Assembly: GCF_009177065.1 (NCBI RefSeq) | Contig: NZ_WEZF01000003.1 | Coordinates: 310,001-374,000 of the forward strand | Source of the DNA: Tautonia marina | GTDB taxonomy: Bacteria; Planctomycetota; Planctomycetia; Isosphaerales; Isosphaeraceae | DNA: 64,000 bases | Reading direction: 5' to 3' | Shown here: piece after piece, positions 1 through 64,000 of the stretch | Position numbering within the stretch: position 1 is the stretch's first letter | How the letters are laid out: every line of letters begins with the position of its first letter | Notes under the pieces: model-generated | Told to the model about the DNA's origin: nothing | The model's input: only the letters and a program-made list of their open reading frames with translations | Databases searched by the model: none | Made by a program: the position numbers and the translations under genes

Positions 1-560
1 AAAGGCGCAGATCGCAAGACCCGGTAAATCGGTCCCCTGGGCGTCAGCTCCGAGGCCATCAGCAGAACCGCCTCGACGGGAAACGCTCCTGCCTTCCACG
101 TCTCATACCGATCACACAGCGCCACCAGATTCGGCGACGGTCCTCGGCCCGTCTTCGACCGCGCCATCGTGACGTGAGGGTGGAACCGATGGTCCGCCGG
201 CGGATGCCCAGCCGACGAGGTCGCCTCAACAACGGATCGCTGCAACGCCTCCAGCAACGTCAGCGCCTCGCCCACGATCCCGACCCAGAGGACCCGAGCC
301 CGGCCTGGGCTCGGAAACGCCCCCAACCCCTGGAGTTCCAGAGCGAACCGGGGGATGGACCCCACGGTCCCGTCAAGAGCGTCGCCAAGCCGATCAATCT
401 CGTTCGTCGGCACGTCACCGAGGAAGGCGAGGGTCAGGTGGAGCTGTTCGGGGGCGGTCCACCGAAGGCCGGGCCACGACGCTCGCAGCTCTCCCTGGAG
501 GCACTCAATGGCCGTGCGGGTCGGATCGGGCAGAGCAACCGCCAGAAACGTCCGGGTCAT
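1..560 (-). CDS. thpR: RNA 2',3'-cyclic phosphodiesterase (2H family), 3' end cut by window
   Basis: A 2H-phosphoesterase of the ThpR/LigT family, which opens 2',3'-cyclic phosphate ends of RNA in the cytoplasm. About 186 residues are visible and the reading frame runs off the left edge without a stop. Both catalytic HxT motifs are present: HLTL at residues 41-44 and HVTM at 129-132, about 88 residues apart as usual for the family. The start MTRTFLAVALP matches typical family N-termini. Family length is about 180-195 residues, so only a few residues should be missing. It is the most downstream visible gene of the minus-strand run and lies 98 bp after the sugar kinase. The family call is firm; the true substrate of ThpR proteins is uncertain in general. 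Confidence 0.9.
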   Translation of the reverse strand, partial: MTRTFLAVALPDPTRTAIECLQGELRASWPGLRWTAPEQLHLTLAFLGDVPTNEIDRLGDALDGTVGSIPRFALELQGLGAFPSPGRARVLWVGIVGEALTLLEALQRSVVEATSSAGHPPADHRFHPHVTMARSKTGRGPSPNLVALCDRYETWKAGAFPVEAVLLMASELTPRGPIYRVLRSAP

Positions 561-658
561 CGCTCCCACCGCTCGCCTCCCCTTGATGGCCCCCAAGGAA
601 GGGACGATTCTGCGTGGAGAGGGCCGGAAGATGCCCAGCCCTCCCGAGACCGTGGCGA

Positions 659-1618
659 TTATTTCAGGAGCGTCTCGACCTCGTCCGAGGCTCCGTAATT
701 CGCCCGATAGCGCTCGACGAACTCGGCGATCGAGTAGGAATGCTCCTGCGGTCCCATATGCTCGACGGCGTGAACGGCCGTCAGGGCGGCGATGCGGCCG
801 GCGGTCGGCCACGAGAGGCCGCGGGCCATGCCGGTAATCAGGCCCGCGCGGAAGGCATCGCCCGCTCCGGTCGGGTCGACAACCTGATTCGGCTTCGCGG
901 GGGGAATGTCGAAGCTCTGGCCGTCGGCCACGATCGTCGCACCGGCTTCCCCCTTGGTCACAACCGTGATCGGCACCCGCTGGTGCAGTTCCTGTTCGGC
1001 CACACCGAGCTTCTCGGCCATCATGCCAAACTCATAGTCGTTGCCGATCAGGACCTTCGCCCCCTTACAGCCTTCTTCAAACTCCTCCTTCGACATCCGA
1101 GGAATCTGCATCGAGGGATCGTACAGATACGGGATTCCTCGCTCGGTGCATTCGGCGGCATACCGGGCCATCGCCTTCGGATCGTTCGGCGCGATGACCA
1201 CCAGGTCTCGATCCGAGGCTCCGAACTCGATCGGCGAGACCGCCGCGGCATGAACCATCGCGCCGGGATAGAAGGCCGTGATCTGGTTGTCTTGCAGGTC
1301 GTTATTGATGAAACACGAGGAGGTAAATTCTCCCGAGTGCGTCTTCACGCCCGACAAATCCACGCCGTGCTGTTCGAGCCACTTGTGATACTCGCCGAAG
1401 TCTTCACCCACGGCCCCGACCAGCATCGGCCGGTTCCCGAGCAAGGCGAGGTTGTAGGCAATGTTTGCCCCGGTCCCGCCGCGCTGCCGCTTGAGCGAAT
1501 CCACCAGGAATGAGACGCTCAACACATGCATCTTCTCCGGCAAGATGTGCTCGCGGAACTTGCCAGGGAAAACCATGATGTAATCGTAAGCGATGGAACC
1601 GGTGACGAAGGTGCGCAT
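659..1618 (-). CDS. PfkB-family carbohydrate/nucleoside kinase
   Basis: A 319-residue cytoplasmic ribokinase-fold kinase that phosphorylates a sugar or nucleoside hydroxyl with ATP. The N-terminal substrate-side motif GGTGANIA is at 47-54. The C-terminal PfkB signature DPTGAGDAFRAG is at 248-259, with D254 as the expected catalytic base and GAGD forming the anion hole. The length is normal for the family. The sequence around YDYIMVFPG near the N-terminus resembles adenosine-kinase-like bacterial members more than ribokinase or fructokinase, but substrate cannot be assigned from sequence alone. It lies 77 bp downstream of gltX on the same strand and may share its transcript. Confidence 0.88.
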   Translation of the reverse strand: MRTFVTGSIAYDYIMVFPGKFREHILPEKMHVLSVSFLVDSLKRQRGGTGANIAYNLALLGNRPMLVGAVGEDFGEYHKWLEQHGVDLSGVKTHSGEFTSSCFINNDLQDNQITAFYPGAMVHAAAVSPIEFGASDRDLVVIAPNDPKAMARYAAECTERGIPYLYDPSMQIPRMSKEEFEEGCKGAKVLIGNDYEFGMMAEKLGVAEQELHQRVPITVVTKGEAGATIVADGQSFDIPPAKPNQVVDPTGAGDAFRAGLITGMARGLSWPTAGRIAALTAVHAVEHMGPQEHSYSIAEFVERYRANYGASDEVETLLK

Positions 1619-1695
1619 GATTCGATGTTCGGCCTTGGTGCAACACGAGCAGCGGGAAACGAGAGAAACGTCGTCTCAAGAAACACAATTGACGG

Positions 1696-3240
1696 TCAGG
1701 ATTCGGCCAGCATCGCCCGGGTCTGGGCAATCCGGTCGATGCAGGACTCTCGGCCGAGAATGACCAGGCAGTCGTACAGGCCCGGTCCCACTCCCTGGCC
1801 GGTCGTGGCCACCCGAACGGCGTTGACCACCTTGCCGATCCCTTCCCCTTGAGATTCGGCGTACCCTTTGATCCGAGCTTCAAGGGTCTCCAGGTCGAAC
1901 GGCTCGACCTCGGCCAAAATCCCCTGGATCGCTTCGAGGATTTCGGGCACCCCTTCCTTGCGGAGCCGCTTCTTCACGGCGTCGGGGTCGTAGCTGATCT
2001 CCTCGGAGAAGAAGTAGCGGCCCAGCTTGATGATGTCCGACGCCACCTTGAGCCGATCGCCCAGGGCCTCGATCACCTGCTTGTACCGCTCGGCCTCGGC
2101 CTCCGAAACCTCGGAGGGCTTCTGAAGGAATGCCAGGATCTCCTGATCCTCGGCCGCCGGCGGATCTTCCTTCCGATCCTTCCGACGGCGGCTCCAGGCC
2201 ACAAACTCGTCGGCATGCTGGATATAAGGGGCAGTCAGGTGGACCTTCCGGTCCAGCTCGGCCACTTTCATCCATTCCCCTTCGATCCAGAACAGCTTGT
2301 CCGGGTCGTGACTGGCGGGGGAGCTGTTGACGCGATCGAGCGAGAATTTCTCGATCAGGTCGGCTCGGGAAAACATCTCGGTCGTCTCGTCGTAGCTCCA
2401 TCCAAGCCGAGCGAGGTAGTTGAGCATCCCCTCGGGCAAGTACCCCTCGTTGATGAACTCATGCAACCCCACGGCCCCGTCCCGCTTCGACAGCTTCTTC
2501 TTCGAGCCCGGGGCCGCCACATAGGGAACATGGGCAAATTGCGGCAACGGATAACCGAGGGCATCGAAGATGAGCAGTTGCGGGAACGTGTTGGTCAGGT
2601 GTTCCTCGGCTCGGACGACGTGCGTGATCTTCATCTCGGCGTCGTCGATCACGCTGGCGAAGTTATAGAGCGGCGAGCCGTCGGGGCGAACGATGACGAA
2701 GTCGGCCACCTCGTCGGTCTTCATCTCGACCGGCCCCTTGATCAGGTCGTTGACCACGAGGGTCTGACCAAGCGGGACCTCGAACCGCAGCGCGTAAGGC
2801 CGACCTTCCATCTCGAACTGTTCGATCTGGTCGTCGGTCAAGGGTTTGCGACGAAATCGGTACGCGCGTTTCTCGGCCTCGGCGGCGGCCTTGTCGGCCG
2901 CGCGCTCGGACTCGGTCGAGTAATCGCGATAGACCCGCCCCGACGCGACCAACCGCTCGGCGGCCTCTTGGTAGAGATGGCCGCGTTGCGACTGGAAGTA
3001 CGGTCCGTGGTCACCGCCGATCTCGGGGCCTTCGTCCCAGTCCATGCCCAGCCAGCGGAACCCTTGCAGAATCAGGGAGACGGCCCGTTCGACGTGCCGT
3101 TGCTGATCCGTGTCGTCAATCCGGAGGACGAACTGCCCACCGTGATGACGGGCGAGCAACCAGTTGAACAGGGCCGTGCGAACCCCTCCGATGTGAAGGA
3201 ATCCGGTCGGGCTGGGGGCAAATCGGGTCCGAACACTCAT
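1696..3240 (-). CDS. gltX: Glutamate--tRNA ligase (glutamyl-tRNA synthetase)
   Basis: Class I aminoacyl-tRNA synthetase charging tRNA-Glu with glutamate, 514 residues, a normal length. The HIGH-type motif reads HIGG at 16-19 inside PSPTGFLHIGGVRTALF, and the KMSKS-type motif reads KLSKR at 249-253. The anticodon-binding helical domain fills the C-terminal half. The region that carries a zinc site in some GluRS proteins has no cysteines here (VYRDYSTESE near 103-112), so this is a zinc-less form. The start fits the family N-terminus (MSVRTRFAPSPTG). Whether it discriminates against tRNA-Gln cannot be read from the sequence; no gatCAB genes are in the window. Confidence 0.96.
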   Translation of the reverse strand: MSVRTRFAPSPTGFLHIGGVRTALFNWLLARHHGGQFVLRIDDTDQQRHVERAVSLILQGFRWLGMDWDEGPEIGGDHGPYFQSQRGHLYQEAAERLVASGRVYRDYSTESERAADKAAAEAEKRAYRFRRKPLTDDQIEQFEMEGRPYALRFEVPLGQTLVVNDLIKGPVEMKTDEVADFVIVRPDGSPLYNFASVIDDAEMKITHVVRAEEHLTNTFPQLLIFDALGYPLPQFAHVPYVAAPGSKKKLSKRDGAVGLHEFINEGYLPEGMLNYLARLGWSYDETTEMFSRADLIEKFSLDRVNSSPASHDPDKLFWIEGEWMKVAELDRKVHLTAPYIQHADEFVAWSRRRKDRKEDPPAAEDQEILAFLQKPSEVSEAEAERYKQVIEALGDRLKVASDIIKLGRYFFSEEISYDPDAVKKRLRKEGVPEILEAIQGILAEVEPFDLETLEARIKGYAESQGEGIGKVVNAVRVATTGQGVGPGLYDCLVILGRESCIDRIAQTRAMLAES

Positions 3241-3353
3241 GGACGGGTCACTGCGGATCGTGGCCGGGGCGAGGTCGTCGACGTGACGAGATCGGGCACC
3301 ACCTTAGCGCCGAGACCTTCGCCTTGTCAACCGGGGCCGCCTCGGCGGACCAA

Positions 3354-3707
3354 TCATGGTCGGGCGACCGGACCCGCAGCTTGGGAGAGCAGACGGCCAT
3401 CGTCGCTCGCAGCGTGCTTCTCGTAGCCAAGCTCATGCAGGACTTCCAGCACCTCGCTCCAGGTGGGAAACATGCGGCCGCTTCGCCGCTTGTATTCCTG
3501 CATCGCGGTCATGAACTCAAGTTCTTCGGGAGAGTAGTCCCGTTCACTGGTCGTCGGGTCGATCTTGCGTCGCCGTCCACTGGTTTGGCGAGCCGCGGAG
3601 GCACGTCGGGCCTGGTCCGATGCGTGGCGATCGGTCCATCTTCCCATCGACTCGATCTCCGACAGTTGCGGGGCCGTGGCGACTCCCTGCGATCGTTCCT
3701 TTAACAT
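3354..3707 (-). CDS. Small conserved planctomycete protein, function unknown
   Basis: A 117-residue soluble protein of unknown function. The C-terminal part (about 60-100) is the conserved core, [17 protein letters not shown] followed by [16 protein letters not shown], which I recognise as a recurring small planctomycete protein with a predicted helical fold. The start at MLKERSQ was chosen because an AGAGGGA ribosome-binding site lies about 9 bases upstream; a longer open frame exists but adds low-complexity Arg/Ser sequence. There is no signal peptide or membrane segment. It sits between mnmA and gltX on the same strand, separated from mnmA by a long non-coding stretch, so it probably has its own promoter. 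Confidence 0.72.
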
Positions 3708-4462
3708 GGCTCGTCCCTCTTGGATGCAGCCCCGTTCCTGGCTCATCGCGAGGCAGTCTCGGGGAACGCGGTGGCTGAGGAGGTTCCGGTCCAATCGTCC
3801 GACATCCCCAGAGGTCTGCCGTCCGATTCCTGCCATCGTTGCGATGTGTCCTCAGTCTCCTCAAAATCGACCATACGACCCGACATCGAACCTGGCACCA
3901 CTTGCGCTCCAATTCCGGTCGATGCTGCCGAAATTTCGCCCGTCTCGAATCACGAGGTGCCAGATCGGGATGGGACGCCACGTCCCGGGACCGAGTCCCC
4001 CACAGGACAAGCACCGACCCCGGCAGAGCGCCGCCCGGAAGCAATTTTGGGCAACGCACTGAGTTGATGGTCATGGGTCGTCGCACGCAACGACCTCACG
4101 ATCGGCGAACATCACGATCGGCCACCCGCTCCGGGGCCCCAGGAATCCGGGTCACCTGAAGGGTGTTCCAACCCGTCCTCAGCCCGCATGTCTCGGGCGA
4201 GTCGAATTCAACGTTTCCCGGCACCGATGCGTCCCCGTCGTTGGGGACGCCCCTCGATGCGTCGTATGCCTCAGCAACCGAACCGATCAACGAACGTCGA
4301 TTTTAACCGATTCGATTGACGAAGCCAGGATTCCAGAGTCTTTTTATTGAACAGGGCGAATCCGCGTCATTGCCAGATTTCCCCACTGTTCATGTCTTAC
4401 TACGCAGGATCAACGGGGCCTGTGACAGCATGATTCGCGACTGATTCCCTGCAGTGATGCGT
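3708..4462. other. 755-bp intergenic region with one strong hairpin
   Basis: No convincing gene was found here. The short open frames on both strands are Arg/Pro/Ser-rich and lack recognisable motifs or ribosome-binding sites. A perfect 8-bp hairpin lies at 4229-4250 (GCGTCCCC, loop GTCGTT, GGGGACGC), 213 bp beyond the mnmA stop; it may be a terminator without a U-run or part of a small RNA. The base composition around 4300-4440 is noticeably more AT-rich than in the genes. Confidence 0.5.
4229..4250. terminator. Perfect 8-bp hairpin downstream of mnmA
   Basis: GCGTCCCC pairs with GGGGACGC around a 6-base loop. There is no U-run on either side, so intrinsic termination is only a suggestion. 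It is the only strong stem in this long intergenic region. Confidence 0.3.
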
Positions 4463-5557
4463 TCAGGCAACATCGGCCGGATCAATCGCGCAGTCAATCC
4501 ACCCTCCCCCCAGCACCAGATCGCCATCGTAAACCGTCACGATCTGTCCCGGAGTCACTGCCGGCTGGGGCGAGTCGAAACGCACACGAACTCGGTCACC
4601 GTCGAGCGGTTCCACCACCGCAGGCACGGCCCGATGCCTGGCCCGGATCTGAGCCGAGCAGGCCAGGGGGCCTTTAGGACGAGGCACCTGCCAGTTGAAC
4701 CGATTGGCTTCCAGGCCACCTTTTTCAAGTGCTTCGCGGCGGCCGACGGTCACGGTCTTCGATTGGGGCTCGATCTGCACCACGTAGCGCGGCTCGCCAA
4801 AGGCGATCCCCAGGCCGCGGCGCTGGCCGATCGTGAATCCCTCGATCCCCTCGTGCCGAGCCACTTCGTTGCCGTCCTCATCAACGATTCGACCGGGCTC
4901 ACTCGACCCCGGACGACGATCCCGCACAAATCGCAAATAATCGTCATCGGGAATGAAGCAAATTTCCTGGCTATCTTGCTTGTTGTGGACCGGCAAGGCT
5001 AGCTCCCGGGCCAGGTCACGAATCGCCTCCTTCGAGTACTCGCCAACCGGCAAGAGCACGTTCGGCAACAACTCGCGACGAAGACCGAACAGAACGTACG
5101 ACTGATCCTTCCCCGCATCCAGCGCCCGAGCGATCTGGGGCGAGCCGTCCGGGTCGGTGACGATCCTCGCATGGTGGCCCGTCGCCACGAAATCGGCCCC
5201 AACCTGCTTGCCATAGGCCCAGAGCTTGCCAAACTTCAGCCAGACGTTGCAAAGTACGCACGGATTCGGCGTCCGGCCGGCGAGATACTCGTCGGCGAAG
5301 TTATCCATGATCCGGCTGAAGTCGCGTTCGAAGTCGAGGGCGAAGAAGGGGATGTCCAGCCGATCGGCCACGGCCTGGGCATCGAGCGCATCGGTCACGC
5401 TGCAACAGGTCTTGGCCCGGCGTTCGGCGGTCTCGGCGTGGGCTCCGGTCCTCATGAACAGGCCGATGACCTCGTATCCCTGTTGCTTGAGCAAATGAGC
5501 GGCCACCGAGCTATCGACACCGCCACTCATTGCCAGGACCACCCGCCGACCCATCAT
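4463..5557 (-). CDS. mnmA: tRNA-specific 2-thiouridylase MnmA
   Basis: ATP-pyrophosphatase that makes 2-thiouridine at wobble position 34 of tRNA-Lys, -Glu and -Gln. From the chosen start it is 364 residues, normal for the family. The PP-loop SGGVDSS is at 11-17. The two catalytic cysteines are C103 (in NPCVLCN) and C200 (in QEICFIP). The central and C-terminal tRNA-binding beta domains follow. A 21-residue upstream extension is open, but the ATG at 5557 was preferred because GGAGAGGTG sits directly upstream and because family members start close to the PP-loop. It is the next gene downstream of selA (114 bp). Confidence 0.95.
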   Translation of the reverse strand: MMGRRVVLAMSGGVDSSVAAHLLKQQGYEVIGLFMRTGAHAETAERRAKTCCSVTDALDAQAVADRLDIPFFALDFERDFSRIMDNFADEYLAGRTPNPCVLCNVWLKFGKLWAYGKQVGADFVATGHHARIVTDPDGSPQIARALDAGKDQSYVLFGLRRELLPNVLLPVGEYSKEAIRDLARELALPVHNKQDSQEICFIPDDDYLRFVRDRRPGSSEPGRIVDEDGNEVARHEGIEGFTIGQRRGLGIAFGEPRYVVQIEPQSKTVTVGRREALEKGGLEANRFNWQVPRPKGPLACSAQIRARHRAVPAVVEPLDGDRVRVRFDSPQPAVTPGQIVTVYDGDLVLGGGWIDCAIDPADVA

Positions 5558-5671
5558 CACCTCTCCACATCGTGTTCCGATGCACGATTCCCGATCGCGT
5601 TCTGAGCGATCGTTCGACATTCCTGTATCCTAGGCACGATGACCCGTCTCGGACAAGCCGGGGTGTCCTGA

Positions 5672-7108
5672 TCAGGCGCGGACCAGCCCTTCGATCGCCT
5701 GAACGATCGCCTCGTCGTCCCCTTCAGCCACGGCGCGGAGATCGAACCAGAGCGCCCCGTGCTGCACCCGGCAAACCACGCTCGGTTCTCCCATCCGCAA
5801 GGCCCGGCTCGCCTCGGTCGCTCCCGAGCATCGGCCGGGCAGGGGAGGCTCGATCCGAACGCAAGCCGACGCGATCGCCGCATCCGGCGCACTGCCGCCG
5901 CCGAGATATGCCTGCGACCATTCACTCGAAGCTGTCATTCCGAGTGTCTCCCGGAGCCGATCGGCCAGCCGATCGGCCCGATCCCCCAATCGCTCGACCG
6001 GGACCGACAGGAACCGCCAGAGCGGAATCGACCGCGCTCCTCGTTCCGCGTCGATCGCCAGGCGGAGTGTGACCTCAAGTGCCGCCAAGGTCATCTTGTC
6101 GACACGCAAGGCTCGCATCATCGGATCGCGTTCGATCCGCCGTACCACCTCTGCCTTGCCGATCAACAACCCGCACTGAGGCCCGCCAAGCAACTTATCC
6201 CCCGAACAAAGCACCAGATCGGCCCCGGCCTCGATCGCCTCGATTACCGTCGGCTCTCCCACGATCCCCGGCGGTCGCCCCGGCCCGATCGCCCCGGAGC
6301 CGATGTCGTCAATCGTGAGCAAGCCCTTCGATCGCCCCAGCATTGCCAGGTCGGCGATGCCGACCGATTCCGTGAAGCCGACAATCCGGTAGTTGCTCGG
6401 ATGCACCCGGAGAATGGCCGCCGTTTCGGGACCGATCGCCCGCTCGTAATCGCTCAGGCGTGTTTTGTTCGTCGTGCCGACTTCTCGGAGTCTGGCCCCG
6501 GAGCTTTCGAAGACTTCCGGCAAGCGGTAGCTGCCGCCGATCTCGACCAGTTGCCCGCGAGAGACAATCACCTCTCGACCGCTTGCCAGGGCCCGAAGCG
6601 CAATCATGGTCGCCCCGGCATTGTTATTCACGACCGCCGCGGCCTCTGCCCCGGTCAACCGACGCAGCAGGGCCGCGACACCACTCGATCGCCGCCCTCG
6701 GGTCCCCTGGTCCAGATCGAATTCCAGATTGCTGTAGCCGCTGGCCACGCGGGCGACGGCCTCGCTGGCCTCCCTCGCCAGGGGGGCTCGCCCGAGTCCG
6801 GTATGCAGCAAGACCCCCGTGGCATTGATGACCGGCCGCAAGCTCGGCCGATCCTGAGCGAGCCGATCCAGCACACCACTGAGGACCTCGTCTTCCCCCT
6901 CCAGCGTGGTCGATGCCACCCCGCGAGCGATGGCCGTCCGAGCCTCCTCCAGCACGGCGCGGACGACGGACACGACCGCTTCTCGACCGTTTGCCTCGAT
7001 CGCCTCGGTCAGTTCGGGCCGAGACATCAGGGCATGAACGGGAGGCAATCGGCGAAAGGCCGAGGGGTCTGGTCGATCGCCCGGGTGGTCTTCCCAATCG
7101 GTCGTCAT
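5672..7108 (-). CDS. selA: L-seryl-tRNA(Sec) selenium transferase SelA
   Basis: PLP enzyme that converts seryl-tRNA(Sec) to selenocysteyl-tRNA(Sec) using selenophosphate. It has 478 residues, normal for SelA. The PLP lysine is K305 in SGDKLLGGPQCG. Other family landmarks are NATGVLLHTGLGRAPL near 95-110, SNLEFDL near 126-132 and the HPSNYRIVGFTE segment near 236-247. Its first bases overlap the end of selB by four bases (ATGA), so the two are translationally coupled. The presence of selA/selB predicts UGA-recoded genes in this genome; one candidate lies at 46112-47383. No selD or tRNA-Sec gene was recognised in the window. Confidence 0.95.
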   Translation of the reverse strand: MTTDWEDHPGDRPDPSAFRRLPPVHALMSRPELTEAIEANGREAVVSVVRAVLEEARTAIARGVASTTLEGEDEVLSGVLDRLAQDRPSLRPVINATGVLLHTGLGRAPLAREASEAVARVASGYSNLEFDLDQGTRGRRSSGVAALLRRLTGAEAAAVVNNNAGATMIALRALASGREVIVSRGQLVEIGGSYRLPEVFESSGARLREVGTTNKTRLSDYERAIGPETAAILRVHPSNYRIVGFTESVGIADLAMLGRSKGLLTIDDIGSGAIGPGRPPGIVGEPTVIEAIEAGADLVLCSGDKLLGGPQCGLLIGKAEVVRRIERDPMMRALRVDKMTLAALEVTLRLAIDAERGARSIPLWRFLSVPVERLGDRADRLADRLRETLGMTASSEWSQAYLGGGSAPDAAIASACVRIEPPLPGRCSGATEASRALRMGEPSVVCRVQHGALWFDLRAVAEGDDEAIVQAIEGLVRA

Positions 7109-9039
7109 CCCACGGGTTCCTCCGTCACCGCTCCAAGCCGCCGGAGATCTCCGTCTCGGATCGTCAGGCCAATCCGATCCAGATATTCTCCGATCGGCAC
7201 TGCATACTTTCTCGATGTTCCGAGCAGGTCGCGTAGCTCGGCCATGCTGATCGTCGATCCGTCCCGCAGGCGATCGCTCACCAAACGTTTGAGCTGCACG
7301 TCGGTATCGGCGTCGAGATACAATGCTCGCGGTTCGACCGCCGCCAGATGCCCTTCCTCCGCCAGCAGATCGAGCAGTTCCGGGACGATCTCCCGCCGAT
7401 TCCCGGCCCGATCGAGCAACTCCGCGACCATCGGCGGCGCGAAGCCGGTCCCCCGATGCGCGTCGAGCAACTCGGTTTTGAGCCGGCGCTCGGCCTGGGT
7501 CAATTGCGGCTGATACCCGGCCAGCGCCACCGTCCGATCGGTGGCAACCAGGCGTCCCGTCTTCGCCAGACGGTCAATCACCGCCCCGACTAGCGACTCA
7601 CTTTTCAGGTCGCTCAAGGTCCCCAGCACGCTCGACCGCCTGACACTGGAAAGCCTCGGGTTCCGTTCATGCAAACGGCCCACCGCTCGCACCACCCGAT
7701 CTTCCAACGTTTCCAGATGCGATCGGACAATCCGGATCGTCCGTCTCGGACCGACCGGCAAATCAATGAGCTCGCCACTTGATCGGGCCTCGGCCACCAC
7801 TCGATCCACCTCATCGGGATCGAGCCCGGCGTCTCGTGCCAGGTCGAGGTTCGACCACGGCTCCAGTTGATACGAACCCATCACCGCGCTGGCCCGCTCG
7901 ATCGGGTCGCCACGATGCAATTGCTCCAGCCGTTCTCGATCGCGCAGGTCCTTTCGCCGGATTCGTTTCGCAACTGGTTGAAGGATCTGACCGCCGCCGA
8001 CGGTCCACGGGGGGCTTTCCTCTCGGATCACGAACGGCTGGCCATACTCGGCCACGACCGGCTCTCCCAGAAAAAACTGGGCGAACCCTTCCTGGCCCGG
8101 TGCCAGTTCTGGACCGTCGAGCAAGGACAGCGAGGCCGTCACCTCGGCCGTTCCCAGGTGCAACCGATACCGGGCTCGATGCCTCAAGGGCCGAGGCGCC
8201 TCGGCCGAGGCCCTCAGCGCGGCCGACAGCACCACCGACGGTCGAAGAAACCCAGGGGTCGCCAGCTCTTGCCCTCTGTGGATCTCCGAGTGATGCACCC
8301 CCGCCAGGTTGATCGCCGCCCGCGCTCCCCGATCAATCCGATCCACCGCCTGAGCGTGACGATGCAGCCCTCGGACCCGAAGCCGACGCCCCTCGGGCAG
8401 CCACTCCAGCTCGTCTCCCACGCTCACCGCGCCCGAGACGATCGTTCCCGTGACCACCGTGCCATGCCCGGCGACCGTGAAGCATCGGTCGATCGCCATC
8501 CGAAACGGTGCCTCGGTCGAAACGCTCGGAATGGCCGAGGCCAGGGTGGCCAGGGTCGATCGCAACTCCTCAATCCCCAACCCGGTCACGGCCGAGGTGC
8601 GAACGATGGGCGCCCCTTCCAGAAACGTTCCGGCCACCAGCGTCCGAACATCCTCCTCGACCAGATCGAGCCAGTCCTCGCTGGCCATGTCGCACTTGGT
8701 CAGGGCAATCAACCCGGATCGCAACCCCAGCAGCCGAAGGATTTCCAGATGTTCCCGCGTTTGCGGCATCACCGAGTCGTCTGCCGCGATCACCAGCAAG
8801 GCCAGATCGAACCCCGTGGCACCAGCTAACATGTTCCTGATGAACCGCTCGTGGCCGGGAACGTCCACCAGGCCAATCCGGACCTCTCCCAGGTCGAGCG
8901 CGGCAAACCCCAGATCAATCGTGATGCCCCGTTGCTTTTCCGCGGGCAAACGGTCGGTATCGACGCCGGTCAGGGCGCGGACCAGCGACGTCTTCCCATG
9001 ATCAATATGACCCGCCGTCCCAAGAATGAGGTCTCTCAC
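7105..9039 (-). CDS. selB: Selenocysteine-specific elongation factor SelB
   Basis: EF-Tu-like GTPase that delivers Sec-tRNA(Sec) to UGA codons marked by a SECIS hairpin. It is 644 residues from the GTG start chosen because the G1 motif AGHIDHGKT begins only eight residues later, as in other SelB proteins; the open frame extends about 97 residues further upstream but that part has no family character. G1 is at 9-17, RGIT (G2) near 38-41, DVPGH (G3) at 59-63 and TKCD (G4) at 114-117. The C-terminal half carries the winged-helix SECIS-binding domains (about 390-640). The start is not certain: an ATG at 9105 is an alternative. It leads the selB-selA pair. Confidence 0.93.
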   Translation of the reverse strand: MRDLILGTAGHIDHGKTSLVRALTGVDTDRLPAEKQRGITIDLGFAALDLGEVRIGLVDVPGHERFIRNMLAGATGFDLALLVIAADDSVMPQTREHLEILRLLGLRSGLIALTKCDMASEDWLDLVEEDVRTLVAGTFLEGAPIVRTSAVTGLGIEELRSTLATLASAIPSVSTEAPFRMAIDRCFTVAGHGTVVTGTIVSGAVSVGDELEWLPEGRRLRVRGLHRHAQAVDRIDRGARAAINLAGVHHSEIHRGQELATPGFLRPSVVLSAALRASAEAPRPLRHRARYRLHLGTAEVTASLSLLDGPELAPGQEGFAQFFLGEPVVAEYGQPFVIREESPPWTVGGGQILQPVAKRIRRKDLRDRERLEQLHRGDPIERASAVMGSYQLEPWSNLDLARDAGLDPDEVDRVVAEARSSGELIDLPVGPRRTIRIVRSHLETLEDRVVRAVGRLHERNPRLSSVRRSSVLGTLSDLKSESLVGAVIDRLAKTGRLVATDRTVALAGYQPQLTQAERRLKTELLDAHRGTGFAPPMVAELLDRAGNRREIVPELLDLLAEEGHLAAVEPRALYLDADTDVQLKRLVSDRLRDGSTISMAELRDLLGTSRKYAVPIGEYLDRIGLTIRDGDLRRLGAVTEEPVG

Positions 9040-9730
9040 AAGCTCGACGATCCCGAAGCCTTCGTTCCTCAAACCCCACGCTGCGGAAGCTCGGGAATCG
9101 ATCATACCTGAGACCCCCAACCTCAGGAACCAGCCGCCCTCAGCGCGATCCTCCGGCCCCTCCTCCCACGGGTTCGATCCCGAGAGCGGGAAGCTGGTTC
9201 TTGTCTCGCCCCCATGTCCAACGCCGACCCACTTCAACATCGAACACCAGCGCATGTGTTCCTGGAGTCTCGACCACCGATTCCACCGGAGGACCGATTC
9301 CCTCTTGACCCTCGCCACGTCCCGGTTCATACTACGGCCGCTCGATCACCAACGGCGGGAAAGACAACTCGGAACGTTTCGCCATTCAGGCCCGTCTTCG
9401 AGCCCTTTTGGAATTCTCGGAACTGCTCGTCACTTCCGACTCCTGAGTGATTACACCCCTCGCGAAACATCAAGGAGGAGTTTCCTGTCATGATGACCCA
9501 ACCGTTTTGTCAGAGGATCGGTCAGAGGCAATAGCCTTTCGCCGACCTGATTGATCCGGTACGGTCAATCAGGCTGGGTCCGCGGTCCTGATCGACTGTC
9601 GGATCGTCTCCGTCGAATGGAATCGAAGGATTCGCAATCGAGCACGGATGCTTGCGAACCATTGACCACGCCCCCGGTGGGCGTTGTGTTCAGTTCGCAC
9701 GTCCGGGCCGGATGGAGCTGGTGCCGGTCC
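9040..9730. other. Divergent intergenic region between selB and the glycan locus
   Basis: About 690 bp between the minus-strand selB and the plus-strand WecA-family gene. Open frames run in from both flanking genes but show no family similarity there, and I see no independent gene. It must hold both promoters. A perfect 9-bp inverted repeat at 9546-9573 is the only clear structure. A GGGTTCGATCC stretch near 9170 looks like a tRNA T-loop but the surrounding sequence does not fold as a tRNA. Confidence 0.5.
9546..9573. promoter_or_regulatory. Perfect 9-bp inverted repeat upstream of the exopolysaccharide locus
   Basis: CCTGATTGA and TCAATCAGG are separated by 10 bases. It lies 157 bp before the start of the WecA-family gene in an AT-richer stretch. 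It could be an operator for a dimeric regulator or an RNA structure in the leader; the sequence alone cannot decide. Confidence 0.35.
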
Positions 9731-11425
9731 ATGACGCCCGATTCCTACCTGCTCGTCTTCGCGCTCTCGTTCCTCGGCTGCGTGCTGGCCACGCCGATCG
9801 TCACCCGACTGGCCATCTGGGCCGGGGCCATCGATCGGCCCGATCAGTTCCGCCGGGTCCACAAGGGAGCCACGCCGCGACTCGGTGGCCTGGGTCTGGC
9901 GGTCGGACTGTCGGTCGGCCTGGGAGCCTTGACCTTTGGCGGCCTGATGCCCGACTGGCCAGGATTGACCTCCTGGGCCGATTCGCTCGTCTGGATCGGT
10001 ATGGCCGCGGGGGTGGTCTTGCTCCTCGGTGTCGTCGACGACACGATCGGCGTCACACCCCGGGCCAAGCTGCTCGGCCAGGCAGTGGCCGTGATGCTTC
10101 TTTACGCGGGGGGCATCCGGATCGAATCGGTCGAAATCCTCGGCCTCGAGCTTTCGCTGAGCCTGCCCTTCACCCTCGGCTTCCCCGGCCGTCCCGAAAC
10201 CTTGCTGCTCGACCTGCCGAGCATCGCCGTCACCTTGCTCTGGTTCCTCGGATGCATGAACATCTGGAACTTGATTGATGGAATGGACGGTCTGGCCTCG
10301 GGCGTCGGGCTGATTGTTGCCGGCACGATGATGCTCGTGGCCGTCGCCCTGAGCAACTACGGCTCGGCCCTGATGGGGGCGGCGCTTGCCGGCGGCCTGG
10401 CCGGCTTCTTGCTGTACAACTGGCATCCGGCCTGCATCTTTCTCGGCGACAGCGGGAGCCTTCTGATCGGCATGCTGATCGGCGTCATCGGCATTCAGGG
10501 CTCGCTCAAAGGGACGATGGCCGTCTCCATCCTCCTGCCGATCCTCGCCATGGGCTTGCCGATCTCCGACACCGCCCTGGCTATCTTCCGCCGATGGGTG
10601 CGCAACCTCCCCCTGACGGCTGCCGACCGCCGCCACGTCCACCACGTCCTGATCGGCCTCGGGCTCGACCCGAGACAGGCCGCGGCCATGCTTTACAGTT
10701 TCACCGCTTTTCTCTGCGGTGTCGTCCTGCTCGGAGTGGCCATGCGAAGCGATGTGCTGGCTCTGATCCTCGGAAGCTCCGGTTGCTCGGCCTTCGTCGT
10801 CATCCTCTACAGCCGTCGCAACGAGCTGGCGGAACTGCGAAACGATCTGGCGGCCCGGATGGTGCGGGGTCGCCAGGAACGCCGCGCCGCCAAGATCACC
10901 TGGGAAGCGATCCAGCGCGTCGAGCTGGCCGCCGACTCCGATCGCGTCCTGGAGATCATGACCGAAACGGCCGAAACGCTCGGCTGCTCGGCCGCTCGCC
11001 TGACGTTCCGAGGCCCCGGCACCGAGGCCGCCCGACGCGATCACGGTGATTGGCCCGCGGAGATCGAAGGTGACCCCTCGACCGATCGCCTGTCGGGTCC
11101 CACCGCTCAGTTCCGACTCTTCGGTGCCGGCGATACCTTGCTGACAGTTGACTTGCGGTTCAGCGATCGGTCGGACCTGGCCTCCGACATCGCCTTCCGA
11201 TTCCTGCAGCGGCTCTCGCTGGCGAGCAGTGAGCGCCTCGGTCGGCTCCTGGCCGACGGGGTGCTCGGGCGTTCGATCGGGTCGGAACCCGAGAACGTCC
11301 TCAGCGGATCGCCGACCCCCGGCACCACGTTGGTGCTGGCCACGGCTCCCGCCGGGCTCGCCGGTGGCTGGCCCTCCCCCTCGTCGGGAGTGGCCTTCGT
11401 CCCCCGATCGCCCGACACCGACTGA
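9731..11425 (+). CDS. WecA/MraY-family undecaprenyl-phosphate sugar-1-phosphate transferase
   Basis: Polytopic membrane enzyme that starts lipid-linked glycan synthesis by moving a sugar-1-phosphate (in WecA, GlcNAc-1-P) onto undecaprenyl phosphate. It has 564 residues from the ATG beginning MTPDSYLLVF, chosen because it sits just before the first membrane helix; the upstream open frame is polar and unlike the family. Family motifs: VVDD at 101-104, NLIDGMDG at 180-187, FLGDSG at 237-242 and RRHVHH at 300-305. About ten to eleven membrane helices are expected before residue 375. The extra 190-residue cytoplasmic tail has no recognisable motif and is longer than in WecA. It heads the plus-strand exopolysaccharide block. 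Confidence 0.9.
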   Translation: MTPDSYLLVFALSFLGCVLATPIVTRLAIWAGAIDRPDQFRRVHKGATPRLGGLGLAVGLSVGLGALTFGGLMPDWPGLTSWADSLVWIGMAAGVVLLLGVVDDTIGVTPRAKLLGQAVAVMLLYAGGIRIESVEILGLELSLSLPFTLGFPGRPETLLLDLPSIAVTLLWFLGCMNIWNLIDGMDGLASGVGLIVAGTMMLVAVALSNYGSALMGAALAGGLAGFLLYNWHPACIFLGDSGSLLIGMLIGVIGIQGSLKGTMAVSILLPILAMGLPISDTALAIFRRWVRNLPLTAADRRHVHHVLIGLGLDPRQAAAMLYSFTAFLCGVVLLGVAMRSDVLALILGSSGCSAFVVILYSRRNELAELRNDLAARMVRGRQERRAAKITWEAIQRVELAADSDRVLEIMTETAETLGCSAARLTFRGPGTEAARRDHGDWPAEIEGDPSTDRLSGPTAQFRLFGAGDTLLTVDLRFSDRSDLASDIAFRFLQRLSLASSERLGRLLADGVLGRSIGSEPENVLSGSPTPGTTLVLATAPAGLAGGWPSPSSGVAFVPRSPDTD

Positions 11426-11458
11426 CCGTGACGCGACGCTCAAGGAAGGGTGTGACTC

Positions 11459-13780
11459 ATGGAGCGGATCATCCTCCCCTATGGCGGCCAGGCCGCCGGG
11501 GTTCCCCAAAACTCGATTGCCCCGGCGGCTTCGGCGGTTCCTGCGCCTCATACTCCGCCACCGGCCTACATCCCCATCGGCTCGGCCTCGGGCCCTTCCG
11601 GATCGACCGGCTCCCCCTCGGGCAAGACTCCGGCCGATTACCTCCGCGCTCTGCGTCGGCGGTTCTGGCTGATCGTCCTCGTCGGCGGGGTGCTGGCCAC
11701 CATCGGCACCACCCTGGTCCTGCGCCAGAAGCCCGTCTATCGGGCGTCGGCCCAGATCGAGATTGTGCCGCCGCAGTTTGACTCGATCCTCGCCAGCCTG
11801 ATGGCCGACGACTCGATTAACCTCTCGGCCGTCACCCCCGAGCAGTACGAAGCCAACCGCCTGGCCCACCTCCGCAACCGGCAGACCGTCGAGGAGGTGC
11901 TGCGAAGCCCCCGCATCGGGCCTCCGGTGCGGTCGGAAGGGGATCCGGTCGAGGAGCTGCTGGCCGAGCTTCGAACCAACCGTCTCGCGCAATCGACCCG
12001 TTACGACGTTCATCTCGAAGGTAACGACCCGTACCGCGTCGCCACGATCCTCGACCTCTGGCTCGAAGAGTACGAACGCGATTCGCAGGCCGAGGTCGAC
12101 ACCAAGGTCGCCAACTCGCAGGCCGCCGCCGAGGCCAACATCAAGAAGATGTACGACGAGCTGGCCGAGATTGACCGCCGGATCAGCCAGGCCATGGCTA
12201 ACTCGCCCGACCTCTCTCCCGACGGCGAGAACTACCTGGTCCGCCGCTACGAGTCGCTCGGCCTCCTGAAGATGCAGAAGCAGAACAGCATGGATCAGCT
12301 TCAGCATCAGCTCTGGATCGCCCGGATGTTCCCCAAGGAGCAGGGACCGGCCTTCTCGATCGAGCAGCGTCAGCTTGAGGATCTGATGGAACGCCGCCAA
12401 GCCCTCGACCTGAAGATCGGCGAGGTCGCCCGCGTCGCCCGCAACCCTCGCGACCCGGCCATCACCCGCTACATGAAGATGCGACGCGACCTGGAACAAC
12501 AAATTCATGATCTCCAGGCGATGTCGATCCAAGCGAGCGGCCCCCAGGAAGACCCGACCGCGACCCTCTTCTCCCAGTATCGCGAGGTTCTCACCGGCGA
12601 ACTGACCCAGATCGAGGAAGCGGAACAGGGAATCTTGCAGAAAATTCAGCGGATGGCCCCCGACCACAACCAGTTCAACACCTTGCTCAAGGAGCGAGAG
12701 CGCACCGCCGCAGGGATCGCCTCGCTTCGAGCGAAGATCGAACAGTTCGACGTGCTGTCGCAAACCCAGAACAAGCCCGTCCGTGTCGTTCAGCGTCCCA
12801 CACCACCAACCAAACCTGTCCGGCCAGGTTATACCTTGCTCGTGGCCCTGGTCTGCCTCGTCTCGATGGTCTCCGGAGTGGGGACCGTTTTGGCCATTGA
12901 ACACCTCGATCACTCGGTTCGGGCCCCTGAGCAACTGACGAGCGGCCTGACGCTTCCCTTGCTCGGCGTCGTCTCCCGCATGAAGCGTACGGCAAAGCTG
13001 CAACGCGGCGGGCACCTCTGGACCGCCGGCGCCCCGTACTCGGCCGAGGCCGACGCCTACCGGAACCTGCGAGCCAGCCTGGTCGGCATGACCTGCCCCG
13101 AGGGCAAGCCTGCTGTCACCCTGCTCGTCACCAGCGCCAAGGCCGGCGAGGGCAAAAGCACGACCGCCCTGAACCTGGCCGCCACCTGTGCCCGGTCGGG
13201 CGAGCGCACCTTGCTCCTCGAAGTGGACCTCCGCCGTCCGAGCCTCCGCCCGGTCTTCGACGATCCCGAGGCCGACACCGACCACGACCTCGGCCTTGTC
13301 GATGTGCTCCGAGGCGAGATGCCCTGGCAACGCACGGTCGTCTCGACCGACATCCCGAACCTCGACTTCCTGCCCGCGGGCGATCCCTCGGGCGTTCCGG
13401 TCGAGGTCCTCGGCGCCCTGGAGATGAAGCAACTGATCGCGGCCGTCTCGCGCCATTACGACCGGGTGATCCTGGACGGCCCAGCGATCCTCGGGCTGGC
13501 CGACTGCCGGATGCTCGGGCGGATCGTCGACTCGGCCATCCTCGTCGTCCGGGCCGGGGCGAACGACCTTCGGCCGGTCCTTCGAGCCCGCTCGATGCTC
13601 GAACAGTCGCAAGCCCCAATTGTCGGCGTCGTCTTCAATGGCTTGTGCGAGGACGTGAACAACTGGTCGTGTGTTTCTTCGTATCTTGATGAGCATGGCG
13701 AGCCGGTCGGTCCGGTGAGCACGGGCCGTCTCGGCGGCCGGTCGCGTGGAGCGGCCGGGGCGCTGGCTGCGGCCGAGTGA
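11459..13780 (+). CDS. Wzz/BY-kinase polysaccharide chain-length and export regulator (Wzc-like)
   Basis: Membrane protein joining a Wzz-type periplasmic domain to a cytosolic bacterial tyrosine kinase-type ATPase; such proteins control polysaccharide polymerisation and export. It has 773 residues. A Pro/Ala-rich N-terminus is followed by a membrane helix near 68-88, a long helical periplasmic region (100-440), a second helix near 455-480, then the kinase domain. Walker A is SAKAGEGKST near 559-568, Walker A' LLLEVDLRRPSL near 583-594 and Walker B VILDGPA near 670. The C-terminal tail has only an isolated tyrosine, not the usual Tyr cluster, so autophosphorylation is doubtful. AAGGAAGG lies upstream of the start. 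Confidence 0.9.
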   Translation: MERIILPYGGQAAGVPQNSIAPAASAVPAPHTPPPAYIPIGSASGPSGSTGSPSGKTPADYLRALRRRFWLIVLVGGVLATIGTTLVLRQKPVYRASAQIEIVPPQFDSILASLMADDSINLSAVTPEQYEANRLAHLRNRQTVEEVLRSPRIGPPVRSEGDPVEELLAELRTNRLAQSTRYDVHLEGNDPYRVATILDLWLEEYERDSQAEVDTKVANSQAAAEANIKKMYDELAEIDRRISQAMANSPDLSPDGENYLVRRYESLGLLKMQKQNSMDQLQHQLWIARMFPKEQGPAFSIEQRQLEDLMERRQALDLKIGEVARVARNPRDPAITRYMKMRRDLEQQIHDLQAMSIQASGPQEDPTATLFSQYREVLTGELTQIEEAEQGILQKIQRMAPDHNQFNTLLKERERTAAGIASLRAKIEQFDVLSQTQNKPVRVVQRPTPPTKPVRPGYTLLVALVCLVSMVSGVGTVLAIEHLDHSVRAPEQLTSGLTLPLLGVVSRMKRTAKLQRGGHLWTAGAPYSAEADAYRNLRASLVGMTCPEGKPAVTLLVTSAKAGEGKSTTALNLAATCARSGERTLLLEVDLRRPSLRPVFDDPEADTDHDLGLVDVLRGEMPWQRTVVSTDIPNLDFLPAGDPSGVPVEVLGALEMKQLIAAVSRHYDRVILDGPAILGLADCRMLGRIVDSAILVVRAGANDLRPVLRARSMLEQSQAPIVGVVFNGLCEDVNNWSCVSSYLDEHGEPVGPVSTGRLGGRSRGAAGALAAAE

Positions 13781-13825
13781 TCCCGAGCGTTTTCGCACCG
13801 ATTCGACTCGAACCGGAGACTCCCG

Positions 13826-15391
13826 GTGGGCACCTTTCGCATCCGCATCCTTGAATGGACCGATCGCCTCCAGGCGGGCATCCTCGTCGGGATGCTCGCC
13901 GGGACGGCCCTGGCTTTTGGCGGGGTTGTCTGGTGGTGGCGGCCGGTGATCGCCGCCTCGGCCGTCTTGCTGGTCGTTCTTGGCCTGGCCCGGGTGGCAA
14001 TCGAAGGGCAGGCCCGGATTCGATTCAGCCCCTTGCCGGTCCTGGGAGTCCTGGCCGTGGGCCTGGCGGTCGTTCAGCTCGCCCCGATTCCGTCGAGCCT
14101 GGCTCGTCGGATCGCTCCGGAAGCCCGATCGCTTCATGCCCGAGGGGTGCCGACAGCACTGGTCCTGGCCGACGACCCGGAGGCCGAGCTTCCCGAGGCT
14201 CTCGCCTCGCGGACCCCGGCCACGGTGGACCGATCGGCGACCCTCCGCTGGCTCTTTGACGCGAGTATCGGGCTCGTGGTCCTGATCACCTCGGCCCGGT
14301 TCGCCCGGAAGCTGGGCCGGACGATGGTGATCTGGGGCAGCGTGGTCGGGATCTTCGTGCTGATGACGGGCATCGGACTGGTCCAGATGGCCGGTGACGT
14401 GCCGGAGTTGCTGGGGATCATCACCCCTGGCAAGGCACCGAGCTGGGCTCCCTCGACCCTCGACCTGCTGAGGGCTCCCGGAACGTCGGTCCTTCGTCCC
14501 CTGGCCGAGGAAGGTGGGGCAACCGGGCCCTGGTTGCTCCCTCGACCCCATCGACCCTTCTTTCTCGGAAGTCTGATGGGAGGCCCCGGGGCGTACCTGG
14601 CGATTGGAGCCCTGGGCTTGCCGTTGTCGCTGGCCTTGCTGCTGCATCTGCTCGCTCCGCGGGGGAGCCGGGAACCGATGGCCGATCGAATCGGCCGGTC
14701 GGGGCTCGCCCCGCTGGTCGGGTTGCTCGTTCTGGTGGTCCTCTCCGGCTCGGCCCTGATCGGGGTGATCGCCGGGCCTATGCTGGCGATCCCGTTCGCG
14801 GTCGGCCTGGTGCTGGCAGGGCTGCCGGGGGCCTGGCCGACCGGGTTGCGATGGCTGGCGGTGGGGCTGACGGTTCTCGCCCTGGGAAGCCTCGGCGCGG
14901 GGGTTTCGGGCAACCGCCTTGCCGGTTGGGGGACCGATCCGAAGTTCGCGCCGATCACCGCCGACCTGGGCCGGGCCGAGCGGCTCTGGACCCAGTCGGC
15001 CCGGATCATCCGGGACTTCCCGATCCTTGGGACGGGACTGGGCACCTTCGGCCGGGTCATTCCGTCGTACAAAGCAACCGATGCCAGCCCAACGACTGCC
15101 GGCAGCAGCGTGTTGCAGTGGGTGGTGGAATCGGGCCTGGCCGGGGCGGGGGTGCTTGGCCTGGCATTGCTGTGGGGCCTGGCTCGGATCGTGAGGGCCT
15201 GGCGGCGGGTCGGATCGGCCGACCGGGCGTTGGCCTGTGGACTGGTGGCCTCGGCGGTCTGCTTCGGGGTCTTTGCCAGTGTTCACTGGACGGTCGAGTT
15301 GCCCGCCGTGGCCCTGTCGGCCTGTGCGGTGCTGGGGACCCTGGACCGCTGGCTGTCCGGTGGGACGGATCTGTTTGTCGAGGCCGCCTGA
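13826..15391 (+). CDS. O-antigen ligase/polymerase-like membrane protein (Wzy_C family)
   Basis: A 521-residue polytopic membrane protein of the O-antigen ligase/Wzy superfamily, which joins or polymerises lipid-linked glycan units at the outer face of the inner membrane. Around ten to twelve hydrophobic helices are visible. The conserved region near 395-420, with DFPILGTGLGTFGRVIPSYK, matches the usual Wzy_C segment after the large periplasmic loop. The GTG start is supported by GGAG seven bases upstream. Its place between the Wzc-like gene and the exosortase genes points to a role in the same surface glycan. Polymerase and ligase cannot be told apart from sequence. Confidence 0.82.
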   Translation: MGTFRIRILEWTDRLQAGILVGMLAGTALAFGGVVWWWRPVIAASAVLLVVLGLARVAIEGQARIRFSPLPVLGVLAVGLAVVQLAPIPSSLARRIAPEARSLHARGVPTALVLADDPEAELPEALASRTPATVDRSATLRWLFDASIGLVVLITSARFARKLGRTMVIWGSVVGIFVLMTGIGLVQMAGDVPELLGIITPGKAPSWAPSTLDLLRAPGTSVLRPLAEEGGATGPWLLPRPHRPFFLGSLMGGPGAYLAIGALGLPLSLALLLHLLAPRGSREPMADRIGRSGLAPLVGLLVLVVLSGSALIGVIAGPMLAIPFAVGLVLAGLPGAWPTGLRWLAVGLTVLALGSLGAGVSGNRLAGWGTDPKFAPITADLGRAERLWTQSARIIRDFPILGTGLGTFGRVIPSYKATDASPTTAGSSVLQWVVESGLAGAGVLGLALLWGLARIVRAWRRVGSADRALACGLVASAVCFGVFASVHWTVELPAVALSACAVLGTLDRWLSGGTDLFVEAA

Positions 15392-15445
15392 CGAGGAGCC
15401 GGGATGCCCCGCGTTGCGGATCAGCTTCAAGGAGGAGCGATCAGG

Positions 15446-18400
15446 ATGCACGATGCGGCCTATCTGCACATCCGAGCCCGGAATAGCCGGGCGACCCGGA
15501 TCGTCTCGCTGACCGAGGCGAGCGTCCGGATTGGCCGGGGCCGATCGTGCGAGGTCCGGCTCGATGACCCTGCGCTGGCCGAGGTCGAGTGCCTGCTCCG
15601 TCGCCGCGGGAACACCTGGCACCTCCAGCCAGTCGAGGCCTCCTCGACGCTGACCCTTGACGGTCGACCGGCCGACGCCCCCCGCCCGGTCCCGATGGGC
15701 TCGACGCTGCGACTGGCCGACCGCTGGTTGACCTTGCTCCCCACGATGGATGCCCCCGACCTCGATCCGGATCCCGACCCCACACTTCCCCCCGAGGAGC
15801 AGGTGGTCATCGCCAGCGAGCCGGAGCCGCAAACCCGCCCGCAGGATGAGCAACCCCCGGAGTCGTCCTCTGACCCCCTCGACCAGCAGAAGGCTGAGGT
15901 GGCTCGCCTCGAAGCCCGGCTCAAGCAGCGGGAACGATGGCTCAAGGATCGCTTGCACGAACGTCAATGGGAAGCCCGATGGCGAGCGGCCGGCGCCTCG
16001 ATCAAGAACCGGGAACGCCCCGTTGGGCAACCGGAGCCGAAGGTCCGCGCCTCCTCGGCCCCGTTGAGGCCAACGGTCACCCCGGAGCCCTCGCTCCGAG
16101 CACGTCGGGAACCCGTGGCTCCCGTCGCTCCTCGATACCAACGTCCGACCCCGAGCGAGCCACCGTCGTATCCCACCCCAGCGAATCGAACGCAACCGAA
16201 GGCGGCCCCTCGACCGTCCTCGATCGAGGACGAGGCGACCTGTCCCGAGGTCGCCGAACCGCCAATGGTCGAGGCTCCGCCCCAGAGCCGGGCGCTGCGA
16301 GTGACCCAGGAGATCGTGCCGGTCGAGACGCTGCTCCGATCGACCACCCCCGATCCTGAACTCGCCTCCGAATCGGGAGAGCCCACGCCCTTGGAGCAGA
16401 AGGCCGAGGAACCATCCCCCCAGACTGCTGAGTCTCTCCTGGAGGCGAGTCTCCTCGTCGAAGCGGAGGGGGTCGAACCCGGACCGATCGCGGTCGATGA
16501 GCAGGACGATCCTGTTGCGATCGACGACCAGGAGGACGCCACGGCGACTTCTGACGCGATCGAGCCGATCGACGGCATGATCGAGGCCCTGGCGGCCGAT
16601 CGCCTGGAGGAGTTGGAGCCGGCTCCCGATCCGACCGAGACGCCGGCGGTCGAGGGGTTGAGTCAGGTTGAGGTCGAGACTCCAGGCGATCCGATCGCCT
16701 TGGATCCGGCCCCGAGCGAGGAGCCCGCCGACCCGGCCCGCTCGACCTGCACCGAACTGGCAATCCCCTGGGAAGGGCCGAGCCTGGCGATTGCGGAGCC
16801 CTTGGCCTGCGTGGACACCGAGCAGACGGTTGAGCCGGCTTCGCCCGTCGAGAAGCGGCCGAAGCTCGGGGTGCCGATGATCGGACTGTCCGAACTCGTC
16901 TCGTTCCTGAGCCGTAAGCCTTCCGAGGTGACGCAGACCACCGAGCCCGAGCCCGAGCCGGAACCCGAACCGCTCGCGGCGCCGGAACCGGCGGTCGAGA
17001 ACCACGACGCGCCCGTGGAAAACGTGGCCGAGCCGACCGAACCGCGAGCCGAAACCCCTGCCGCCCCCGAGCCGATCGAGGATCCCTCGGAGCCAATCGA
17101 GCCCTTCGTCCCAGAGGCAAGCGGCAACGACGAGCCCGAGCCGATCGTCACGCGATCGGGTGACTGGCCCTCGGCGAAGGCCATCTTGACGGCTCAGCCC
17201 GATCGGGAGCGAGCGAGGTCGAGGCCGGCCGCTCGGAACCGAGCGGCGGCACGACTTCCGCTGCCGACCGACCGGATCGCCCCCGCCGGCTGGACCGTTC
17301 CCGGAGGTTCGTGGCTCTGCATTCCCTTGATGTTCGTGGCCGTGGCGGTCGGAGCGGTGGGCCTTCGGCTCTCCTGGACCTGGGCCGTCGTGGACCGAGA
17401 GACCGGACGCCTGGCCGATCAACTGGCCGACGGGAAGCGACCGGAAGGGACCACTCTGGAGCTGTCGATCGAACGCGAGCAAGAGCTGCCTCCGGCGAAA
17501 TGGTGGAACAGTACGTCCGATCAAATGATCATGCGAGCGGCCTTGCTCTCTGGACAGGGAGTGGGGTTTGATCCGGCCAATCAGGAGCGTGCCGGCGACC
17601 TCTTGCATGCGGCCTCGGGCAATGCTCCGGGACATCCGAGCCTGCGATTCGCGAAGGCCTGGCGAGCCCTGCAGGAGCCGGGGGTCGATCCGGCCGCTGC
17701 TGCCGTGGGGCTCAGTCGAGACGTCTGGAGCCTGTCCTGGACCGGACGGGCCTTGCTCGCGAAGGGGAACGTGGAGGCGGCGAAGCGGGTCTACCGATCG
17801 GCCCTGGAAATGGCCTGTCGCGCCCAGCCCGATCCCTCGGCAAGACCCACCTTTCATAGTGAACCCCGGGGGGGACGCTTCGGCCTCCCTCTGGAAGACC
17901 TGATCAACGTCGTCGTGCTCGACATGGCCAACCGGCCTGAATGGTCGACCGAGGACTGGCAAGACGTCTTGCCCGACGTGGCCGAGGTCTGGCTGGTGGC
18001 GGCCCGGTTGCTCCGGAATCGAGGCGATTCGGCGGCCGAAGCGGCCCTCGATCGAGCCATCGCGCTGGGTGAGGAACCGGCTCCTTCAGGATGCTCAACC
18101 GCCCTGCACGAGGCGGCCTCGGCCGAAGCCCTGGCGCTGGCCGGTCGCTTTGACGAGGCGGCCGAGCGGTACCAGTCGGCCGTCGAGCACCTCTCGAAGG
18201 CCGAGGAGCCGGCCCGGCGTTCCTGGATGTTCAACCTGGCCGAACTGTACGGCCGCACCGGCAAGAGCAGCGACGAGCGATCTTGCCTGCTGGCAAGCAT
18301 GACCACTGACCCGAACGACCCGGTCACGAGCGAGGCCATCCGCATCCAGCTTCGGCGCGGGATGAGCCTGGTCGGCACCGAAGGCGGCGAGGGGGACGGG

Positions 18401-18454
18401 ACCGACCTGTCGGTGACTGCCCGACCGTTGCGATCGCGGACCCTCGGAGAGTGA
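15446..18454 (+). CDS. FHA-domain, Pro/Glu-rich, single-membrane-helix, TPR-like protein
   Basis: A 1002-residue protein with an unusual layout. Residues about 10-95 form an FHA domain (IGRGRSCEVRLDD, then GNTWHLQP and LTLDGRPA), a fold that binds phosphothreonine peptides. Residues 110-600 are low-complexity, rich in Pro, Glu and Ala, with a coiled-coil-like stretch near 150-180 and a run of EPEPEP near 500. One membrane helix lies near 620-645. The C-terminal 330 residues are alanine-rich helical repeats resembling TPRs. The start was set by a strong AAGGAGG upstream. Its stop overlaps the GTG of the exosortase gene (GTGA), so the two are coupled. Function is unknown; a scaffold for the exosortase/glycan machinery is an inference. 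Confidence 0.8.
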   Translation: MHDAAYLHIRARNSRATRIVSLTEASVRIGRGRSCEVRLDDPALAEVECLLRRRGNTWHLQPVEASSTLTLDGRPADAPRPVPMGSTLRLADRWLTLLPTMDAPDLDPDPDPTLPPEEQVVIASEPEPQTRPQDEQPPESSSDPLDQQKAEVARLEARLKQRERWLKDRLHERQWEARWRAAGASIKNRERPVGQPEPKVRASSAPLRPTVTPEPSLRARREPVAPVAPRYQRPTPSEPPSYPTPANRTQPKAAPRPSSIEDEATCPEVAEPPMVEAPPQSRALRVTQEIVPVETLLRSTTPDPELASESGEPTPLEQKAEEPSPQTAESLLEASLLVEAEGVEPGPIAVDEQDDPVAIDDQEDATATSDAIEPIDGMIEALAADRLEELEPAPDPTETPAVEGLSQVEVETPGDPIALDPAPSEEPADPARSTCTELAIPWEGPSLAIAEPLACVDTEQTVEPASPVEKRPKLGVPMIGLSELVSFLSRKPSEVTQTTEPEPEPEPEPLAAPEPAVENHDAPVENVAEPTEPRAETPAAPEPIEDPSEPIEPFVPEASGNDEPEPIVTRSGDWPSAKAILTAQPDRERARSRPAARNRAAARLPLPTDRIAPAGWTVPGGSWLCIPLMFVAVAVGAVGLRLSWTWAVVDRETGRLADQLADGKRPEGTTLELSIEREQELPPAKWWNSTSDQMIMRAALLSGQGVGFDPANQERAGDLLHAASGNAPGHPSLRFAKAWRALQEPGVDPAAAAVGLSRDVWSLSWTGRALLAKGNVEAAKRVYRSALEMACRAQPDPSARPTFHSEPRGGRFGLPLEDLINVVVLDMANRPEWSTEDWQDVLPDVAEVWLVAARLLRNRGDSAAEAALDRAIALGEEPAPSGCSTALHEAASAEALALAGRFDEAAERYQSAVEHLSKAEEPARRSWMFNLAELYGRTGKSSDERSCLLASMTTDPNDPVTSEAIRIQLRRGMSLVGTEGGEGDGTDLSVTARPLRSRTLGE

Positions 18455-19437
18455 GGAGACGAACCTTGGCGACTTCCACCATCTCGGCCCGAGACGACGC
18501 TTCGGCGCCGGTCCCCCGTGAACTCCCGCCGTTGCTGGCCCAGATTCGGGACGGCTGGCGCGACCGCGACGGCCGAACGGCCCTGCTGGGGGCCGCGGCC
18601 TGCCTGGCCTTGCTGGCGGTCCTGTTCCGATCGACGCTGGTGCACTTTGTGCAGGTCTGGTCGACGGATCAGAACTACAGTCATGGCTTTCTGGTTCCCC
18701 TGATCAGCCTCTACTTTGCCAACATGGCGGCCCAGTACGGCCCGATTCGGCAGGTGCCGGCGGTGGGGGTGGGGGTGGTCTTGCTGATGATGGCCCTGCT
18801 GGGGCGGCTGGCGACGATCGTCGTGCCGGTCGGGATCGCCAGCGACCTGTCGTTTATCGCGGGGCTGGCGGGAATCGTGGCGTTGTTTGCGGGTCGGGAA
18901 GCGTTGTCTCGGTATGGGTTTGCGCTCGCGTTCCTGGTCTTCATGGTTCCCTTGCCAATCCACCTGTACACAACGATCGCCAATCCCTTGCAACTGATGG
19001 TCAGCAAGGCAGCCTCGGTGATCCTCAACGGCACCGGGTTGCCGGTGCTGTGCGAGGGGAACCATCTGACCTTGCCGGGCGGCGTCCGGATGTTCGTGGC
19101 CGAGGCGTGCAGCGGGATGAGGCAGCTCACCGGGTTCCTTGCCCTGACGACCGCCGTGGCCTTCCTGACACCGAGGCCGAGGTGGTATCGCCTGGTCCTG
19201 ATTGGTTCGGCCATTCCGGTGGCGTTGACGGCGAACATTGCTCGGGTGGTGCTGACCGGCTGGATCATGGCCTACGATCCGAAGCTGGCGCAGGGGACCT
19301 TTCACACGATCGAAGGGCTGTTGCTCATGGGATTCGGGCTGGCGTTGCTGCGGATTGAGTGCGCGATTCTGAACATGATCGTCGAGGAGGACCGGCCAGC
19401 CTCGGCCGCAACCAGCGCCGCCCCGGCGGCGGGATGA
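18451..19437 (+). CDS. Exosortase
   Basis: Multi-pass membrane cysteine transpeptidase that cleaves proteins carrying a C-terminal PEP-CTERM-like sorting signal and passes them to the surface. It has 328 residues with about eight membrane helices. The catalytic triad of the family is visible: C220 in EACSGMRQL, R265 in ANIARVV and H285 in GTFHTIEGLLL. A GTG start overlapping the upstream stop was used; a TTG 15 bases later with GAGGAG before it is an alternative. EpsI follows 78 bp downstream, the usual exosortase partner. No protein with an obvious PEP-CTERM tail was seen in the window, so targets must be elsewhere. Confidence 0.93.
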   Translation: MRRRTLATSTISARDDASAPVPRELPPLLAQIRDGWRDRDGRTALLGAAACLALLAVLFRSTLVHFVQVWSTDQNYSHGFLVPLISLYFANMAAQYGPIRQVPAVGVGVVLLMMALLGRLATIVVPVGIASDLSFIAGLAGIVALFAGREALSRYGFALAFLVFMVPLPIHLYTTIANPLQLMVSKAASVILNGTGLPVLCEGNHLTLPGGVRMFVAEACSGMRQLTGFLALTTAVAFLTPRPRWYRLVLIGSAIPVALTANIARVVLTGWIMAYDPKLAQGTFHTIEGLLLMGFGLALLRIECAILNMIVEEDRPASAATSAAPAAG

Positions 19438-19515
19438 TCGACAACCGCTTGCGCAACTGAGGACGACGACCGGGCAGCCCTGGGCCTTTTGCTTTCCGCG
19501 GGAGACTGACCAACG

Positions 19516-20190
19516 ATGACCACGACCCGACGCGCGGTGCTGGGCCTCGCGATCCTGAGCCTCGGCCTGGTGGCCGAAGCGGCGGTGGAACGGGCAACCC
19601 TGACCGACCGGCCGCCGTTGAAGCGGTCGTTGCAAACGATTCCGATGACCCTGGGAAACTGGGTCGGCAAGGATGAACCGGTCGACGAAAAGATCGCCGT
19701 CGAGTCGCAGGCGACCGAGTACCTGAACCGGGTCTACACACTTCGAGGGCGGCCGGGGGTGCAGGTCTGGCTCTGGATGAATTACTCGGATCGAGGGCTG
19801 AACCTGCGTCACTCTCCGGAAGTCTGCCTGCCCTCGGGAGGGTGGGAGAAGATCGAGTCGTTGACCAAGGTGGTTGCGATCGACCGGGCCTCGGGACCAC
19901 CGCAAGAGGTTTCGGTGCTGGGCTACGGCAAGAGTGAACTGGTCCAGAAGATCGGATTCTGGTACTACATTTTCGGAGAAGGTCGCATTGAGCGGTTCGT
20001 CCGGGGCCTGCCGATCTCCAGCCGGAGCAGCCACGGCCGCACCACGCGGGGGTCGGGACTGACGGTGGAGGTCTTCTACCCCAGTGAAACCGGGCTCGGC
20101 GATGACGAGCTGCGCGACTTCATTACAGAATTGCTCGACGTGATGGATCCGGTCCTGCCGGAGGATCGGGCCTCGTATCACATCCCCTGA
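19516..20190 (+). CDS. EpsI-family exosortase-associated protein
   Basis: A 224-residue exported protein of the EpsI family (DUF3485), found next to or fused with exosortases. A short N-terminal hydrophobic segment (about 6-23) acts as a signal or anchor. The conserved core is present: LGNWVGKDE near 52-60, YLNRVY near 74-79 and the signature HSPEVCLPSGGW near 102-113, including its invariant cysteine. It is required with the exosortase in exopolysaccharide loci of other bacteria, but its biochemical role is not settled. The start has GGGAGA upstream. Confidence 0.92.
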   Translation: MTTTRRAVLGLAILSLGLVAEAAVERATLTDRPPLKRSLQTIPMTLGNWVGKDEPVDEKIAVESQATEYLNRVYTLRGRPGVQVWLWMNYSDRGLNLRHSPEVCLPSGGWEKIESLTKVVAIDRASGPPQEVSVLGYGKSELVQKIGFWYYIFGEGRIERFVRGLPISSRSSHGRTTRGSGLTVEVFYPSETGLGDDELRDFITELLDVMDPVLPEDRASYHIP

Positions 20191-20316
20191 GTCTTCCTCG
20201 ACCCCGGCCCGACCGATCGCGCCCGGCATTGCCGACCGATCTGCTCGCGCCGAGGCCGCCACCGGGACGCAAGGACGCCCCCGGCCCCATCGAATGCCAC
20301 GCGGAGGGACGGATCG

Positions 20317-21357
20317 ATGAAGCATGCGTTGATCACCGGGATCACCGGTCAGGACGGATCGTACCTGGCCGACTTCCTGCTGGAGAAGCCGGATTACGTG
20401 GTGCATGGCCTGGTCCGGCGGACCAGCACCTTGAACCGATCGCGGATCGACCACATCGTCCGCAACCCGGCCTATGCCGATCGGTTCCACCTGCACTACG
20501 CCGACCTGGGAGACGCCTCCAGCCTGTCGATGCTGATGGAGACGATCCGGCCGGACGAGGTGTACAACCTGGGGGCGCAGAGCCACGTCCGCGTCTCGTT
20601 CGACCAGCCGATCTACACGGCCGACGTGGTGGGGGTGGGAACGCTCCGGCTGCTCGAAGCGGTTCGGCAGCTCGCCCGCAGCCAGCCGGTGCGGTTCTAC
20701 CAGGCGTCCAGCTCGGAGATGTTCGGCTCGGCCCCGCCGCCGCAGACGATGGAGACGCCGTTCCACCCGCGCAGTCCGTACGCCTGTGCCAAGCTGTATG
20801 CCCACTGGCAGACGATCAACTATCGGGAAGCCTACGGGCTGTTCGCCTGCTCGGGCATTCTGTTCAACCACGAGAGCCCCCGGCGCGGCGAGAGCTTCGT
20901 GACCCGGAAGATCACCGTCGGGGCCACCCGGATCAAGGAAGGCTTGCAGAAGAAGCTGGTCATGGGGAACCTCGACGCCAAGCGCGACTGGGGATTCGCC
21001 GGCGACTACGTGAAGGCCATGTGGCTGATGCTCCAGCAAGAGGAGCCGGATGACTACATCGTGGCGATGGGGGTGACCCATTCGGTCCGCGAGTTCCTGG
21101 AGAAGACCTTCTCGAAGCTCGACCTCGACTACAACGACTTCGTCGAGTTCGACGAGCGGTACATGAGGCCCTCGGAAGTGGACGTGTTGCTCGGCGACCC
21201 GAGCAAGGCGAAGCAGAAGCTCGGCTGGGAGCCGGAGGTCGATCTCGACGGCCTGGTGAGCATGATGGTCGAGCACGACCTGGAACTGGCCCGGAGGGAG
21301 AAGTACGCCCTCGGCTACAAAAGCACCGGGATCAACGCCCCCCACCTGAGCGTCTGA
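20317..21357 (+). CDS. gmd: GDP-mannose 4,6-dehydratase
   Basis: Extended short-chain dehydrogenase that converts GDP-mannose to GDP-4-keto-6-deoxy-mannose, the first step toward GDP-fucose, GDP-rhamnose or related deoxy sugars. It has 346 residues, normal length. The NADP-binding motif [11 protein letters not shown] is at 7-17. Catalytic residues are present: SSSE at 131-134 and the YxxxK pair Y155/K159 in [16 protein letters not shown] precedes the ATG. No fcl or rmd partner lies beside it, so the final sugar cannot be named. It supplies precursor for the glycans made by the neighbouring loci. Confidence 0.95.
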
Positions 21358-21386
21358 TCCCGCTCGCAGCCTGTGACTCGGACCTG

Positions 21387-21429
21387 ATGCCCCGGGGACG
21401 CCGCGATCGGCGACGGCCTTCCGGGGCAT
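21387..21429 (+). terminator. Hairpin after gmd
   Basis: ATGCCCCGG pairs with CCGGGGCAT (9 bp, perfect) and a smaller GCCG/CGGC stem sits inside. It starts 30 bp after the gmd stop. There is no U-run, so termination efficiency is uncertain. Confidence 0.45.
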
Positions 21430-21474
21430 TGGCCGTTGATGGCCGTCTCCCGAGTTCTTCCCCCGGAATCCGCC

Positions 21475-22518
21475 ATGAGGCTCAGCGTCCCTCGCAAACC
21501 GTTTCGACCCCGGCCCGACTGGTTCCTGATCGGCATGGCCGCCGCGGTGGGGCTGGCGTACCTGTTTCCAGGGCCGGGAGCCAGTGGCGGGGCCTTGAAG
21601 CCGGAAGTGCTGACCAAGGTCGGGGTGGCCCTGATCTTCTTTCTTCATGGGGTGTCGCTGCCGTTTGCGAGCCTACGTGAAGGGACGCTTCAGTGGCCCT
21701 TGCATCTCTTGATCCAGGGGTTCACCTTCCTCGTCTTTCCGGTGCTGGGCATCACGATGCTCTGGCTGGTGGGCGATGGGATGTCGCCGGGCCTGAGGCT
21801 CGGGTTCTTTTTCCTCTGCGCCTTGCCGTCCACGGTCTCCTCGTCGGTCGCGCTGACGGCCACGGCGGGGGGGAACGTGGCGGCGGCGGTCTTCAACGCG
21901 ACGATTTCGGCCTTGCTGGGGGTGGTCTTGACGCCGCTCTGGCTCGGCTGGATGGCCGAGGCGCAGGGCAAGGGGTTGCCCTTCGGCGAGGTGGTGATCG
22001 ACCTGGTGATCTGGCTGGTCTTGCCCCTGCTGCTCGGGCAGCTGTTGCGGCCCTGGCTGGGAGCCTGGGCGGGACGGAACAAGCGGTTCATCAACAAGGT
22101 GGATCGAGGGACGATCTTGCTCCTGGTGTACACCTCGTTTTGCGACTCGATGGAGCGAGGGGTCTGGACCGAGCATGGCCTGGGGCCGGTGGTGGGAACC
22201 CTGGTCGGGTCGGCGGCCTTGCTGACGATCGTGATTGCGGCGACCACCGTCTCAAGCCGATGGCTGGGCTTCTCCGACGCGGACCAGATCGCCGCCATCT
22301 TCTGCGGGTCGAAAAAGACCCTGGCCTCGGGCGTGCCGATGGCGTCGTTGATCTTCGGGCAAGACCCGCAACTCGGGCTGATCTTGCTGCCGATCATGGT
22401 CTACCACCCGCTGCAACTGGTCGTCGGCGGTGTTTTGGCCGGACGCTGGGCGCGACGATCGCTTGAGCAAGCCACCAAGGGGGCTCACCAGGCAACGGCA
22501 CCGTCGGAATCGTCGTGA
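21475..22518 (+). CDS. Sodium/bile-acid symporter family transporter (SLC10A7/YfeH-like)
   Basis: A polytopic membrane protein of the bile acid:sodium symporter (BASS) superfamily, 347 residues from the start used, with nine to ten hydrophobic helices. The family layout is seen in GVALIFFLHGVSLPF, CALPSTVSSSVALTATAGGN and FCGSKKTLASGVPMA, the last being the conserved segment of the SLC10A7/YfeH branch. Substrate is unknown. The ATG at MRLSVPRKPF was preferred because it places the first helix about 15 residues in, as in YfeH; an ATG 36 bases upstream is also possible. It has no clear functional link to the glycan genes before it. Confidence 0.87.
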   Translation: MRLSVPRKPFRPRPDWFLIGMAAAVGLAYLFPGPGASGGALKPEVLTKVGVALIFFLHGVSLPFASLREGTLQWPLHLLIQGFTFLVFPVLGITMLWLVGDGMSPGLRLGFFFLCALPSTVSSSVALTATAGGNVAAAVFNATISALLGVVLTPLWLGWMAEAQGKGLPFGEVVIDLVIWLVLPLLLGQLLRPWLGAWAGRNKRFINKVDRGTILLLVYTSFCDSMERGVWTEHGLGPVVGTLVGSAALLTIVIAATTVSSRWLGFSDADQIAAIFCGSKKTLASGVPMASLIFGQDPQLGLILLPIMVYHPLQLVVGGVLAGRWARRSLEQATKGAHQATAPSESS

Positions 22519-22541
22519 TCGGGGGGCGGATTCGCCGAAGG

Positions 22542-22556
22542 CTGCCAATCTGGCAG
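22542..22556. terminator. Short hairpin between convergent genes
   Basis: CTGCCA and TGGCAG surround a 3-base loop in the 57-bp gap between two convergent genes. It is weak: six base pairs, with only a short T-rich stretch (ggctttgtt) on the plus-strand side. Confidence 0.3.
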
Positions 22557-22575
22557 ATGGCTTTGTTCGGTCTCG

Positions 22576-23646
22576 TCACGCAAGTCGAGCTTTTCGGCGG
22601 GCCTTTTCCGCGCGACGGGCCTTGCGGTTCATGAGGATCGGCGGCTCGGCCGCAACGATCGGCGATGGAGCGCGGCGGGCCTCGGCAGTCGTGACCGCCT
22701 GCGAAGGGGCGCGCTCGGGTCGGGGACCGGGGGGACGGGAGGGTTCCGGTTCGGGGTCTGGTTCGGCGGAGGTCATCCGAGCGAAGGTGAGGAGGTCGTC
22801 GATCTCGTCGGCGTCGGTTTCGGCGTCGTCGAGGGCGGGGGCGGGGGGGTGAGACGCCTTGTACGAGGCTTCGAGGGAGCGGAAACGGCGCCAGAGGGAG
22901 GTTTCGTAGCGGCGGAGGCGGCTGAGTTCGGAGCCTTCGGAGGTGGGCAGGCCAATCTCGGCGAGGGAGCGATTGGCGAGGTCGAGGCGGGAGGCAGAGT
23001 CGCGGAGGGATTCGAGGCCGTCGATCTGCTCGCGGACGAGGTCGCGGAGTTCATCGAGGGGAAGGTGGGAGAGCATGGTGAAATCGGAGGAGCGGAATTC
23101 GTCGGGGATCTGCATCAGGTCGAGGCAGAGCCGGCGCTGGGCGTCGTCCCAGGTGCCGGCGGTTTCGAGGCAATCGGCCAGGGATTGCCAGCGGGAGAGG
23201 AGCCAGTCGAGCCCGGCCGACGATCGGCAGAGGGAGGAGACGACGCGGTCGGGGTCGCGGGAGAGGCGGGCGCCCAGTTGGGCGGCGTCGGCGGCGCGGT
23301 CGAGATCCCAGACCGAGGCGGCGCGGTCGGCCTCGTAACGGGCCTGGTGGTTCTGGTGTTCCTGGCAGCGGTCGATGCGGACCGAGGCGAGGGTGAGTTG
23401 CTCGACGAGCCAGGATTGGTAGCCGTCGTCGGGGTTGGTGGGGAAGGCGGAGGCCCACTCGGCTCGTCGGGTGGCGACGGCGTGGGCTTCGTCGGGGGCG
23501 ATGGCGTCGGACTCGGCCCGGAAGCCGTGTTTCCAGGCGTTGAGACGGACGCGGGCCTTGCCGGCCTCGGTGACGGGGCCGGTGCTATTGAGGGCGTTGC
23601 GGCGGTTGGCGTTGAGGCGGGCGGCGCTGAGGGTGGTGTTGCTCAT
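22576..23646 (-). CDS. Conserved hypothetical protein with RRNALxSTGP N-terminal motif
   Basis: A 356-residue protein of unknown function. Its N-terminus carries the motif NRRNALNSTGPVTEAGKAR followed by RLNAWKHGF (about 12-42), which I recognise as the hallmark of a multi-copy protein family in planctomycetes and acidobacteria. The middle is helical and rich in Arg, Leu and Asp; the C-terminus (about 285-356) is Pro/Glu-rich and ends in a very basic patch, RKARRAEKARRKARLA. No signal peptide or membrane helix is seen. The start at MSNTTLS has AGGACG upstream; 35 further open residues before it look like non-coding sequence. The basic tail suggests nucleic-acid contact, but that is inference. 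Confidence 0.75.
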   Translation of the reverse strand: MSNTTLSAARLNANRRNALNSTGPVTEAGKARVRLNAWKHGFRAESDAIAPDEAHAVATRRAEWASAFPTNPDDGYQSWLVEQLTLASVRIDRCQEHQNHQARYEADRAASVWDLDRAADAAQLGARLSRDPDRVVSSLCRSSAGLDWLLSRWQSLADCLETAGTWDDAQRRLCLDLMQIPDEFRSSDFTMLSHLPLDELRDLVREQIDGLESLRDSASRLDLANRSLAEIGLPTSEGSELSRLRRYETSLWRRFRSLEASYKASHPPAPALDDAETDADEIDDLLTFARMTSAEPDPEPEPSRPPGPRPERAPSQAVTTAEARRAPSPIVAAEPPILMNRKARRAEKARRKARLA

Positions 23647-23910
23647 GGCAGAACGTCCTGGGTGAGTCGCGGTGTTGCGAGAGAGCCGGCCGAGCTTTGG
23701 AAGCGGGGATCGGCGTCGATCCGAAGCGGCGTGGCCGTACTTCGAAATCATCGGGAAAACCGGGAACCTCAGTCACAAAAAATGGAGCAGGGGGCACGAG
23801 GAAGGGGGAGGTAAGCCCTGGACGCGGGGAGGCCGGGAGGGTCCAATCCGTCTTCACGCCACCAAAACCGAATCGGGTACCGAGAAGACGGCTCGACCAG
23901 GGAGACGACC

Positions 23911-24945
23911 ATGACCGGACGCAGGAAGGAACCGATGCTGCGGGTCACTGACCCCTTGGGGAACGCCTTGCCGATCGTCTCGGGGAAGACCTACCCGGCG
24001 GAAACGCAGGTGGAGATCGAAACGGATCGCACCCGGGCGAAGGTGGCGACGCAGGGGTATGTGTCTGGAATCGTGGGGGGTTCGTTCGAGGACAAGGCCA
24101 CCGGGGCGCGGGACCTGGGCTTCGGGTTGGACGTGGTCGATTTCTTGCTGGAACCCGCCCCGGAAGGGGAGCCGGTGCCGGAAGGTCAGTACGATTATGG
24201 GAACCTGGTGCATGGGGACATTCCCAAACGCTACGTCGAAGGGCCGCAGATTTGCACGCAGGTGAAGCGGCTGGCGCCTCGGGTGTTTGTGGGGGACGGT
24301 TTCGTCGCGGTGAGGCTGAGGCATGCGTGGACCGACGCCTATGCCCCGCACGAGCGGGCGGGCTCGATCTGGGAACAAACGTTGATCTTTCCGGAGGGGG
24401 AGCGGTTCTTCCTGGCCGCCGACCGGGTGACAACGGTGAGCGAGTCGCCCAACCTGTTCTTGCGGATCGACCTGCCGGGGCACCTGAAGCACTCGAACGG
24501 GTCGGAATTTGCGCAAATGTATCTCAGTTATGAGGAACCCGCGACGATTCCATCGCAGGAGTTCGTGAGCGATTTTCCGCCCGATGCACGGTTTCTGTAT
24601 CAACGGAGGGCGGGAGCGGTCCCTGAGCGGATGATTCGGGCGTACCAGCATGCCAAGGGGCCGTGGCTGGCGGGGATGACCTTGAACCCGGGCGACGTGT
24701 CGGAGGCGTGGTGCCATCAGCGGGGGTACGTCTGCATGATTCAGGAGATCGGCGGCCGGGCGACTCAAGCGGGCGATACGTTTGGCGCGGCGTATGTGAT
24801 CGGCTGGTTCGACGACATCGACGCGATGCAAGCGGTGTATGACCGCTATCGAGGCGTGAGCGGGTGGATTCTCGATGGTCCGCCGGAGCGACCGACCGGA
24901 TATCGAGGGCTGGCGGCAGAGGCATTAAGCCGCATTCAGGAATGA
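23911..24945 (+). CDS. Protein of unknown function paired with an enolase-superfamily enzyme
   Basis: A 344-residue soluble protein that I cannot assign. It looks beta-rich, with many alternating aromatic and charged residues (for example VAVRLRHAWTDAYAPHERAG and SIWEQTLIFPEGERFF), a pattern seen in galactose-mutarotase-like or carbohydrate-active beta-sandwich proteins; this is an impression, not a motif match. There is no signal peptide. AGGGAGAC precedes the start. It lies 46 bp before the mandelate-racemase-like gene on the same strand, so the two probably form an operon acting on the same sugar acid or related compound. Confidence 0.7.
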   Translation: MTGRRKEPMLRVTDPLGNALPIVSGKTYPAETQVEIETDRTRAKVATQGYVSGIVGGSFEDKATGARDLGFGLDVVDFLLEPAPEGEPVPEGQYDYGNLVHGDIPKRYVEGPQICTQVKRLAPRVFVGDGFVAVRLRHAWTDAYAPHERAGSIWEQTLIFPEGERFFLAADRVTTVSESPNLFLRIDLPGHLKHSNGSEFAQMYLSYEEPATIPSQEFVSDFPPDARFLYQRRAGAVPERMIRAYQHAKGPWLAGMTLNPGDVSEAWCHQRGYVCMIQEIGGRATQAGDTFGAAYVIGWFDDIDAMQAVYDRYRGVSGWILDGPPERPTGYRGLAAEALSRIQE

Positions 24946-24991
24946 ACGTTTTCGGATTTTCGAATTGATTGGAACGCAGGAGCAAAGACTG

Positions 24992-26398
24992 ATGCCTTCG
25001 CCGAAGGATGCCCGGGTGGTGGGTGCCTCGCTGTATTTCTTGCCGATCAAGACGCGCATGCCGTTAAAATTCGGGCCGGAAACGTTGACGCACGTGACCT
25101 GCGCACGGGTCAAGCTGACCGTGACGGATGACGCCGGCTCGACGTCCGAGGGCTGGGGCGAGACGCCGCTGAGCGTGCAATGGGCCTGGCCAGGTTCGGC
25201 CAGTGTCGAGGAACGATTGGGAGCGATGCAAGCGTATTGCGAGCGACTGGCGCAGGCCTGGTGCGCGGAGGATCTGGGCAAGGGGCACGCGATGAGCCTG
25301 GGGCATCGCTTCCTGGAGGATCGGTTGCCGGGGTTGACCGATCGGTTCAACGCGGAGGAGCGTGACGGCGTTGAGCCGATGCCGAGGCTGGCGGCCTTGA
25401 TCTGTGCCTCGGTGTTCGACCAGGCCTTGCACGATGCGTACGGAATCCTGAACGAAGTTCCAACGTATGAGACGTATAGCCGGGACTTCATGGCTGAGGA
25501 TCTGGGATCGTTTCTGGAATCGGACGTGGGAGGAGCGTCGTTCGCGGGGATGTTCCCAGGTGATTTCCTGGTGAACGACCCGCCGAAGGTGTTGCCCGCG
25601 TGGCACTTGGTGGGAGGGAAAGACCCGATCGGGCCGGATGAACTGACCGGAGAGGAGCCGGACGACGGCTACCCGGTCTTGCTGCGCGACTGGATCGCCC
25701 GCGATGGCCTGAAATGCTTGAAGATCAAGCTGCGCGGGAATGATTCGGTTTGGGATTACGACCGGATGGTGAAGATCGGCCGCATCGCCGAGGAAACGGG
25801 AGTGGACTGGCTCTCGACCGACTTCAACTGCACGGTGAAGGACCCGGAATACGTCAACGAGATTCTCGATCGGCTGATGCGGGATGAGCCGAGGACCTTC
25901 GGCAAGATCCTCTACGTCGAGCAGCCGTTTCCGTATGACCTGGAGGCAAACCGGATTGACGTGCGGTCGGTGTCGGCTCGCAAACCTCTGTTCATGGATG
26001 AAAGTGCCCACGACTGGAAACTGGTCCGGCTGGGGAGGTCGCTCGGCTGGACCGGCGTGGCGTTGAAAACGTGCAAAACGCAGACGGGGGCGTTACTCTC
26101 GCTCTGCTGGGCAAAGGCGCACGGGATGACTTTGATGGTGCAGGACCTGACGAACCCGATGCTGGCACAGATTCCTCACGTCTTGCTGGCGGCACACGCC
26201 GGGACGATCATGGGGGTCGAGTCGAACGGAATGCAGTTCTACCCCGAAGCCTCGACGAGCGAGGCGAGAGTCCACCCAGGGCTTTATGCGAGGCGATCGG
26301 GAGGGCTGGACTGGTCGAGCGTGGCGGGGTCGGGATTCGGCTATCGGGTGCCCGAGATTGATCGAGCGTTGCCGGAGCCGGCCATCGAGATTGGGTGA
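24992..26398 (+). CDS. Enolase-superfamily enzyme (mandelate racemase/muconate lactonizing type)
   Basis: A 468-residue metal-dependent enzyme of the enolase superfamily, whose members abstract a proton next to a carboxylate. The barrel residues are recognisable: the KxK pair K244/K246 in CLKIKLRG, metal ligands D277 (STDFNC), E310 (YVEQPFP) and D336 (MDESAHDW), and K359 in ALKTCKTQTG on the opposite face. The two-lysine arrangement suggests a muconate-lactonizing/dipeptide-epimerase-like subgroup over the mandelate racemase subgroup. It is about 100 residues longer than typical members, mostly in the N-terminal half. The start at MPSPKDAR has AGGAG upstream. Substrate unknown. Confidence 0.85.
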   Translation: MPSPKDARVVGASLYFLPIKTRMPLKFGPETLTHVTCARVKLTVTDDAGSTSEGWGETPLSVQWAWPGSASVEERLGAMQAYCERLAQAWCAEDLGKGHAMSLGHRFLEDRLPGLTDRFNAEERDGVEPMPRLAALICASVFDQALHDAYGILNEVPTYETYSRDFMAEDLGSFLESDVGGASFAGMFPGDFLVNDPPKVLPAWHLVGGKDPIGPDELTGEEPDDGYPVLLRDWIARDGLKCLKIKLRGNDSVWDYDRMVKIGRIAEETGVDWLSTDFNCTVKDPEYVNEILDRLMRDEPRTFGKILYVEQPFPYDLEANRIDVRSVSARKPLFMDESAHDWKLVRLGRSLGWTGVALKTCKTQTGALLSLCWAKAHGMTLMVQDLTNPMLAQIPHVLLAAHAGTIMGVESNGMQFYPEASTSEARVHPGLYARRSGGLDWSSVAGSGFGYRVPEIDRALPEPAIEIG

Positions 26399-26527
26399 GA
26401 TTTCAAAAGATCGGACTTGATGCGCCAGGGAGAATCGGGTACCACCTGAGAGATCGTCGCGGCCGAAAGGAAGTGGATTCCGAACCGGCCGCGGGGTCCA
26501 ACGCGCCAGGCACCAGGGATGGTTATC

Positions 26528-27157
26528 ATGAGCCTCGCCGGGACACAGCACCTCTATTCGTCATACACCGCGTCGATCCCGCATACGCATACGTATCTGT
26601 GGCCTCCGGTTTTTCGGCAATTGGGCGCGCGGCCGGAAATTCGGACGATTCTCGATGCCGGATGCGGCAACGGGGCGTTTGCCTCGGCGCTGGAAGATCG
26701 GGGGTATCAGGTCTTCGGGATCGACCTGGAAGAATCGGGCGTGGCGATTGCTCGGGATCAGTGCCCAAGCATTCCGTTCGAGGTCGCCTCGGTTTACGAT
26801 GACCTGCGGGAACCGTTCGACCGGACCTTCGACGCCATTGTTGCGCTCGAAGTGATTGAACATCTGTATGACCCCCGACGATTTCTGGCCCGAGCCTTCG
26901 AGGCGCTGGAACCAGGGGGAAGCCTGGTGCTCTCGACACCGTACCACGGCTACTTGAAGAACCTGGCCCTGGCGGCGACGGGAAAGCTGGACCAGCACTT
27001 CACGGCGCTCTGGGACGGGGGACATATCAAGTTCTGGTCGCGCAAGACACTCTCGACCCTGCTGGAGGAGGCCGGGTTTGAGGTGACGGCATTTGAAGGA
27101 GCCGGGCGGTTGCCCTGGCTCTGGATGTCGATGGTGCTGGTCGGCCGTCGGCCGTGA
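26528..27157 (+). CDS. Class I SAM-dependent methyltransferase
   Basis: A 209-residue cytosolic methyltransferase. Motif I is LDAGCGNGAFASAL near 43-56, motif II ends in GIDLEES near 65-71 and the post-II segment IVALEVIEHLYDPRRF near 100-115 is typical of the Ubi/Coq-type methyltransf_11/23 group. The substrate is unknown. Being first in a run of glycosyltransferase genes suggests methylation of a glycan or lipid-linked precursor. The ATG used follows an AGGGA; another ATG lies nine bases earlier. Confidence 0.85.
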   Translation: MSLAGTQHLYSSYTASIPHTHTYLWPPVFRQLGARPEIRTILDAGCGNGAFASALEDRGYQVFGIDLEESGVAIARDQCPSIPFEVASVYDDLREPFDRTFDAIVALEVIEHLYDPRRFLARAFEALEPGGSLVLSTPYHGYLKNLALAATGKLDQHFTALWDGGHIKFWSRKTLSTLLEEAGFEVTAFEGAGRLPWLWMSMVLVGRRP

Positions 27158-27266
27158 TCGAGGGATGGGTTGACGGGACGAGGCGGCCGGATCGGTTGAT
27201 GAATTCCGGTCGCTTCTGCACGCCAAGGGATTGCAACCGAGCCGAGCCGGACTCAGGGAAGACCCC

Positions 27267-28592
27267 GTGACGCAACTTGCACCACCTCCCCGTCCGATGG
27301 GGGAGACGTCGGCGACAGATCGAGGGCCTTCGGTCGTGGTGGCGTGTCCGGATGCGCGGCCGCCGGCCTATCAGGCGGTGGTCGGGCTGGCGGATCGCGG
27401 GCAACTCGACACGTTTCTCACCGGGTTCTATTACCGAGGTACCGAGCGATGGAGCCGCCTGGGAGCGGCGGTCGCGCCGGGGTGGTTCGCTCGGGCCGAG
27501 CGATCACTCAAGCGGCGGCACCTGGATGAGATTCCGGGGGATCGAGTTCGACCAACCCTGGCGTTTGACACGAGCCTGGCGCTGGAGCGAAGGCTCTCGG
27601 GGCGCTGGGCGAAAGGGCGGGGAGGGCTGGCTCGGTGGCGAACCGATCGGTTTGATCGCACCCTCGCCCGAACGATCCGAGAGACCCTGCCCGATACGGC
27701 CCTGATTTTCAGTGATGTGGGATCGGTGCATGCCCTGCCCGAGTGCCGGCGGCAGGGGGTCTTCGCCGTGTTGAGCATGGTGCACGGCGACATCCGCGAG
27801 GAGCGGCGCATCTTGATCGAGGAGGCGGAACGATCGCCCGAGGTGTTTCACCTTTACCTGGGCGACGAGCCGATCGACCGAGGAGAACTGGACTGGCTGC
27901 ACGAGCGTCGCCTGCAAGACCTGGAACTGGCCGACCGAATTCTGGTCCCTTCGGAGCACATTGCCGGAGAATTACGCAAGCATGGGATACCGGGAGATCG
28001 AATCCGGGTGATTCCGTACGCGGCTGATACCCGGCGATTTCGGCCGAAGGACGGGAAAACGCATGGATCATCTTGCACCTTCCTGTTTGCGGGAGGAATC
28101 AGTCAGCGGAAGGGAATTGCCTACCTCCTGCGGGCCTGGCAACAGGTGAGACGACCGGGGTGGCGGTTGCAACTGCTGGGGGCGGCGCCACGGATTCTTG
28201 GCCCGCTGGCGGGATTGATGGAGGGGGTCGAACTGCTTGGCCGGGTGCCGCACGGCGAAGTGCCGGGGGTGATGGCATCGGCAGACGTGTTTGTGTTCCC
28301 GTCGTTGTTCGAAGGGTCGGCGGTGGTGACGTACGAGGCGTTGGCGAGCGGCTTGCCGAGTGTGGTGACACCGTCGTCGGGTTCGGTGGCAAGGGATGGC
28401 GTGGACGGAATTGTGGTGCCTCCGGCCGACGTGGAGGCGCTGGCGATGGCAATGGAACGGCTCGGGAGGAACCCGGAACTGAGGGCGTCGTATGGAGTGG
28501 CGGCGCGGTTGAGGGCCGAGGCGTTTGACTGGACGCGGTATCACCGCTCGGTGGCTGATGCGGTCACGGCGGGAGTGCCGGAGCACGGATGA
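27267..28592 (+). CDS. GT4-family glycosyltransferase
   Basis: A 441-residue GT-B retaining glycosyltransferase. The donor-binding C-terminal half has FLFAGGISQRKGIAYLLRA near 272-290 and the family EX7E region VFPSLFEGSAVVTYEALASG near 348-367 with both glutamates. The N-terminal acceptor domain is divergent. A GTG start was chosen because AGGGAAG lies just upstream; a TTG further upstream is open. It lies in a compact plus-strand run with a polymerase and further transferases, so it likely adds one sugar to a surface glycan repeat unit. Donor and acceptor are unknown. Confidence 0.87.
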   Translation: MTQLAPPPRPMGETSATDRGPSVVVACPDARPPAYQAVVGLADRGQLDTFLTGFYYRGTERWSRLGAAVAPGWFARAERSLKRRHLDEIPGDRVRPTLAFDTSLALERRLSGRWAKGRGGLARWRTDRFDRTLARTIRETLPDTALIFSDVGSVHALPECRRQGVFAVLSMVHGDIREERRILIEEAERSPEVFHLYLGDEPIDRGELDWLHERRLQDLELADRILVPSEHIAGELRKHGIPGDRIRVIPYAADTRRFRPKDGKTHGSSCTFLFAGGISQRKGIAYLLRAWQQVRRPGWRLQLLGAAPRILGPLAGLMEGVELLGRVPHGEVPGVMASADVFVFPSLFEGSAVVTYEALASGLPSVVTPSSGSVARDGVDGIVVPPADVEALAMAMERLGRNPELRASYGVAARLRAEAFDWTRYHRSVADAVTAGVPEHG

Positions 28593-28658
28593 TCGGTCGT
28601 CGGTCGTCGCCCGATCGGGCCGACGAACGGTGCAGACCGGGGCGAAGGATTCGCACCC

Positions 28659-30014
28659 ATGGATCATGATCAACAGTACGTTCTCGGTACGGCCTCGGTC
28701 ATCATCGGAATGGTGCTTGCGCGGGTTTTTCGACGGGATTTTGACCCGTTTGCGCCAATCTGGTTGTTTTTAACAGGCTATTTTCACGTCTACGTCATTC
28801 AGGCCACGATGCATCGTGACTGGGCGCTGAATGTTCGGGGAGTGGACGTGACGACGGCGGCCAATGCTCGGGCGTTCTGGGCCTTGCTCTGGTTCCTGGC
28901 GATCTATTACAGCGGAATCGGGAAGGCGATTGCGAAGCGGGTGCCGAGAGCGCCGCGGTCGTGGTCGCCGGGAATCGTGATGACGCTGGTCCCCTTGCTC
29001 GTCGGCTGGGGCCTGGCCAGTGCCTGGCTCGTCTTGAGACGCTGGAGCGGCGACGACCCGAACCTGATGAGCAGCGAGCAACGCTTGATGTTGCAGTTCC
29101 CGACCATGCAACTGGTGGCGGGAATCTTGCTGATCGTCACGGGACGGCAACCGAACCGGCCCCGGCCGGCCCTGACAATCGCAGGGCTGGCAATCACGTT
29201 ATCGTACACCTTGATCTGGATGTACTTCGGGAAGCGGTCGCACTCATTGTTCGGCATTCTAACAGCCTTTGCGGCGTGGTACGTGCCGAGGTACAGGAGG
29301 CCGTCGATCGGAACGATCGCCACGGCGGCAGCCATTGGTTGCCTGGTGGTGGCGGTGGCAATCGGCTGGCGTATTCAGCACAACAGGAGCAAGGAAGGGG
29401 GGATCGACTCCTTCATGGAGTTCGTGACGACGTTTGATCCGTCGGAGATCCTCGTCAGCCTGAACCTCAAGGAGTCGACCAATACGCAAGGGATGCCACT
29501 TCGTTATGCGATGAGCCACGAGACGAAGGAGTACGGCGGTTTCCTGCTCATGATGGACACCGTGCCGCACAAGTCAGGTTACGACTATGGGGCGAATTAT
29601 CTTCGCCTGTTCTCAACCTGGATTCCCCGCCCCCTCTGGCCCGAGAAACCCCTATTCGGACGCGATCAGTGGAAGGCGGCCTGGATGGCGGGCTCGGAAT
29701 TCAAACGTGATGAAAAATTTACGGGTCCAGCCATTGGGATCCTTGGGGCCACGCAACTCAACGGTGGAGCCATCGGCACGGTGATCGTGCTGGCGGTGGT
29801 GGCCCTGGTGATCCGGAGCGGGTACGACTATTTCCGATACCACGCCGATACGCCGTGGGCTCAGGCGTGGTGGTCGTTAACGTATTTCAACGCCTGGCTG
29901 ATGACGGTGAACGATGATCCGGCGATCTGGTTCTATTACCTGTACGGTCACACCATCTTCGCGCCGATGGTGATGCTCTGGGTGGTTCACCGCCTGACGG
30001 AATCAACCCGGTAA
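28659..30014 (+). CDS. Wzy-like polysaccharide polymerase, polytopic membrane protein
   Basis: A 451-residue membrane protein with about ten hydrophobic helices and one large extracytoplasmic loop (about 255-360). The loop ends with FSTWIPRPLWPEKP near 314-327, a segment recurring in O-antigen polymerases of the Wzy/EpsG type that I recognise from other bacteria. It is not similar to the O-antigen ligase-like protein of the first glycan locus, so the window holds two different polymerase-type proteins. Position among glycosyltransferases supports a polymerase role for the repeat unit. Confidence 0.75.
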   Translation: MDHDQQYVLGTASVIIGMVLARVFRRDFDPFAPIWLFLTGYFHVYVIQATMHRDWALNVRGVDVTTAANARAFWALLWFLAIYYSGIGKAIAKRVPRAPRSWSPGIVMTLVPLLVGWGLASAWLVLRRWSGDDPNLMSSEQRLMLQFPTMQLVAGILLIVTGRQPNRPRPALTIAGLAITLSYTLIWMYFGKRSHSLFGILTAFAAWYVPRYRRPSIGTIATAAAIGCLVVAVAIGWRIQHNRSKEGGIDSFMEFVTTFDPSEILVSLNLKESTNTQGMPLRYAMSHETKEYGGFLLMMDTVPHKSGYDYGANYLRLFSTWIPRPLWPEKPLFGRDQWKAAWMAGSEFKRDEKFTGPAIGILGATQLNGGAIGTVIVLAVVALVIRSGYDYFRYHADTPWAQAWWSLTYFNAWLMTVNDDPAIWFYYLYGHTIFAPMVMLWVVHRLTESTR

Positions 30015-30102
30015 GGCCCTCGGATTCGACCCCCAGCGGACTCGTCGGACGCACCCCCTCTCTCAGGACGGGATCAAGGATTCACAACGGAGTGTCTTCG
30101 CC

Positions 30103-31287
30103 ATGAAACTTGCGATCAGCTTCACCAACCTTGGCCCGTACCACCTGGCTCGGTTGCGGGCCGCGGCGATGCAGTTGGCAACGCAAGGAGGGCGGGTCGT
30201 CGCCATCGAAACGGCAGGGACCGAACGTCGCTATCCGTGGCAAGCGGACCAGCGGGCGGAGCCGTTTGATCGGATCGTCCTGTTCCCCGGGAAAGTGCTG
30301 GAAGACCTGACCGACCAGGATTGTGCGCTGGCGATGGAGGAAGTGCTCGATGCTCAGCACCCCGACGCGGTCGCCGTCAGCGGCTATGTTCGGCCCGAGG
30401 TGATGGCCGCGGCCCGGTGGGCGCGACGGATGGGAAGGCCGTCGGTGCTGATGTCAGAAAGTCAGGAGATCGACCGCCCGCGCCAGTGGTGGAAGGAGGC
30501 CATCAAGCGGCATCGGCTGCGGGTCTTCGATGCCGCCCTGGTGGGAGGGGCAAGTCACCAGGCTTACCTGGAAGTGCTGGGGATGCCGAGCGATCGGATC
30601 ACGATGGGATATAACGCGGTCGATAACGCCGCCTTCGCCAACCGAACCGACGCGGCGCGACGGTCGCCCGAGGGACGGAACGGCATTCCGGATCGGCCGT
30701 ACTTCCTGAGTGTTTGCCGGTTTGCCGAGGAAAAGAATCTGCCGATGCTGATCGATGCTTACGGAGAATACTGCCAGCGAGTGGGTCGAGCAAATGCCTG
30801 GGATCTGATCCTGTGTGGTGGGGGACCGGAAGAACTGGCGGTTCAGCGGGCCGTGACTCGGTGTGGGGCAGGGCAGGGGATTCATCGGCCGGGCTTCCTG
30901 CAAGAGGAGGAGCTGGCGCCCTGGTATGCGTTCGCATCGGCGTTTGTGCTGGCGAGCGTTTCGGAACCGTGGGGCCTGGTGGTCAACGAGGCCGCGGCGA
31001 GCGGGTTGCCCCTGCTGGTCAGTGATCGGGTCGGGGCGGCGGGCACGCTGGTTCCGGAACCGACGGGCACGACGGGGATGCAGTTTGATCCGACTCGGGT
31101 CGAGGCGATTGCCGAGGCCCTGACCTGGATGGCGACCCGGTCGGACTCGGAACGCGAGAGCATGGGAGAACGAGCCGCCGAGTGTGTGGCCGATTGGGGG
31201 CCCGAACGATTCGGGAAGGGATTGCTGGACGCAGTCGATCGCGCGGTCGCGGCGCGGACCCGACCGAAGTTGCGGCGGGCCTCGTAA
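30103..31287 (+). CDS. GT4-family glycosyltransferase
   Basis: A 394-residue GT-B glycosyltransferase. The C-terminal donor domain begins near YFLSVCRFAEEKNLPMLIDAY (205-225), and the EX7E motif appears as VSEPWGLVVNEAAASGLPLLVS near 288-309. The N-terminal half starts with KLAISFTNLGPYHLARLRAA, a common GT4 opening in which the glycine and histidine contact the acceptor. It lies 89 bp after the Wzy-like gene and 55 bp before the next GT4 gene. Sugar specificity is not readable. GGAG lies about 12 bases before the start. Confidence 0.88.
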   Translation: MKLAISFTNLGPYHLARLRAAAMQLATQGGRVVAIETAGTERRYPWQADQRAEPFDRIVLFPGKVLEDLTDQDCALAMEEVLDAQHPDAVAVSGYVRPEVMAAARWARRMGRPSVLMSESQEIDRPRQWWKEAIKRHRLRVFDAALVGGASHQAYLEVLGMPSDRITMGYNAVDNAAFANRTDAARRSPEGRNGIPDRPYFLSVCRFAEEKNLPMLIDAYGEYCQRVGRANAWDLILCGGGPEELAVQRAVTRCGAGQGIHRPGFLQEEELAPWYAFASAFVLASVSEPWGLVVNEAAASGLPLLVSDRVGAAGTLVPEPTGTTGMQFDPTRVEAIAEALTWMATRSDSERESMGERAAECVADWGPERFGKGLLDAVDRAVAARTRPKLRRAS

Positions 31288-31341
31288 CTCAAATCATTTG
31301 CGCATTCGCTTGAATTCCAGGGATCACATCGAGGGATCGCC

Positions 31342-32547
31342 ATGTCGGCACGGACCATCACCGCAACCGCCTCCCAGCAAACGGCGGACACGTCACGCCC
31401 AACCCGGACAGGCTGGCTGCACCTGTGCAACGGACTCGATCCGAGACGAGACGGGGGCATGGTGCCGAGCATTCTGGGCATGACCGGTGCGCTGGCCGGT
31501 CGAGGTGAGGAACGGGTCGAGATCGTGACGCCGACCCCATCACGGCGTGAGGCACTGGAGTTGCCGGTGGGCCTGACCCTGCATGGCCCGGAAACGGATC
31601 TTGATGCGAGTGTGCGACAAGCGGAGGTGGTTCACATCCACGGCCTCTGGCAATACCAGACCCGGCGAGGGGCGGCGGTGGCCCGACAGTCGGGAGTGCC
31701 CTACTTGATCGCGGCGCACGGGATGGCCGAGCCGTGGGCCATGAAGCACAAGGCGCTCAAGAAGCGGGTGTATACGGCCCTGATCGAAGGGAAGAATCTG
31801 AAGCAGGCGTCGTCCTTGCACGCGCTCTCACGTCCTGAAATTGGACACCTGCGTGCCCTGGCGCCCAACGCAACGGTCTGCTTCGTGCCGAACGGGGTGG
31901 ACCTGGGGCCGTTCGACGACTTGCCGGATCGGTCGGAGCTGGAAGCGGAGCATCCGGAGCTGGTTGGGAAGTTCTGTCTCCTGTTCTTCGGCCGACTGCA
32001 CGTAAAAAAGGGGCTCGACCTGCTGGCCGAGGCGATGGGGAGGCTGGCGAGGGCACATCCGGAGGTTCATATCCTGCTTGCCGGGCACGACGACGGAGCG
32101 TTGTCGCCATTCTTGACGCAGATGGAGGGGAAGGGCCTGGAGGATCGGGTGACGCAGCTTGGTCACGTTTCCGGGAGCGCCGCCAGGCGGGTCTGGGGGG
32201 CAGCGGATGCGTTTGTACTGCCCAGTTACAGCGAAGGGTTCAGCATGGCGATTCTGGAGGCGCTGGCGGCTCGCTTGCCGGTGGTGGTGACAACCGCCTG
32301 TCACTTCGCGGAACTGGACCGGTCCGGGGGCGGGATCGTGATCGAGCCGACCCAGGACGGGGTGACGGAGGGGCTTCGGTCGCTGCTGGAACGATCACAC
32401 GAGGAACGGGCCACGCTCGGGAATCGAGGACGGGAACTGGTTGAGTCGCAGTACACCTGGGATCGTCAGGCGGAACGATTGGCCGAGGTCTACCGATGGC
32501 TCGCCGGGGGCGGCCCGAGGCCCGAAGCGGTCGAGGCGGCCGACTGA
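31342..32547 (+). CDS. GT4-family glycosyltransferase
   Basis: A 401-residue GT-B glycosyltransferase. After a polar N-terminal segment of about 30 residues the opening HLCNGLDPRRDGGMVPSI is followed by VVHIHGLWQYQ near 95-105 (HxHGLW is typical of this GT4 subgroup). The donor domain has LLFFGRLHVKKGLDLLAEAM near 213-232 and PSYSEGFSMAILEALAARLP near 294-313 with the EX7E glutamates. GAGGGA lies seven bases before the ATG. It is part of the same transcription unit as its neighbours. Confidence 0.9.
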   Translation: MSARTITATASQQTADTSRPTRTGWLHLCNGLDPRRDGGMVPSILGMTGALAGRGEERVEIVTPTPSRREALELPVGLTLHGPETDLDASVRQAEVVHIHGLWQYQTRRGAAVARQSGVPYLIAAHGMAEPWAMKHKALKKRVYTALIEGKNLKQASSLHALSRPEIGHLRALAPNATVCFVPNGVDLGPFDDLPDRSELEAEHPELVGKFCLLFFGRLHVKKGLDLLAEAMGRLARAHPEVHILLAGHDDGALSPFLTQMEGKGLEDRVTQLGHVSGSAARRVWGAADAFVLPSYSEGFSMAILEALAARLPVVVTTACHFAELDRSGGGIVIEPTQDGVTEGLRSLLERSHEERATLGNRGRELVESQYTWDRQAERLAEVYRWLAGGGPRPEAVEAAD

Positions 32548-32590
32548 ATTCCGATCGAACGCCGAAGAACCCACAAGGAGAATCGCACCG

Positions 32591-33517
32591 ATGGCGAGCA
32601 TCGTCGAAACCGAATCCGAACCTCGGGACGCAACGCAGACGGCTCGGGTGCCGGTGAGCGTGATCGTGCCGGTGAAGAACGAGGCCGAGAACCTCAGGCG
32701 ATGCCTGCCGGCCCTGGCCTGGGCGGACGAGGTGTTCGTGGTCGATAGTCAGAGTGACGACGCCACCGCGTTTGTGGCCGAGGAGCATGGCGCAACGGTC
32801 GTGCAATTCCAGTTCAACGGGGTGTATCCGAAGAAAAAGAACTGGTCGCTCGACACCTTGCCTTTTCGTAACGATTGGGTGTTGATCGTCGATGCCGACG
32901 AGGTCGTTCCCCCCGAACTTGCCGAGGAGATCGAGCGTCGGATCGCCGCCGACGAGGCGGACGGCTATGAATTGAACATGAAGTACTACTTTCTCGGCCG
33001 TCGCATTCGCCATTGCGGCTACGCCGAGTGCTGGAACCTGCGCTTTTTCAAGCATCGCCTGGGGCGTTACGAGCGGATGCCCGTCACACCAGGGGCCCGA
33101 ACCGGCGATAACGAGGCGCATGAGCATGTTGAGCTGCACGGGCGTGTCGGCCGCTTGACGCATGAACTGGACCACTACGCCTATCCGACGATCGACGCCT
33201 GGGTCGAAAAACACAACCGCTACGCCTCGTGGGAAGCGGAGCAATACGAGCGGTTTTTGAACGAGCCGATCCCGAGCGGCATCGGCCGGGGGAAACGGTT
33301 CAAACGCTTCTTGAAGAAGGTTTATCTGCGGCTGCCGATGCGGCCCGTGATTCGCTTCGTGTATGCCTATATCTTCCGGCTCGGTTTTCTCGACGGGAAG
33401 CCGGGGCTGGTGTTCTGCGGGTTGTTGTCGGTGTACGACTTTCTTTGCTGGGCCAAGGTGTATGAGCGGAAGGTGTTGGAATCGAGTGGGACTGAGGGCT
33501 TTGGTCAGGATTGCTGA
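32591..33517 (+). CDS. GT2-family glycosyltransferase (WaaE/KdtX-like)
   Basis: A 308-residue GT-A inverting glycosyltransferase. The opening VSVIVPVKNEAENLRRCL (about 22-39), the D in FVVDSQSDDA (about 51-60) and the DxD-type metal site VLIVDADEVV (about 97-106) define the GT2 fold. The pattern PKKKNWSLDTLPFRNDW resembles the WaaE/KdtX branch that acts on lipopolysaccharide core. The C-terminal part is basic and amphipathic (about 230-260) and may touch the membrane. AAGGAG supports the start; the frame is open upstream inside the preceding gene. It is the last gene of the second glycan block. Confidence 0.9.
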   Translation: MASIVETESEPRDATQTARVPVSVIVPVKNEAENLRRCLPALAWADEVFVVDSQSDDATAFVAEEHGATVVQFQFNGVYPKKKNWSLDTLPFRNDWVLIVDADEVVPPELAEEIERRIAADEADGYELNMKYYFLGRRIRHCGYAECWNLRFFKHRLGRYERMPVTPGARTGDNEAHEHVELHGRVGRLTHELDHYAYPTIDAWVEKHNRYASWEAEQYERFLNEPIPSGIGRGKRFKRFLKKVYLRLPMRPVIRFVYAYIFRLGFLDGKPGLVFCGLLSVYDFLCWAKVYERKVLESSGTEGFGQDC

Positions 33518-33522
33518 CACCA

Positions 33523-33550
33523 CCGCGCCCGGAATCGATTCCAGGCGCGG
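33523..33550. terminator. Strong bidirectional hairpin between convergent genes
   Basis: CCGCGCC pairs with GGCGCGG, and after a single mismatch GGAATC pairs with GATTCC inside. It lies a few bases beyond the GT2 stop and in front of the convergent collagen-like gene's stop. No U-run is present. Confidence 0.5.
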
Positions 33551-33609
33551 CGGGTAGGTCGTGGGAGCCCCCCTTTCCTGGTCGGTCCGGAGGATCTTCG
33601 ACCTCAAGC

Positions 33610-34881
<1,272 letters not shown>

Positions 34882-34917
34882 TCAAAATGGCGAATTTGGG
34901 GGTTCTGAGTAGAATTT

Positions 34918-34948
34918 AACACAAAACGTCGAACACGACGATTTTTTT
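34918..34948 (-). terminator. Intrinsic terminator after the minus-strand GT4 gene
   Basis: On the minus strand CGTCG-TGTT-CGACG is followed by TTTTGTGTT, 36 bp after the stop of the upstream glycosyltransferase gene. On the plus strand the same stem is followed by ATTTTTTT, so it can work in both directions. It is one of the few sites here with a real U-run. Confidence 0.65.
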
Positions 34949-34983
34949 CGAATCGGAAGGAGATGGACGGATCCTGGAACGGG

Positions 34984-36069
34984 TCATCGGGGGCGTCGAT
35001 CAGCAGGGACGGAGTGGTAGAGGGAGGCGAGGGCGTCGGCCTCGTGGTCGGGGTTGAAGCGAGGGATGGCCCAGGATTGGGCGTGATCAGCGAGGGATCG
35101 GGCGAGGAGGGGTTGATCGAGGAGTTCGAGGATGGCGGCGGCCATGCGGGAGGGGTCGGCCGGGGGGACGAGCAGGCCGCGGTTATCGGCCAGGAGCGCC
35201 CGGGGGCCGGGAACGTCGGTGGCGATGCAGGGGATCCCGGCGACGAGGGCGGATCGCAGGGCCGGTGCGCTGGTGGAGGAGGTTGCCGGGTGGACGTAGA
35301 GGGTCATGACCCGCCAGAAGGCGGATTCGAGCGCGGCGGGGGGGGCGAAGGTGAGACGATCGGTCAGTTCGAGCCGATGGGCTCGGCGGCGGAGGCGGGG
35401 CTCTCCGGGACCGAGGCCACCGATGAGGAACTCGATGTCGCGGCCGGCTTCGACGATGCGGAAGATGGCGTCAAGAAAGGTCTCGAACCCCGAGGACGGG
35501 CCGAAGCGACCGATCGCGCCGATGACCGGTAGCCGGCTGGAGGCCAGCGGGTCGTTCTCGGTCCTTGCACCGATCGCGGGGTCGATTCCGGGAGGAATGA
35601 CCTGGAAAAACGATTCGGAAAGGAAGGAACGATCGACCAGCCGCTGACGCAAGCCGTCGTCGGGAACGACCACGGTGGTCAGTTGAGGAACGTGGAGCCG
35701 AAGGGAAGTGTCGGCTGGCGGGTCATCCTCGATCGTCCGGATGAGGGGGACGGCGCGAGCGGCCGAGAGCCGGGCGGCGGCCTCGGCGACCTCATCGTGG
35801 AGGGCGTGGACGAGGGAGATCCGGGTTTCGGATTCGTCGACCAGGAGGCGTCGGACAGCGATGCGGGAAAGCCAGGGGCGATTGAGCCACGGATCTTCGA
35901 GAACCGGGACGTTGAGCTCTCGAAGATCGGCCGCGCCGCCGGCACAGATCACCAGCGCAGCAACGCTTCGGTGAGCCAGGCGATCGACGAGCTGAGCCAG
36001 CCGGCGAACCTCTCCGCGCTGGGAGATGTGGCCGGCCAGAAGGGCGACCGTCGGCGGTGCCTCGGCCAT
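34984..36069 (-). CDS. GT4-like glycosyltransferase with degenerate EX7E motif
   Basis: A 361-residue GT-B-like protein. The C-terminal donor half is recognisable: VIGAIGRFGPSSGFETFLDAI near 177-197, FLIGGLGPGEPRLRR near 205-220 and the final LLVPPADPSRMAAAI near 312-326. In the place of the EX7E motif it reads HPATSSTSAPALRSALVAGIP, so both usual glutamates are missing. It may be inactive, or use a different donor geometry. The ATG at MAEAPPTVALL was chosen with GGAAGAG upstream; a longer open frame exists. It is transcribed opposite to the main glycan block and toward the collagen-like gene. Confidence 0.78.
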   Translation of the reverse strand: MAEAPPTVALLAGHISQRGEVRRLAQLVDRLAHRSVAALVICAGGAADLRELNVPVLEDPWLNRPWLSRIAVRRLLVDESETRISLVHALHDEVAEAAARLSAARAVPLIRTIEDDPPADTSLRLHVPQLTTVVVPDDGLRQRLVDRSFLSESFFQVIPPGIDPAIGARTENDPLASSRLPVIGAIGRFGPSSGFETFLDAIFRIVEAGRDIEFLIGGLGPGEPRLRRRAHRLELTDRLTFAPPAALESAFWRVMTLYVHPATSSTSAPALRSALVAGIPCIATDVPGPRALLADNRGLLVPPADPSRMAAAILELLDQPLLARSLADHAQSWAIPRFNPDHEADALASLYHSVPADRRPR

Positions 36070-36197
36070 CGGCCCGATACTCTTCCGAACTAGATCGGGG
36101 CGATCGACCGTCGAGCCGCCCACTTCTTCCGGGGCGCACCATACCATACGCGGAGCGTTGCGTCACGGGGCGGACGCGAGTGGCAAGTTCCGGGGCG

Positions 36198-36226
36198 TAG
36201 CAACCGAAGATCACCGTTTGTATAAT
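36198..36226 (+). promoter_or_regulatory. Candidate sigma-70-type promoter for the MoxR operon
   Basis: A perfect TATAAT lies at 36221-36226, 57 bp before the MoxR ATG. Seventeen bases further upstream TAGCAA is a weak match to TTGACA (three of six). It sits in the short divergent gap between the GT4-like gene and moxR. Confidence 0.5.
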
Positions 36227-36283
36227 CGGCCGATTGTGAATCGCCGGCCCCGTCCGATCGAGCGACCTTCGCGGAAGACGTTT

Positions 36284-37261
36284 ATGAGTGCTCCGACCAC
36301 CGACGAGTTGTCCGCGCCGGAACTGGAATCGCTGCTCGCGTTGCTCGATCGCCTGATCGAGAACGTCGGCTCGGTTGTGCTGGGCAAGCCGGAGGTGATC
36401 CGGCTGGTGGCCGTGGCACTGCTGGCCGAAGGGCACGTTTTGATTGAGGATGTGCCGGGTGTGGGCAAGACGCTGCTGGCCCGAGCCCTGGCGGCCAGTA
36501 TTGATTGCAGTTTCCGACGGGTTCAGTTCACGCCCGACCTGCTGCCGTCGGACATCCTGGGATCGAGCGTGTACAACTCGGGGACGGGGGAATTCGTCTT
36601 CAAGCCGGGCCCGTTGTTCGCCAACGTGATTCTGGCCGACGAGATCAACCGGACGACTCCGCGAACGCAAAGCGCCCTGCTCGAAGCGATGGGGGACCGC
36701 CAGGTTTCGGTCGAGGGGAACTCGTATCCGCTGGAACCGCCGTTTCTGGTGCTGGCCACGCAAAACCCGTTCGAGTTCGAAGGGACCTACGTGTTACCCG
36801 AGAGCCAGCTCGACCGCTTCATGATGCGGGTCCGCATGGGCTATCCGTTGCCGAGCGAGGAGCGGAATATCCTGACGACCCACCGCATGGGAGAGCCGGT
36901 CGAATCGCTGCAGCCGGTGCTGTCTCGGGATGAGGTCCTGAAGCTGCAACAGGCGACGAGGTCGGTCAAGGTGGACGACTCCATCGCCGACTACCTGCTG
37001 GAGATCGTCCACGCAACCCGAGACAGCGAAGACCTGAACGTGGGGGTCAGCACCCGAGGGGCGTTGACGCTCTACCGGGCGGCGCAGGGGTTTGCCCTGG
37101 TTTCCGGCCGATCGTACGTGGTGCCCGACGATATCAAGACCATGAGCTTGCCGGTGCTCGCGCACCGGGTCGTTGGCAAATCGTTCTTGCAGGCCGGTGA
37201 GTTCAATGCCTCGGAAGCGATCATCCGCGATCTGGTGGATCGGATCCGGGTTCCGTCCTGA
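36284..37261 (+). CDS. MoxR-family AAA+ ATPase
   Basis: A 325-residue AAA+ ATPase of the MoxR class, which acts as a chaperone in folding or activating partner proteins, often VWA or DUF58 proteins. Walker A is EDVPGVGKTLLA near 55-66, Walker B LADEINRTTPRTQSALLEAM near 117-137, sensor 1 is ATQNPFE near 158-164 and the C-terminal lid follows with STRGALTLYRAAQ. GGAAG lies nine bases before the ATG. The order MoxR, DUF58, transglutaminase is a widely conserved operon. Confidence 0.94.
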   Translation: MSAPTTDELSAPELESLLALLDRLIENVGSVVLGKPEVIRLVAVALLAEGHVLIEDVPGVGKTLLARALAASIDCSFRRVQFTPDLLPSDILGSSVYNSGTGEFVFKPGPLFANVILADEINRTTPRTQSALLEAMGDRQVSVEGNSYPLEPPFLVLATQNPFEFEGTYVLPESQLDRFMMRVRMGYPLPSEERNILTTHRMGEPVESLQPVLSRDEVLKLQQATRSVKVDDSIADYLLEIVHATRDSEDLNVGVSTRGALTLYRAAQGFALVSGRSYVVPDDIKTMSLPVLAHRVVGKSFLQAGEFNASEAIIRDLVDRIRVPS

Positions 37262-37355
37262 GGCTCGGCCCGCGTCCGAGCCATTGTTGCTCCACTTCAC
37301 CCGTTCGTCTCCACGCCCAACCGGACGGACCTGAACCCGTCGGGGACACCATCGC

Positions 37356-38771
37356 ATGGCCCGAAGCCCGATCGGTAAGATCGCTCGCGCTGCGACCGCC
37401 GCGCTGCGGCCGAGTCAGACATTGCGCTGGACGATCGAGGGGGTGGGATACATCGCGGTCTGGCTGATCTTGCTCGGCACGGGGCTGTATCAGCAGATCA
37501 ACCTGGTGCTGTTGATCGCCGGGCTGGCGGCCGGTCCGATCGTGGGATCGATCTTCGTGAGCGCCTCGGTGCTTCGAGGGCTGCTGGTGATCCGGCGAGG
37601 GCCGCCGTACGTCTTCGCCGACGATCCGCTGGTGATCGACTACACACTCGAAAATCCGCACCGATGGCGGGAAGCGCTGGCGATGTCGGCGGTTGATCTG
37701 TTGACTCCCGACGAGCCGGGGACCCCTTCGGCCCGAGAGCTTTACCCGAAGGTCTTCTTTTCGAGGGTGCCGGGGAAAGATCGGCTGCGGGTCTCCTGGA
37801 GAGGACAGGCCCCGGCGAGGGGTCGGTATCGGTTCGGGACGATCGAGCTGGTGACGCGATTGCCGTTCGGCCTGCTGGAGCGTCGGGTGACGATCGAACA
37901 ACCGGGCTCGTTGATCGTCTATCCGACCGTGGGGACGTTGACGCGACGCTGGCGGCGGATATTCCGAGAGGCGACCGAGACAAGACGGGGACGCCGACAC
38001 GATCGGTCGTCGCAGCAGCAGGAATATCACGGCCTGCGCGACTATCGGCCGGGAGATAGCCCGAGGTGGATCCACTGGCGGACCAGCGCCCGGCTTGGCC
38101 AGCCGATGGTCAAGGAGTTTGAACAGCAGAGCGATCAGGATCTCGCCGTTCTGCTCGATCCGTGGCTTCCCCGGACCAAGGCGACGGCCGAGCAGCGCGA
38201 GGCGGTCGAGCGGGCGATTCGCTTCTGCGCGACGGTCTGCCTGGAGACGTGCCGATCGCAAGGCAGACGGCTCTTGCTCGGCTGGACCGGGCCGACCCCA
38301 GCGATCCGGCACGGCCCGGCGTCGATCCGATTGTTGCACGAACTGCTCGAAGCCCTGGCCCTGCTGCGGCCCACCCCGGAAGGGCACGTGGGAGGCTTGC
38401 TCGACGTGATGCCGCCGGCCATGCTGCGCGACGCGATGATTTTGATCGTCTCGACCCGGGCCACCAACCTCGCCGAGGAATACGAACGATCGACCCGTCT
38501 GAACGAATCGACCGGCCTGAGGCTGACAGGGCGGACGTTGGTGCTGGATGCCTCTCGGGGCGATCTGGACCACTACATCCGATTCGACGGCGGTCGCGGG
38601 GTTGGCCTCGACGTCGGCCCGTTGAGCGATCGCGCCAGTGAGCGGGAGGAGGAGGCCGAGGTCGAAGCCGAACCACTCGCCGAGTCGAGATTCGCAGGCA
38701 ATGGAGACGTGCCCGCCGATCGTGATGGGACCATTTCCGAACCGTCGCACGACGGGGGAGGGCGCTCGTGA
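37356..38771 (+). CDS. DUF58-domain membrane protein
   Basis: A 471-residue protein with two membrane helices near 36-80, then a beta-rich region and the DUF58 core (about 218-300) with the signature GLRDYRPGDSPRWIHWRTSA. The rest has a VWA-like Rossmann character (DLAVLLDPWLP). Such proteins are encoded with MoxR ATPases and are thought to be their substrates or partners in envelope processes. The stop overlaps the GTG of the transglutaminase gene (GTGA), indicating translational coupling. The last 60 residues are acidic and low-complexity. Confidence 0.9.
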   Translation: MARSPIGKIARAATAALRPSQTLRWTIEGVGYIAVWLILLGTGLYQQINLVLLIAGLAAGPIVGSIFVSASVLRGLLVIRRGPPYVFADDPLVIDYTLENPHRWREALAMSAVDLLTPDEPGTPSARELYPKVFFSRVPGKDRLRVSWRGQAPARGRYRFGTIELVTRLPFGLLERRVTIEQPGSLIVYPTVGTLTRRWRRIFREATETRRGRRHDRSSQQQEYHGLRDYRPGDSPRWIHWRTSARLGQPMVKEFEQQSDQDLAVLLDPWLPRTKATAEQREAVERAIRFCATVCLETCRSQGRRLLLGWTGPTPAIRHGPASIRLLHELLEALALLRPTPEGHVGGLLDVMPPAMLRDAMILIVSTRATNLAEEYERSTRLNESTGLRLTGRTLVLDASRGDLDHYIRFDGGRGVGLDVGPLSDRASEREEEAEVEAEPLAESRFAGNGDVPADRDGTISEPSHDGGGRS

Positions 38772-41104
38772 GCTTTGCGTCACTCTATCGAATCAGCATG
38801 TACTTGCTGCTGTTCCTCTCCTCCTTGATCCTGAACATCGACTCGGACGCGACGATCGACCTGGGTGGCTCGTTTGTCCATTATCCGAAGCTCTATCCGC
38901 TGGTGATGGCGCTGGTGGGGATGATCGCCTTCTTCACGGTGGATCGTCGTCCCGGCAAGGGGCTAACCACCGGAGCGGCGAACCTGCTGGGCATTGCGTC
39001 GTTGGTGCTGGTCTACATCGAGTATCAACTGGATCGGAGTCAACTGGTTCTGGCGTGCGGCCACTGGCTGTATTACCTGACGATCGTGAAGATGTTCCGT
39101 CCGAAAGAACCGTCGGACGACTGGTACTTGATCGTCCTGGGGCTGATGCAGGTGCTCGTCGGCTGTTTTCTCAGCCAGGGAGACCGCGTCGGCATGTTGC
39201 TGGTGATCTGGGCGATCCTGGCGTTGTGGGTGTTGAGCCTGTTTTATCTGCACCGCGAGTCGCTGAGATCGGGTCCCGAGTGGCAGCGGAGCGGGCCGGT
39301 GCGTCTGCCGGAAGATGCGATCGGCCGAACCGAGCCGGAGCCGTATCCGGGTCTCTTTGGTTTGCCGTTCTACATCTCGACGGCCCGAGCGGCAACGATG
39401 ACCTTGCTCCTGGGCATGTTCATCTTTTTGATCATGCCGCGGTCGGAGGTGCGATCGCAATCCCCGCGAGGGGCCTCGGCGCCGAGGAGCCTGACCGGCT
39501 TCAGCGACGAGGTGCAACTCGGTCAGATGGGGGAGATCCTCGAAAACAACGCGGTCGTCTTCACGGCAGAGCTGTTCAAGGGAGGCAATCGGTACGAGCC
39601 CGAGGAGGGGGAACTGCTCTGGAGAGGCGTCACGCTTTCCCGGTACGACGACGGCCGCTGGGCACGCGACCGAGGAGCGATTCAACTGGGATCGCCTCCG
39701 GCCTCTCGACGCGCTCCGGATCAGATCCTCGAACAACGCATCCGCATGGAAGAAACCGCGGAGCGGGTGATCTTCGGCGTTCGGCCGATCTTGGACATCT
39801 CAGTTCGCCCTGAGGGGTTGATCGCCCTGAACTCGCACGACGGAACCTTGATCCGCGACCCGGACCGGGGGGTGCGGCGGATCACGGGATTTCGGCGCAA
39901 CTACGGCCCGCTCGACTATGTCATCAAGTCCGATCTCGACACCGGAGCCGTTTCGGTCCAACCGGGAGAGAACGATGTCTTGAACTATTTCCCCGATGCG
40001 GGGGGCATGAGAGACGTTCCTCCGGAACTTCAGGAGCCGCTCCGGGAAATCTCCGATCGGGTGGTGGCCGGGATTCCTCCGGAAGACGTGGTCGAACGGG
40101 CTCAGGCGCTCGAACGCTATCTGAGAGATTCGGGAACATTTCGCTATACGCTTCAGATGACCCGGAGCGATCCAGGCCTGGATCCAAACCTCGACTTCCT
40201 GCTCAACACGCAGCAAGGGCACTGCGAATACTTTGCCAGCGCGCTGGCGTTGTTGCTGAGAAGCCAGGGAATTCCGTCTCGGGTCGTCAATGGGTTCAAA
40301 GGGGGAGACTGGAACGACCTGGCCCAGATGCTCACCATCCGCCAGCGGCACGCGCATAGTTGGGTGGAAGCGTACGTCGGCTCGACCAGTACCTCCGACC
40401 GCTCTCCGATCTGGTTGACGCTCGACCCGGCCCCCGCGGCCGAGCGGGAGGAACAAGTGGCCCTGGTCAGCCAATTGCCGCAGAGCCTGCGACAACTCGT
40501 CGACTTCGTGCGGTACATCTGGGTCTTTTACATTGCCGGCTTCAATGCCGATCGCCAGGAGCAACTGCTGTATCAGCCCATCCGAACCCTGGTGGCCGAG
40601 GCCCGCGAAGGGTTCCGGATCATGCGGATGGCCTTGATGAACGTTGTGCGGTGGCTGACCGATTTTCCCAGCCCGACGGCGTTTTTCAGCATCCGAGGGT
40701 TCATCGTCTCGTCGCTGGGAATGCTGTTTCTGGTCGGCCTGATCACGCTGGGCCGTCGGGTCTGGCGGATGATGAGCCGCCGCCTGGGAGGGGAGGACAA
40801 CCTGGCGGGCGATCTTTCGGGAGCCCTGGCCGCCTACGTGCGGCTCGTGAGAGTGCTGGAACAGTATGGCCTGCAACGTCCGGCGACCGAGACTCCGAGA
40901 GAGTTCGCCCGGCGAGCCTCGTTGCTGCTCGGCGACCGGATTCAGGACCACGACGGCCGCCCCTTGACCGACGTACCCGGTCGGGTGGTCGAGGCCTTTT
41001 ACCGGGTCCGATTCGGCGACTTGCCGCTCGGCCCCGACGCGATGGCGCAGCTCGACGCGCAGTTGGATGCCCTGGAACTCGGCCTGAAACCGAGTCCGGG
41101 CTAA
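38768..41104 (+). CDS. TgpA-like membrane transglutaminase/protease (DUF3488 + transglutaminase core)
   Basis: A 778-residue inner-membrane protein. Residues 1-225 hold about six to seven membrane helices (DUF3488-like), followed by a periplasmic region with the transglutaminase-like core. The triad is visible: C486 in QGHCEYFASALALLLRSQG, H530 in RHAHSWVEAYV and D553 in LTLDPAP. A further membrane helix lies near 645-665 and a C-terminal DUF4129-like segment follows (TETPREFARRA). Homologs are peptidases or amidases acting in the periplasm. The start is a GTG overlapping the previous stop. Confidence 0.93.
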   Translation: MSFASLYRISMYLLLFLSSLILNIDSDATIDLGGSFVHYPKLYPLVMALVGMIAFFTVDRRPGKGLTTGAANLLGIASLVLVYIEYQLDRSQLVLACGHWLYYLTIVKMFRPKEPSDDWYLIVLGLMQVLVGCFLSQGDRVGMLLVIWAILALWVLSLFYLHRESLRSGPEWQRSGPVRLPEDAIGRTEPEPYPGLFGLPFYISTARAATMTLLLGMFIFLIMPRSEVRSQSPRGASAPRSLTGFSDEVQLGQMGEILENNAVVFTAELFKGGNRYEPEEGELLWRGVTLSRYDDGRWARDRGAIQLGSPPASRRAPDQILEQRIRMEETAERVIFGVRPILDISVRPEGLIALNSHDGTLIRDPDRGVRRITGFRRNYGPLDYVIKSDLDTGAVSVQPGENDVLNYFPDAGGMRDVPPELQEPLREISDRVVAGIPPEDVVERAQALERYLRDSGTFRYTLQMTRSDPGLDPNLDFLLNTQQGHCEYFASALALLLRSQGIPSRVVNGFKGGDWNDLAQMLTIRQRHAHSWVEAYVGSTSTSDRSPIWLTLDPAPAAEREEQVALVSQLPQSLRQLVDFVRYIWVFYIAGFNADRQEQLLYQPIRTLVAEAREGFRIMRMALMNVVRWLTDFPSPTAFFSIRGFIVSSLGMLFLVGLITLGRRVWRMMSRRLGGEDNLAGDLSGALAAYVRLVRVLEQYGLQRPATETPREFARRASLLLGDRIQDHDGRPLTDVPGRVVEAFYRVRFGDLPLGPDAMAQLDAQLDALELGLKPSPG

Positions 41105-41113
41105 TCGGATCGA

Positions 41114-41137
41114 GCGCGTCGCGCGCCCTTTTCTTGT
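41114..41137 (+). terminator. Short intrinsic terminator after the MoxR operon
   Basis: GCGCG and CGCGC around a 3-base loop, followed by CCCTTTTCTTGTTT, 10 bp after the transglutaminase stop. The stem is only five base pairs but all G-C. Confidence 0.5.
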
Positions 41138-41170
41138 TTGATTCCGAACGATTGGAAGGACACCAAGTCG

Positions 41171-42196
41171 ATGCAAGCGGGTCTGGTCGGTTTCGCCGGC
41201 AGCGGAAAAAGCACCTTGTTTCAGTTGTTGACCGGCGTCACGCCCGACCCCGGCAAGGTTCACTCGGGGCAGGTCGGCATCGCCGAGTTGAACGACCCGC
41301 GGATCGACACGCTGGCGGCAATGTTCAAGCCGAAGAAAATCACGAGGGCGAACCTCGAAATCCTCGACACGCCCGGCCTCTTGCCCGGAAGCAGCGGAGA
41401 CAACCCGCAGCGGCTTGCCCTGATCCGCAAGGGAGACGCGCTGGTCGTCGTTCTGAATGGCTTCACCCCCGATCAGGACCCCGCCGTCGAGCTGGCCAAC
41501 TTCCGCGATGAACTGGTCTTCGCCGATCTGAGCGTGTTGACCAAGCGGGCCGAGACGCTCGAAAGCCAGGTCAAGAAACCGAGGCCCGATCGGGACGCCC
41601 TGATCAAGGAGCTTGAGGTCGTCAAGCGATGCGCCGCCGCGCTGGAGAGCGAGCAGGCAATCGCCGATCTGGAGCTGACCGAGGAAGAAAAGAAACCGAT
41701 GCGGTCGTTCGGCATCCTCACCGACAAGGCGATGGTGGTGGTCGTCAACGCTCCGCAAGGGGAAGGGGTGCCGGAGAAGGTCGCCGCGATGTTCCCGAAC
41801 GCGCTGGCGATCGATGCCCAACTGGAGCTGGAACTGCAGCAGATGACCCCCGACGAGCGGGCCGGGTTCATGGAGGAATGGGGGATCACCGAGCTGGGCC
41901 GCGACCGGATCATCCGGGCCGCTTATGACGCGGTCGGGGTCATCACGTTCTTCACGGCCGGCGATCCGGAAGTCCGTGGCTGGAACCTGGAGCGGGGGAG
42001 CAACGCCGTTGAGGCGGCTGGCAAGATTCATACCGACCTGGCCCGAGGATTTATTCGCGCCGAGGTCACGGCGTATGACGACCTGATCCGGGCCGGCTCC
42101 GAAAAAGAGGCGAAGGCCCAGAACCTCCAGCGCCTTGAGGGGAAGGGGTACATCGTCCAGGATGGGGACGTGATGTACTTCCGCAGCAGTGTGTGA
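41171..42196 (+). CDS. YchF-like GTPase/ATPase with DUF933 C-terminal domain
   Basis: A 341-residue Obg-family P-loop protein related to YchF. The P-loop is GFAGSGKST at 7-15 and the G3 region is LDTPGLLPGS near 72-81. The C-terminal DUF933/TGS-like domain is well preserved: ITFFTAGDPEVRGWNLERG, AAGKIHTDLARGFIRAEV and GKGYIVQDGDVMYFR. The N-terminal G domain is shorter and less similar than in canonical YchF (about 363 residues), and the base-specificity motif NxxE appears only as NAPQ. It may be a paralogue. GGAAGGA precedes the chosen ATG. Confidence 0.88.
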   Translation: MQAGLVGFAGSGKSTLFQLLTGVTPDPGKVHSGQVGIAELNDPRIDTLAAMFKPKKITRANLEILDTPGLLPGSSGDNPQRLALIRKGDALVVVLNGFTPDQDPAVELANFRDELVFADLSVLTKRAETLESQVKKPRPDRDALIKELEVVKRCAAALESEQAIADLELTEEEKKPMRSFGILTDKAMVVVVNAPQGEGVPEKVAAMFPNALAIDAQLELELQQMTPDERAGFMEEWGITELGRDRIIRAAYDAVGVITFFTAGDPEVRGWNLERGSNAVEAAGKIHTDLARGFIRAEVTAYDDLIRAGSEKEAKAQNLQRLEGKGYIVQDGDVMYFRSSV

Positions 42197-42250
42197 CGAC
42201 GCTGCCTGCGTTCGATCCCTCTCCCTTCCGAACCGATCCGGAGGCGTCCA

Positions 42251-42946
42251 ATGATCGCATCCCTCGCTTCGATGGTGCTGGTGCTAGGCTCGCTCTCCCT
42301 TCAGGCCGACGAGCCGGAACGCCCGAAGGCCGCGTATGACTGGCCTCTGGTCGCAGCGTCCACCTTCGACTCGCACGGGCTCGAAGGCTGGGAATTCACC
42401 GACCCCGACGCCTGGCGGATCACCGAGGTCGATGACCAGAAGGTGCTGGAGCAGCACACGGGCAGCGATTATCAGCCTGAGGTGCGATCCCCCTTGAACA
42501 TCGCCCTGATGGAGCACCTCTGGCTCGGTTCGTTCGTGATGGACCTGGAAGTGCGCTCGACGACCCGAGACTACGGGCACCGGGACCTCTGCCTGTTCTT
42601 CGGTCATCAGGACCCGAGCCACTTCTACTACGTCCATCTGGGCAAGGAAGCCGATCCGCACGCGCACAGCATCTTCCTGGTCAACGGCGAGCCCCGCGTC
42701 TCGATTGCGAAGGAACGGACCGAAGGCACGCCGTGGACGGACGATTGGCACCATGTTCGGCTCGTCCGAAACGTCGTGGACGGGACGATTGCCGTCTACT
42801 TCGACGACATGGAGACGCCGATCATGACCACCGAGGATGAGACGTTCGGGGCCGGTCGGATCGGCGTCGGGTCGTTCGACGACTCGGGTCAGTTCCGGAA
42901 CATTCGGATCTGGGGCCAGAAGGCAGGGCGACCGGCGGAGGACTGA
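42251..42946 (+). CDS. Secreted laminin-G/DUF1080-like protein
   Basis: A 231-residue exported protein: a signal peptide (about 1-18, SMVLVLGSLSLQA) then a beta-sandwich with features of the concanavalin-like DUF1080 group (glycoside-hydrolase/lectin-like): LEGWEFTDPDAWRI, YYVHLGKEADPHAHSIFLVNG, DDWHHVRLVR, TIAVYFDDMETPI and GRIGVGSFDDSG. Planctomycetes carry many such proteins. A carbohydrate-binding or hydrolase role is plausible, but I see no catalytic motif that settles it. GGAGG lies upstream of the start. Confidence 0.8.
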   Translation: MIASLASMVLVLGSLSLQADEPERPKAAYDWPLVAASTFDSHGLEGWEFTDPDAWRITEVDDQKVLEQHTGSDYQPEVRSPLNIALMEHLWLGSFVMDLEVRSTTRDYGHRDLCLFFGHQDPSHFYYVHLGKEADPHAHSIFLVNGEPRVSIAKERTEGTPWTDDWHHVRLVRNVVDGTIAVYFDDMETPIMTTEDETFGAGRIGVGSFDDSGQFRNIRIWGQKAGRPAED

Positions 42947-42967
42947 TCGGGTCGCCAACCGTTGCGA

Positions 42968-43390
42968 TCAGGGCGAAGGGAGTGTCGAGCGCGGAACGAT
43001 CGGCCGCCAGTGTTCCCGATCCCGAGACGAAGAGGATTCCGGGGACGTCAGCGCTGGCGGCGGTTCGGGCGCGGCATGAACTGCGGAGTGGGCCGAGGTA
43101 TCGTCGGGCGGGAGAGCGGTTGCATCGGGAAGGTCTGGCGATTCCGGGACGGAACCATGCTCCTCGACGGGAAGCGGGTCTGCCGAGGGTTCGGCGATCG
43201 GTTGCTCGACCTCGACGGGAGCCTCAGGCGGCGCATGACGGATCGCCTCGTCCGCGACCGGGAGCGGGTCGCCGGGGTTCTCGACCGGGAGGCCCAACTC
43301 GGCCTGTCGAGCGGTGCCGGAAAGGGCCATCGCGGCAACCAGGACAATGGCGAAACTGAGCGGCATGCTCAGGATGGCCTGGCGGCTCAT
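42968..43390 (-). CDS. Small exported Pro/Glu-rich protein, function unknown
   Basis: A 140-residue protein with a convincing signal or anchor segment (about 8-27, MPLSFAIVLVAAMALSGTA) followed by about 110 residues rich in Pro, Glu, Ala and Ser with no defined fold. The only support for translation is the signal peptide, the plausible GGAG nine bases before the ATG and the location in a gap of otherwise fitting size. The low complexity makes it less sure than its neighbours. Confidence 0.5.
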   Translation of the reverse strand: MSRQAILSMPLSFAIVLVAAMALSGTARQAELGLPVENPGDPLPVADEAIRHAPPEAPVEVEQPIAEPSADPLPVEEHGSVPESPDLPDATALPPDDTSAHSAVHAAPEPPPALTSPESSSSRDREHWRPIVPRSTLPSP

Positions 43391-43787
43391 CGGTCTTCGC
43401 TCCGAACATCATCTTGGGTGAGCATCATCAAAGAAGGAGGAGCGGGGCGTTCGGGCACGACGTCTTGATTGAGGACCGAACGTCACCAACACCCCAGGAA
43501 AAGCATACACGGCGGATTTCCCAAACCTCCTGCTTTTCCGAGCTTTCGCATCGAAAAAGAAGGAATTCGGAGTCATGAGAAGTCTTCTCGCACAATTTGC
43601 GAAATTGTGCGTACAATAACCATGTTCTTGACCCCGGCCGTCTGGAGACGGTTGGTCTGGTCTGGAGCCCGCCCGTCGGCGTTGGCCCTTGGGAGGTCTG
43701 CGTCGCGTTGATCGGATCGGCTGGGAGCGGATCGTTCCGTCCCACTTGCAAGAAGTTCGTCACGCGATCGTAACGGGAGCCGCCTGT
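43391..43787. other. 397-bp divergent intergenic region with a palindrome
   Basis: No gene is seen in it. It must carry promoters for the tail-specific protease and possibly for the small exported protein on the other strand. It is AT-richer than its surroundings between about 43480 and 43625. The outstanding feature is the palindrome at 43589-43611. Confidence 0.5.
43589..43611. promoter_or_regulatory. Perfect 10-bp-arm palindrome, candidate operator
   Basis: CGCACAATTT and AAATTGTGCG flank a 3-base centre (GCG), a 23-bp exact palindrome in GC-rich DNA. TACAAT, a good -10 element, begins one base after it. The position, 176 bp upstream of the protease start and in a divergent region, fits an operator for a dimeric repressor. 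The regulator is unknown. Confidence 0.6.
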
Positions 43788-45893
43788 ATGCCCCGGATTT
43801 CACGACATCGGTTTAAAGGAATTGCGGCGGCCCTCGGGGTCGTCGTGGGCGTCTCAGCAATGCTGGGAGCGCAGGACGCAAAGATTGACCCGTCGCAGGC
43901 CGACCGGATCACGGCACGGATTGTGGCCGAACTGATCGAACGGGCCCACCTCTCCAAGCCGGAAATCGACGACGAGGTTTCGGCCAAGTGGCACGAGAAG
44001 TTCATCGAGTCACTCGACCGCGGCAAGTTGTTCTTCACGAAGGATGACCTGGCCGAGTTCGAACCGTTCAAGGACGAGCTGGACGACCAGATCCGGCGCG
44101 GCGACCTTTCGTTTGCTCAGATGGTCTTCGAACGATTCCGGACCCGTCTTGACGAGCGGTTTGAAGCCATCAACGCGATGCTCGACGAGGGCTTCGATTT
44201 CGAGGTCGAGGAGACCTACATCGATGACCCCGAACTGCTCGACTACCCGGCCGATGCCGAGGAAGCCAACGAACGCTGGCGCAAGGAGCTGAAGTACCAG
44301 TTGCTGGTGCAGATGCTCAACGACACCGAGTACGACGAGGCCGTCAAGCGGCTGAAGATTCGCTACAAGGACAATCTTTACAGGTACTTCCGTCAGTTTG
44401 AGATGCTGGAGCTGATGGAGTTCTACCTGTCGGCCCTCTCGCAGTCGATCGACCCGCACAGCGAGTACATGGGCTGGAAGAACCTGGAAGACATGATGAA
44501 CCAGCAGCTCCAGCTTTCGCTGGAGGGCATCGGCGCGTCGCTGACGATGGAAGACGGCTTGCCGGTCATCAAGGAGATCATTCCTGGCGGCGCGGCCGCG
44601 AAGGATGGTCGCTTGAAGGCGGAGGACAAGATTCTGGCCGTCGAGAAGGAAGACGGTGAGATCGAGGACTTCTACGAGAAGAAGATCAGCGACGTGGTCC
44701 GGGTCATCCGCGGCAAGCGCGGCACAACCGTCAAGCTGATCGTGCAACCGGCCGGCACCAAGGAGCGGAAGACGTACGACATCGTCCGCGAGAAGATCGA
44801 ACTGGCCGACCAGCACGCCAAGGGAGAGGTGATTGAAACCACCGCTCCGGATGGCACCCCGCTGAAGATCGGCGTGATCAACCTGCCGAGCTTCTACGGC
44901 GACACCGCCGCCGTCCGCCGAGGCGACGCCAACGCCGTCAGCGCGACGGGCGATTGCAAGAAGCTGCTCGCCGAGTTCGAGGAACAGGGCGTCGACTGTG
45001 TGATGATCGACCTGCGAGGCAACGGCGGCGGTCTGTTGCTGGAGGCGATCTCGCTGTCGGGCCTGTTCATTGATACCGGTCCGGTGGTCCGCGTGCGAGA
45101 CGCCGACGGCATCTTGCCGTACAACGACGAGGACGCCGGTACGGCGTACGATGGTCCGCTGGCCGTATTGATCAGCCACACCAGCGCGAGTGCCTCGGAA
45201 ATCTTCGCCGGGGTGATCAAGGACTACGGCCGAGGGCTGGTGATCGGCGACTCCAGCACCTTTGGCAAAGGCACGGTGCAGAGCATCATCGACCTGAACA
45301 ACTGGCTCCGGAATCCGGAAGGCTTCCCGAACCTGGGGGCCCTTCGCCTGACGATTCAGCAGTTCTACCGGGCCAACGGCATGAGCACGCAGGTTCGAGG
45401 CGTGACGCCGGACATCCACATCCCGAGCGTGGCCGACCACATCGAGAAGCTCGGCGAAGGGGAGATGGACAACGCCCTGGCCTTCGACGAGATCGACCCC
45501 TTGCCGCACGAACACTGGGGCCGTGTCTCTCCGGAACTGATCTCGCAACTGATCGACCGCTCGTCCAAGCGTCGGGAGGAAGACGAGAAGTTCCAGAAGC
45601 AGGCCGAGGCGATCCAGAAGTTCATCGACCGGCAGACCCGCAAGGACTTGCCCTTGAAGAAGGACCTCTTCATCGCCGAGTTCAAGAGCGACGAAGATGA
45701 TGAGGTCGAGGATCTGATCGATCAGCCCGAGTCGATGGCCCGACCTGCGGCCGACGACAAGAAGGTCTGGAACCGCGAGTCGTTCTACAATCAGGAAGTT
45801 GAGAAGATTGTCGGCGACTACGTGACGATCGGCGCGGAGGTGGTGGCTTCGGCTCCCGTCCCGGCAGGAGTTCGAGACGGCGATCGGAACTGA
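43788..45893 (+). CDS. Tail-specific (carboxy-terminal processing) protease, S41 family
   Basis: A 701-residue exported serine protease. A signal segment (about 10-28) leads into an N-terminal helical region like E. coli Prc, then a PDZ domain (about 235-330; LEGIGASLTMEDGLPVIKEI) and the S41 protease core. The Ser/Lys dyad is S468 in SASASEIFAG and K494 in FGKGTVQSI, 26 residues apart (25 in E. coli Prc). The substrate-binding loop MIDLRGNGGG is near 405-414. The chosen ATG puts the signal peptide at the start; the frame stays open upstream. Such proteases remove or trim C-termini of envelope proteins. Confidence 0.95.
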   Translation: MPRISRHRFKGIAAALGVVVGVSAMLGAQDAKIDPSQADRITARIVAELIERAHLSKPEIDDEVSAKWHEKFIESLDRGKLFFTKDDLAEFEPFKDELDDQIRRGDLSFAQMVFERFRTRLDERFEAINAMLDEGFDFEVEETYIDDPELLDYPADAEEANERWRKELKYQLLVQMLNDTEYDEAVKRLKIRYKDNLYRYFRQFEMLELMEFYLSALSQSIDPHSEYMGWKNLEDMMNQQLQLSLEGIGASLTMEDGLPVIKEIIPGGAAAKDGRLKAEDKILAVEKEDGEIEDFYEKKISDVVRVIRGKRGTTVKLIVQPAGTKERKTYDIVREKIELADQHAKGEVIETTAPDGTPLKIGVINLPSFYGDTAAVRRGDANAVSATGDCKKLLAEFEEQGVDCVMIDLRGNGGGLLLEAISLSGLFIDTGPVVRVRDADGILPYNDEDAGTAYDGPLAVLISHTSASASEIFAGVIKDYGRGLVIGDSSTFGKGTVQSIIDLNNWLRNPEGFPNLGALRLTIQQFYRANGMSTQVRGVTPDIHIPSVADHIEKLGEGEMDNALAFDEIDPLPHEHWGRVSPELISQLIDRSSKRREEDEKFQKQAEAIQKFIDRQTRKDLPLKKDLFIAEFKSDEDDEVEDLIDQPESMARPAADDKKVWNRESFYNQEVEKIVGDYVTIGAEVVASAPVPAGVRDGDRN

Positions 45894-45926
45894 CCCGGCG
45901 CAACTCTTTTTCTCTGACTCGCACGC

Positions 45927-45976
45927 AAACGCCCCGCGGGGAGCGGCCTGACCGCCTCCTCGCGGGGCGTTTGTTC
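45927..45976 (+). terminator. Strong intrinsic terminator after the protease gene
   Basis: AAACGCCCCGCG pairs perfectly with CGCGGGGCGTTT (12 bp); the 22-base loop itself has a GC-rich inner stem. The stem ends in TTT and is followed by GTTCTT. It starts 34 bp after the protease stop and separates it from the selenoprotein gene. Confidence 0.8.
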
Positions 45977-46111
45977 TTGGAAGAGAACCGAGGAGCGAAC
46001 CGCGCGAGCGGTTGAAGGGAGCCCCCCGACACTCGTAGCATGGAATCGCCGAGATCGTGGCCCCTCGGTCGCGGGTCGGGGGACGCGATCACTCCGCAGG
46101 AGACACCATAG

Positions 46112-47383
46112 ATGCTTGGAATTGATTCTCGACGAATCGCGATCGCGGGGGCTACCCTGGCCCTCATGATGGGGCCGAGCCTTCGGGCGTCGGAGCCGAT
46201 CGATCCGGCGCGGTTCGAGACGCTTCATCGGACCATTCAGCCAAGGCCGGATGAGGAGCAATGGCTGCAGATTCCCTGGGAAACAAGTCTATGGGAAGCA
46301 CGCCGCAAGGCCTCGGCCAAGGGGAAGCCGATTCTCCTTTGGGAGATGGACGGCAACCCGCTCGGCTGCACCTGAAACAACGGGGTTCTGGGCCGTGCGC
46401 TCAGTTTCTCGGATCCGGAGATCATCCGGATGGCTTCGGAAGACTTCATCCCGGTCGTCGGCGACGACTGGTATCAACGGCGACGACAGGACGCGGAAGG
46501 GGAATTTCTCCGCAAGGTCGCCGAGCAAGGCCCGCGAGGCGGCCAGGGTGGCGGCACGCTTCAGGGGATTTACACGCTGACACCTGATGGCACCTTGCTC
46601 GCCTACAAAAACGCCGGGCAGGCCCCGGACGTCATGAGAGAGGTGCTCAGGGGCGCACTCGACGCCTGGGAGCGTCTGCCGGAATCGCGCCGCCGCCCGG
46701 GGGCGATCGCCTCGGAGGAACTGGGAACGGTCGACGCGCAGTACGACCGAACGCCCCCAGAGGACGGTTTGATCGTCAAGGTCTTCACCCGGGCGCTGGA
46801 ACGAGACGACTCGGGGGCGAATCCCGATGTCTACTCCTGTGCCCCCGGTCGAGGAGGGGAGGCCGCTCGCGACCACCTCTGGTTGACTCGGTCGGACTGG
46901 CAGGCACTAATTCCCGAGGACCCGAAGCCTGGCCAGGTCGTTCCAATTCCCGACCGGGTCGTGCAGCGGATCGTTCGTTTCCACCTGGTCGACAACACGC
47001 GAGGCGAACCCCCGTTCTGGAGCAACGAAGAGGTTCGGGAGGCGTCGATGACCCTGACGGTCGAGGACGTGTCGCCCGATCGAGTGCGTCTCCGGCTCGT
47101 CGGCAGCGTGCTGCTCGCCACCTCAGCCGATGTGTCGCAGGCCAGTCGCGGGTATGACGCGAGCTTGCTCGGCGACATCGAGGTAGATCGCTCCTCCAAG
47201 TCAATCACCCGCGTTGACGTGGTGGCGCTGGGGGACCACTGGGGAGAAGGCCCGTATACCCGAGTCGCCCGGCCGGGACGGTCGCCGCTGGGAGTGGCGT
47301 TCACCCTTGTCGACGGTTCGAACCCGGCCGACCGGATCGCGCCTCAGGCAAGTCGGTACTTGCCGGGGTATCTCGATCCGTGA
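46112..47383 (+). CDS. Exported thioredoxin-like selenoprotein with in-frame UGA at codon 88
   Basis: One reading frame of 423 residues interrupted only by TGA at 46373-46375. The N-terminus has a signal segment (about 8-26). Residues 51-150 look like a thioredoxin-type fold: IPWETSLWEARRKASAKGKPI, LLWEMDGNPLGC, Thr, then UGA at 88, then NNGVLGRALSF, and later GIYTLTPDGTLLAYKNAG. C86 and Sec88 make a C-x-U redox pair. Residues 220-423 form an extra, mostly beta domain I do not recognise. A SECIS-like hairpin lies just after the UGA, and selA/selB are in this window. The frame keeps coding character and ends at a normal TGA. Read as two genes, the second would lack its signal peptide and active site. 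Physiological role is unknown; disulfide or peroxide chemistry outside the cytoplasm is an inference. Confidence 0.85.
46381..46411 (+). promoter_or_regulatory. SECIS-like hairpin following the UGA
   Basis: The upper stem C88-C93 of the local numbering (46388-46393) pairs with 46399-46404 in six base pairs including one G-U, around the loop CGTGC. Below an internal TT/TT loop, 46381-46385 pairs with 46407-46411 in five pairs, two of them G-U. Counting U of UGA as +1, the loop G and U fall at +23 and +24, the positions that contact SelB in E. coli fdhF. Confidence 0.7.
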
Positions 47384-47394
47384 GATCGGTTGAC

Positions 47395-47430
47395 GGGTGG
47401 CGAGGACCGGAAAATCGACCCTCGCCACCC
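47395..47430. terminator. Bidirectional hairpin between convergent genes
   Basis: GGGTGGCGAGG and CCTCGCCACCC form a perfect 11-bp stem around 14 bases, 11 bp after the selenoprotein stop and 19 bp before the stop of the convergent cytochrome gene. No clear U-run. Confidence 0.6.
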
Positions 47431-47449
47431 TCGGCTCAATCGGTTCGGA

Positions 47450-50437
47450 TCAGCCGCCGGAGAGGCTCTTGAGGTAGGTGATCAGGTCGGCCATCTGTTC
47501 GACGGAGACCTGCTCCTCAAGCCCCTCGGGCATGAGGGACTGGCCAGTCGAAACGAGCTCGTCGATCTGGTCGCGGGGGACAACGTCGGTGACCCCTTCA
47601 GCGCGCTTGAGCGTGATCGAAGTGGGGGTTTCCGAGGCGATCTGACCGCTGAGAATGCGGCCGTCGATCGTGGCGACGTTGTAGTTGAGGTACTGGGGAA
47701 GGACCTCAAGGTTCGGGTCGAGGATGTGGATGATCAGTCCCTCCTCGTCTCGGTTGGTGACGGTCGCCAGATCGGGGCCGACCTCGGCCCCGAACCCTTC
47801 GGCCTTGTGGCAGGTGGCGCAGGCAGCCCGGAAGACGATTTGGCCGCGATCGGTCGCGCCAGAGAGAGCAAGGGCCCCCTTGTAGCGATCAATCACCTCG
47901 GCTCGGGTGGACGAGCCGATGTTGGCCAGGAGCAGCTCGGCTCGAGCGCGGAGCTTGGCGTCCTGGGTTTGCAGGAGCTGATCCCGTCGGGCAGGATCGA
48001 GCTGACCGGCGGGAATGTCGCCGGCTTCGATCGCGTCGAGCAGGGCCACGATCCGGTCGGGCCGGGCGAACAGAACCTCGGTGGCCTCGCGACGGGCAGC
48101 AGGACTGAGCGCCCGCCAGGCGGCGGTCAGGATCGGGCCGACCTCGGCTTCGGTCCGGTCGCCGAGTGTCCGCATGGCAGCAAGCTGGACCGGGGCCGGC
48201 TGTCGGCCGTCAATCAGCTCGGGAAGCACGTCAAGCGCCAGGTCGCTCGGAGCGAGGGCGAGCAGTCGCACAGCCTCGACCCGGTCAGAGCCTTCGGTCT
48301 CGCCCAGGGCGGTCTCGGCGGCGCGTTCGAAAACGGGAATGAGCGCGGTTCCGGCTTCTCCCGAAAGCAAGGTGGCGGCCGATCCTCCGGAGCGTCGGAG
48401 CCCTTCGCCGAGGCCGGTCAGAACAGCAAGGACGACCGAAGGCCGGGCATCGGGACCGGCGATCCGGGAGAGGAGGGCGTCAAGCGCTCCCCGATCGGCC
48501 GAGGCCCCGACGAGCAGGGCCAGTTCGCTGATCCAGGCCGAGGACTCGGGACGATCAAGCAGGGCGGGTCGATCGACGAGCGCGGTCAGCAACTGGTCGG
48601 CCCGCCCGGAGAGCGAACTCATCACGGCCGATCGGGTCCAGCGGTCGCTCGTGTCGCGTTCGACGATGGCGGCCAGAGCATCAATGGCGTCCGGCCCGTC
48701 CACGGCTCCGATCGAGAAGGCGGCCTGGAATCGCACCATCGAGTCGTCGTCGCTGGCCAGGGCGAGCAGGGCCTCGCGGAGGGCGGCATTGTCCGCCACG
48801 ATCGGCTCGGCAAGCTTGGCCGAGGCTTCCCGAACGCGAGGCTCGTCGTCGGAGAGGGCGGGCAAGAGGTCATCAGCCGTCAGTTGACCGAGGGCGGCGA
48901 GGGTCCAGAGGGCGTGCATCCGTCCGAGGGCCGTCGGGCGAGCGGCGGCCAATGCGCGGAGGGCCGGGGCGACCTCAACGGCGTTGCGTTCGATCAGGAG
49001 CCGCTGGGCGGTTTCGCGCCACCAGGCGTCGGGATCGGCGAGCAAGGGAACAAGTTCACTCGAAGCAGCCCGGCTCAACCGAGGAGGCTCGCGGCGGGTG
49101 AAGCCGGAAGGGACAAGGTTGTACAGCCGGCCGCGATCGTAGCCGCTGGTCAGGTCGAGGTGCTTCTTGATCGGCTCGGGGATCGAGGCGGGGTGCTCGA
49201 TCGTCTCGCGGTACATGTCCATGACCAGCAAGGTGCCGTCAGGAGTGTTGCGGAAACCGACCGGGCGGAACCAGTTGTCGGTCGAGGCGGCGAATTCGAC
49301 GCCATCCTCGGCTCGGGTGGCCTTGAAGACCGCACCGTCGATCTCCATCGTCTTGCGGTGAATGAGGTTGCCGCCGACATCGCCAATGAAGGCGTTTCCG
49401 AGGTACTCGGGGCCGTAGGCGGAGCCTCGGTAAACCGTCACGCCGGTGGCCGAGGTGAAATAGCCGGCGGGAACGAGTTCATTCGGGGGCAATCGGCGGC
49501 GGAACTCGGGGTCGGCGGCCCGCTGGCGGGTGCGAACGATCCGCCAGGGCTCGACCGGGCTGATCCGGAAGACCGGGGCCGCGGGGCCTTCGACGGCGAT
49601 GTCGGCCACCGGGGTGCTGGCGGCGTAATCGGGGTTGCGGGCGAGGGAATCGGCCGGCAGGACAATCTGACGGATGTGATTGCTGTTGGAGCACGTGAAG
49701 CGGTGGCCCCAGTCGTCGAAGCTGTGGCCGTGCTGACCTCCTCCCGAAATCGGCTCGAAGACCGAAGCGTCGGGCTTGAAGCGGAAGTCGCGGCGGCCGA
49801 GGGGAATGGGGGGATCATTGGGCCGGGTGTGGTTGATCACCTGCTCGGCCCCGTTGGAGCTGGCAACGCCGTAGATCCAGCCGTCCGGTCCCCAGAGCAG
49901 GCCGTTGAGCAGGCCCTGAACATTGCTCAGGCCGAAGCCGGAGAAGACGACCTTTCGCACGTCGGCCACACCGTCGCCGGTGGTGTCCTTGGCATAGATG
50001 ATGTCGGGAGCGATCGTCAGATACACGCCGCCGTCGTAGGGAACGATGCCGGTCGGCCAGGAGATGTCGTCAAGGAAGGTCGTGCCGGAGTCGTACACGC
50101 CGTCGCCGTCGGTGTCTTCGATCAGGCGAATGCGGCCGGTGGGTACGTCCTGAGGATACGGATAGCCACGCATCTCGACCACGTAGAGCCGACCATCGGC
50201 GTCGTAGCAAACGTCGACCGGGTCGGTCACGAGCGGCTCGACAGCCACGGGGACCAGCGAGAAGCCGTTCTGGACCTGGAACGTGGCGAGGGCGTCGGCC
50301 GGTTCGGTCGCCGGAAGGCGAGGGAGTTCGCGGGCCAGATCGTCGTCGGTGTCTTCAGAGAAAATCGGCGCGGCCGAAACCGCGACGCAGAGCAAAAGGG
50401 CCGGGGAGAGGAGGGCCCAGCGTAACCGATGCTGCAT
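47450..50437 (-). CDS. PVC-type dehydrogenase/HEAT/cytochrome c protein
   Basis: A 995-residue exported protein of the planctomycete/verrucomicrobial 'membrane-bound dehydrogenase' type. A signal peptide (about 4-24) is followed by a beta-propeller with VEMRGYPYPQDVPTGRIRLI, a DTDGDGVYD calcium-like loop and GPDGWIYG (about 60-470). HEAT-like helical repeats occupy about 520-850. The C-terminal heme domain has CATCH near 873 and GAEVGPDL shortly after, ending with the family tail (LSGQIASETPTSITLKRAEG). GAGGGA supports the chosen ATG. Such proteins are probably periplasmic oxidoreductases for sugars or alcohols, but no substrate is known. Confidence 0.94.
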   Translation of the reverse strand: MQHRLRWALLSPALLLCVAVSAAPIFSEDTDDDLARELPRLPATEPADALATFQVQNGFSLVPVAVEPLVTDPVDVCYDADGRLYVVEMRGYPYPQDVPTGRIRLIEDTDGDGVYDSGTTFLDDISWPTGIVPYDGGVYLTIAPDIIYAKDTTGDGVADVRKVVFSGFGLSNVQGLLNGLLWGPDGWIYGVASSNGAEQVINHTRPNDPPIPLGRRDFRFKPDASVFEPISGGGQHGHSFDDWGHRFTCSNSNHIRQIVLPADSLARNPDYAASTPVADIAVEGPAAPVFRISPVEPWRIVRTRQRAADPEFRRRLPPNELVPAGYFTSATGVTVYRGSAYGPEYLGNAFIGDVGGNLIHRKTMEIDGAVFKATRAEDGVEFAASTDNWFRPVGFRNTPDGTLLVMDMYRETIEHPASIPEPIKKHLDLTSGYDRGRLYNLVPSGFTRREPPRLSRAASSELVPLLADPDAWWRETAQRLLIERNAVEVAPALRALAAARPTALGRMHALWTLAALGQLTADDLLPALSDDEPRVREASAKLAEPIVADNAALREALLALASDDDSMVRFQAAFSIGAVDGPDAIDALAAIVERDTSDRWTRSAVMSSLSGRADQLLTALVDRPALLDRPESSAWISELALLVGASADRGALDALLSRIAGPDARPSVVLAVLTGLGEGLRRSGGSAATLLSGEAGTALIPVFERAAETALGETEGSDRVEAVRLLALAPSDLALDVLPELIDGRQPAPVQLAAMRTLGDRTEAEVGPILTAAWRALSPAARREATEVLFARPDRIVALLDAIEAGDIPAGQLDPARRDQLLQTQDAKLRARAELLLANIGSSTRAEVIDRYKGALALSGATDRGQIVFRAACATCHKAEGFGAEVGPDLATVTNRDEEGLIIHILDPNLEVLPQYLNYNVATIDGRILSGQIASETPTSITLKRAEGVTDVVPRDQIDELVSTGQSLMPEGLEEQVSVEQMADLITYLKSLSGG

Positions 50438-50465
50438 CGGAGATCCCTCGGAGGGTAAGAAGGCT

Positions 50466-50514
50466 CCCCCCGGCTTCAATTCTCTCGGAGAGCAGGCGGA
50501 TGGAAGCCGGGGGG
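50466..50514 (-). terminator. Perfect 12-bp hairpin downstream of the ABC permease
   Basis: CCCCCCGGCTTC pairs with GAAGCCGGGGGG without mismatch; a small CTCT/AGAG stem lies inside the 25-base loop. It lies 50 bp after the stop of the permease gene and 29 bp before the ATG of the cytochrome gene on the same strand. It could end the permease transcript or structure the leader of the cytochrome mRNA. Confidence 0.6.
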
Positions 50515-50564
50515 TCAACGGAAGGCGGGAGGCCGGAAGGCCCAGTCGGTGCGGCGGAAAGGCG

Positions 50565-52520
50565 CTACCCCTGGATCGCGTTGGTGCGTCCCAAGGCGAT
50601 GTCGAAGTCACTGACCGCCGGGATCAGCATCGACAGCAGGGCAAACGAGTAGACCGCCAGGCTGACCAGGAAGGCCGCCCCGAAGTCTCCCTGCAGGATA
50701 CTGATGATGCAATAGAAGCTCCAGAAGGGGGTGAGCAAGGCCACCAGTCCGATCGCCGGTGACGGATTCTTCGCGCCGAGCGATCCGTACAGCGCCACGC
50801 TGCCTGCCCCGATGAAAACCAGGAAGCTGAGCAACTGCCGGGCGAATTCCTGACGGCTCTGAATAATCAGGGCCGCGCAGAACAAAATGCCGAGCATCAG
50901 GAAAAAGATCGTTCCCAGGCTGTTCGCCACCGCCTGCCGGCTGTTCGTATAGGTAATCGCCGCATGCAGGCCGAGCATCGCCGAGAAGTGGACCAGCACG
51001 GCAAAGTTGATCAGAACGAAGATGAGCGAATCGAGCTTCATGTAACCCATCGCCCAGATGCCGATGGCCAGGACAATGGGCAGGAGAATCATCTCCTTCG
51101 CGTTGTAGAGCACGCCGTAGAGCTTCCCGTAGATGAACTGCTGCGGCGACAGCTCGGTGACGAGCAGCAAGTCGAGGGCTCCGGTGTCGCGCTCACTCGT
51201 CAGGGCTGTCACCCCCTGGGCGTTGACGAGAATCAGGCTGAGCACGGCCAGCAAGGCCGGAATGGCCGCCTTGGCACCGTCCCAGGGACCGGAGCCAGGA
51301 CCGATGCTGCCGAAATAGGCCACCACTCCCAGCGCGAACGCCAGAACATAGGCTCCCTTGATGATCAGGGGCTTGGTGCCGTAGGCTCGGGTTCGAAGCT
51401 CTCGCCAGAGGATCGGATTCGACCAGACTTCTCGGTACGGGCGGAATTTCCGAACAACCCGGCGATGCGTGCGGCGAGGGACGTGCAGGCCGGTCGTCTC
51501 TCGACGAACGTAAGTCTCGGCTTCGGGGGCCTCGACCGACCCCGCGACCCCCAGGCCGGGCGATTCGGGACGATCACCGCGCGCTTCGGACACCTGCTCA
51601 GCGATGACCGCACTGACGGCCGCGGGGGAGCGGCGGGCGGACTCGGCCACGGCCTGGGCCTCGTCCACCTCGTAAAGCTGCTCGACCACCTCGGTCTCGC
51701 CTTCCTCGTCTCCTTCACGCTGCTCCCGAGGCTCGTTCTTTCCGGGGTTCCAGACGCGGAGCTTGATGATCGAGGCCAGCACAATGAGCGCGGCGGCCCC
51801 CAGATAGATGCCGGTGAAGGCCAGGCTCGAACCACCGAGCGGTCCGACCAAGCGTTCGGGACGGGGACGGATCGCCTCGGCAATGGCCTGAAACGGGCTC
51901 AGGGCCGAGGTAATCAGCGCGGTCTCGGGAAGAATGCGGGCCGCGGCTTCGCCCAGGATCAACACGAGCACGACGAGCAAGACGGTCAGAGCGATTGACT
52001 GGAAGGTCCGATCACGCCAGAGGGCGACGATCATCCCCAGCGCCCCGCCGAAAAAGCCGGCGGCGAACGTGACAAGAAACACGTCGATCACCTGACCAAA
52101 CGAGACGCCACCGAGCAGGAGGCAGAGGCAAAAGACCGGCAACGACGTGAGCAGTAACGTGAGAATTTGCAGCAAACTGGCGACCAGCTTGCCGACGACG
52201 ATCTCAATGTCGCGGAGGTCGGTCATCAGCAGAAGCACGAACGTCCGCCGATCCTTTTCGTGAGCCACGGCCGTGGCGGCGGCGATCGGGGCAAAAAAGA
52301 GCATCAACGTCAGTTGAAGATAGGCAAAGAATGAGAACAGGATGGCCCCGAATCGGGAAAGGATACTCAGCGCGTTGCCTTCGTCCCAGCCGACCAGGAC
52401 CTGCCAGACCGTCAGCATAACGATCAGCAAGCCGCCGGCATAAGACGCCCGGGCGGCATAGTAGCGCGGCGGCCGGGGAGCGGTCAGCAGTTCTCGGGCG
52501 ATGATGGGTCCGGCGAACAA
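50565..52520 (-). CDS. Double ABC-2-type permease
   Basis: A 651-residue membrane protein made of two ABC-2 permease halves. Half one (1-262) has six helices and the conserved cytoplasmic segment HEKDRRTFVLLLMTDLRDIEIVVGKL. A charged linker (265-375) ends in FRPYREVWSNPILWREL. Half two (375-651) repeats the pattern with SERDTGALDLLLVTELSPQQFIYGKL and six more helices. No ATP-binding gene is adjacent, so the ATPase must be encoded elsewhere. The substrate is unknown; the family includes lipid, drug and gliding-type exporters. Confidence 0.88.
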   Translation of the reverse strand: MFAGPIIARELLTAPRPPRYYAARASYAGGLLIVMLTVWQVLVGWDEGNALSILSRFGAILFSFFAYLQLTLMLFFAPIAAATAVAHEKDRRTFVLLLMTDLRDIEIVVGKLVASLLQILTLLLTSLPVFCLCLLLGGVSFGQVIDVFLVTFAAGFFGGALGMIVALWRDRTFQSIALTVLLVVLVLILGEAAARILPETALITSALSPFQAIAEAIRPRPERLVGPLGGSSLAFTGIYLGAAALIVLASIIKLRVWNPGKNEPREQREGDEEGETEVVEQLYEVDEAQAVAESARRSPAAVSAVIAEQVSEARGDRPESPGLGVAGSVEAPEAETYVRRETTGLHVPRRTHRRVVRKFRPYREVWSNPILWRELRTRAYGTKPLIIKGAYVLAFALGVVAYFGSIGPGSGPWDGAKAAIPALLAVLSLILVNAQGVTALTSERDTGALDLLLVTELSPQQFIYGKLYGVLYNAKEMILLPIVLAIGIWAMGYMKLDSLIFVLINFAVLVHFSAMLGLHAAITYTNSRQAVANSLGTIFFLMLGILFCAALIIQSRQEFARQLLSFLVFIGAGSVALYGSLGAKNPSPAIGLVALLTPFWSFYCIISILQGDFGAAFLVSLAVYSFALLSMLIPAVSDFDIALGRTNAIQG

Positions 52521-52862
52521 CGCGTGGTCCTCCTCGGTGGGCTGGGCAGCAGAACAAGAAGCGGTGCAAAGGACTCATCCCCGGTCGAGGGGCGAGGATG
52601 GATCGAGACGAGCCTCGGCGCGCCTCGACCTCCCAGAATAGCATAAGCACGGCGGGAGGGGTCGAGTCGGTCGAGGGGATTGCTCATGATTGGCTTGCTC
52701 GGTTCGGAATCGCTCACCATAACCCACGATGGTCGTTCAGAGCCGGGAATGCTTTGTGGTGATCGTCCTTGACTTCGAGCCTTCCCGTTCGCAGACTAAG
52801 TTGAGAATGCACGTCTCGCCCAATGGTCCCGTCGTTCGAAGTTGAGATCGGAGCCGATCCCG
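52521..52862. other. Divergent intergenic region
   Basis: About 340 bp between the divergent ABC permease and the small exported protein. I see no gene, repeat or strong hairpin; short open frames here are basic and low in complexity. Confidence 0.5.
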
Positions 52863-53258
52863 GTGCCCGTCCTCTCGTCAAAGGCTCGGCAGGCCGCGAT
52901 GCTCGCCACCCTGATCGGGTGCGCGCTCGCCCTTGGTCCGGCCCGAGAGACGCAGGCAGCATCGTGCCATGTGGCTGATCGTCCGGTCTTCGGCCTCTCG
53001 AGCGATCAGGGGATCGTGACGATCGAAGGCACCGTGATCGTCGAGGCACCAACTCCCCTCGAACTGGAGCGTCGGTGCCCTTCGAGTGATCCCGAGCGTC
53101 CGCCGATGCGACCCTCTGCGTCGTCGGGTGATCCCCCCTTGCTGTTCTGGATCGATCCGATCGGGAACGATCCCTCAACGCAGCTTTGCGCGGAACCGGA
53201 AGCGGCCAGGCCGATTCGCCGGTGCTCGCGCATTGATCGCCCTCCTCAATCCCCCTGA
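52863..53258 (+). CDS. Small exported cysteine-containing protein, function unknown
   Basis: A 131-residue protein beginning with a signal peptide (about 8-31: ARQAAMLATLIGCALALGPA, then ETQA). The mature start SCHVADRPVFGLSSDQG resembles small planctomycete exported proteins that open with S-C-H and D-R-P. Three further pieces with cysteines follow. A GTG start with GGAG eight bases upstream was preferred to a TTG further up and an internal ATG. It lies 168 bp before the multiheme cytochrome gene and may be related to it, but this is only position. Confidence 0.6.
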   Translation: MPVLSSKARQAAMLATLIGCALALGPARETQAASCHVADRPVFGLSSDQGIVTIEGTVIVEAPTPLELERRCPSSDPERPPMRPSASSGDPPLLFWIDPIGNDPSTQLCAEPEAARPIRRCSRIDRPPQSP

Positions 53259-53426
53259 AACACCGTGTTGTGCCCTTTCGATGCGTTGATGGTTTTCGCC
53301 AAGACCAGCGAGCAAGAACCGTCGAAGCATTGACGCAATGCGCCGGGTGGTCGGCCCGGCTCGTGTTTCAATTCACAGGTTGAGAAGCAAAAGGTATCGG
53401 CCCCTGATGCCGAGGAGGGTTTGCCT

Positions 53427-56400
53427 ATGTCTGCGACCGAACGTCCTGCGCCCCGCCCGTTGCGCGATCGCCGGGGATTCATCTACAAGCCGGCAATCGG
53501 CAAGGGACTTCGGCCCTTGCTCTGGATCGTCCTGATCGGGTTCGCCGTGCTGGGAGCGACGGGGATCTACATGGCCAGCGTCACACTTCTGACCTGGCTC
53601 AGCGGAGCGCCCCAAGACACGTATTTCTACATGCTGATGGTGGCCCTGCATCTCTTTCTGGGCTTTGTCATCATTGTTCCGTTCATCGTCTTTGGTTCGG
53701 GCCACCTGGTCACCTCCTGGAATCGTCCGAACCGGTCAGCAATTCGACAGGGATACTGGCTGCTGGGCACGTCGGTCATCGTGCTGATTTCCGGAATCGT
53801 CTTGATCCGGATGGGTGGATTTGAGGTCCGTGATCCGGTCCTCCGGGAAATCGGCTACTGGCTGCACCTGATCACTCCTCCGCTGGCGATTGTGCTGTAT
53901 GTGCGCCATCGCCTGGCCGGGCCTCGGATCAAGTGGCACTATGCGAGGCTCTGGACGGCGGTGGTTGGGGTGGTGGTTGTCATGATGGGCATGATGCACG
54001 CCTTCGACCCGAGAGAGACGAACAAGGTCGGGCCTCGCGAAGGAGCGCAGTACTTCTTCCCGTCGGAGGTGAAAACGGCCGACGGCAACCTCATTCCGGC
54101 AGACACCCTGATGATGGACCAGTACTGCATGGACTGCCATCAGGATTCGTACGACGGCTGGTTCCACTCATCGCACCATCTCAGCTCGTTCAACAACCCC
54201 TTGTACCTGGCGAGCGTTCGGGAAACGCGAGAGGTATCGGTGGCCCGGGACGGCACAACCAAGGCCGCTCGATGGTGCGCGGGTTGCCACGACCCGGTGC
54301 CGTTCCTCTCGGGCAAGTTTGATGATCCGAACTATGATGACGTGAATGACCCAACCGCTCACGCCGGGATTACCTGTACGTCGTGCCATTCGATCACCCA
54401 CGTCAACAGCACGAGGGGCAACGGCGACTACACGATCGAGGAACCGCAGCATTACCCCTTCGCCAAGAGCGACCACCCGGTCCTGAAGTGGATCAACCAC
54501 ACCTTGGTGAAAGCCAAGCCGGAACTGCACAAGCAGACCTTTCTCAAACCCCTGCACAAGACTACCGAGTTTTGCTCGACCTGTCACAAGGTCAGCTTGC
54601 CGTTCGAGCTCAACCAGTACAAGGACTTCACTCGGGGCCAGAACCACCACGATTCGTATCTGCTTTCCGGAGTGTCGGGACACGGCGCGAGAAGCTTCTA
54701 CTATCCCGAGGTGGCAAAGACGAATTGTGCGGAATGCCACATGAACTTCATTCCCTCCGATGAGTTCGGCGCCCGCAATTTCGACGGCGAACCCGGCCGA
54801 GAGATCCACAATCACCTGTTCCTGGGAGCCAATACCGGACTGGCCGCCGCCCTGGGGGACGAGAAGGCACTGAAGGCTCATACGGAATACCTGCAGGACA
54901 ACAAGATCCGCGTCGATCTGTTCGGCGTGATCGAAGGCGGCACGATCGACGGGGAATTGATCGCGCCGCTTCGGCCAGAGCTTCCGGAGTTGACGCCGGG
55001 ACAGTCGTACCTGATTGAGGTCGTGGTGCGAACCTTGGGCGTCGGTCACCACTTCTCGCAGGGGACCGTTGATTCGAACGAGATCTGGGTGGAGCTGACG
55101 GCGTCGAGCGACGGCCGAGTGATCGGCAAGTCGGGGGGAATGGCCGACGACGGACACGTTGACCCCTACTCACGGTTCATCAACGTGTACATGCTTGATC
55201 GCCACGGCAACCGGATCGAGCGGCGGAATCCTCAAGACATCTTCGTTCCCCTCTACAACCGGCAGATACCTCCAGGGGCCGGTCAGGTGGTTCACTTCCG
55301 AATCGACGTTCCGGAGGAAGGCGTCACCGGGCCAATCGAACTGGAGGCGAAGGTCAACTACCGTAAGTTTGACCGAACCTATCTCGACTTCGTTTACGGT
55401 GAAGGGCAATGGCCTGACCCCGACGGCGACGGCGAGCCAAACCCCTTGCCGATCATTGTCATGGCGAGCGATTCGATCCGGTTGCCGATCGCCGGCGGTC
55501 CGACTCCGGAGAACCCGCCCTCACCCATCAAAGACGAATGGCAACGCTGGAATGATTACGGCATCGGCCTGTTCCTTGAAGGAGGCGAGCGAGGAGCTCA
55601 GAAGGGGCTCTTGAAACAGGCCGAACCCGTCTTCCTGACCGTGGCCGAACAGTACGGCAAGGCTGACGGCTGGGTGAACCTCGCTCGCGTCTATCGGCGC
55701 GAAGGCCGGATTCCCGAGGCCCTGGAAGCCCTTGAAAAGGCCGCGGCCGATCCCGAGTTCCGGGCGTCGTGGACGATTAACTGGCTCACCGGCCTGATCA
55801 ACATGGATCAAGGAAACCTTGATGCCGCCATCAAGAACTTTCAAGACGTGCTGAGCACCCGCGATCCGGCCCGGAAGTTCGATTTCAGCAAGGATTACAT
55901 CGTCATCAATGACCTCGGACGGGCACTCGACCGCCGGGGACGCATCGAGGCGATCGACAGCGACGCTCGGCTCGGCTACATGAGCCAGGCCGTAGCCGCC
56001 TTCCAGCGCACCCTGGCGCTCGACTCCGAAAACGAGGCGGCCCACTTCGGGATCGGCCAGGCGTATGCCGAGTTCGTTCCAACCCGATCAGCGTTCGAAC
56101 CGTGGGAAGGGGCTCCTCCGCTTCCCGAGGATCTGATCGAACTTGCCGAAACGATCGCCAAAGAAACCGCTTCGGCCGAAGATCGCTCCGCGATCCAGCA
56201 GGCCGAGGCACGAACCAAGCAGTATCGCTCCCTGGCACGGTCGATCGAGGCGTTCATGGAGGGTCCTCGACCTCCGTATTCGTCCCGAGTCGGAACCTTG
56301 ATCGAAGTGACCTCGCAGCTTGGCCCCGTCTGGGAAACCGAGGCGAACCGGGAGGCCCGCGCGGAACTGTCGAGGGCGCTGGAGACGGCTCATAAGGCGT

Positions 56401-56609
56401 TGCATGACCTGGTTCGACCAGACGACACTGCTCAGGGCCGGGCCATCCAGACAGCCCGACAGCAAAATCCCGCGGCGGACATGAACGCCCAGCCCATCGT
56501 AATCTATGACCTGCATCGTCCCGGAGCGCCGGGACTTCCTGACAACGCCAGCCGTCCCGAGTCCGCAACCGAGTCCGAGGTTCGAGCCAGCAGCGAGGTG
56601 ACGGAATGA
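53427..56609 (+). CDS. Membrane-bound pentaheme cytochrome c with TPR domain
   Basis: A 1060-residue protein with three parts. Residues 30-193 hold five hydrophobic helices, as in membrane cytochrome anchors. Residues 200-440 carry five CxxCH heme sites: C234-H238, C284-H288, C317-H321, C383-H387 and C434-H438. A beta-rich region with histidines follows (470-690), then about 300 residues of TPR-like repeats (WVNLARVYRREGRIPEALEALEKA). GAGGAGGG precedes the ATG. Multiheme proteins of this kind move electrons between the quinone pool and periplasmic or outer partners. The gene is coupled to a CRTAC1 lipoprotein gene by an ATGA overlap. Confidence 0.92.
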   Translation: MSATERPAPRPLRDRRGFIYKPAIGKGLRPLLWIVLIGFAVLGATGIYMASVTLLTWLSGAPQDTYFYMLMVALHLFLGFVIIVPFIVFGSGHLVTSWNRPNRSAIRQGYWLLGTSVIVLISGIVLIRMGGFEVRDPVLREIGYWLHLITPPLAIVLYVRHRLAGPRIKWHYARLWTAVVGVVVVMMGMMHAFDPRETNKVGPREGAQYFFPSEVKTADGNLIPADTLMMDQYCMDCHQDSYDGWFHSSHHLSSFNNPLYLASVRETREVSVARDGTTKAARWCAGCHDPVPFLSGKFDDPNYDDVNDPTAHAGITCTSCHSITHVNSTRGNGDYTIEEPQHYPFAKSDHPVLKWINHTLVKAKPELHKQTFLKPLHKTTEFCSTCHKVSLPFELNQYKDFTRGQNHHDSYLLSGVSGHGARSFYYPEVAKTNCAECHMNFIPSDEFGARNFDGEPGREIHNHLFLGANTGLAAALGDEKALKAHTEYLQDNKIRVDLFGVIEGGTIDGELIAPLRPELPELTPGQSYLIEVVVRTLGVGHHFSQGTVDSNEIWVELTASSDGRVIGKSGGMADDGHVDPYSRFINVYMLDRHGNRIERRNPQDIFVPLYNRQIPPGAGQVVHFRIDVPEEGVTGPIELEAKVNYRKFDRTYLDFVYGEGQWPDPDGDGEPNPLPIIVMASDSIRLPIAGGPTPENPPSPIKDEWQRWNDYGIGLFLEGGERGAQKGLLKQAEPVFLTVAEQYGKADGWVNLARVYRREGRIPEALEALEKAAADPEFRASWTINWLTGLINMDQGNLDAAIKNFQDVLSTRDPARKFDFSKDYIVINDLGRALDRRGRIEAIDSDARLGYMSQAVAAFQRTLALDSENEAAHFGIGQAYAEFVPTRSAFEPWEGAPPLPEDLIELAETIAKETASAEDRSAIQQAEARTKQYRSLARSIEAFMEGPRPPYSSRVGTLIEVTSQLGPVWETEANREARAELSRALETAHKALHDLVRPDDTAQGRAIQTARQQNPAADMNAQPIVIYDLHRPGAPGLPDNASRPESATESEVRASSEVTE

Positions 56610-58468
56610 CGCCACAGATGAACCACTCCGGCGGATCGACCTTTGACGTCTTGAACTGGGCGATCATTCTTGCGGTGGTCGGCGCCATTGCCCTGTCACT
56701 GACCGGCTGTGCCGGTGAGGCGAGTACGGAATACGTGCCCGAGGCCGTCGCCCCTGATCGCGCTCCGGTCGTCGAAGTCGCAGCCTTACCGACGGTGCGA
56801 TTCGTGGAAACGACCAACGACAGCGGCATCGAATTCGTTCATGAGAACGCGGCGAGAGGGGAGAAACTCTTGCCCGAAACGATGGGCTCTGGCGTGGCGG
56901 TCATCGACTACGACACCGACGGCGCCCCCGACCTCCTGTTCGTGAACCAGCTTCCCTGGGATGCCGAGGAAGGTGATGCCGGTGCGCCCACCATGGCCCT
57001 CTACCGAAATGACGGCACGGGCCACTTCACCGACGTGACCTCCGCCGCCGGCCTGGCGATTCCGATGCACGGCATGGGTGCGGTCGTCGGCGACATCGAC
57101 AACGACGGCGACCCCGACCTTTACCTGACCACGATTTCCGGTGGTCGGCTCTTTCGTAACGACGAAGGCGTGTTTGTCGAGATCACCGACGAGGCGAACG
57201 CACGAGCCGGTTACGGCTGGCTAACGTCCGGGACCTTCTTCGACATGGACAACGACGGGTTTCTCGACCTGTTCCTGTGCTGCTATGTCGATTGGTCGGC
57301 CGAGTACGACAGTTCTCAGGGGTTCCAACTCACCGGGACGGGGTCGGAGCGAGCCTACGGACCGCCGACCGCGTTCCGAGGCGACCACAACGTCTTGCTG
57401 AAGAACAACGGAGACGGGACCTTCACCGACGTGAGCGAAGCCGCCGGCATCCGGCTCGTGACCCCTGAGCTCAAGGATCCGATGGCGAAGGCCCTGGGTG
57501 TGGCCCCGTTCGACATCGACAACGACGGATTCGTCGATCTTGCCGTGGCGAACGACACCGTGCGGAACTTCCTGTTCCGGAACAACGGCGACGGCACGTT
57601 CGAGGAGCTGGGGATCGTCTCCGGCGTTTCGTTCGATCCGTCGGGGCAGGTCCGGGGGGCGATGGGGATTGACTGGGCCCACTTCCGCAATGATCGGTCA
57701 CTGGCCCTGGCAATCGCCAACTTCGCCAACGAGATGACAGCGTTTTACGTGGCGGACGACCCGTCGCGGATGCAGTTCATCGACCTGGCAAACGTCTTCG
57801 GCCTCGGGGCGCCCACCCAGCCACCCTTGAAGTTCGGCCTGTTCTTCTTCGATTACGACCTCGACGGCCGACTCGATCTCCTGTCAGTCAACGGCCACCT
57901 CGAATCGGACATCGAGAAAACCCAGGCGAGCGAAACCTATCGCCAGTCGGCGCAACTGTTCTGGAACAGCGGCCGACCGGGGCCGACCCTGTTCACTCAG
58001 GTGACGGCCGAAACGGTCGGGCCCGACCTGTTCACGCCAATCGTCGGGCGAGGCAGTGCTTATGTCGATTTCGACGGCGACGGCGATCTGGACGTCGTGA
58101 TGACATCCAACGGTGAACGTGCCCGCATCTTCCGTAACGACGGTGGCAACGACAACACCTGGGTGCGCCTCAAGCTGATCGGGCACGACTCGAACCGCGA
58201 CGCCATCGGCGCGAAGCTGGCCCTGAAGGCCGGCGGGGTCGAACAACTCCGCCAGCACTTCCCGGGCAAGGGGTATCTGTCGTCGGTCGAGTTCCCGATC
58301 ACCTTCGGGCTGGGCAAGGCCGATCGGGTGGAATCCCTTCGGATCACCTGGCCTTCGGGCGCTTCGACCGAACTGAGTGACCTGAAGGTCAACCGCTCTT
58401 ACACGATCGACGAGGCCGAAGGGATTGTCTCGTCCGTCGAGCCGAAGGACGGCCCCGGCGAAGGCTGA
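56606..58468 (+). CDS. CRTAC1-family lipoprotein (FG-GAP repeats and ASPIC/UnbV domain)
   Basis: A 620-residue lipoprotein: the signal sequence ends in LSLTGC (C35 the lipidated residue). The body is a seven-bladed-propeller-type array of FG-GAP/VCBS repeats with repeated D-x-D-x-DG calcium loops (DYDTDGAPDLLF, DIDNDGDPDLYL, DMDNDGFLDLFL, DIDNDGFVDLAV, DYDLDGRLDLLS, DFDGDGDLDVVM). The C-terminal ASPIC/UnbV domain covers about 510-605 (GAKLALKAGG, SVEFPITFGLGKAD). Function in bacteria is unclear. Its start overlaps the multiheme cytochrome stop, so they likely work together at the outer face. Confidence 0.93.
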   Translation: MTPQMNHSGGSTFDVLNWAIILAVVGAIALSLTGCAGEASTEYVPEAVAPDRAPVVEVAALPTVRFVETTNDSGIEFVHENAARGEKLLPETMGSGVAVIDYDTDGAPDLLFVNQLPWDAEEGDAGAPTMALYRNDGTGHFTDVTSAAGLAIPMHGMGAVVGDIDNDGDPDLYLTTISGGRLFRNDEGVFVEITDEANARAGYGWLTSGTFFDMDNDGFLDLFLCCYVDWSAEYDSSQGFQLTGTGSERAYGPPTAFRGDHNVLLKNNGDGTFTDVSEAAGIRLVTPELKDPMAKALGVAPFDIDNDGFVDLAVANDTVRNFLFRNNGDGTFEELGIVSGVSFDPSGQVRGAMGIDWAHFRNDRSLALAIANFANEMTAFYVADDPSRMQFIDLANVFGLGAPTQPPLKFGLFFFDYDLDGRLDLLSVNGHLESDIEKTQASETYRQSAQLFWNSGRPGPTLFTQVTAETVGPDLFTPIVGRGSAYVDFDGDGDLDVVMTSNGERARIFRNDGGNDNTWVRLKLIGHDSNRDAIGAKLALKAGGVEQLRQHFPGKGYLSSVEFPITFGLGKADRVESLRITWPSGASTELSDLKVNRSYTIDEAEGIVSSVEPKDGPGEG

Positions 58469-58506
58469 GTCGTTCGACTCTCCTTCGCCGGTCGAGCCGG
58501 AATCAG

Positions 58507-58532
58507 TCGGACGGTCAAGGACGACCGTCCGA
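58507..58532. terminator. Bidirectional hairpin between convergent genes
   Basis: TCGGACGGTC and GACCGTCCGA form a perfect 10-bp stem around a 6-base loop, between the CRTAC1 gene and the convergent aminotransferase gene. No U-run. Confidence 0.6.
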
Positions 58533-58545
58533 ATCGAATCGCCAA

Positions 58546-59751
58546 TCAGGCCGAGGCCGCCGCGGTGGTGGCCTCGGCATAGACCTCGGACGCAGCGGCC
58601 AGCGCCGCGCCCGGCTCGATGGAGATGCCGGCGTCGCGGAGGCAGGTTTCCAGTGCCGCGAGGACAAGCGTGACCGACTCACGACGCGAGCCGTAGCCCA
58701 TCAGGCCGATCCGCCAGGCGCGGCCCTTCAGGTCGCCCAGGCCACCGCCGATCTCGATGTTCCAGTCGTTCAGCAATCGCTTGCGCACGGCGAGGTCATC
58801 GACCCCTTCGGGAATGCTCACGCAATTGAGCTGCGGCAAGCGGTGACCTTCGGCGGTCACGTAGTCGATCCCCATCGCCTTCAGACCGGCGGCCAGGGCT
58901 CGGGCGTTCAGGGCGTGGCGGGCGAAGCGGGCATCGAGCCCTTCTTCGAGGACCAGGGCGAGGGCCTCTCGAAGAGCGAAGGTCATATTGATCGGCGCGG
59001 TGTGATGATAGAAGCGGTCGGAACCCCAGTACCGGCCGATCATAGTCATATCAAGATACCAGGACTGAACCTTGCTCTTGCGGTTCTTGATCGCCTCGAT
59101 CGCCCTCGGTCCGAACGAGACCGGAGCCAGACCAGGGGGGCAGCTCAGGCACTTCTGGGTGCCGGAGTAGACGGCGTCGATGTCCCAGGCGTCAATCTCG
59201 ACAGGAACACCGGCGAGGGAGGTTACGGTGTCGATGGCGATCATCGCGCCGTGGTCGTGGGCGATGCGGGCGATCTCCTGAACCGGCTGATGGGCACCGG
59301 TCGAGGTCTCGGCGTGAACGATGCCGACGAGCTTCGGGCCGACCTTCTTGATGGCGTCTTCCACTTCCTGAGGATCGAAGACCTCTCCCCAGGGGCGTTC
59401 GATGGCTGTCACCTCGGCCCCGGCGCGCTGGGCGACATCGACCATCCGGCCGCCGAAGACGCCGTTGACGCAGACAAGCATCTTGTCGCCCGGCTCGATC
59501 ACGTTGACGACCACCGCCTCCATGCCGGCCGATCCCGTGCCCGAGACGGCCAGGGTCATCGGGTTTTCGGTTCGGAAGACCTGGCGGAGCATTCCCTGCA
59601 TCTCGTCCATCAACGCGACGAACTCGGGGTCGAGGTGCCCGACCAGCGGCATTCCCAGCGCCGAAAGCACGCGAGGGTGCACATTCGACGGCCCGGGGCC
59701 GAGCAGGACTCGGGGAGAGGGCTCCAGCGGCTTGGCGGCAGGTGTGGTCAC
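58546..59751 (-). CDS. Alanine-glyoxylate/serine-pyruvate-type aminotransferase
   Basis: PLP fold-type I aminotransferase, 401 residues. The opening [14 protein letters not shown] is typical of the AGXT/SPT family. The PLP lysine is K200 in [14 protein letters not shown]; the D174 region [12 protein letters not shown] contacts the cofactor. The C-terminal half has [18 protein letters not shown] and [15 protein letters not shown]. Such enzymes convert glyoxylate or hydroxypyruvate using alanine or serine, in serine/glyoxylate metabolism. The exact amino-acid pair is not readable. Confidence 0.92.
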
Positions 59752-59866
59752 GGGAAGGGTCCTTCGGAGAGGTCGGGAACGAGGTCAACGGGTTGAAGAC
59801 GGGCGAGGGAACCGGGCGAGGCGCCTCGACCGAGTCTCAAGGGACGACGGACCGCGAGGAGGGAGA

Positions 59867-60496
59867 TCACTCATCCTCGTCCGGGTCGGTATCCTTGGGC
59901 CGAGGGCGGTCCTTGTGCTTGTCTTTGCGCTTGCGAGGGGGGATGAAGTCGCGGACGAGGGCGCTGATGGCCTTAAATTCGGGGCGATCGGATGTCTCAG
60001 CCCATTCGAACAGAACCGCCTCGGTCGTGGTCAGGACGGCCCCCGCGCGTTCCATGCGTCGCAGGGCGAACTCCCAGTCCATCGAGTTTCGGGAGCCGAC
60101 GGCATCGGCCGGCACCTGCACCCGGAAGCCGCGGTCGATCAGTTCGAGAGCTGTCTGGGCAACACAAACGTGCGTCTCGATGCCAGTCAGCGTGAGGTGG
60201 CGCAGATCTCGCTCGCGCACCTGATCTTCCAGTCCCGGCACGCCAAGACAATGAAACGTCCGCTTCGAGGGCCGATCGGGGACCAGTTCCTGCACCTCGG
60301 AAACCGTCGGGCCAAGTCCTTCGGGGTACTGCTCGGTGGCCCAGACCGGAACCGAGAGCAACCGGGCGCCTTGAATCAGGCGCACCGCGTTGGCCACGAC
60401 CAGGTCGCCATAGCGCATCGAGGCCAGGAGCTTCGCCTGAAGGTCGATGACGAGCAGGCCCCCCTCTCGGGCGGTCAGGCGGTCGGGAGAGGACAT
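59867..60496 (-). CDS. Isochorismatase-family cysteine hydrolase
   Basis: A 209-residue cysteine hydrolase of the isochorismatase/nicotinamidase fold. The triad is D18 in LLVIDLQ, K78 in PSKRTF and C111 in GIETHVCVAQTALEL, with the cis-peptide motif just before the cysteine. The C-terminal 20 residues are highly charged (RKRKDKHKDRPRPKD). Substrate unknown; many such proteins are called YcaC-like or nicotinamidase-related. The ATG was chosen with AAGGACG upstream; 24 further open residues before it look non-coding. Confidence 0.9.
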   Translation of the reverse strand: MSSPDRLTAREGGLLVIDLQAKLLASMRYGDLVVANAVRLIQGARLLSVPVWATEQYPEGLGPTVSEVQELVPDRPSKRTFHCLGVPGLEDQVRERDLRHLTLTGIETHVCVAQTALELIDRGFRVQVPADAVGSRNSMDWEFALRRMERAGAVLTTTEAVLFEWAETSDRPEFKAISALVRDFIPPRKRKDKHKDRPRPKDTDPDEDE

Positions 60497-60775
60497 TGGG
60501 ATGCGTCCTTTGAGTCGTCTCGGTCGGGCATTCCGAAGGGTACCGAAGCCGATGCTAAGGCCAGCCAATCGGACGTGTCAAGCGGACGGAACCCAGGGAG
60601 CCAACGCAGCGTCACGGACCGCAGGGGGGATCGGTAGGTGACTTGTCCGATCGGGCTCGGCTGCGTTAGGATGAGTCTCGATCGGGGGATCATTGATCTG
60701 CTTGAAGACCATGCGCCCAAGGCGTGCTTGGCGTCGAGGTTCGATTGCGTTGCGGTGCCAAGGAGGTCGTCTCGC

Positions 60776-62494
60776 GTGTCCGAGAAGCCTCGTGTTCTGG
60801 TGATCGATCGCGAGTCCGACCCTGCCTGGCTGTCTCGCTCGGCCTTTGACGACTCTTACGAGATCGTTCAGGCACGCAGTATGGCCCGGGCTCTGTACTT
60901 GCTCCGCGAAGAGCAGTTCGAGGGGGTGTTCGTGACCGCCTCGCAGCTTCCCCCGCTGCGCTGGGCGGGTATGCTCTTGCAATCGGATGAGATCCTCGAA
61001 GCGATCGCCGATGGCGTCGCCGTGGTCGAACCGGACAGTCAGCGAGTGCTCTGGTACAACCCCGAGTTCCGCAATCTGGTGGCCACCGAGGGAGATCCGA
61101 TTAACCGGCCCTTCTTCGAGGTGCTGGCATTCCCTGAGCGTTGCGAGCCGGATCTCTGTCCGTTTCAGCAATCTCAGGCGACGAAACAACCCGCCGGGTG
61201 CGTCTTGAAGCTGGGAACCGGCAACTACTTCCGGCTGAACGTCACCCCAATCCTCGATGGCGAAGGCGGGTTGCAGTCGCTCATCGCCCTGACCCGAGAA
61301 ATCACCGACGAGGTCCTGCAGGAACAGAAAGTTCGCGCCATCAACAAGGCCGGCGAAGAACTGGCCGATCTGACTCCAGAGGAGTTGGCCGCCCTTCGGG
61401 TCGACGAGCGAATCGACGTGTTGAAGTTCAACATCGTTCGCCACATGCGCGACCTGCTCGGGCTCGATTTTATCGAGATCCGACTGCTCAAACCGTCGGG
61501 CAAACTCGAACCCCTCTTGACCGAAGGAATGACCCCCCTGGCGGCCGATCGGGAGCTGTTTGCCTCGGAAAGCGGGAACGGCGTGACCGGCTACGTGGCG
61601 GCGACAGGAAAGGGGTATCTCTGCGACGACACGACCCGAGACCCGCTCTACCTGGAAGGGGCGATCAACGCCCGAAGCTCCTTGACGGTGCCCCTGGTGC
61701 GGCACGGCCGGGTCATCGGCACCCTGAACGTCGAGAGCCCGAAGCCGAACGCCTTCGATCGCCGCGACCAGCAGTTCCTCGAAATTTATGCCCGCAACAT
61801 CGCGTCGGCGCTGACGACCCTGGAGCTGCTCGAAGCCGAGAAGGTGAGCACCGCCCGGGCCTCGGTCGAGGCGATCGTCAAGGAACTGGCCCTGCCGCTC
61901 GACGACATCCTCGGCGATGCCACAACGGCGCTCGACCGCTACGCCGGTCACGACGAGGACATCGTCAACCGCCTGCGGCACCTGCTGTATCGAGCCCGGG
62001 AAATCCGGGGCTTGATCCGTCGAGCCGGGGCGACCGTCTTGCCTGAAGGCTCGCGCAACGCCCGGCCGCCGAAGCGGCTGGCCGATGCAAGAGTCCTGGT
62101 CGTTGATGCCGACGAATCGATTCGATGGGCCGCCCACCAGTTGCTCGAACAGCAAGGAGCGACCGTCGAGACCGCCCGAGACGCGCTTGAAGCCATCGCT
62201 CTGGCCCGCCAAACCCCTTATGCCGCCGCCCTGGTCGATATCCGTCTGCCCGACCTCGACGGTTACGAGGCGTACCGCCGCATCCGGGAGGTGCAACCGG
62301 GGGTTCCCGTCATCCTGATGACCGGCTTCGGCTACGACCCGACGCACTCGATCGTGAAAGCGCGCAAGGAAGGATTGCGCACGGTTTTGTACAAGCCGTT
62401 TCATGTCGATCGACTGATTGATGCCGTGGAACAGGCCGTCCGGTCCCCTGAGCCGATCCCCCCGGCCGACGGGTTCCCCCCGGCCCCCCGCTGA
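60776..62494 (+). CDS. PAS-GAF-REC signalling protein with degenerate kinase segment
   Basis: A 572-residue cytoplasmic signalling protein. Residues 1-60 are a vestigial receiver domain (VLVIDRESD), 70-180 a PAS domain with a CxxxxxC pair (C123, C128), 210-355 a GAF domain, 360-420 a helical segment resembling a histidine-kinase dimerisation domain, and 437-560 a full receiver domain with phospho-acceptor D488 (ALVDIRLPDLDG), T516 and K540 (YKPF). The histidine position reads VKELALPL instead of HEL, and no ATP-binding domain follows. A strong AAGGAGGT eight bases before the GTG sets the start. Confidence 0.88.
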   Translation: MSEKPRVLVIDRESDPAWLSRSAFDDSYEIVQARSMARALYLLREEQFEGVFVTASQLPPLRWAGMLLQSDEILEAIADGVAVVEPDSQRVLWYNPEFRNLVATEGDPINRPFFEVLAFPERCEPDLCPFQQSQATKQPAGCVLKLGTGNYFRLNVTPILDGEGGLQSLIALTREITDEVLQEQKVRAINKAGEELADLTPEELAALRVDERIDVLKFNIVRHMRDLLGLDFIEIRLLKPSGKLEPLLTEGMTPLAADRELFASESGNGVTGYVAATGKGYLCDDTTRDPLYLEGAINARSSLTVPLVRHGRVIGTLNVESPKPNAFDRRDQQFLEIYARNIASALTTLELLEAEKVSTARASVEAIVKELALPLDDILGDATTALDRYAGHDEDIVNRLRHLLYRAREIRGLIRRAGATVLPEGSRNARPPKRLADARVLVVDADESIRWAAHQLLEQQGATVETARDALEAIALARQTPYAAALVDIRLPDLDGYEAYRRIREVQPGVPVILMTGFGYDPTHSIVKARKEGLRTVLYKPFHVDRLIDAVEQAVRSPEPIPPADGFPPAPR

Positions 62495-62581
62495 TGCCGA
62501 AACGAAACCTCTGTCCTGGACTCGCAATCGTCGCGTAGGTTTTGTGGACCTGTGACACTCTGACTGACATTGAGGTCAACC

Positions 62582-63781
62582 ATGATCGATGGCTCGATCC
62601 TCGTCGTTGTGGCGGTAGGGCATTTTTGTCTCGCGGTGCTGGCCGTCAATGTCTTTCATGGGATCGGGGTTCCCGAGGGCACACCAGCACGGGTGGTCAA
62701 GGGGCTCTGTCTGGCGTTCCTCACGTCCATCTCGTTGGCCTTGATGGCGCTGTTCCTGGTCCGCCCCTGGGAGAACTGGCCGACCATCGCACGAGCCTAC
62801 ACCATGCTTTGCGTCCTGGTCGGCCTGGTCGGCTTGCCGCTGGTCACGCTGGCCCGATACCGCCGACGCTTGCCGACGGGAGTCTCGGGACACGCTCGAA
62901 GGGTCGACCTGACCGAATCCGTCTCCCGAGACGACTTGATCGGCACCGCCTGGGATTCGTTCTGGCTGCGGCTGCCCGGCAACCAGGCCTTTCACCTGGA
63001 CCTGACCGATTGGCAGATCGAGCGTACCGGGTTGCCGCAGTCGCTTGATGGGCTTCGCATACTTCATCTCACGGATTTGCATCTGACACCGGCGTATTCC
63101 GATCGCTTCTTCGACTCGATGCTGGCCCAGGCCGAGGCGTTCGACGCCGATCTCGTCGTCTTCACGGGCGACCTGATCGACGACTCAGAGCTGCTCGACC
63201 GGGTCGAGCCATTGCTCGGGCGTTTCCGAGGTCGCTACGGGCAGTTCGCCATTCTGGGCAATCACGACTACCGGACCAACGCCTCCGGCGCATTCGTCGC
63301 CTTGAGATCGGCTGGCTACACGGTCATCGAAGGGCTCTGGCGGCTCATCGAGACCGACGACGGATCCCGAGTGGCGATCGGAGGCACGTCGAACCCGTGG
63401 GGTCCGCTTCCCGACCCTCACGCGATGCCCGAGGCCGACGTCCGGATCCTGCTCAGTCACTCACCCGACCCGCTCGCCTGGGCCGCTCGCCAGGGGATCG
63501 ACCTGATGCTCTCAGGACATACGCACGGCGGTCAGTACCGGCTTCCGGTGATCGGCTCGATCTTGCTGCCGAGCCGATACAGCCGGCGCTATGATTGCGG
63601 GTTCTTTCAACGCGACGCCACCGTCCTGTTCGTTTCCCGAGGGATCGCCGCGCAGCACCCGTTGCGGATCAACTGCCCGGCCGAGATCAGCCGATTGACC
63701 CTCCGAAGCTCGTCTCGATTGACAACGCCCGCCTCGTTGCGGTCCTCAACCCGAGTGATGACCTTGCAGGGGCCCGGTTGA
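62582..63781 (+). CDS. Membrane-anchored metallophosphoesterase
   Basis: A 399-residue calcineurin-like phosphoesterase with three N-terminal hydrophobic segments (about 5-25, 40-63, 75-95). The metal-site motifs are in order: DLHL in ILHLTDLHLTPAYSD near 162-176, GDLIDD near 197-202, GNHDYR near 226-231, then LLSHSPDP and GHTHGGQ near 310-316. These residues bind two metals. Similar membrane-anchored enzymes include YkuE-type lipid or nucleotide phosphatases. The GAGGT just before the ATG supports this start over a TTG 12 bases upstream. Confidence 0.92.
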   Translation: MIDGSILVVVAVGHFCLAVLAVNVFHGIGVPEGTPARVVKGLCLAFLTSISLALMALFLVRPWENWPTIARAYTMLCVLVGLVGLPLVTLARYRRRLPTGVSGHARRVDLTESVSRDDLIGTAWDSFWLRLPGNQAFHLDLTDWQIERTGLPQSLDGLRILHLTDLHLTPAYSDRFFDSMLAQAEAFDADLVVFTGDLIDDSELLDRVEPLLGRFRGRYGQFAILGNHDYRTNASGAFVALRSAGYTVIEGLWRLIETDDGSRVAIGGTSNPWGPLPDPHAMPEADVRILLSHSPDPLAWAARQGIDLMLSGHTHGGQYRLPVIGSILLPSRYSRRYDCGFFQRDATVLFVSRGIAAQHPLRINCPAEISRLTLRSSSRLTTPASLRSSTRVMTLQGPG

Positions 63782-63796
63782 TTCGACGCGGAGCCG

Positions 63797-64000
63797 TCAG
63801 ATGTAGACGCGGCGGTTGTAGATGTACCATTCCACCAGCACGAAGCCGAGCGCGCCCAGAGCCAGCCACCACCAGCGATCGAGGCGGGCCGGTTGCGAGG
63901 TACGGGTCCCGGCGACCTCGGTATAGCCAATCTTGATGAGGTAAGGCTCAGCCTCTCTCCCCGTCACCCCTTCGGGCGGAATCCCCCGAGGGGCAAGATT
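63797..64000 (-). CDS. C-terminal end of a BatA/VWA-type membrane protein, 5' part outside the window
   Basis: The last 67 residues of a gene that starts beyond the right edge. The visible part ends in a membrane helix, WWWLALGALGFVLVEW, followed by YIYNRRVYI. That ending, with a Trp-Tyr step and a basic NRR, is one I recognise from large planctomycete VWA/BatA-like proteins next to DUF58 and MoxR genes. The identification rests on this short tail only. Confidence 0.6.
   Translation of the reverse strand, partial: NLAPRGIPPEGVTGREAEPYLIKIGYTEVAGTRTSQPARLDRWWWLALGALGFVLVEWYIYNRRVYI

Follow-up and report, generated by a model that had tools for sequence, protein, structure and literature searches.

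The window analyzed here is a 64,000-nt stretch of the Tautonia marina genome (contig NZ_WEZF01000003.1, positions 310,001 to 374,000). Its forward strand carries, at 46112-47383, a reading frame that is interrupted by a TGA at codon 88, directly after the codons for G-C-T, and 335 sense codons follow in the same frame before the terminal TGA at 47381-47383, as a sequence-only reading of the window had noticed. A Shine-Dalgarno-like AGGAG is located about 10 nt 5' of the ATG start. A plain list of open reading frames breaks the gene in two, giving one ORF of 87 residues and another of 317 that starts at 46430. The features of this locus and the two selenocysteine (Sec) machinery genes of the window are as follows.

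46098-46102, plus strand: likely ribosome binding site AGGAG, from sequence
46112-47383, plus strand: putative selenoprotein gene of 423 codons with UGA-88 as Sec, having homologs with the same internal TGA
46112-46189, plus strand: signal-peptide-like N terminus, residues 1-26, from sequence
46205-46690, plus strand: thioredoxin-like domain, approximate limits, from AlphaFold2 (AF2) element order and weak Thioredoxin_7 and DsbH profile matches
46367-46369, plus strand: Cys86, presumed resolving residue of the C-x-U pair
46373-46375, plus strand: predicted Sec codon UGA (codon 88), the same TGA across homologs
46381-46411, plus strand: candidate bSECIS hairpin, upper stem 46388-46393 with 46399-46404, apical loop CGUGC at 46394-46398
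46754-47380, plus strand: C-terminal beta domain, from a confident AF2 model
5675-7108 (about), minus strand: selA (TIGR00474, 522 bits versus a cutoff of 268)
7108-9330 (about), minus strand: selB (TIGR00475, 370 bits versus a cutoff of 242), with about 95 ORF residues before the match

Scanning the window protein against Pfam, NCBIfam, and PDB sequences returned nothing useful, and an Rfam scan of the window gave no match. The closest relative of the gene (83% identical) has the same in-frame TGA. Between the two, dN/dS is 0.17 upstream of the TGA and 0.11 downstream, which indicates that the downstream part is under protein-level selection. Homologs were found in 8 of 59 relatives' genomes, including the window's own, and eight of the nine matches have exactly one in-frame TGA, with the ninth, a paralog in genome G043, having Arg at that position. 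Well over 100 strong matches with a single internal TGA emerged when 392 genomes from the phylum were searched with a profile. Since the TGA is shared by the closest relative, is flanked by low dN/dS values on both sides, and lies at the aligned position in phylum-wide homologs with a single internal TGA, it is read as more than a chance stop. The sequence-only reading had named a sequencing error at 46373-46375 and homologs all ending at the UGA as outcomes that would speak against recoding; the former is excluded by conservation, and the homologs read on past the UGA. It had also proposed a search for homologs with Cys at position 88, and no Cys was found at the aligned site in any genome-derived homolog examined. 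The site is Sec in all but ten of them, which have Ser (six), Asp (two), Arg, and Asn. A larger nonredundant set, part of which was retrieved by a pattern that required TGN, comprises 160 members with Sec, 10 with other residues, and 10 without coverage of the site. A deeper search of 16 genomes found TGA in every site-covering match except the known Arg paralog, and genome G327 alone has 13 family matches, some of them partial. Carriers with complete genomes include the culturable planctomycete strains Pla163 and K23_9.

The codon at this site was also surveyed with a handmade DNA pattern, P-L/F-G/A-C-T-[TGN]-N-N-G, scanned over a genome collection. The pattern takes TGC and TGT (Cys) and TGG (Trp) as readily as TGA. 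There were at least 117 matches; all 117 listed have TGA and none of those listed has TGC, TGT, or TGG, and the downstream frame is the same protein in nearly all of them. The record titles include Planctomycetota, Verrucomicrobiota, Kiritimatiellia, Armatimonadota, Chloroflexota, Latescibacterota, Poribacteria, Neomarinimicrobiota, and one Actinomycetota metagenome-assembled genome (MAG). Single MAG contigs may be misbinned, but the multiphylum spread does not depend on any one of them. An even draw of 289 genomes from the phylum of one verrucomicrobial carrier contained just 2 with the family, which is rare there. The absence of Cys forms is an observation limited to the genomes searched and falls short of proof. 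The protein is probably exported, as judged heuristically from its signal-peptide-like N terminus (MLGIDSRRIAIAGATLALMMGPSLRA), and 102 of 111 testable homologs also have an N-terminal hydrophobic stretch by the same kind of heuristic. Of the "secreted planctomycete selenoprotein" of the sequence-only reading, export is thus upheld on these grounds and the restriction to planctomycetes is not, since other phyla carry the family.

The apical loop of the candidate bSECIS hairpin, CGUGC, begins 18 nt after the UGA. This places the hairpin within the published bSECIS model, in which a small apical loop with a G in its first two positions lies 16 to 37 nt after the UGA (PMC13188914). The folding energy of the full hairpin, -10.3 kcal/mol, satisfies the published limit of -7.5, and that of the upper stem alone, -7.3, is borderline. 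The single-sequence energy is only moderately better than that of shuffles (z about -1.6), and the case for the SECIS element therefore rests on comparison. For the STF type, 24 homologs were compared; 97.5% of cells form the five-pair stem, and compensatory changes occur in four of the five pairs, with 17 double-change cells versus 5.7 in shuffles. Across a larger set, 89 of 89 sequences pair the Leu-position codon's wobble base with its partner. In the Leu and Ser (TCN) codon cases, 37 of 37 pair versus 63% expected (permutation p about 5e-5, with sequences taken as independent); changes at this wobble pair are silent, so the covariation is partly synonymous. The stem is not formed in the ten non-Sec homologs, which have at most three of the five pairs. 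In members of the RRSVW type the hairpin is moved by about five bases, and the covariation tested there is weak and not convincing.

The genome has the machinery that Sec insertion calls for. The selA and selB genes, described as intact from sequence, both score above the NCBIfam cutoffs. The absence of selC or selD from the genome had been put forward as a further argument against recoding, and both are present: a tRNA-Sec (selC) with anticodon TCA, and a Sec-type SelD (L204; G000:C26:63918-64850, minus strand) that is itself a selenoprotein, with an in-frame UGA in NCAGUAGK at the expected site. All four genes, selA, selB, selC, and selD, are therefore found in the window genome. In the planctomycete sample, selB accompanies a TGA member in 86 of 91 genomes and is present in 150 of the 301 others (Fisher p about 1e-16, with genomes hand-counted from two tables and treated as independent). 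In the five of these 91 genomes that have no selB, tRNA-Sec and selA are both present, so that Sec machinery is present in 91 of 91. Three genomes that have only Ser or Asn members and no selB are also without tRNA-Sec and selA. Among 18 motif-carrying genomes, mostly nonplanctomycete, selB was present in 16, and the remaining two had either selA or tRNA-Sec. In addition, in four Rhodopirellula-type loci (L088, L097, L145, and L181) the family gene lies about 250 to 1,100 bp from a pyridine-nucleotide oxidoreductase/SelD fusion and selA, and selB is next to this cluster in the one such locus checked for it. With the conserved TGA, the SECIS covariation, and the full machinery, the Sec recoding proposed from sequence is well supported, and UGA-88 is almost certainly decoded as Sec.

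AlphaFold2, given an alignment of 100 diverse Sec-containing members with Sec entered as Cys, predicted one fold straight through the former stop (mean pLDDT 93.9; pTM 0.93). The N-terminal half of the model has a thioredoxin-like order of elements, with Sec starting the active-site helix (model residues 67-74), and from about residue 215 onward the C-terminal half consists mainly of beta structure. Neither a shallow model nor the later deep one had a PDB match at E≤0.001 in Foldseek. The thioredoxin-like assignment therefore rests on element order and on weak Pfam matches among the 100 members, to Thioredoxin_7 in 11 and DsbH in 6. Partial fold matches to GPX8, tryparedoxin peroxidase, DipZ, and OmpA were not trusted and were rejected. 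Both domains of the sequence-only reading are supported by these results, the thioredoxin-like one by the element order and profiles and the beta domain without a recognized relative by a confident model that lacks a PDB match at this threshold. Alignment with PDB entry 3ira (DUF255) places U at the first Cys of its CHWC motif, which indicates that CxxC has been turned into U-N-N-G. Residues W56, U88, R95, G152, and G354 (window-protein numbering) are invariant in the 100-row alignment, and those conserved in at least 90% of rows include C86, N89, N90, G91, Q151, Y154, W257, D294, and G298. Cys occupies position -2 from Sec in 149 of 159 members and position -1 in 6 of 159, and a few members have no nearby Cys; the C-x-U pair pointed out from sequence is therefore common and not universal. 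By-eye alignment with the DUF255 motif suggests that the near-invariant Gln151-Gly152 may stand at the place of the thioredoxin cis-Pro loop, facing the active site. The conservation of W, Q, and N prompted consideration of a U-Q-W-N tetrad like that of glutathione peroxidases; this was rejected because the order differs and because the conserved W is one that we take to be a general Trx7-type feature.

A periplasmic selenol enzyme of peroxidase- or reductase-like character is the favored interpretation, with disulfide reduction and metal binding as its rivals. SelB and tRNA-Sec would decode UGA-88 under the direction of the bSECIS hairpin just downstream, and Sec would take the place of the first, nucleophilic Cys of the thioredoxin CxxC, with the second replaced by Gly. 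The selenolate may then attack an oxidized substrate (a peroxide, a sulfoxide, or a protein disulfide) in the periplasm, and the Cys two residues upstream, or adjacent in a few members, may resolve the selenenic acid or mixed selenosulfide. The Gln151-Gly152 loop would face this site, and the beta domain might hold the substrate. This explanation draws on a conserved UGA that is never replaced by Cys, on purifying selection on both sides of it, and on SECIS covariation that is absent from non-Sec homologs. It also draws on the presence of selA and selB in the window, on a genomic tRNA-Sec and Sec-type SelD, on the co-occurrence with the machinery, and on the selD-selA linkage in four loci, as well as on one confident fold through the UGA, the match of U to the first CHWC Cys of 3ira, and the Cys that 155 of 159 members have at -2 or -1. 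The few members without a nearby Cys and those without Sec count against it, as does the lack of a significant Foldseek match for the thioredoxin-like assignment. We consider it fairly probable that the gene represents a Sec-decoded, apparently uncatalogued family of probably exported, periplasmic selenol oxidoreductases with a Cys-x-Sec site, and the oxidoreductase mechanism taken separately is slightly less secure but still favored.

The strongest rival is that the same selenoprotein works on exported proteins as a thiol-disulfide reductase or isomerase and not as a peroxidase-like enzyme. The thioredoxin-like domain and the export signal would suit this role, and there is a weak, nonsignificant fold likeness to the C-terminal domain of DipZ, which also combines a thioredoxin and a beta domain; however, Gly replaces the second Cys of CxxC and the partner Cys lies upstream instead, and we regard this role as possible and distinctly less probable than the favored one. 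It is rather unlikely that Sec and Cys bind a metal or metalloid without redox catalysis, as in a metallochaperone or metal sensor. C-x-U and C-U pairs are known in metal-related selenoproteins (PMC13188914), and a Cys is nearby in 155 of 159 members, but the Sec sits at a thioredoxin-type active-site position with invariant flanking residues, and recurrent metal-resistance neighbors are absent among the flanking genes inspected. Reading of the UGA as Trp, Cys, or Arg, by suppression or a lineage-specific code, is very improbable: each protein has a single UGA at one site, the same gene ends on UGA, tRNA-Sec is present, the SECIS element occurs only together with the UGA, and genomes without the machinery have lost the UGA. 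A pseudogene or sequencing error, which would account for the break seen by a plain ORF caller, is refuted by conservation and has a negligible chance, given the same TGA in more than 100 independent genomes and the dN/dS of 0.11 downstream.

For the evolution of the family, a Cys-bearing ancestor within the thioredoxin superfamily is likely. Six changes are needed to account for the non-Sec state on a tree of 85 members, and starred branches force five of these; this tree cannot separate gain from loss, and the broad distribution of Sec favors repeated loss. Four genomes (G163, G211, G249, and G043) each carry a non-Sec gene no more than about 5 kb from a Sec gene, the two sharing contig and strand; the non-Sec gene has Ser in G163 (L050), Asp in G249 (L055) and G211 (L057), and Arg in G043 (L006/L009). 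Such pairs look like an enzyme and a pseudoenzyme kept together. Cys forms outnumber Sec forms in most selenoprotein families (PMC1794560), and the lack of any Cys exchange here is therefore unusual. We lean toward an enzyme family that is exclusive to Sec, occurs in several bacterial phyla, and uses selenium for something that sulfur cannot do; Sec would have been lost repeatedly to Ser, Asp, Arg, or Asn and never to Cys, and tandem Sec-less paralogs are possible pseudoenzyme partners. Exchange of Sec for Cys makes the question of what selenium can do that sulfur cannot a testable one, and the Ser and Asp paralogs are natural controls.

This large family is likely new and Sec-exclusive. Among the 119 prokaryotic selenoprotein families catalogued in 2026 (PMC13188914, Table 1), none fits it, and no NCBIfam (June 2026) or Pfam model recognizes it. 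No description was found in the literature, in which the candidate table of the planctomycete selenoprotein paper PMC4807772 lay outside the comparison, and "uncatalogued" is therefore likely rather than proven. The nearest NCBIfam models, the VPGUxxT thioredoxin-like (seleno)proteins NF041382 and NF041383, likewise have a thioredoxin-like domain with Sec near the first CxxC position but differ in motif and have no C-terminal beta domain in common with the family; their best E value against it is 3e-4, and singly scored members reach 12 to 17 bits, below the cutoffs of 275 to 350. Thioredoxin_7 (PF13899) and DsbH/DUF255 (PF03190; PDB 3ira) show weak sequence similarity across the thioredoxin part, but they are Cys proteins with CxxC, whereas the new family has U-N-N-G, an upstream Cys, and an extra beta domain. 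The CxU selenoproteins of the 2026 catalogue (thioredoxin-like Sec.1, UshA-like, and rhodanese form 3) also have a Cys-x-Sec pair (PMC13188914), but they are assigned to other domains and their models match no family member. Homologs with Cys at the Sec position are usual in selenoprotein families though not required, and none was found here. Glycine reductase selenoprotein A (GrdA), compared from the literature only, is a precedent as a selenoprotein without known Cys homologs (PMC1794560), but it is an unrelated protein with a CxxU motif.

The family, a large one, is an addition to the selenoproteomes of phyla in which these have hardly been studied, and many genomes will have the gene annotated as two fragments or as a pseudogene. 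Most known selenoprotein families have many Cys homologs, and common discovery methods rely on them. If the family is truly Sec-exclusive, methods based on Sec/Cys pairs would be blind to families of this kind, and further ones may therefore remain. According to its authors, deep-Sep may itself overlook selenoproteins that have no Cys homologs.

No single conserved neighbor emerges from the flanking genes inspected, and the surroundings are mixed outside the four Rhodopirellula-type loci and a group of six. In these six loci, all from one planctomycete group (L079, L084, L087, L112, L174, and L177), a protein without an assigned family and with a membrane-anchor-like stretch is encoded 38 to 56 bp upstream. 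It is preceded by an ECF-type sigma factor in L087, which would be compatible with envelope-stress control, and by an ECF-like one, judged by sequence, in L084. Elsewhere in the window, the minus strand has two very long open frames, at 9569-17857 and 17854-21648 (2,762 and 1,264 codons), which may be giant genes or shadows of opposite-strand genes. On the plus strand, 53427-58468 appears by eye to encode a large protein with repeated CxxCH heme motifs, followed by a protein with FG-GAP-like repeats.
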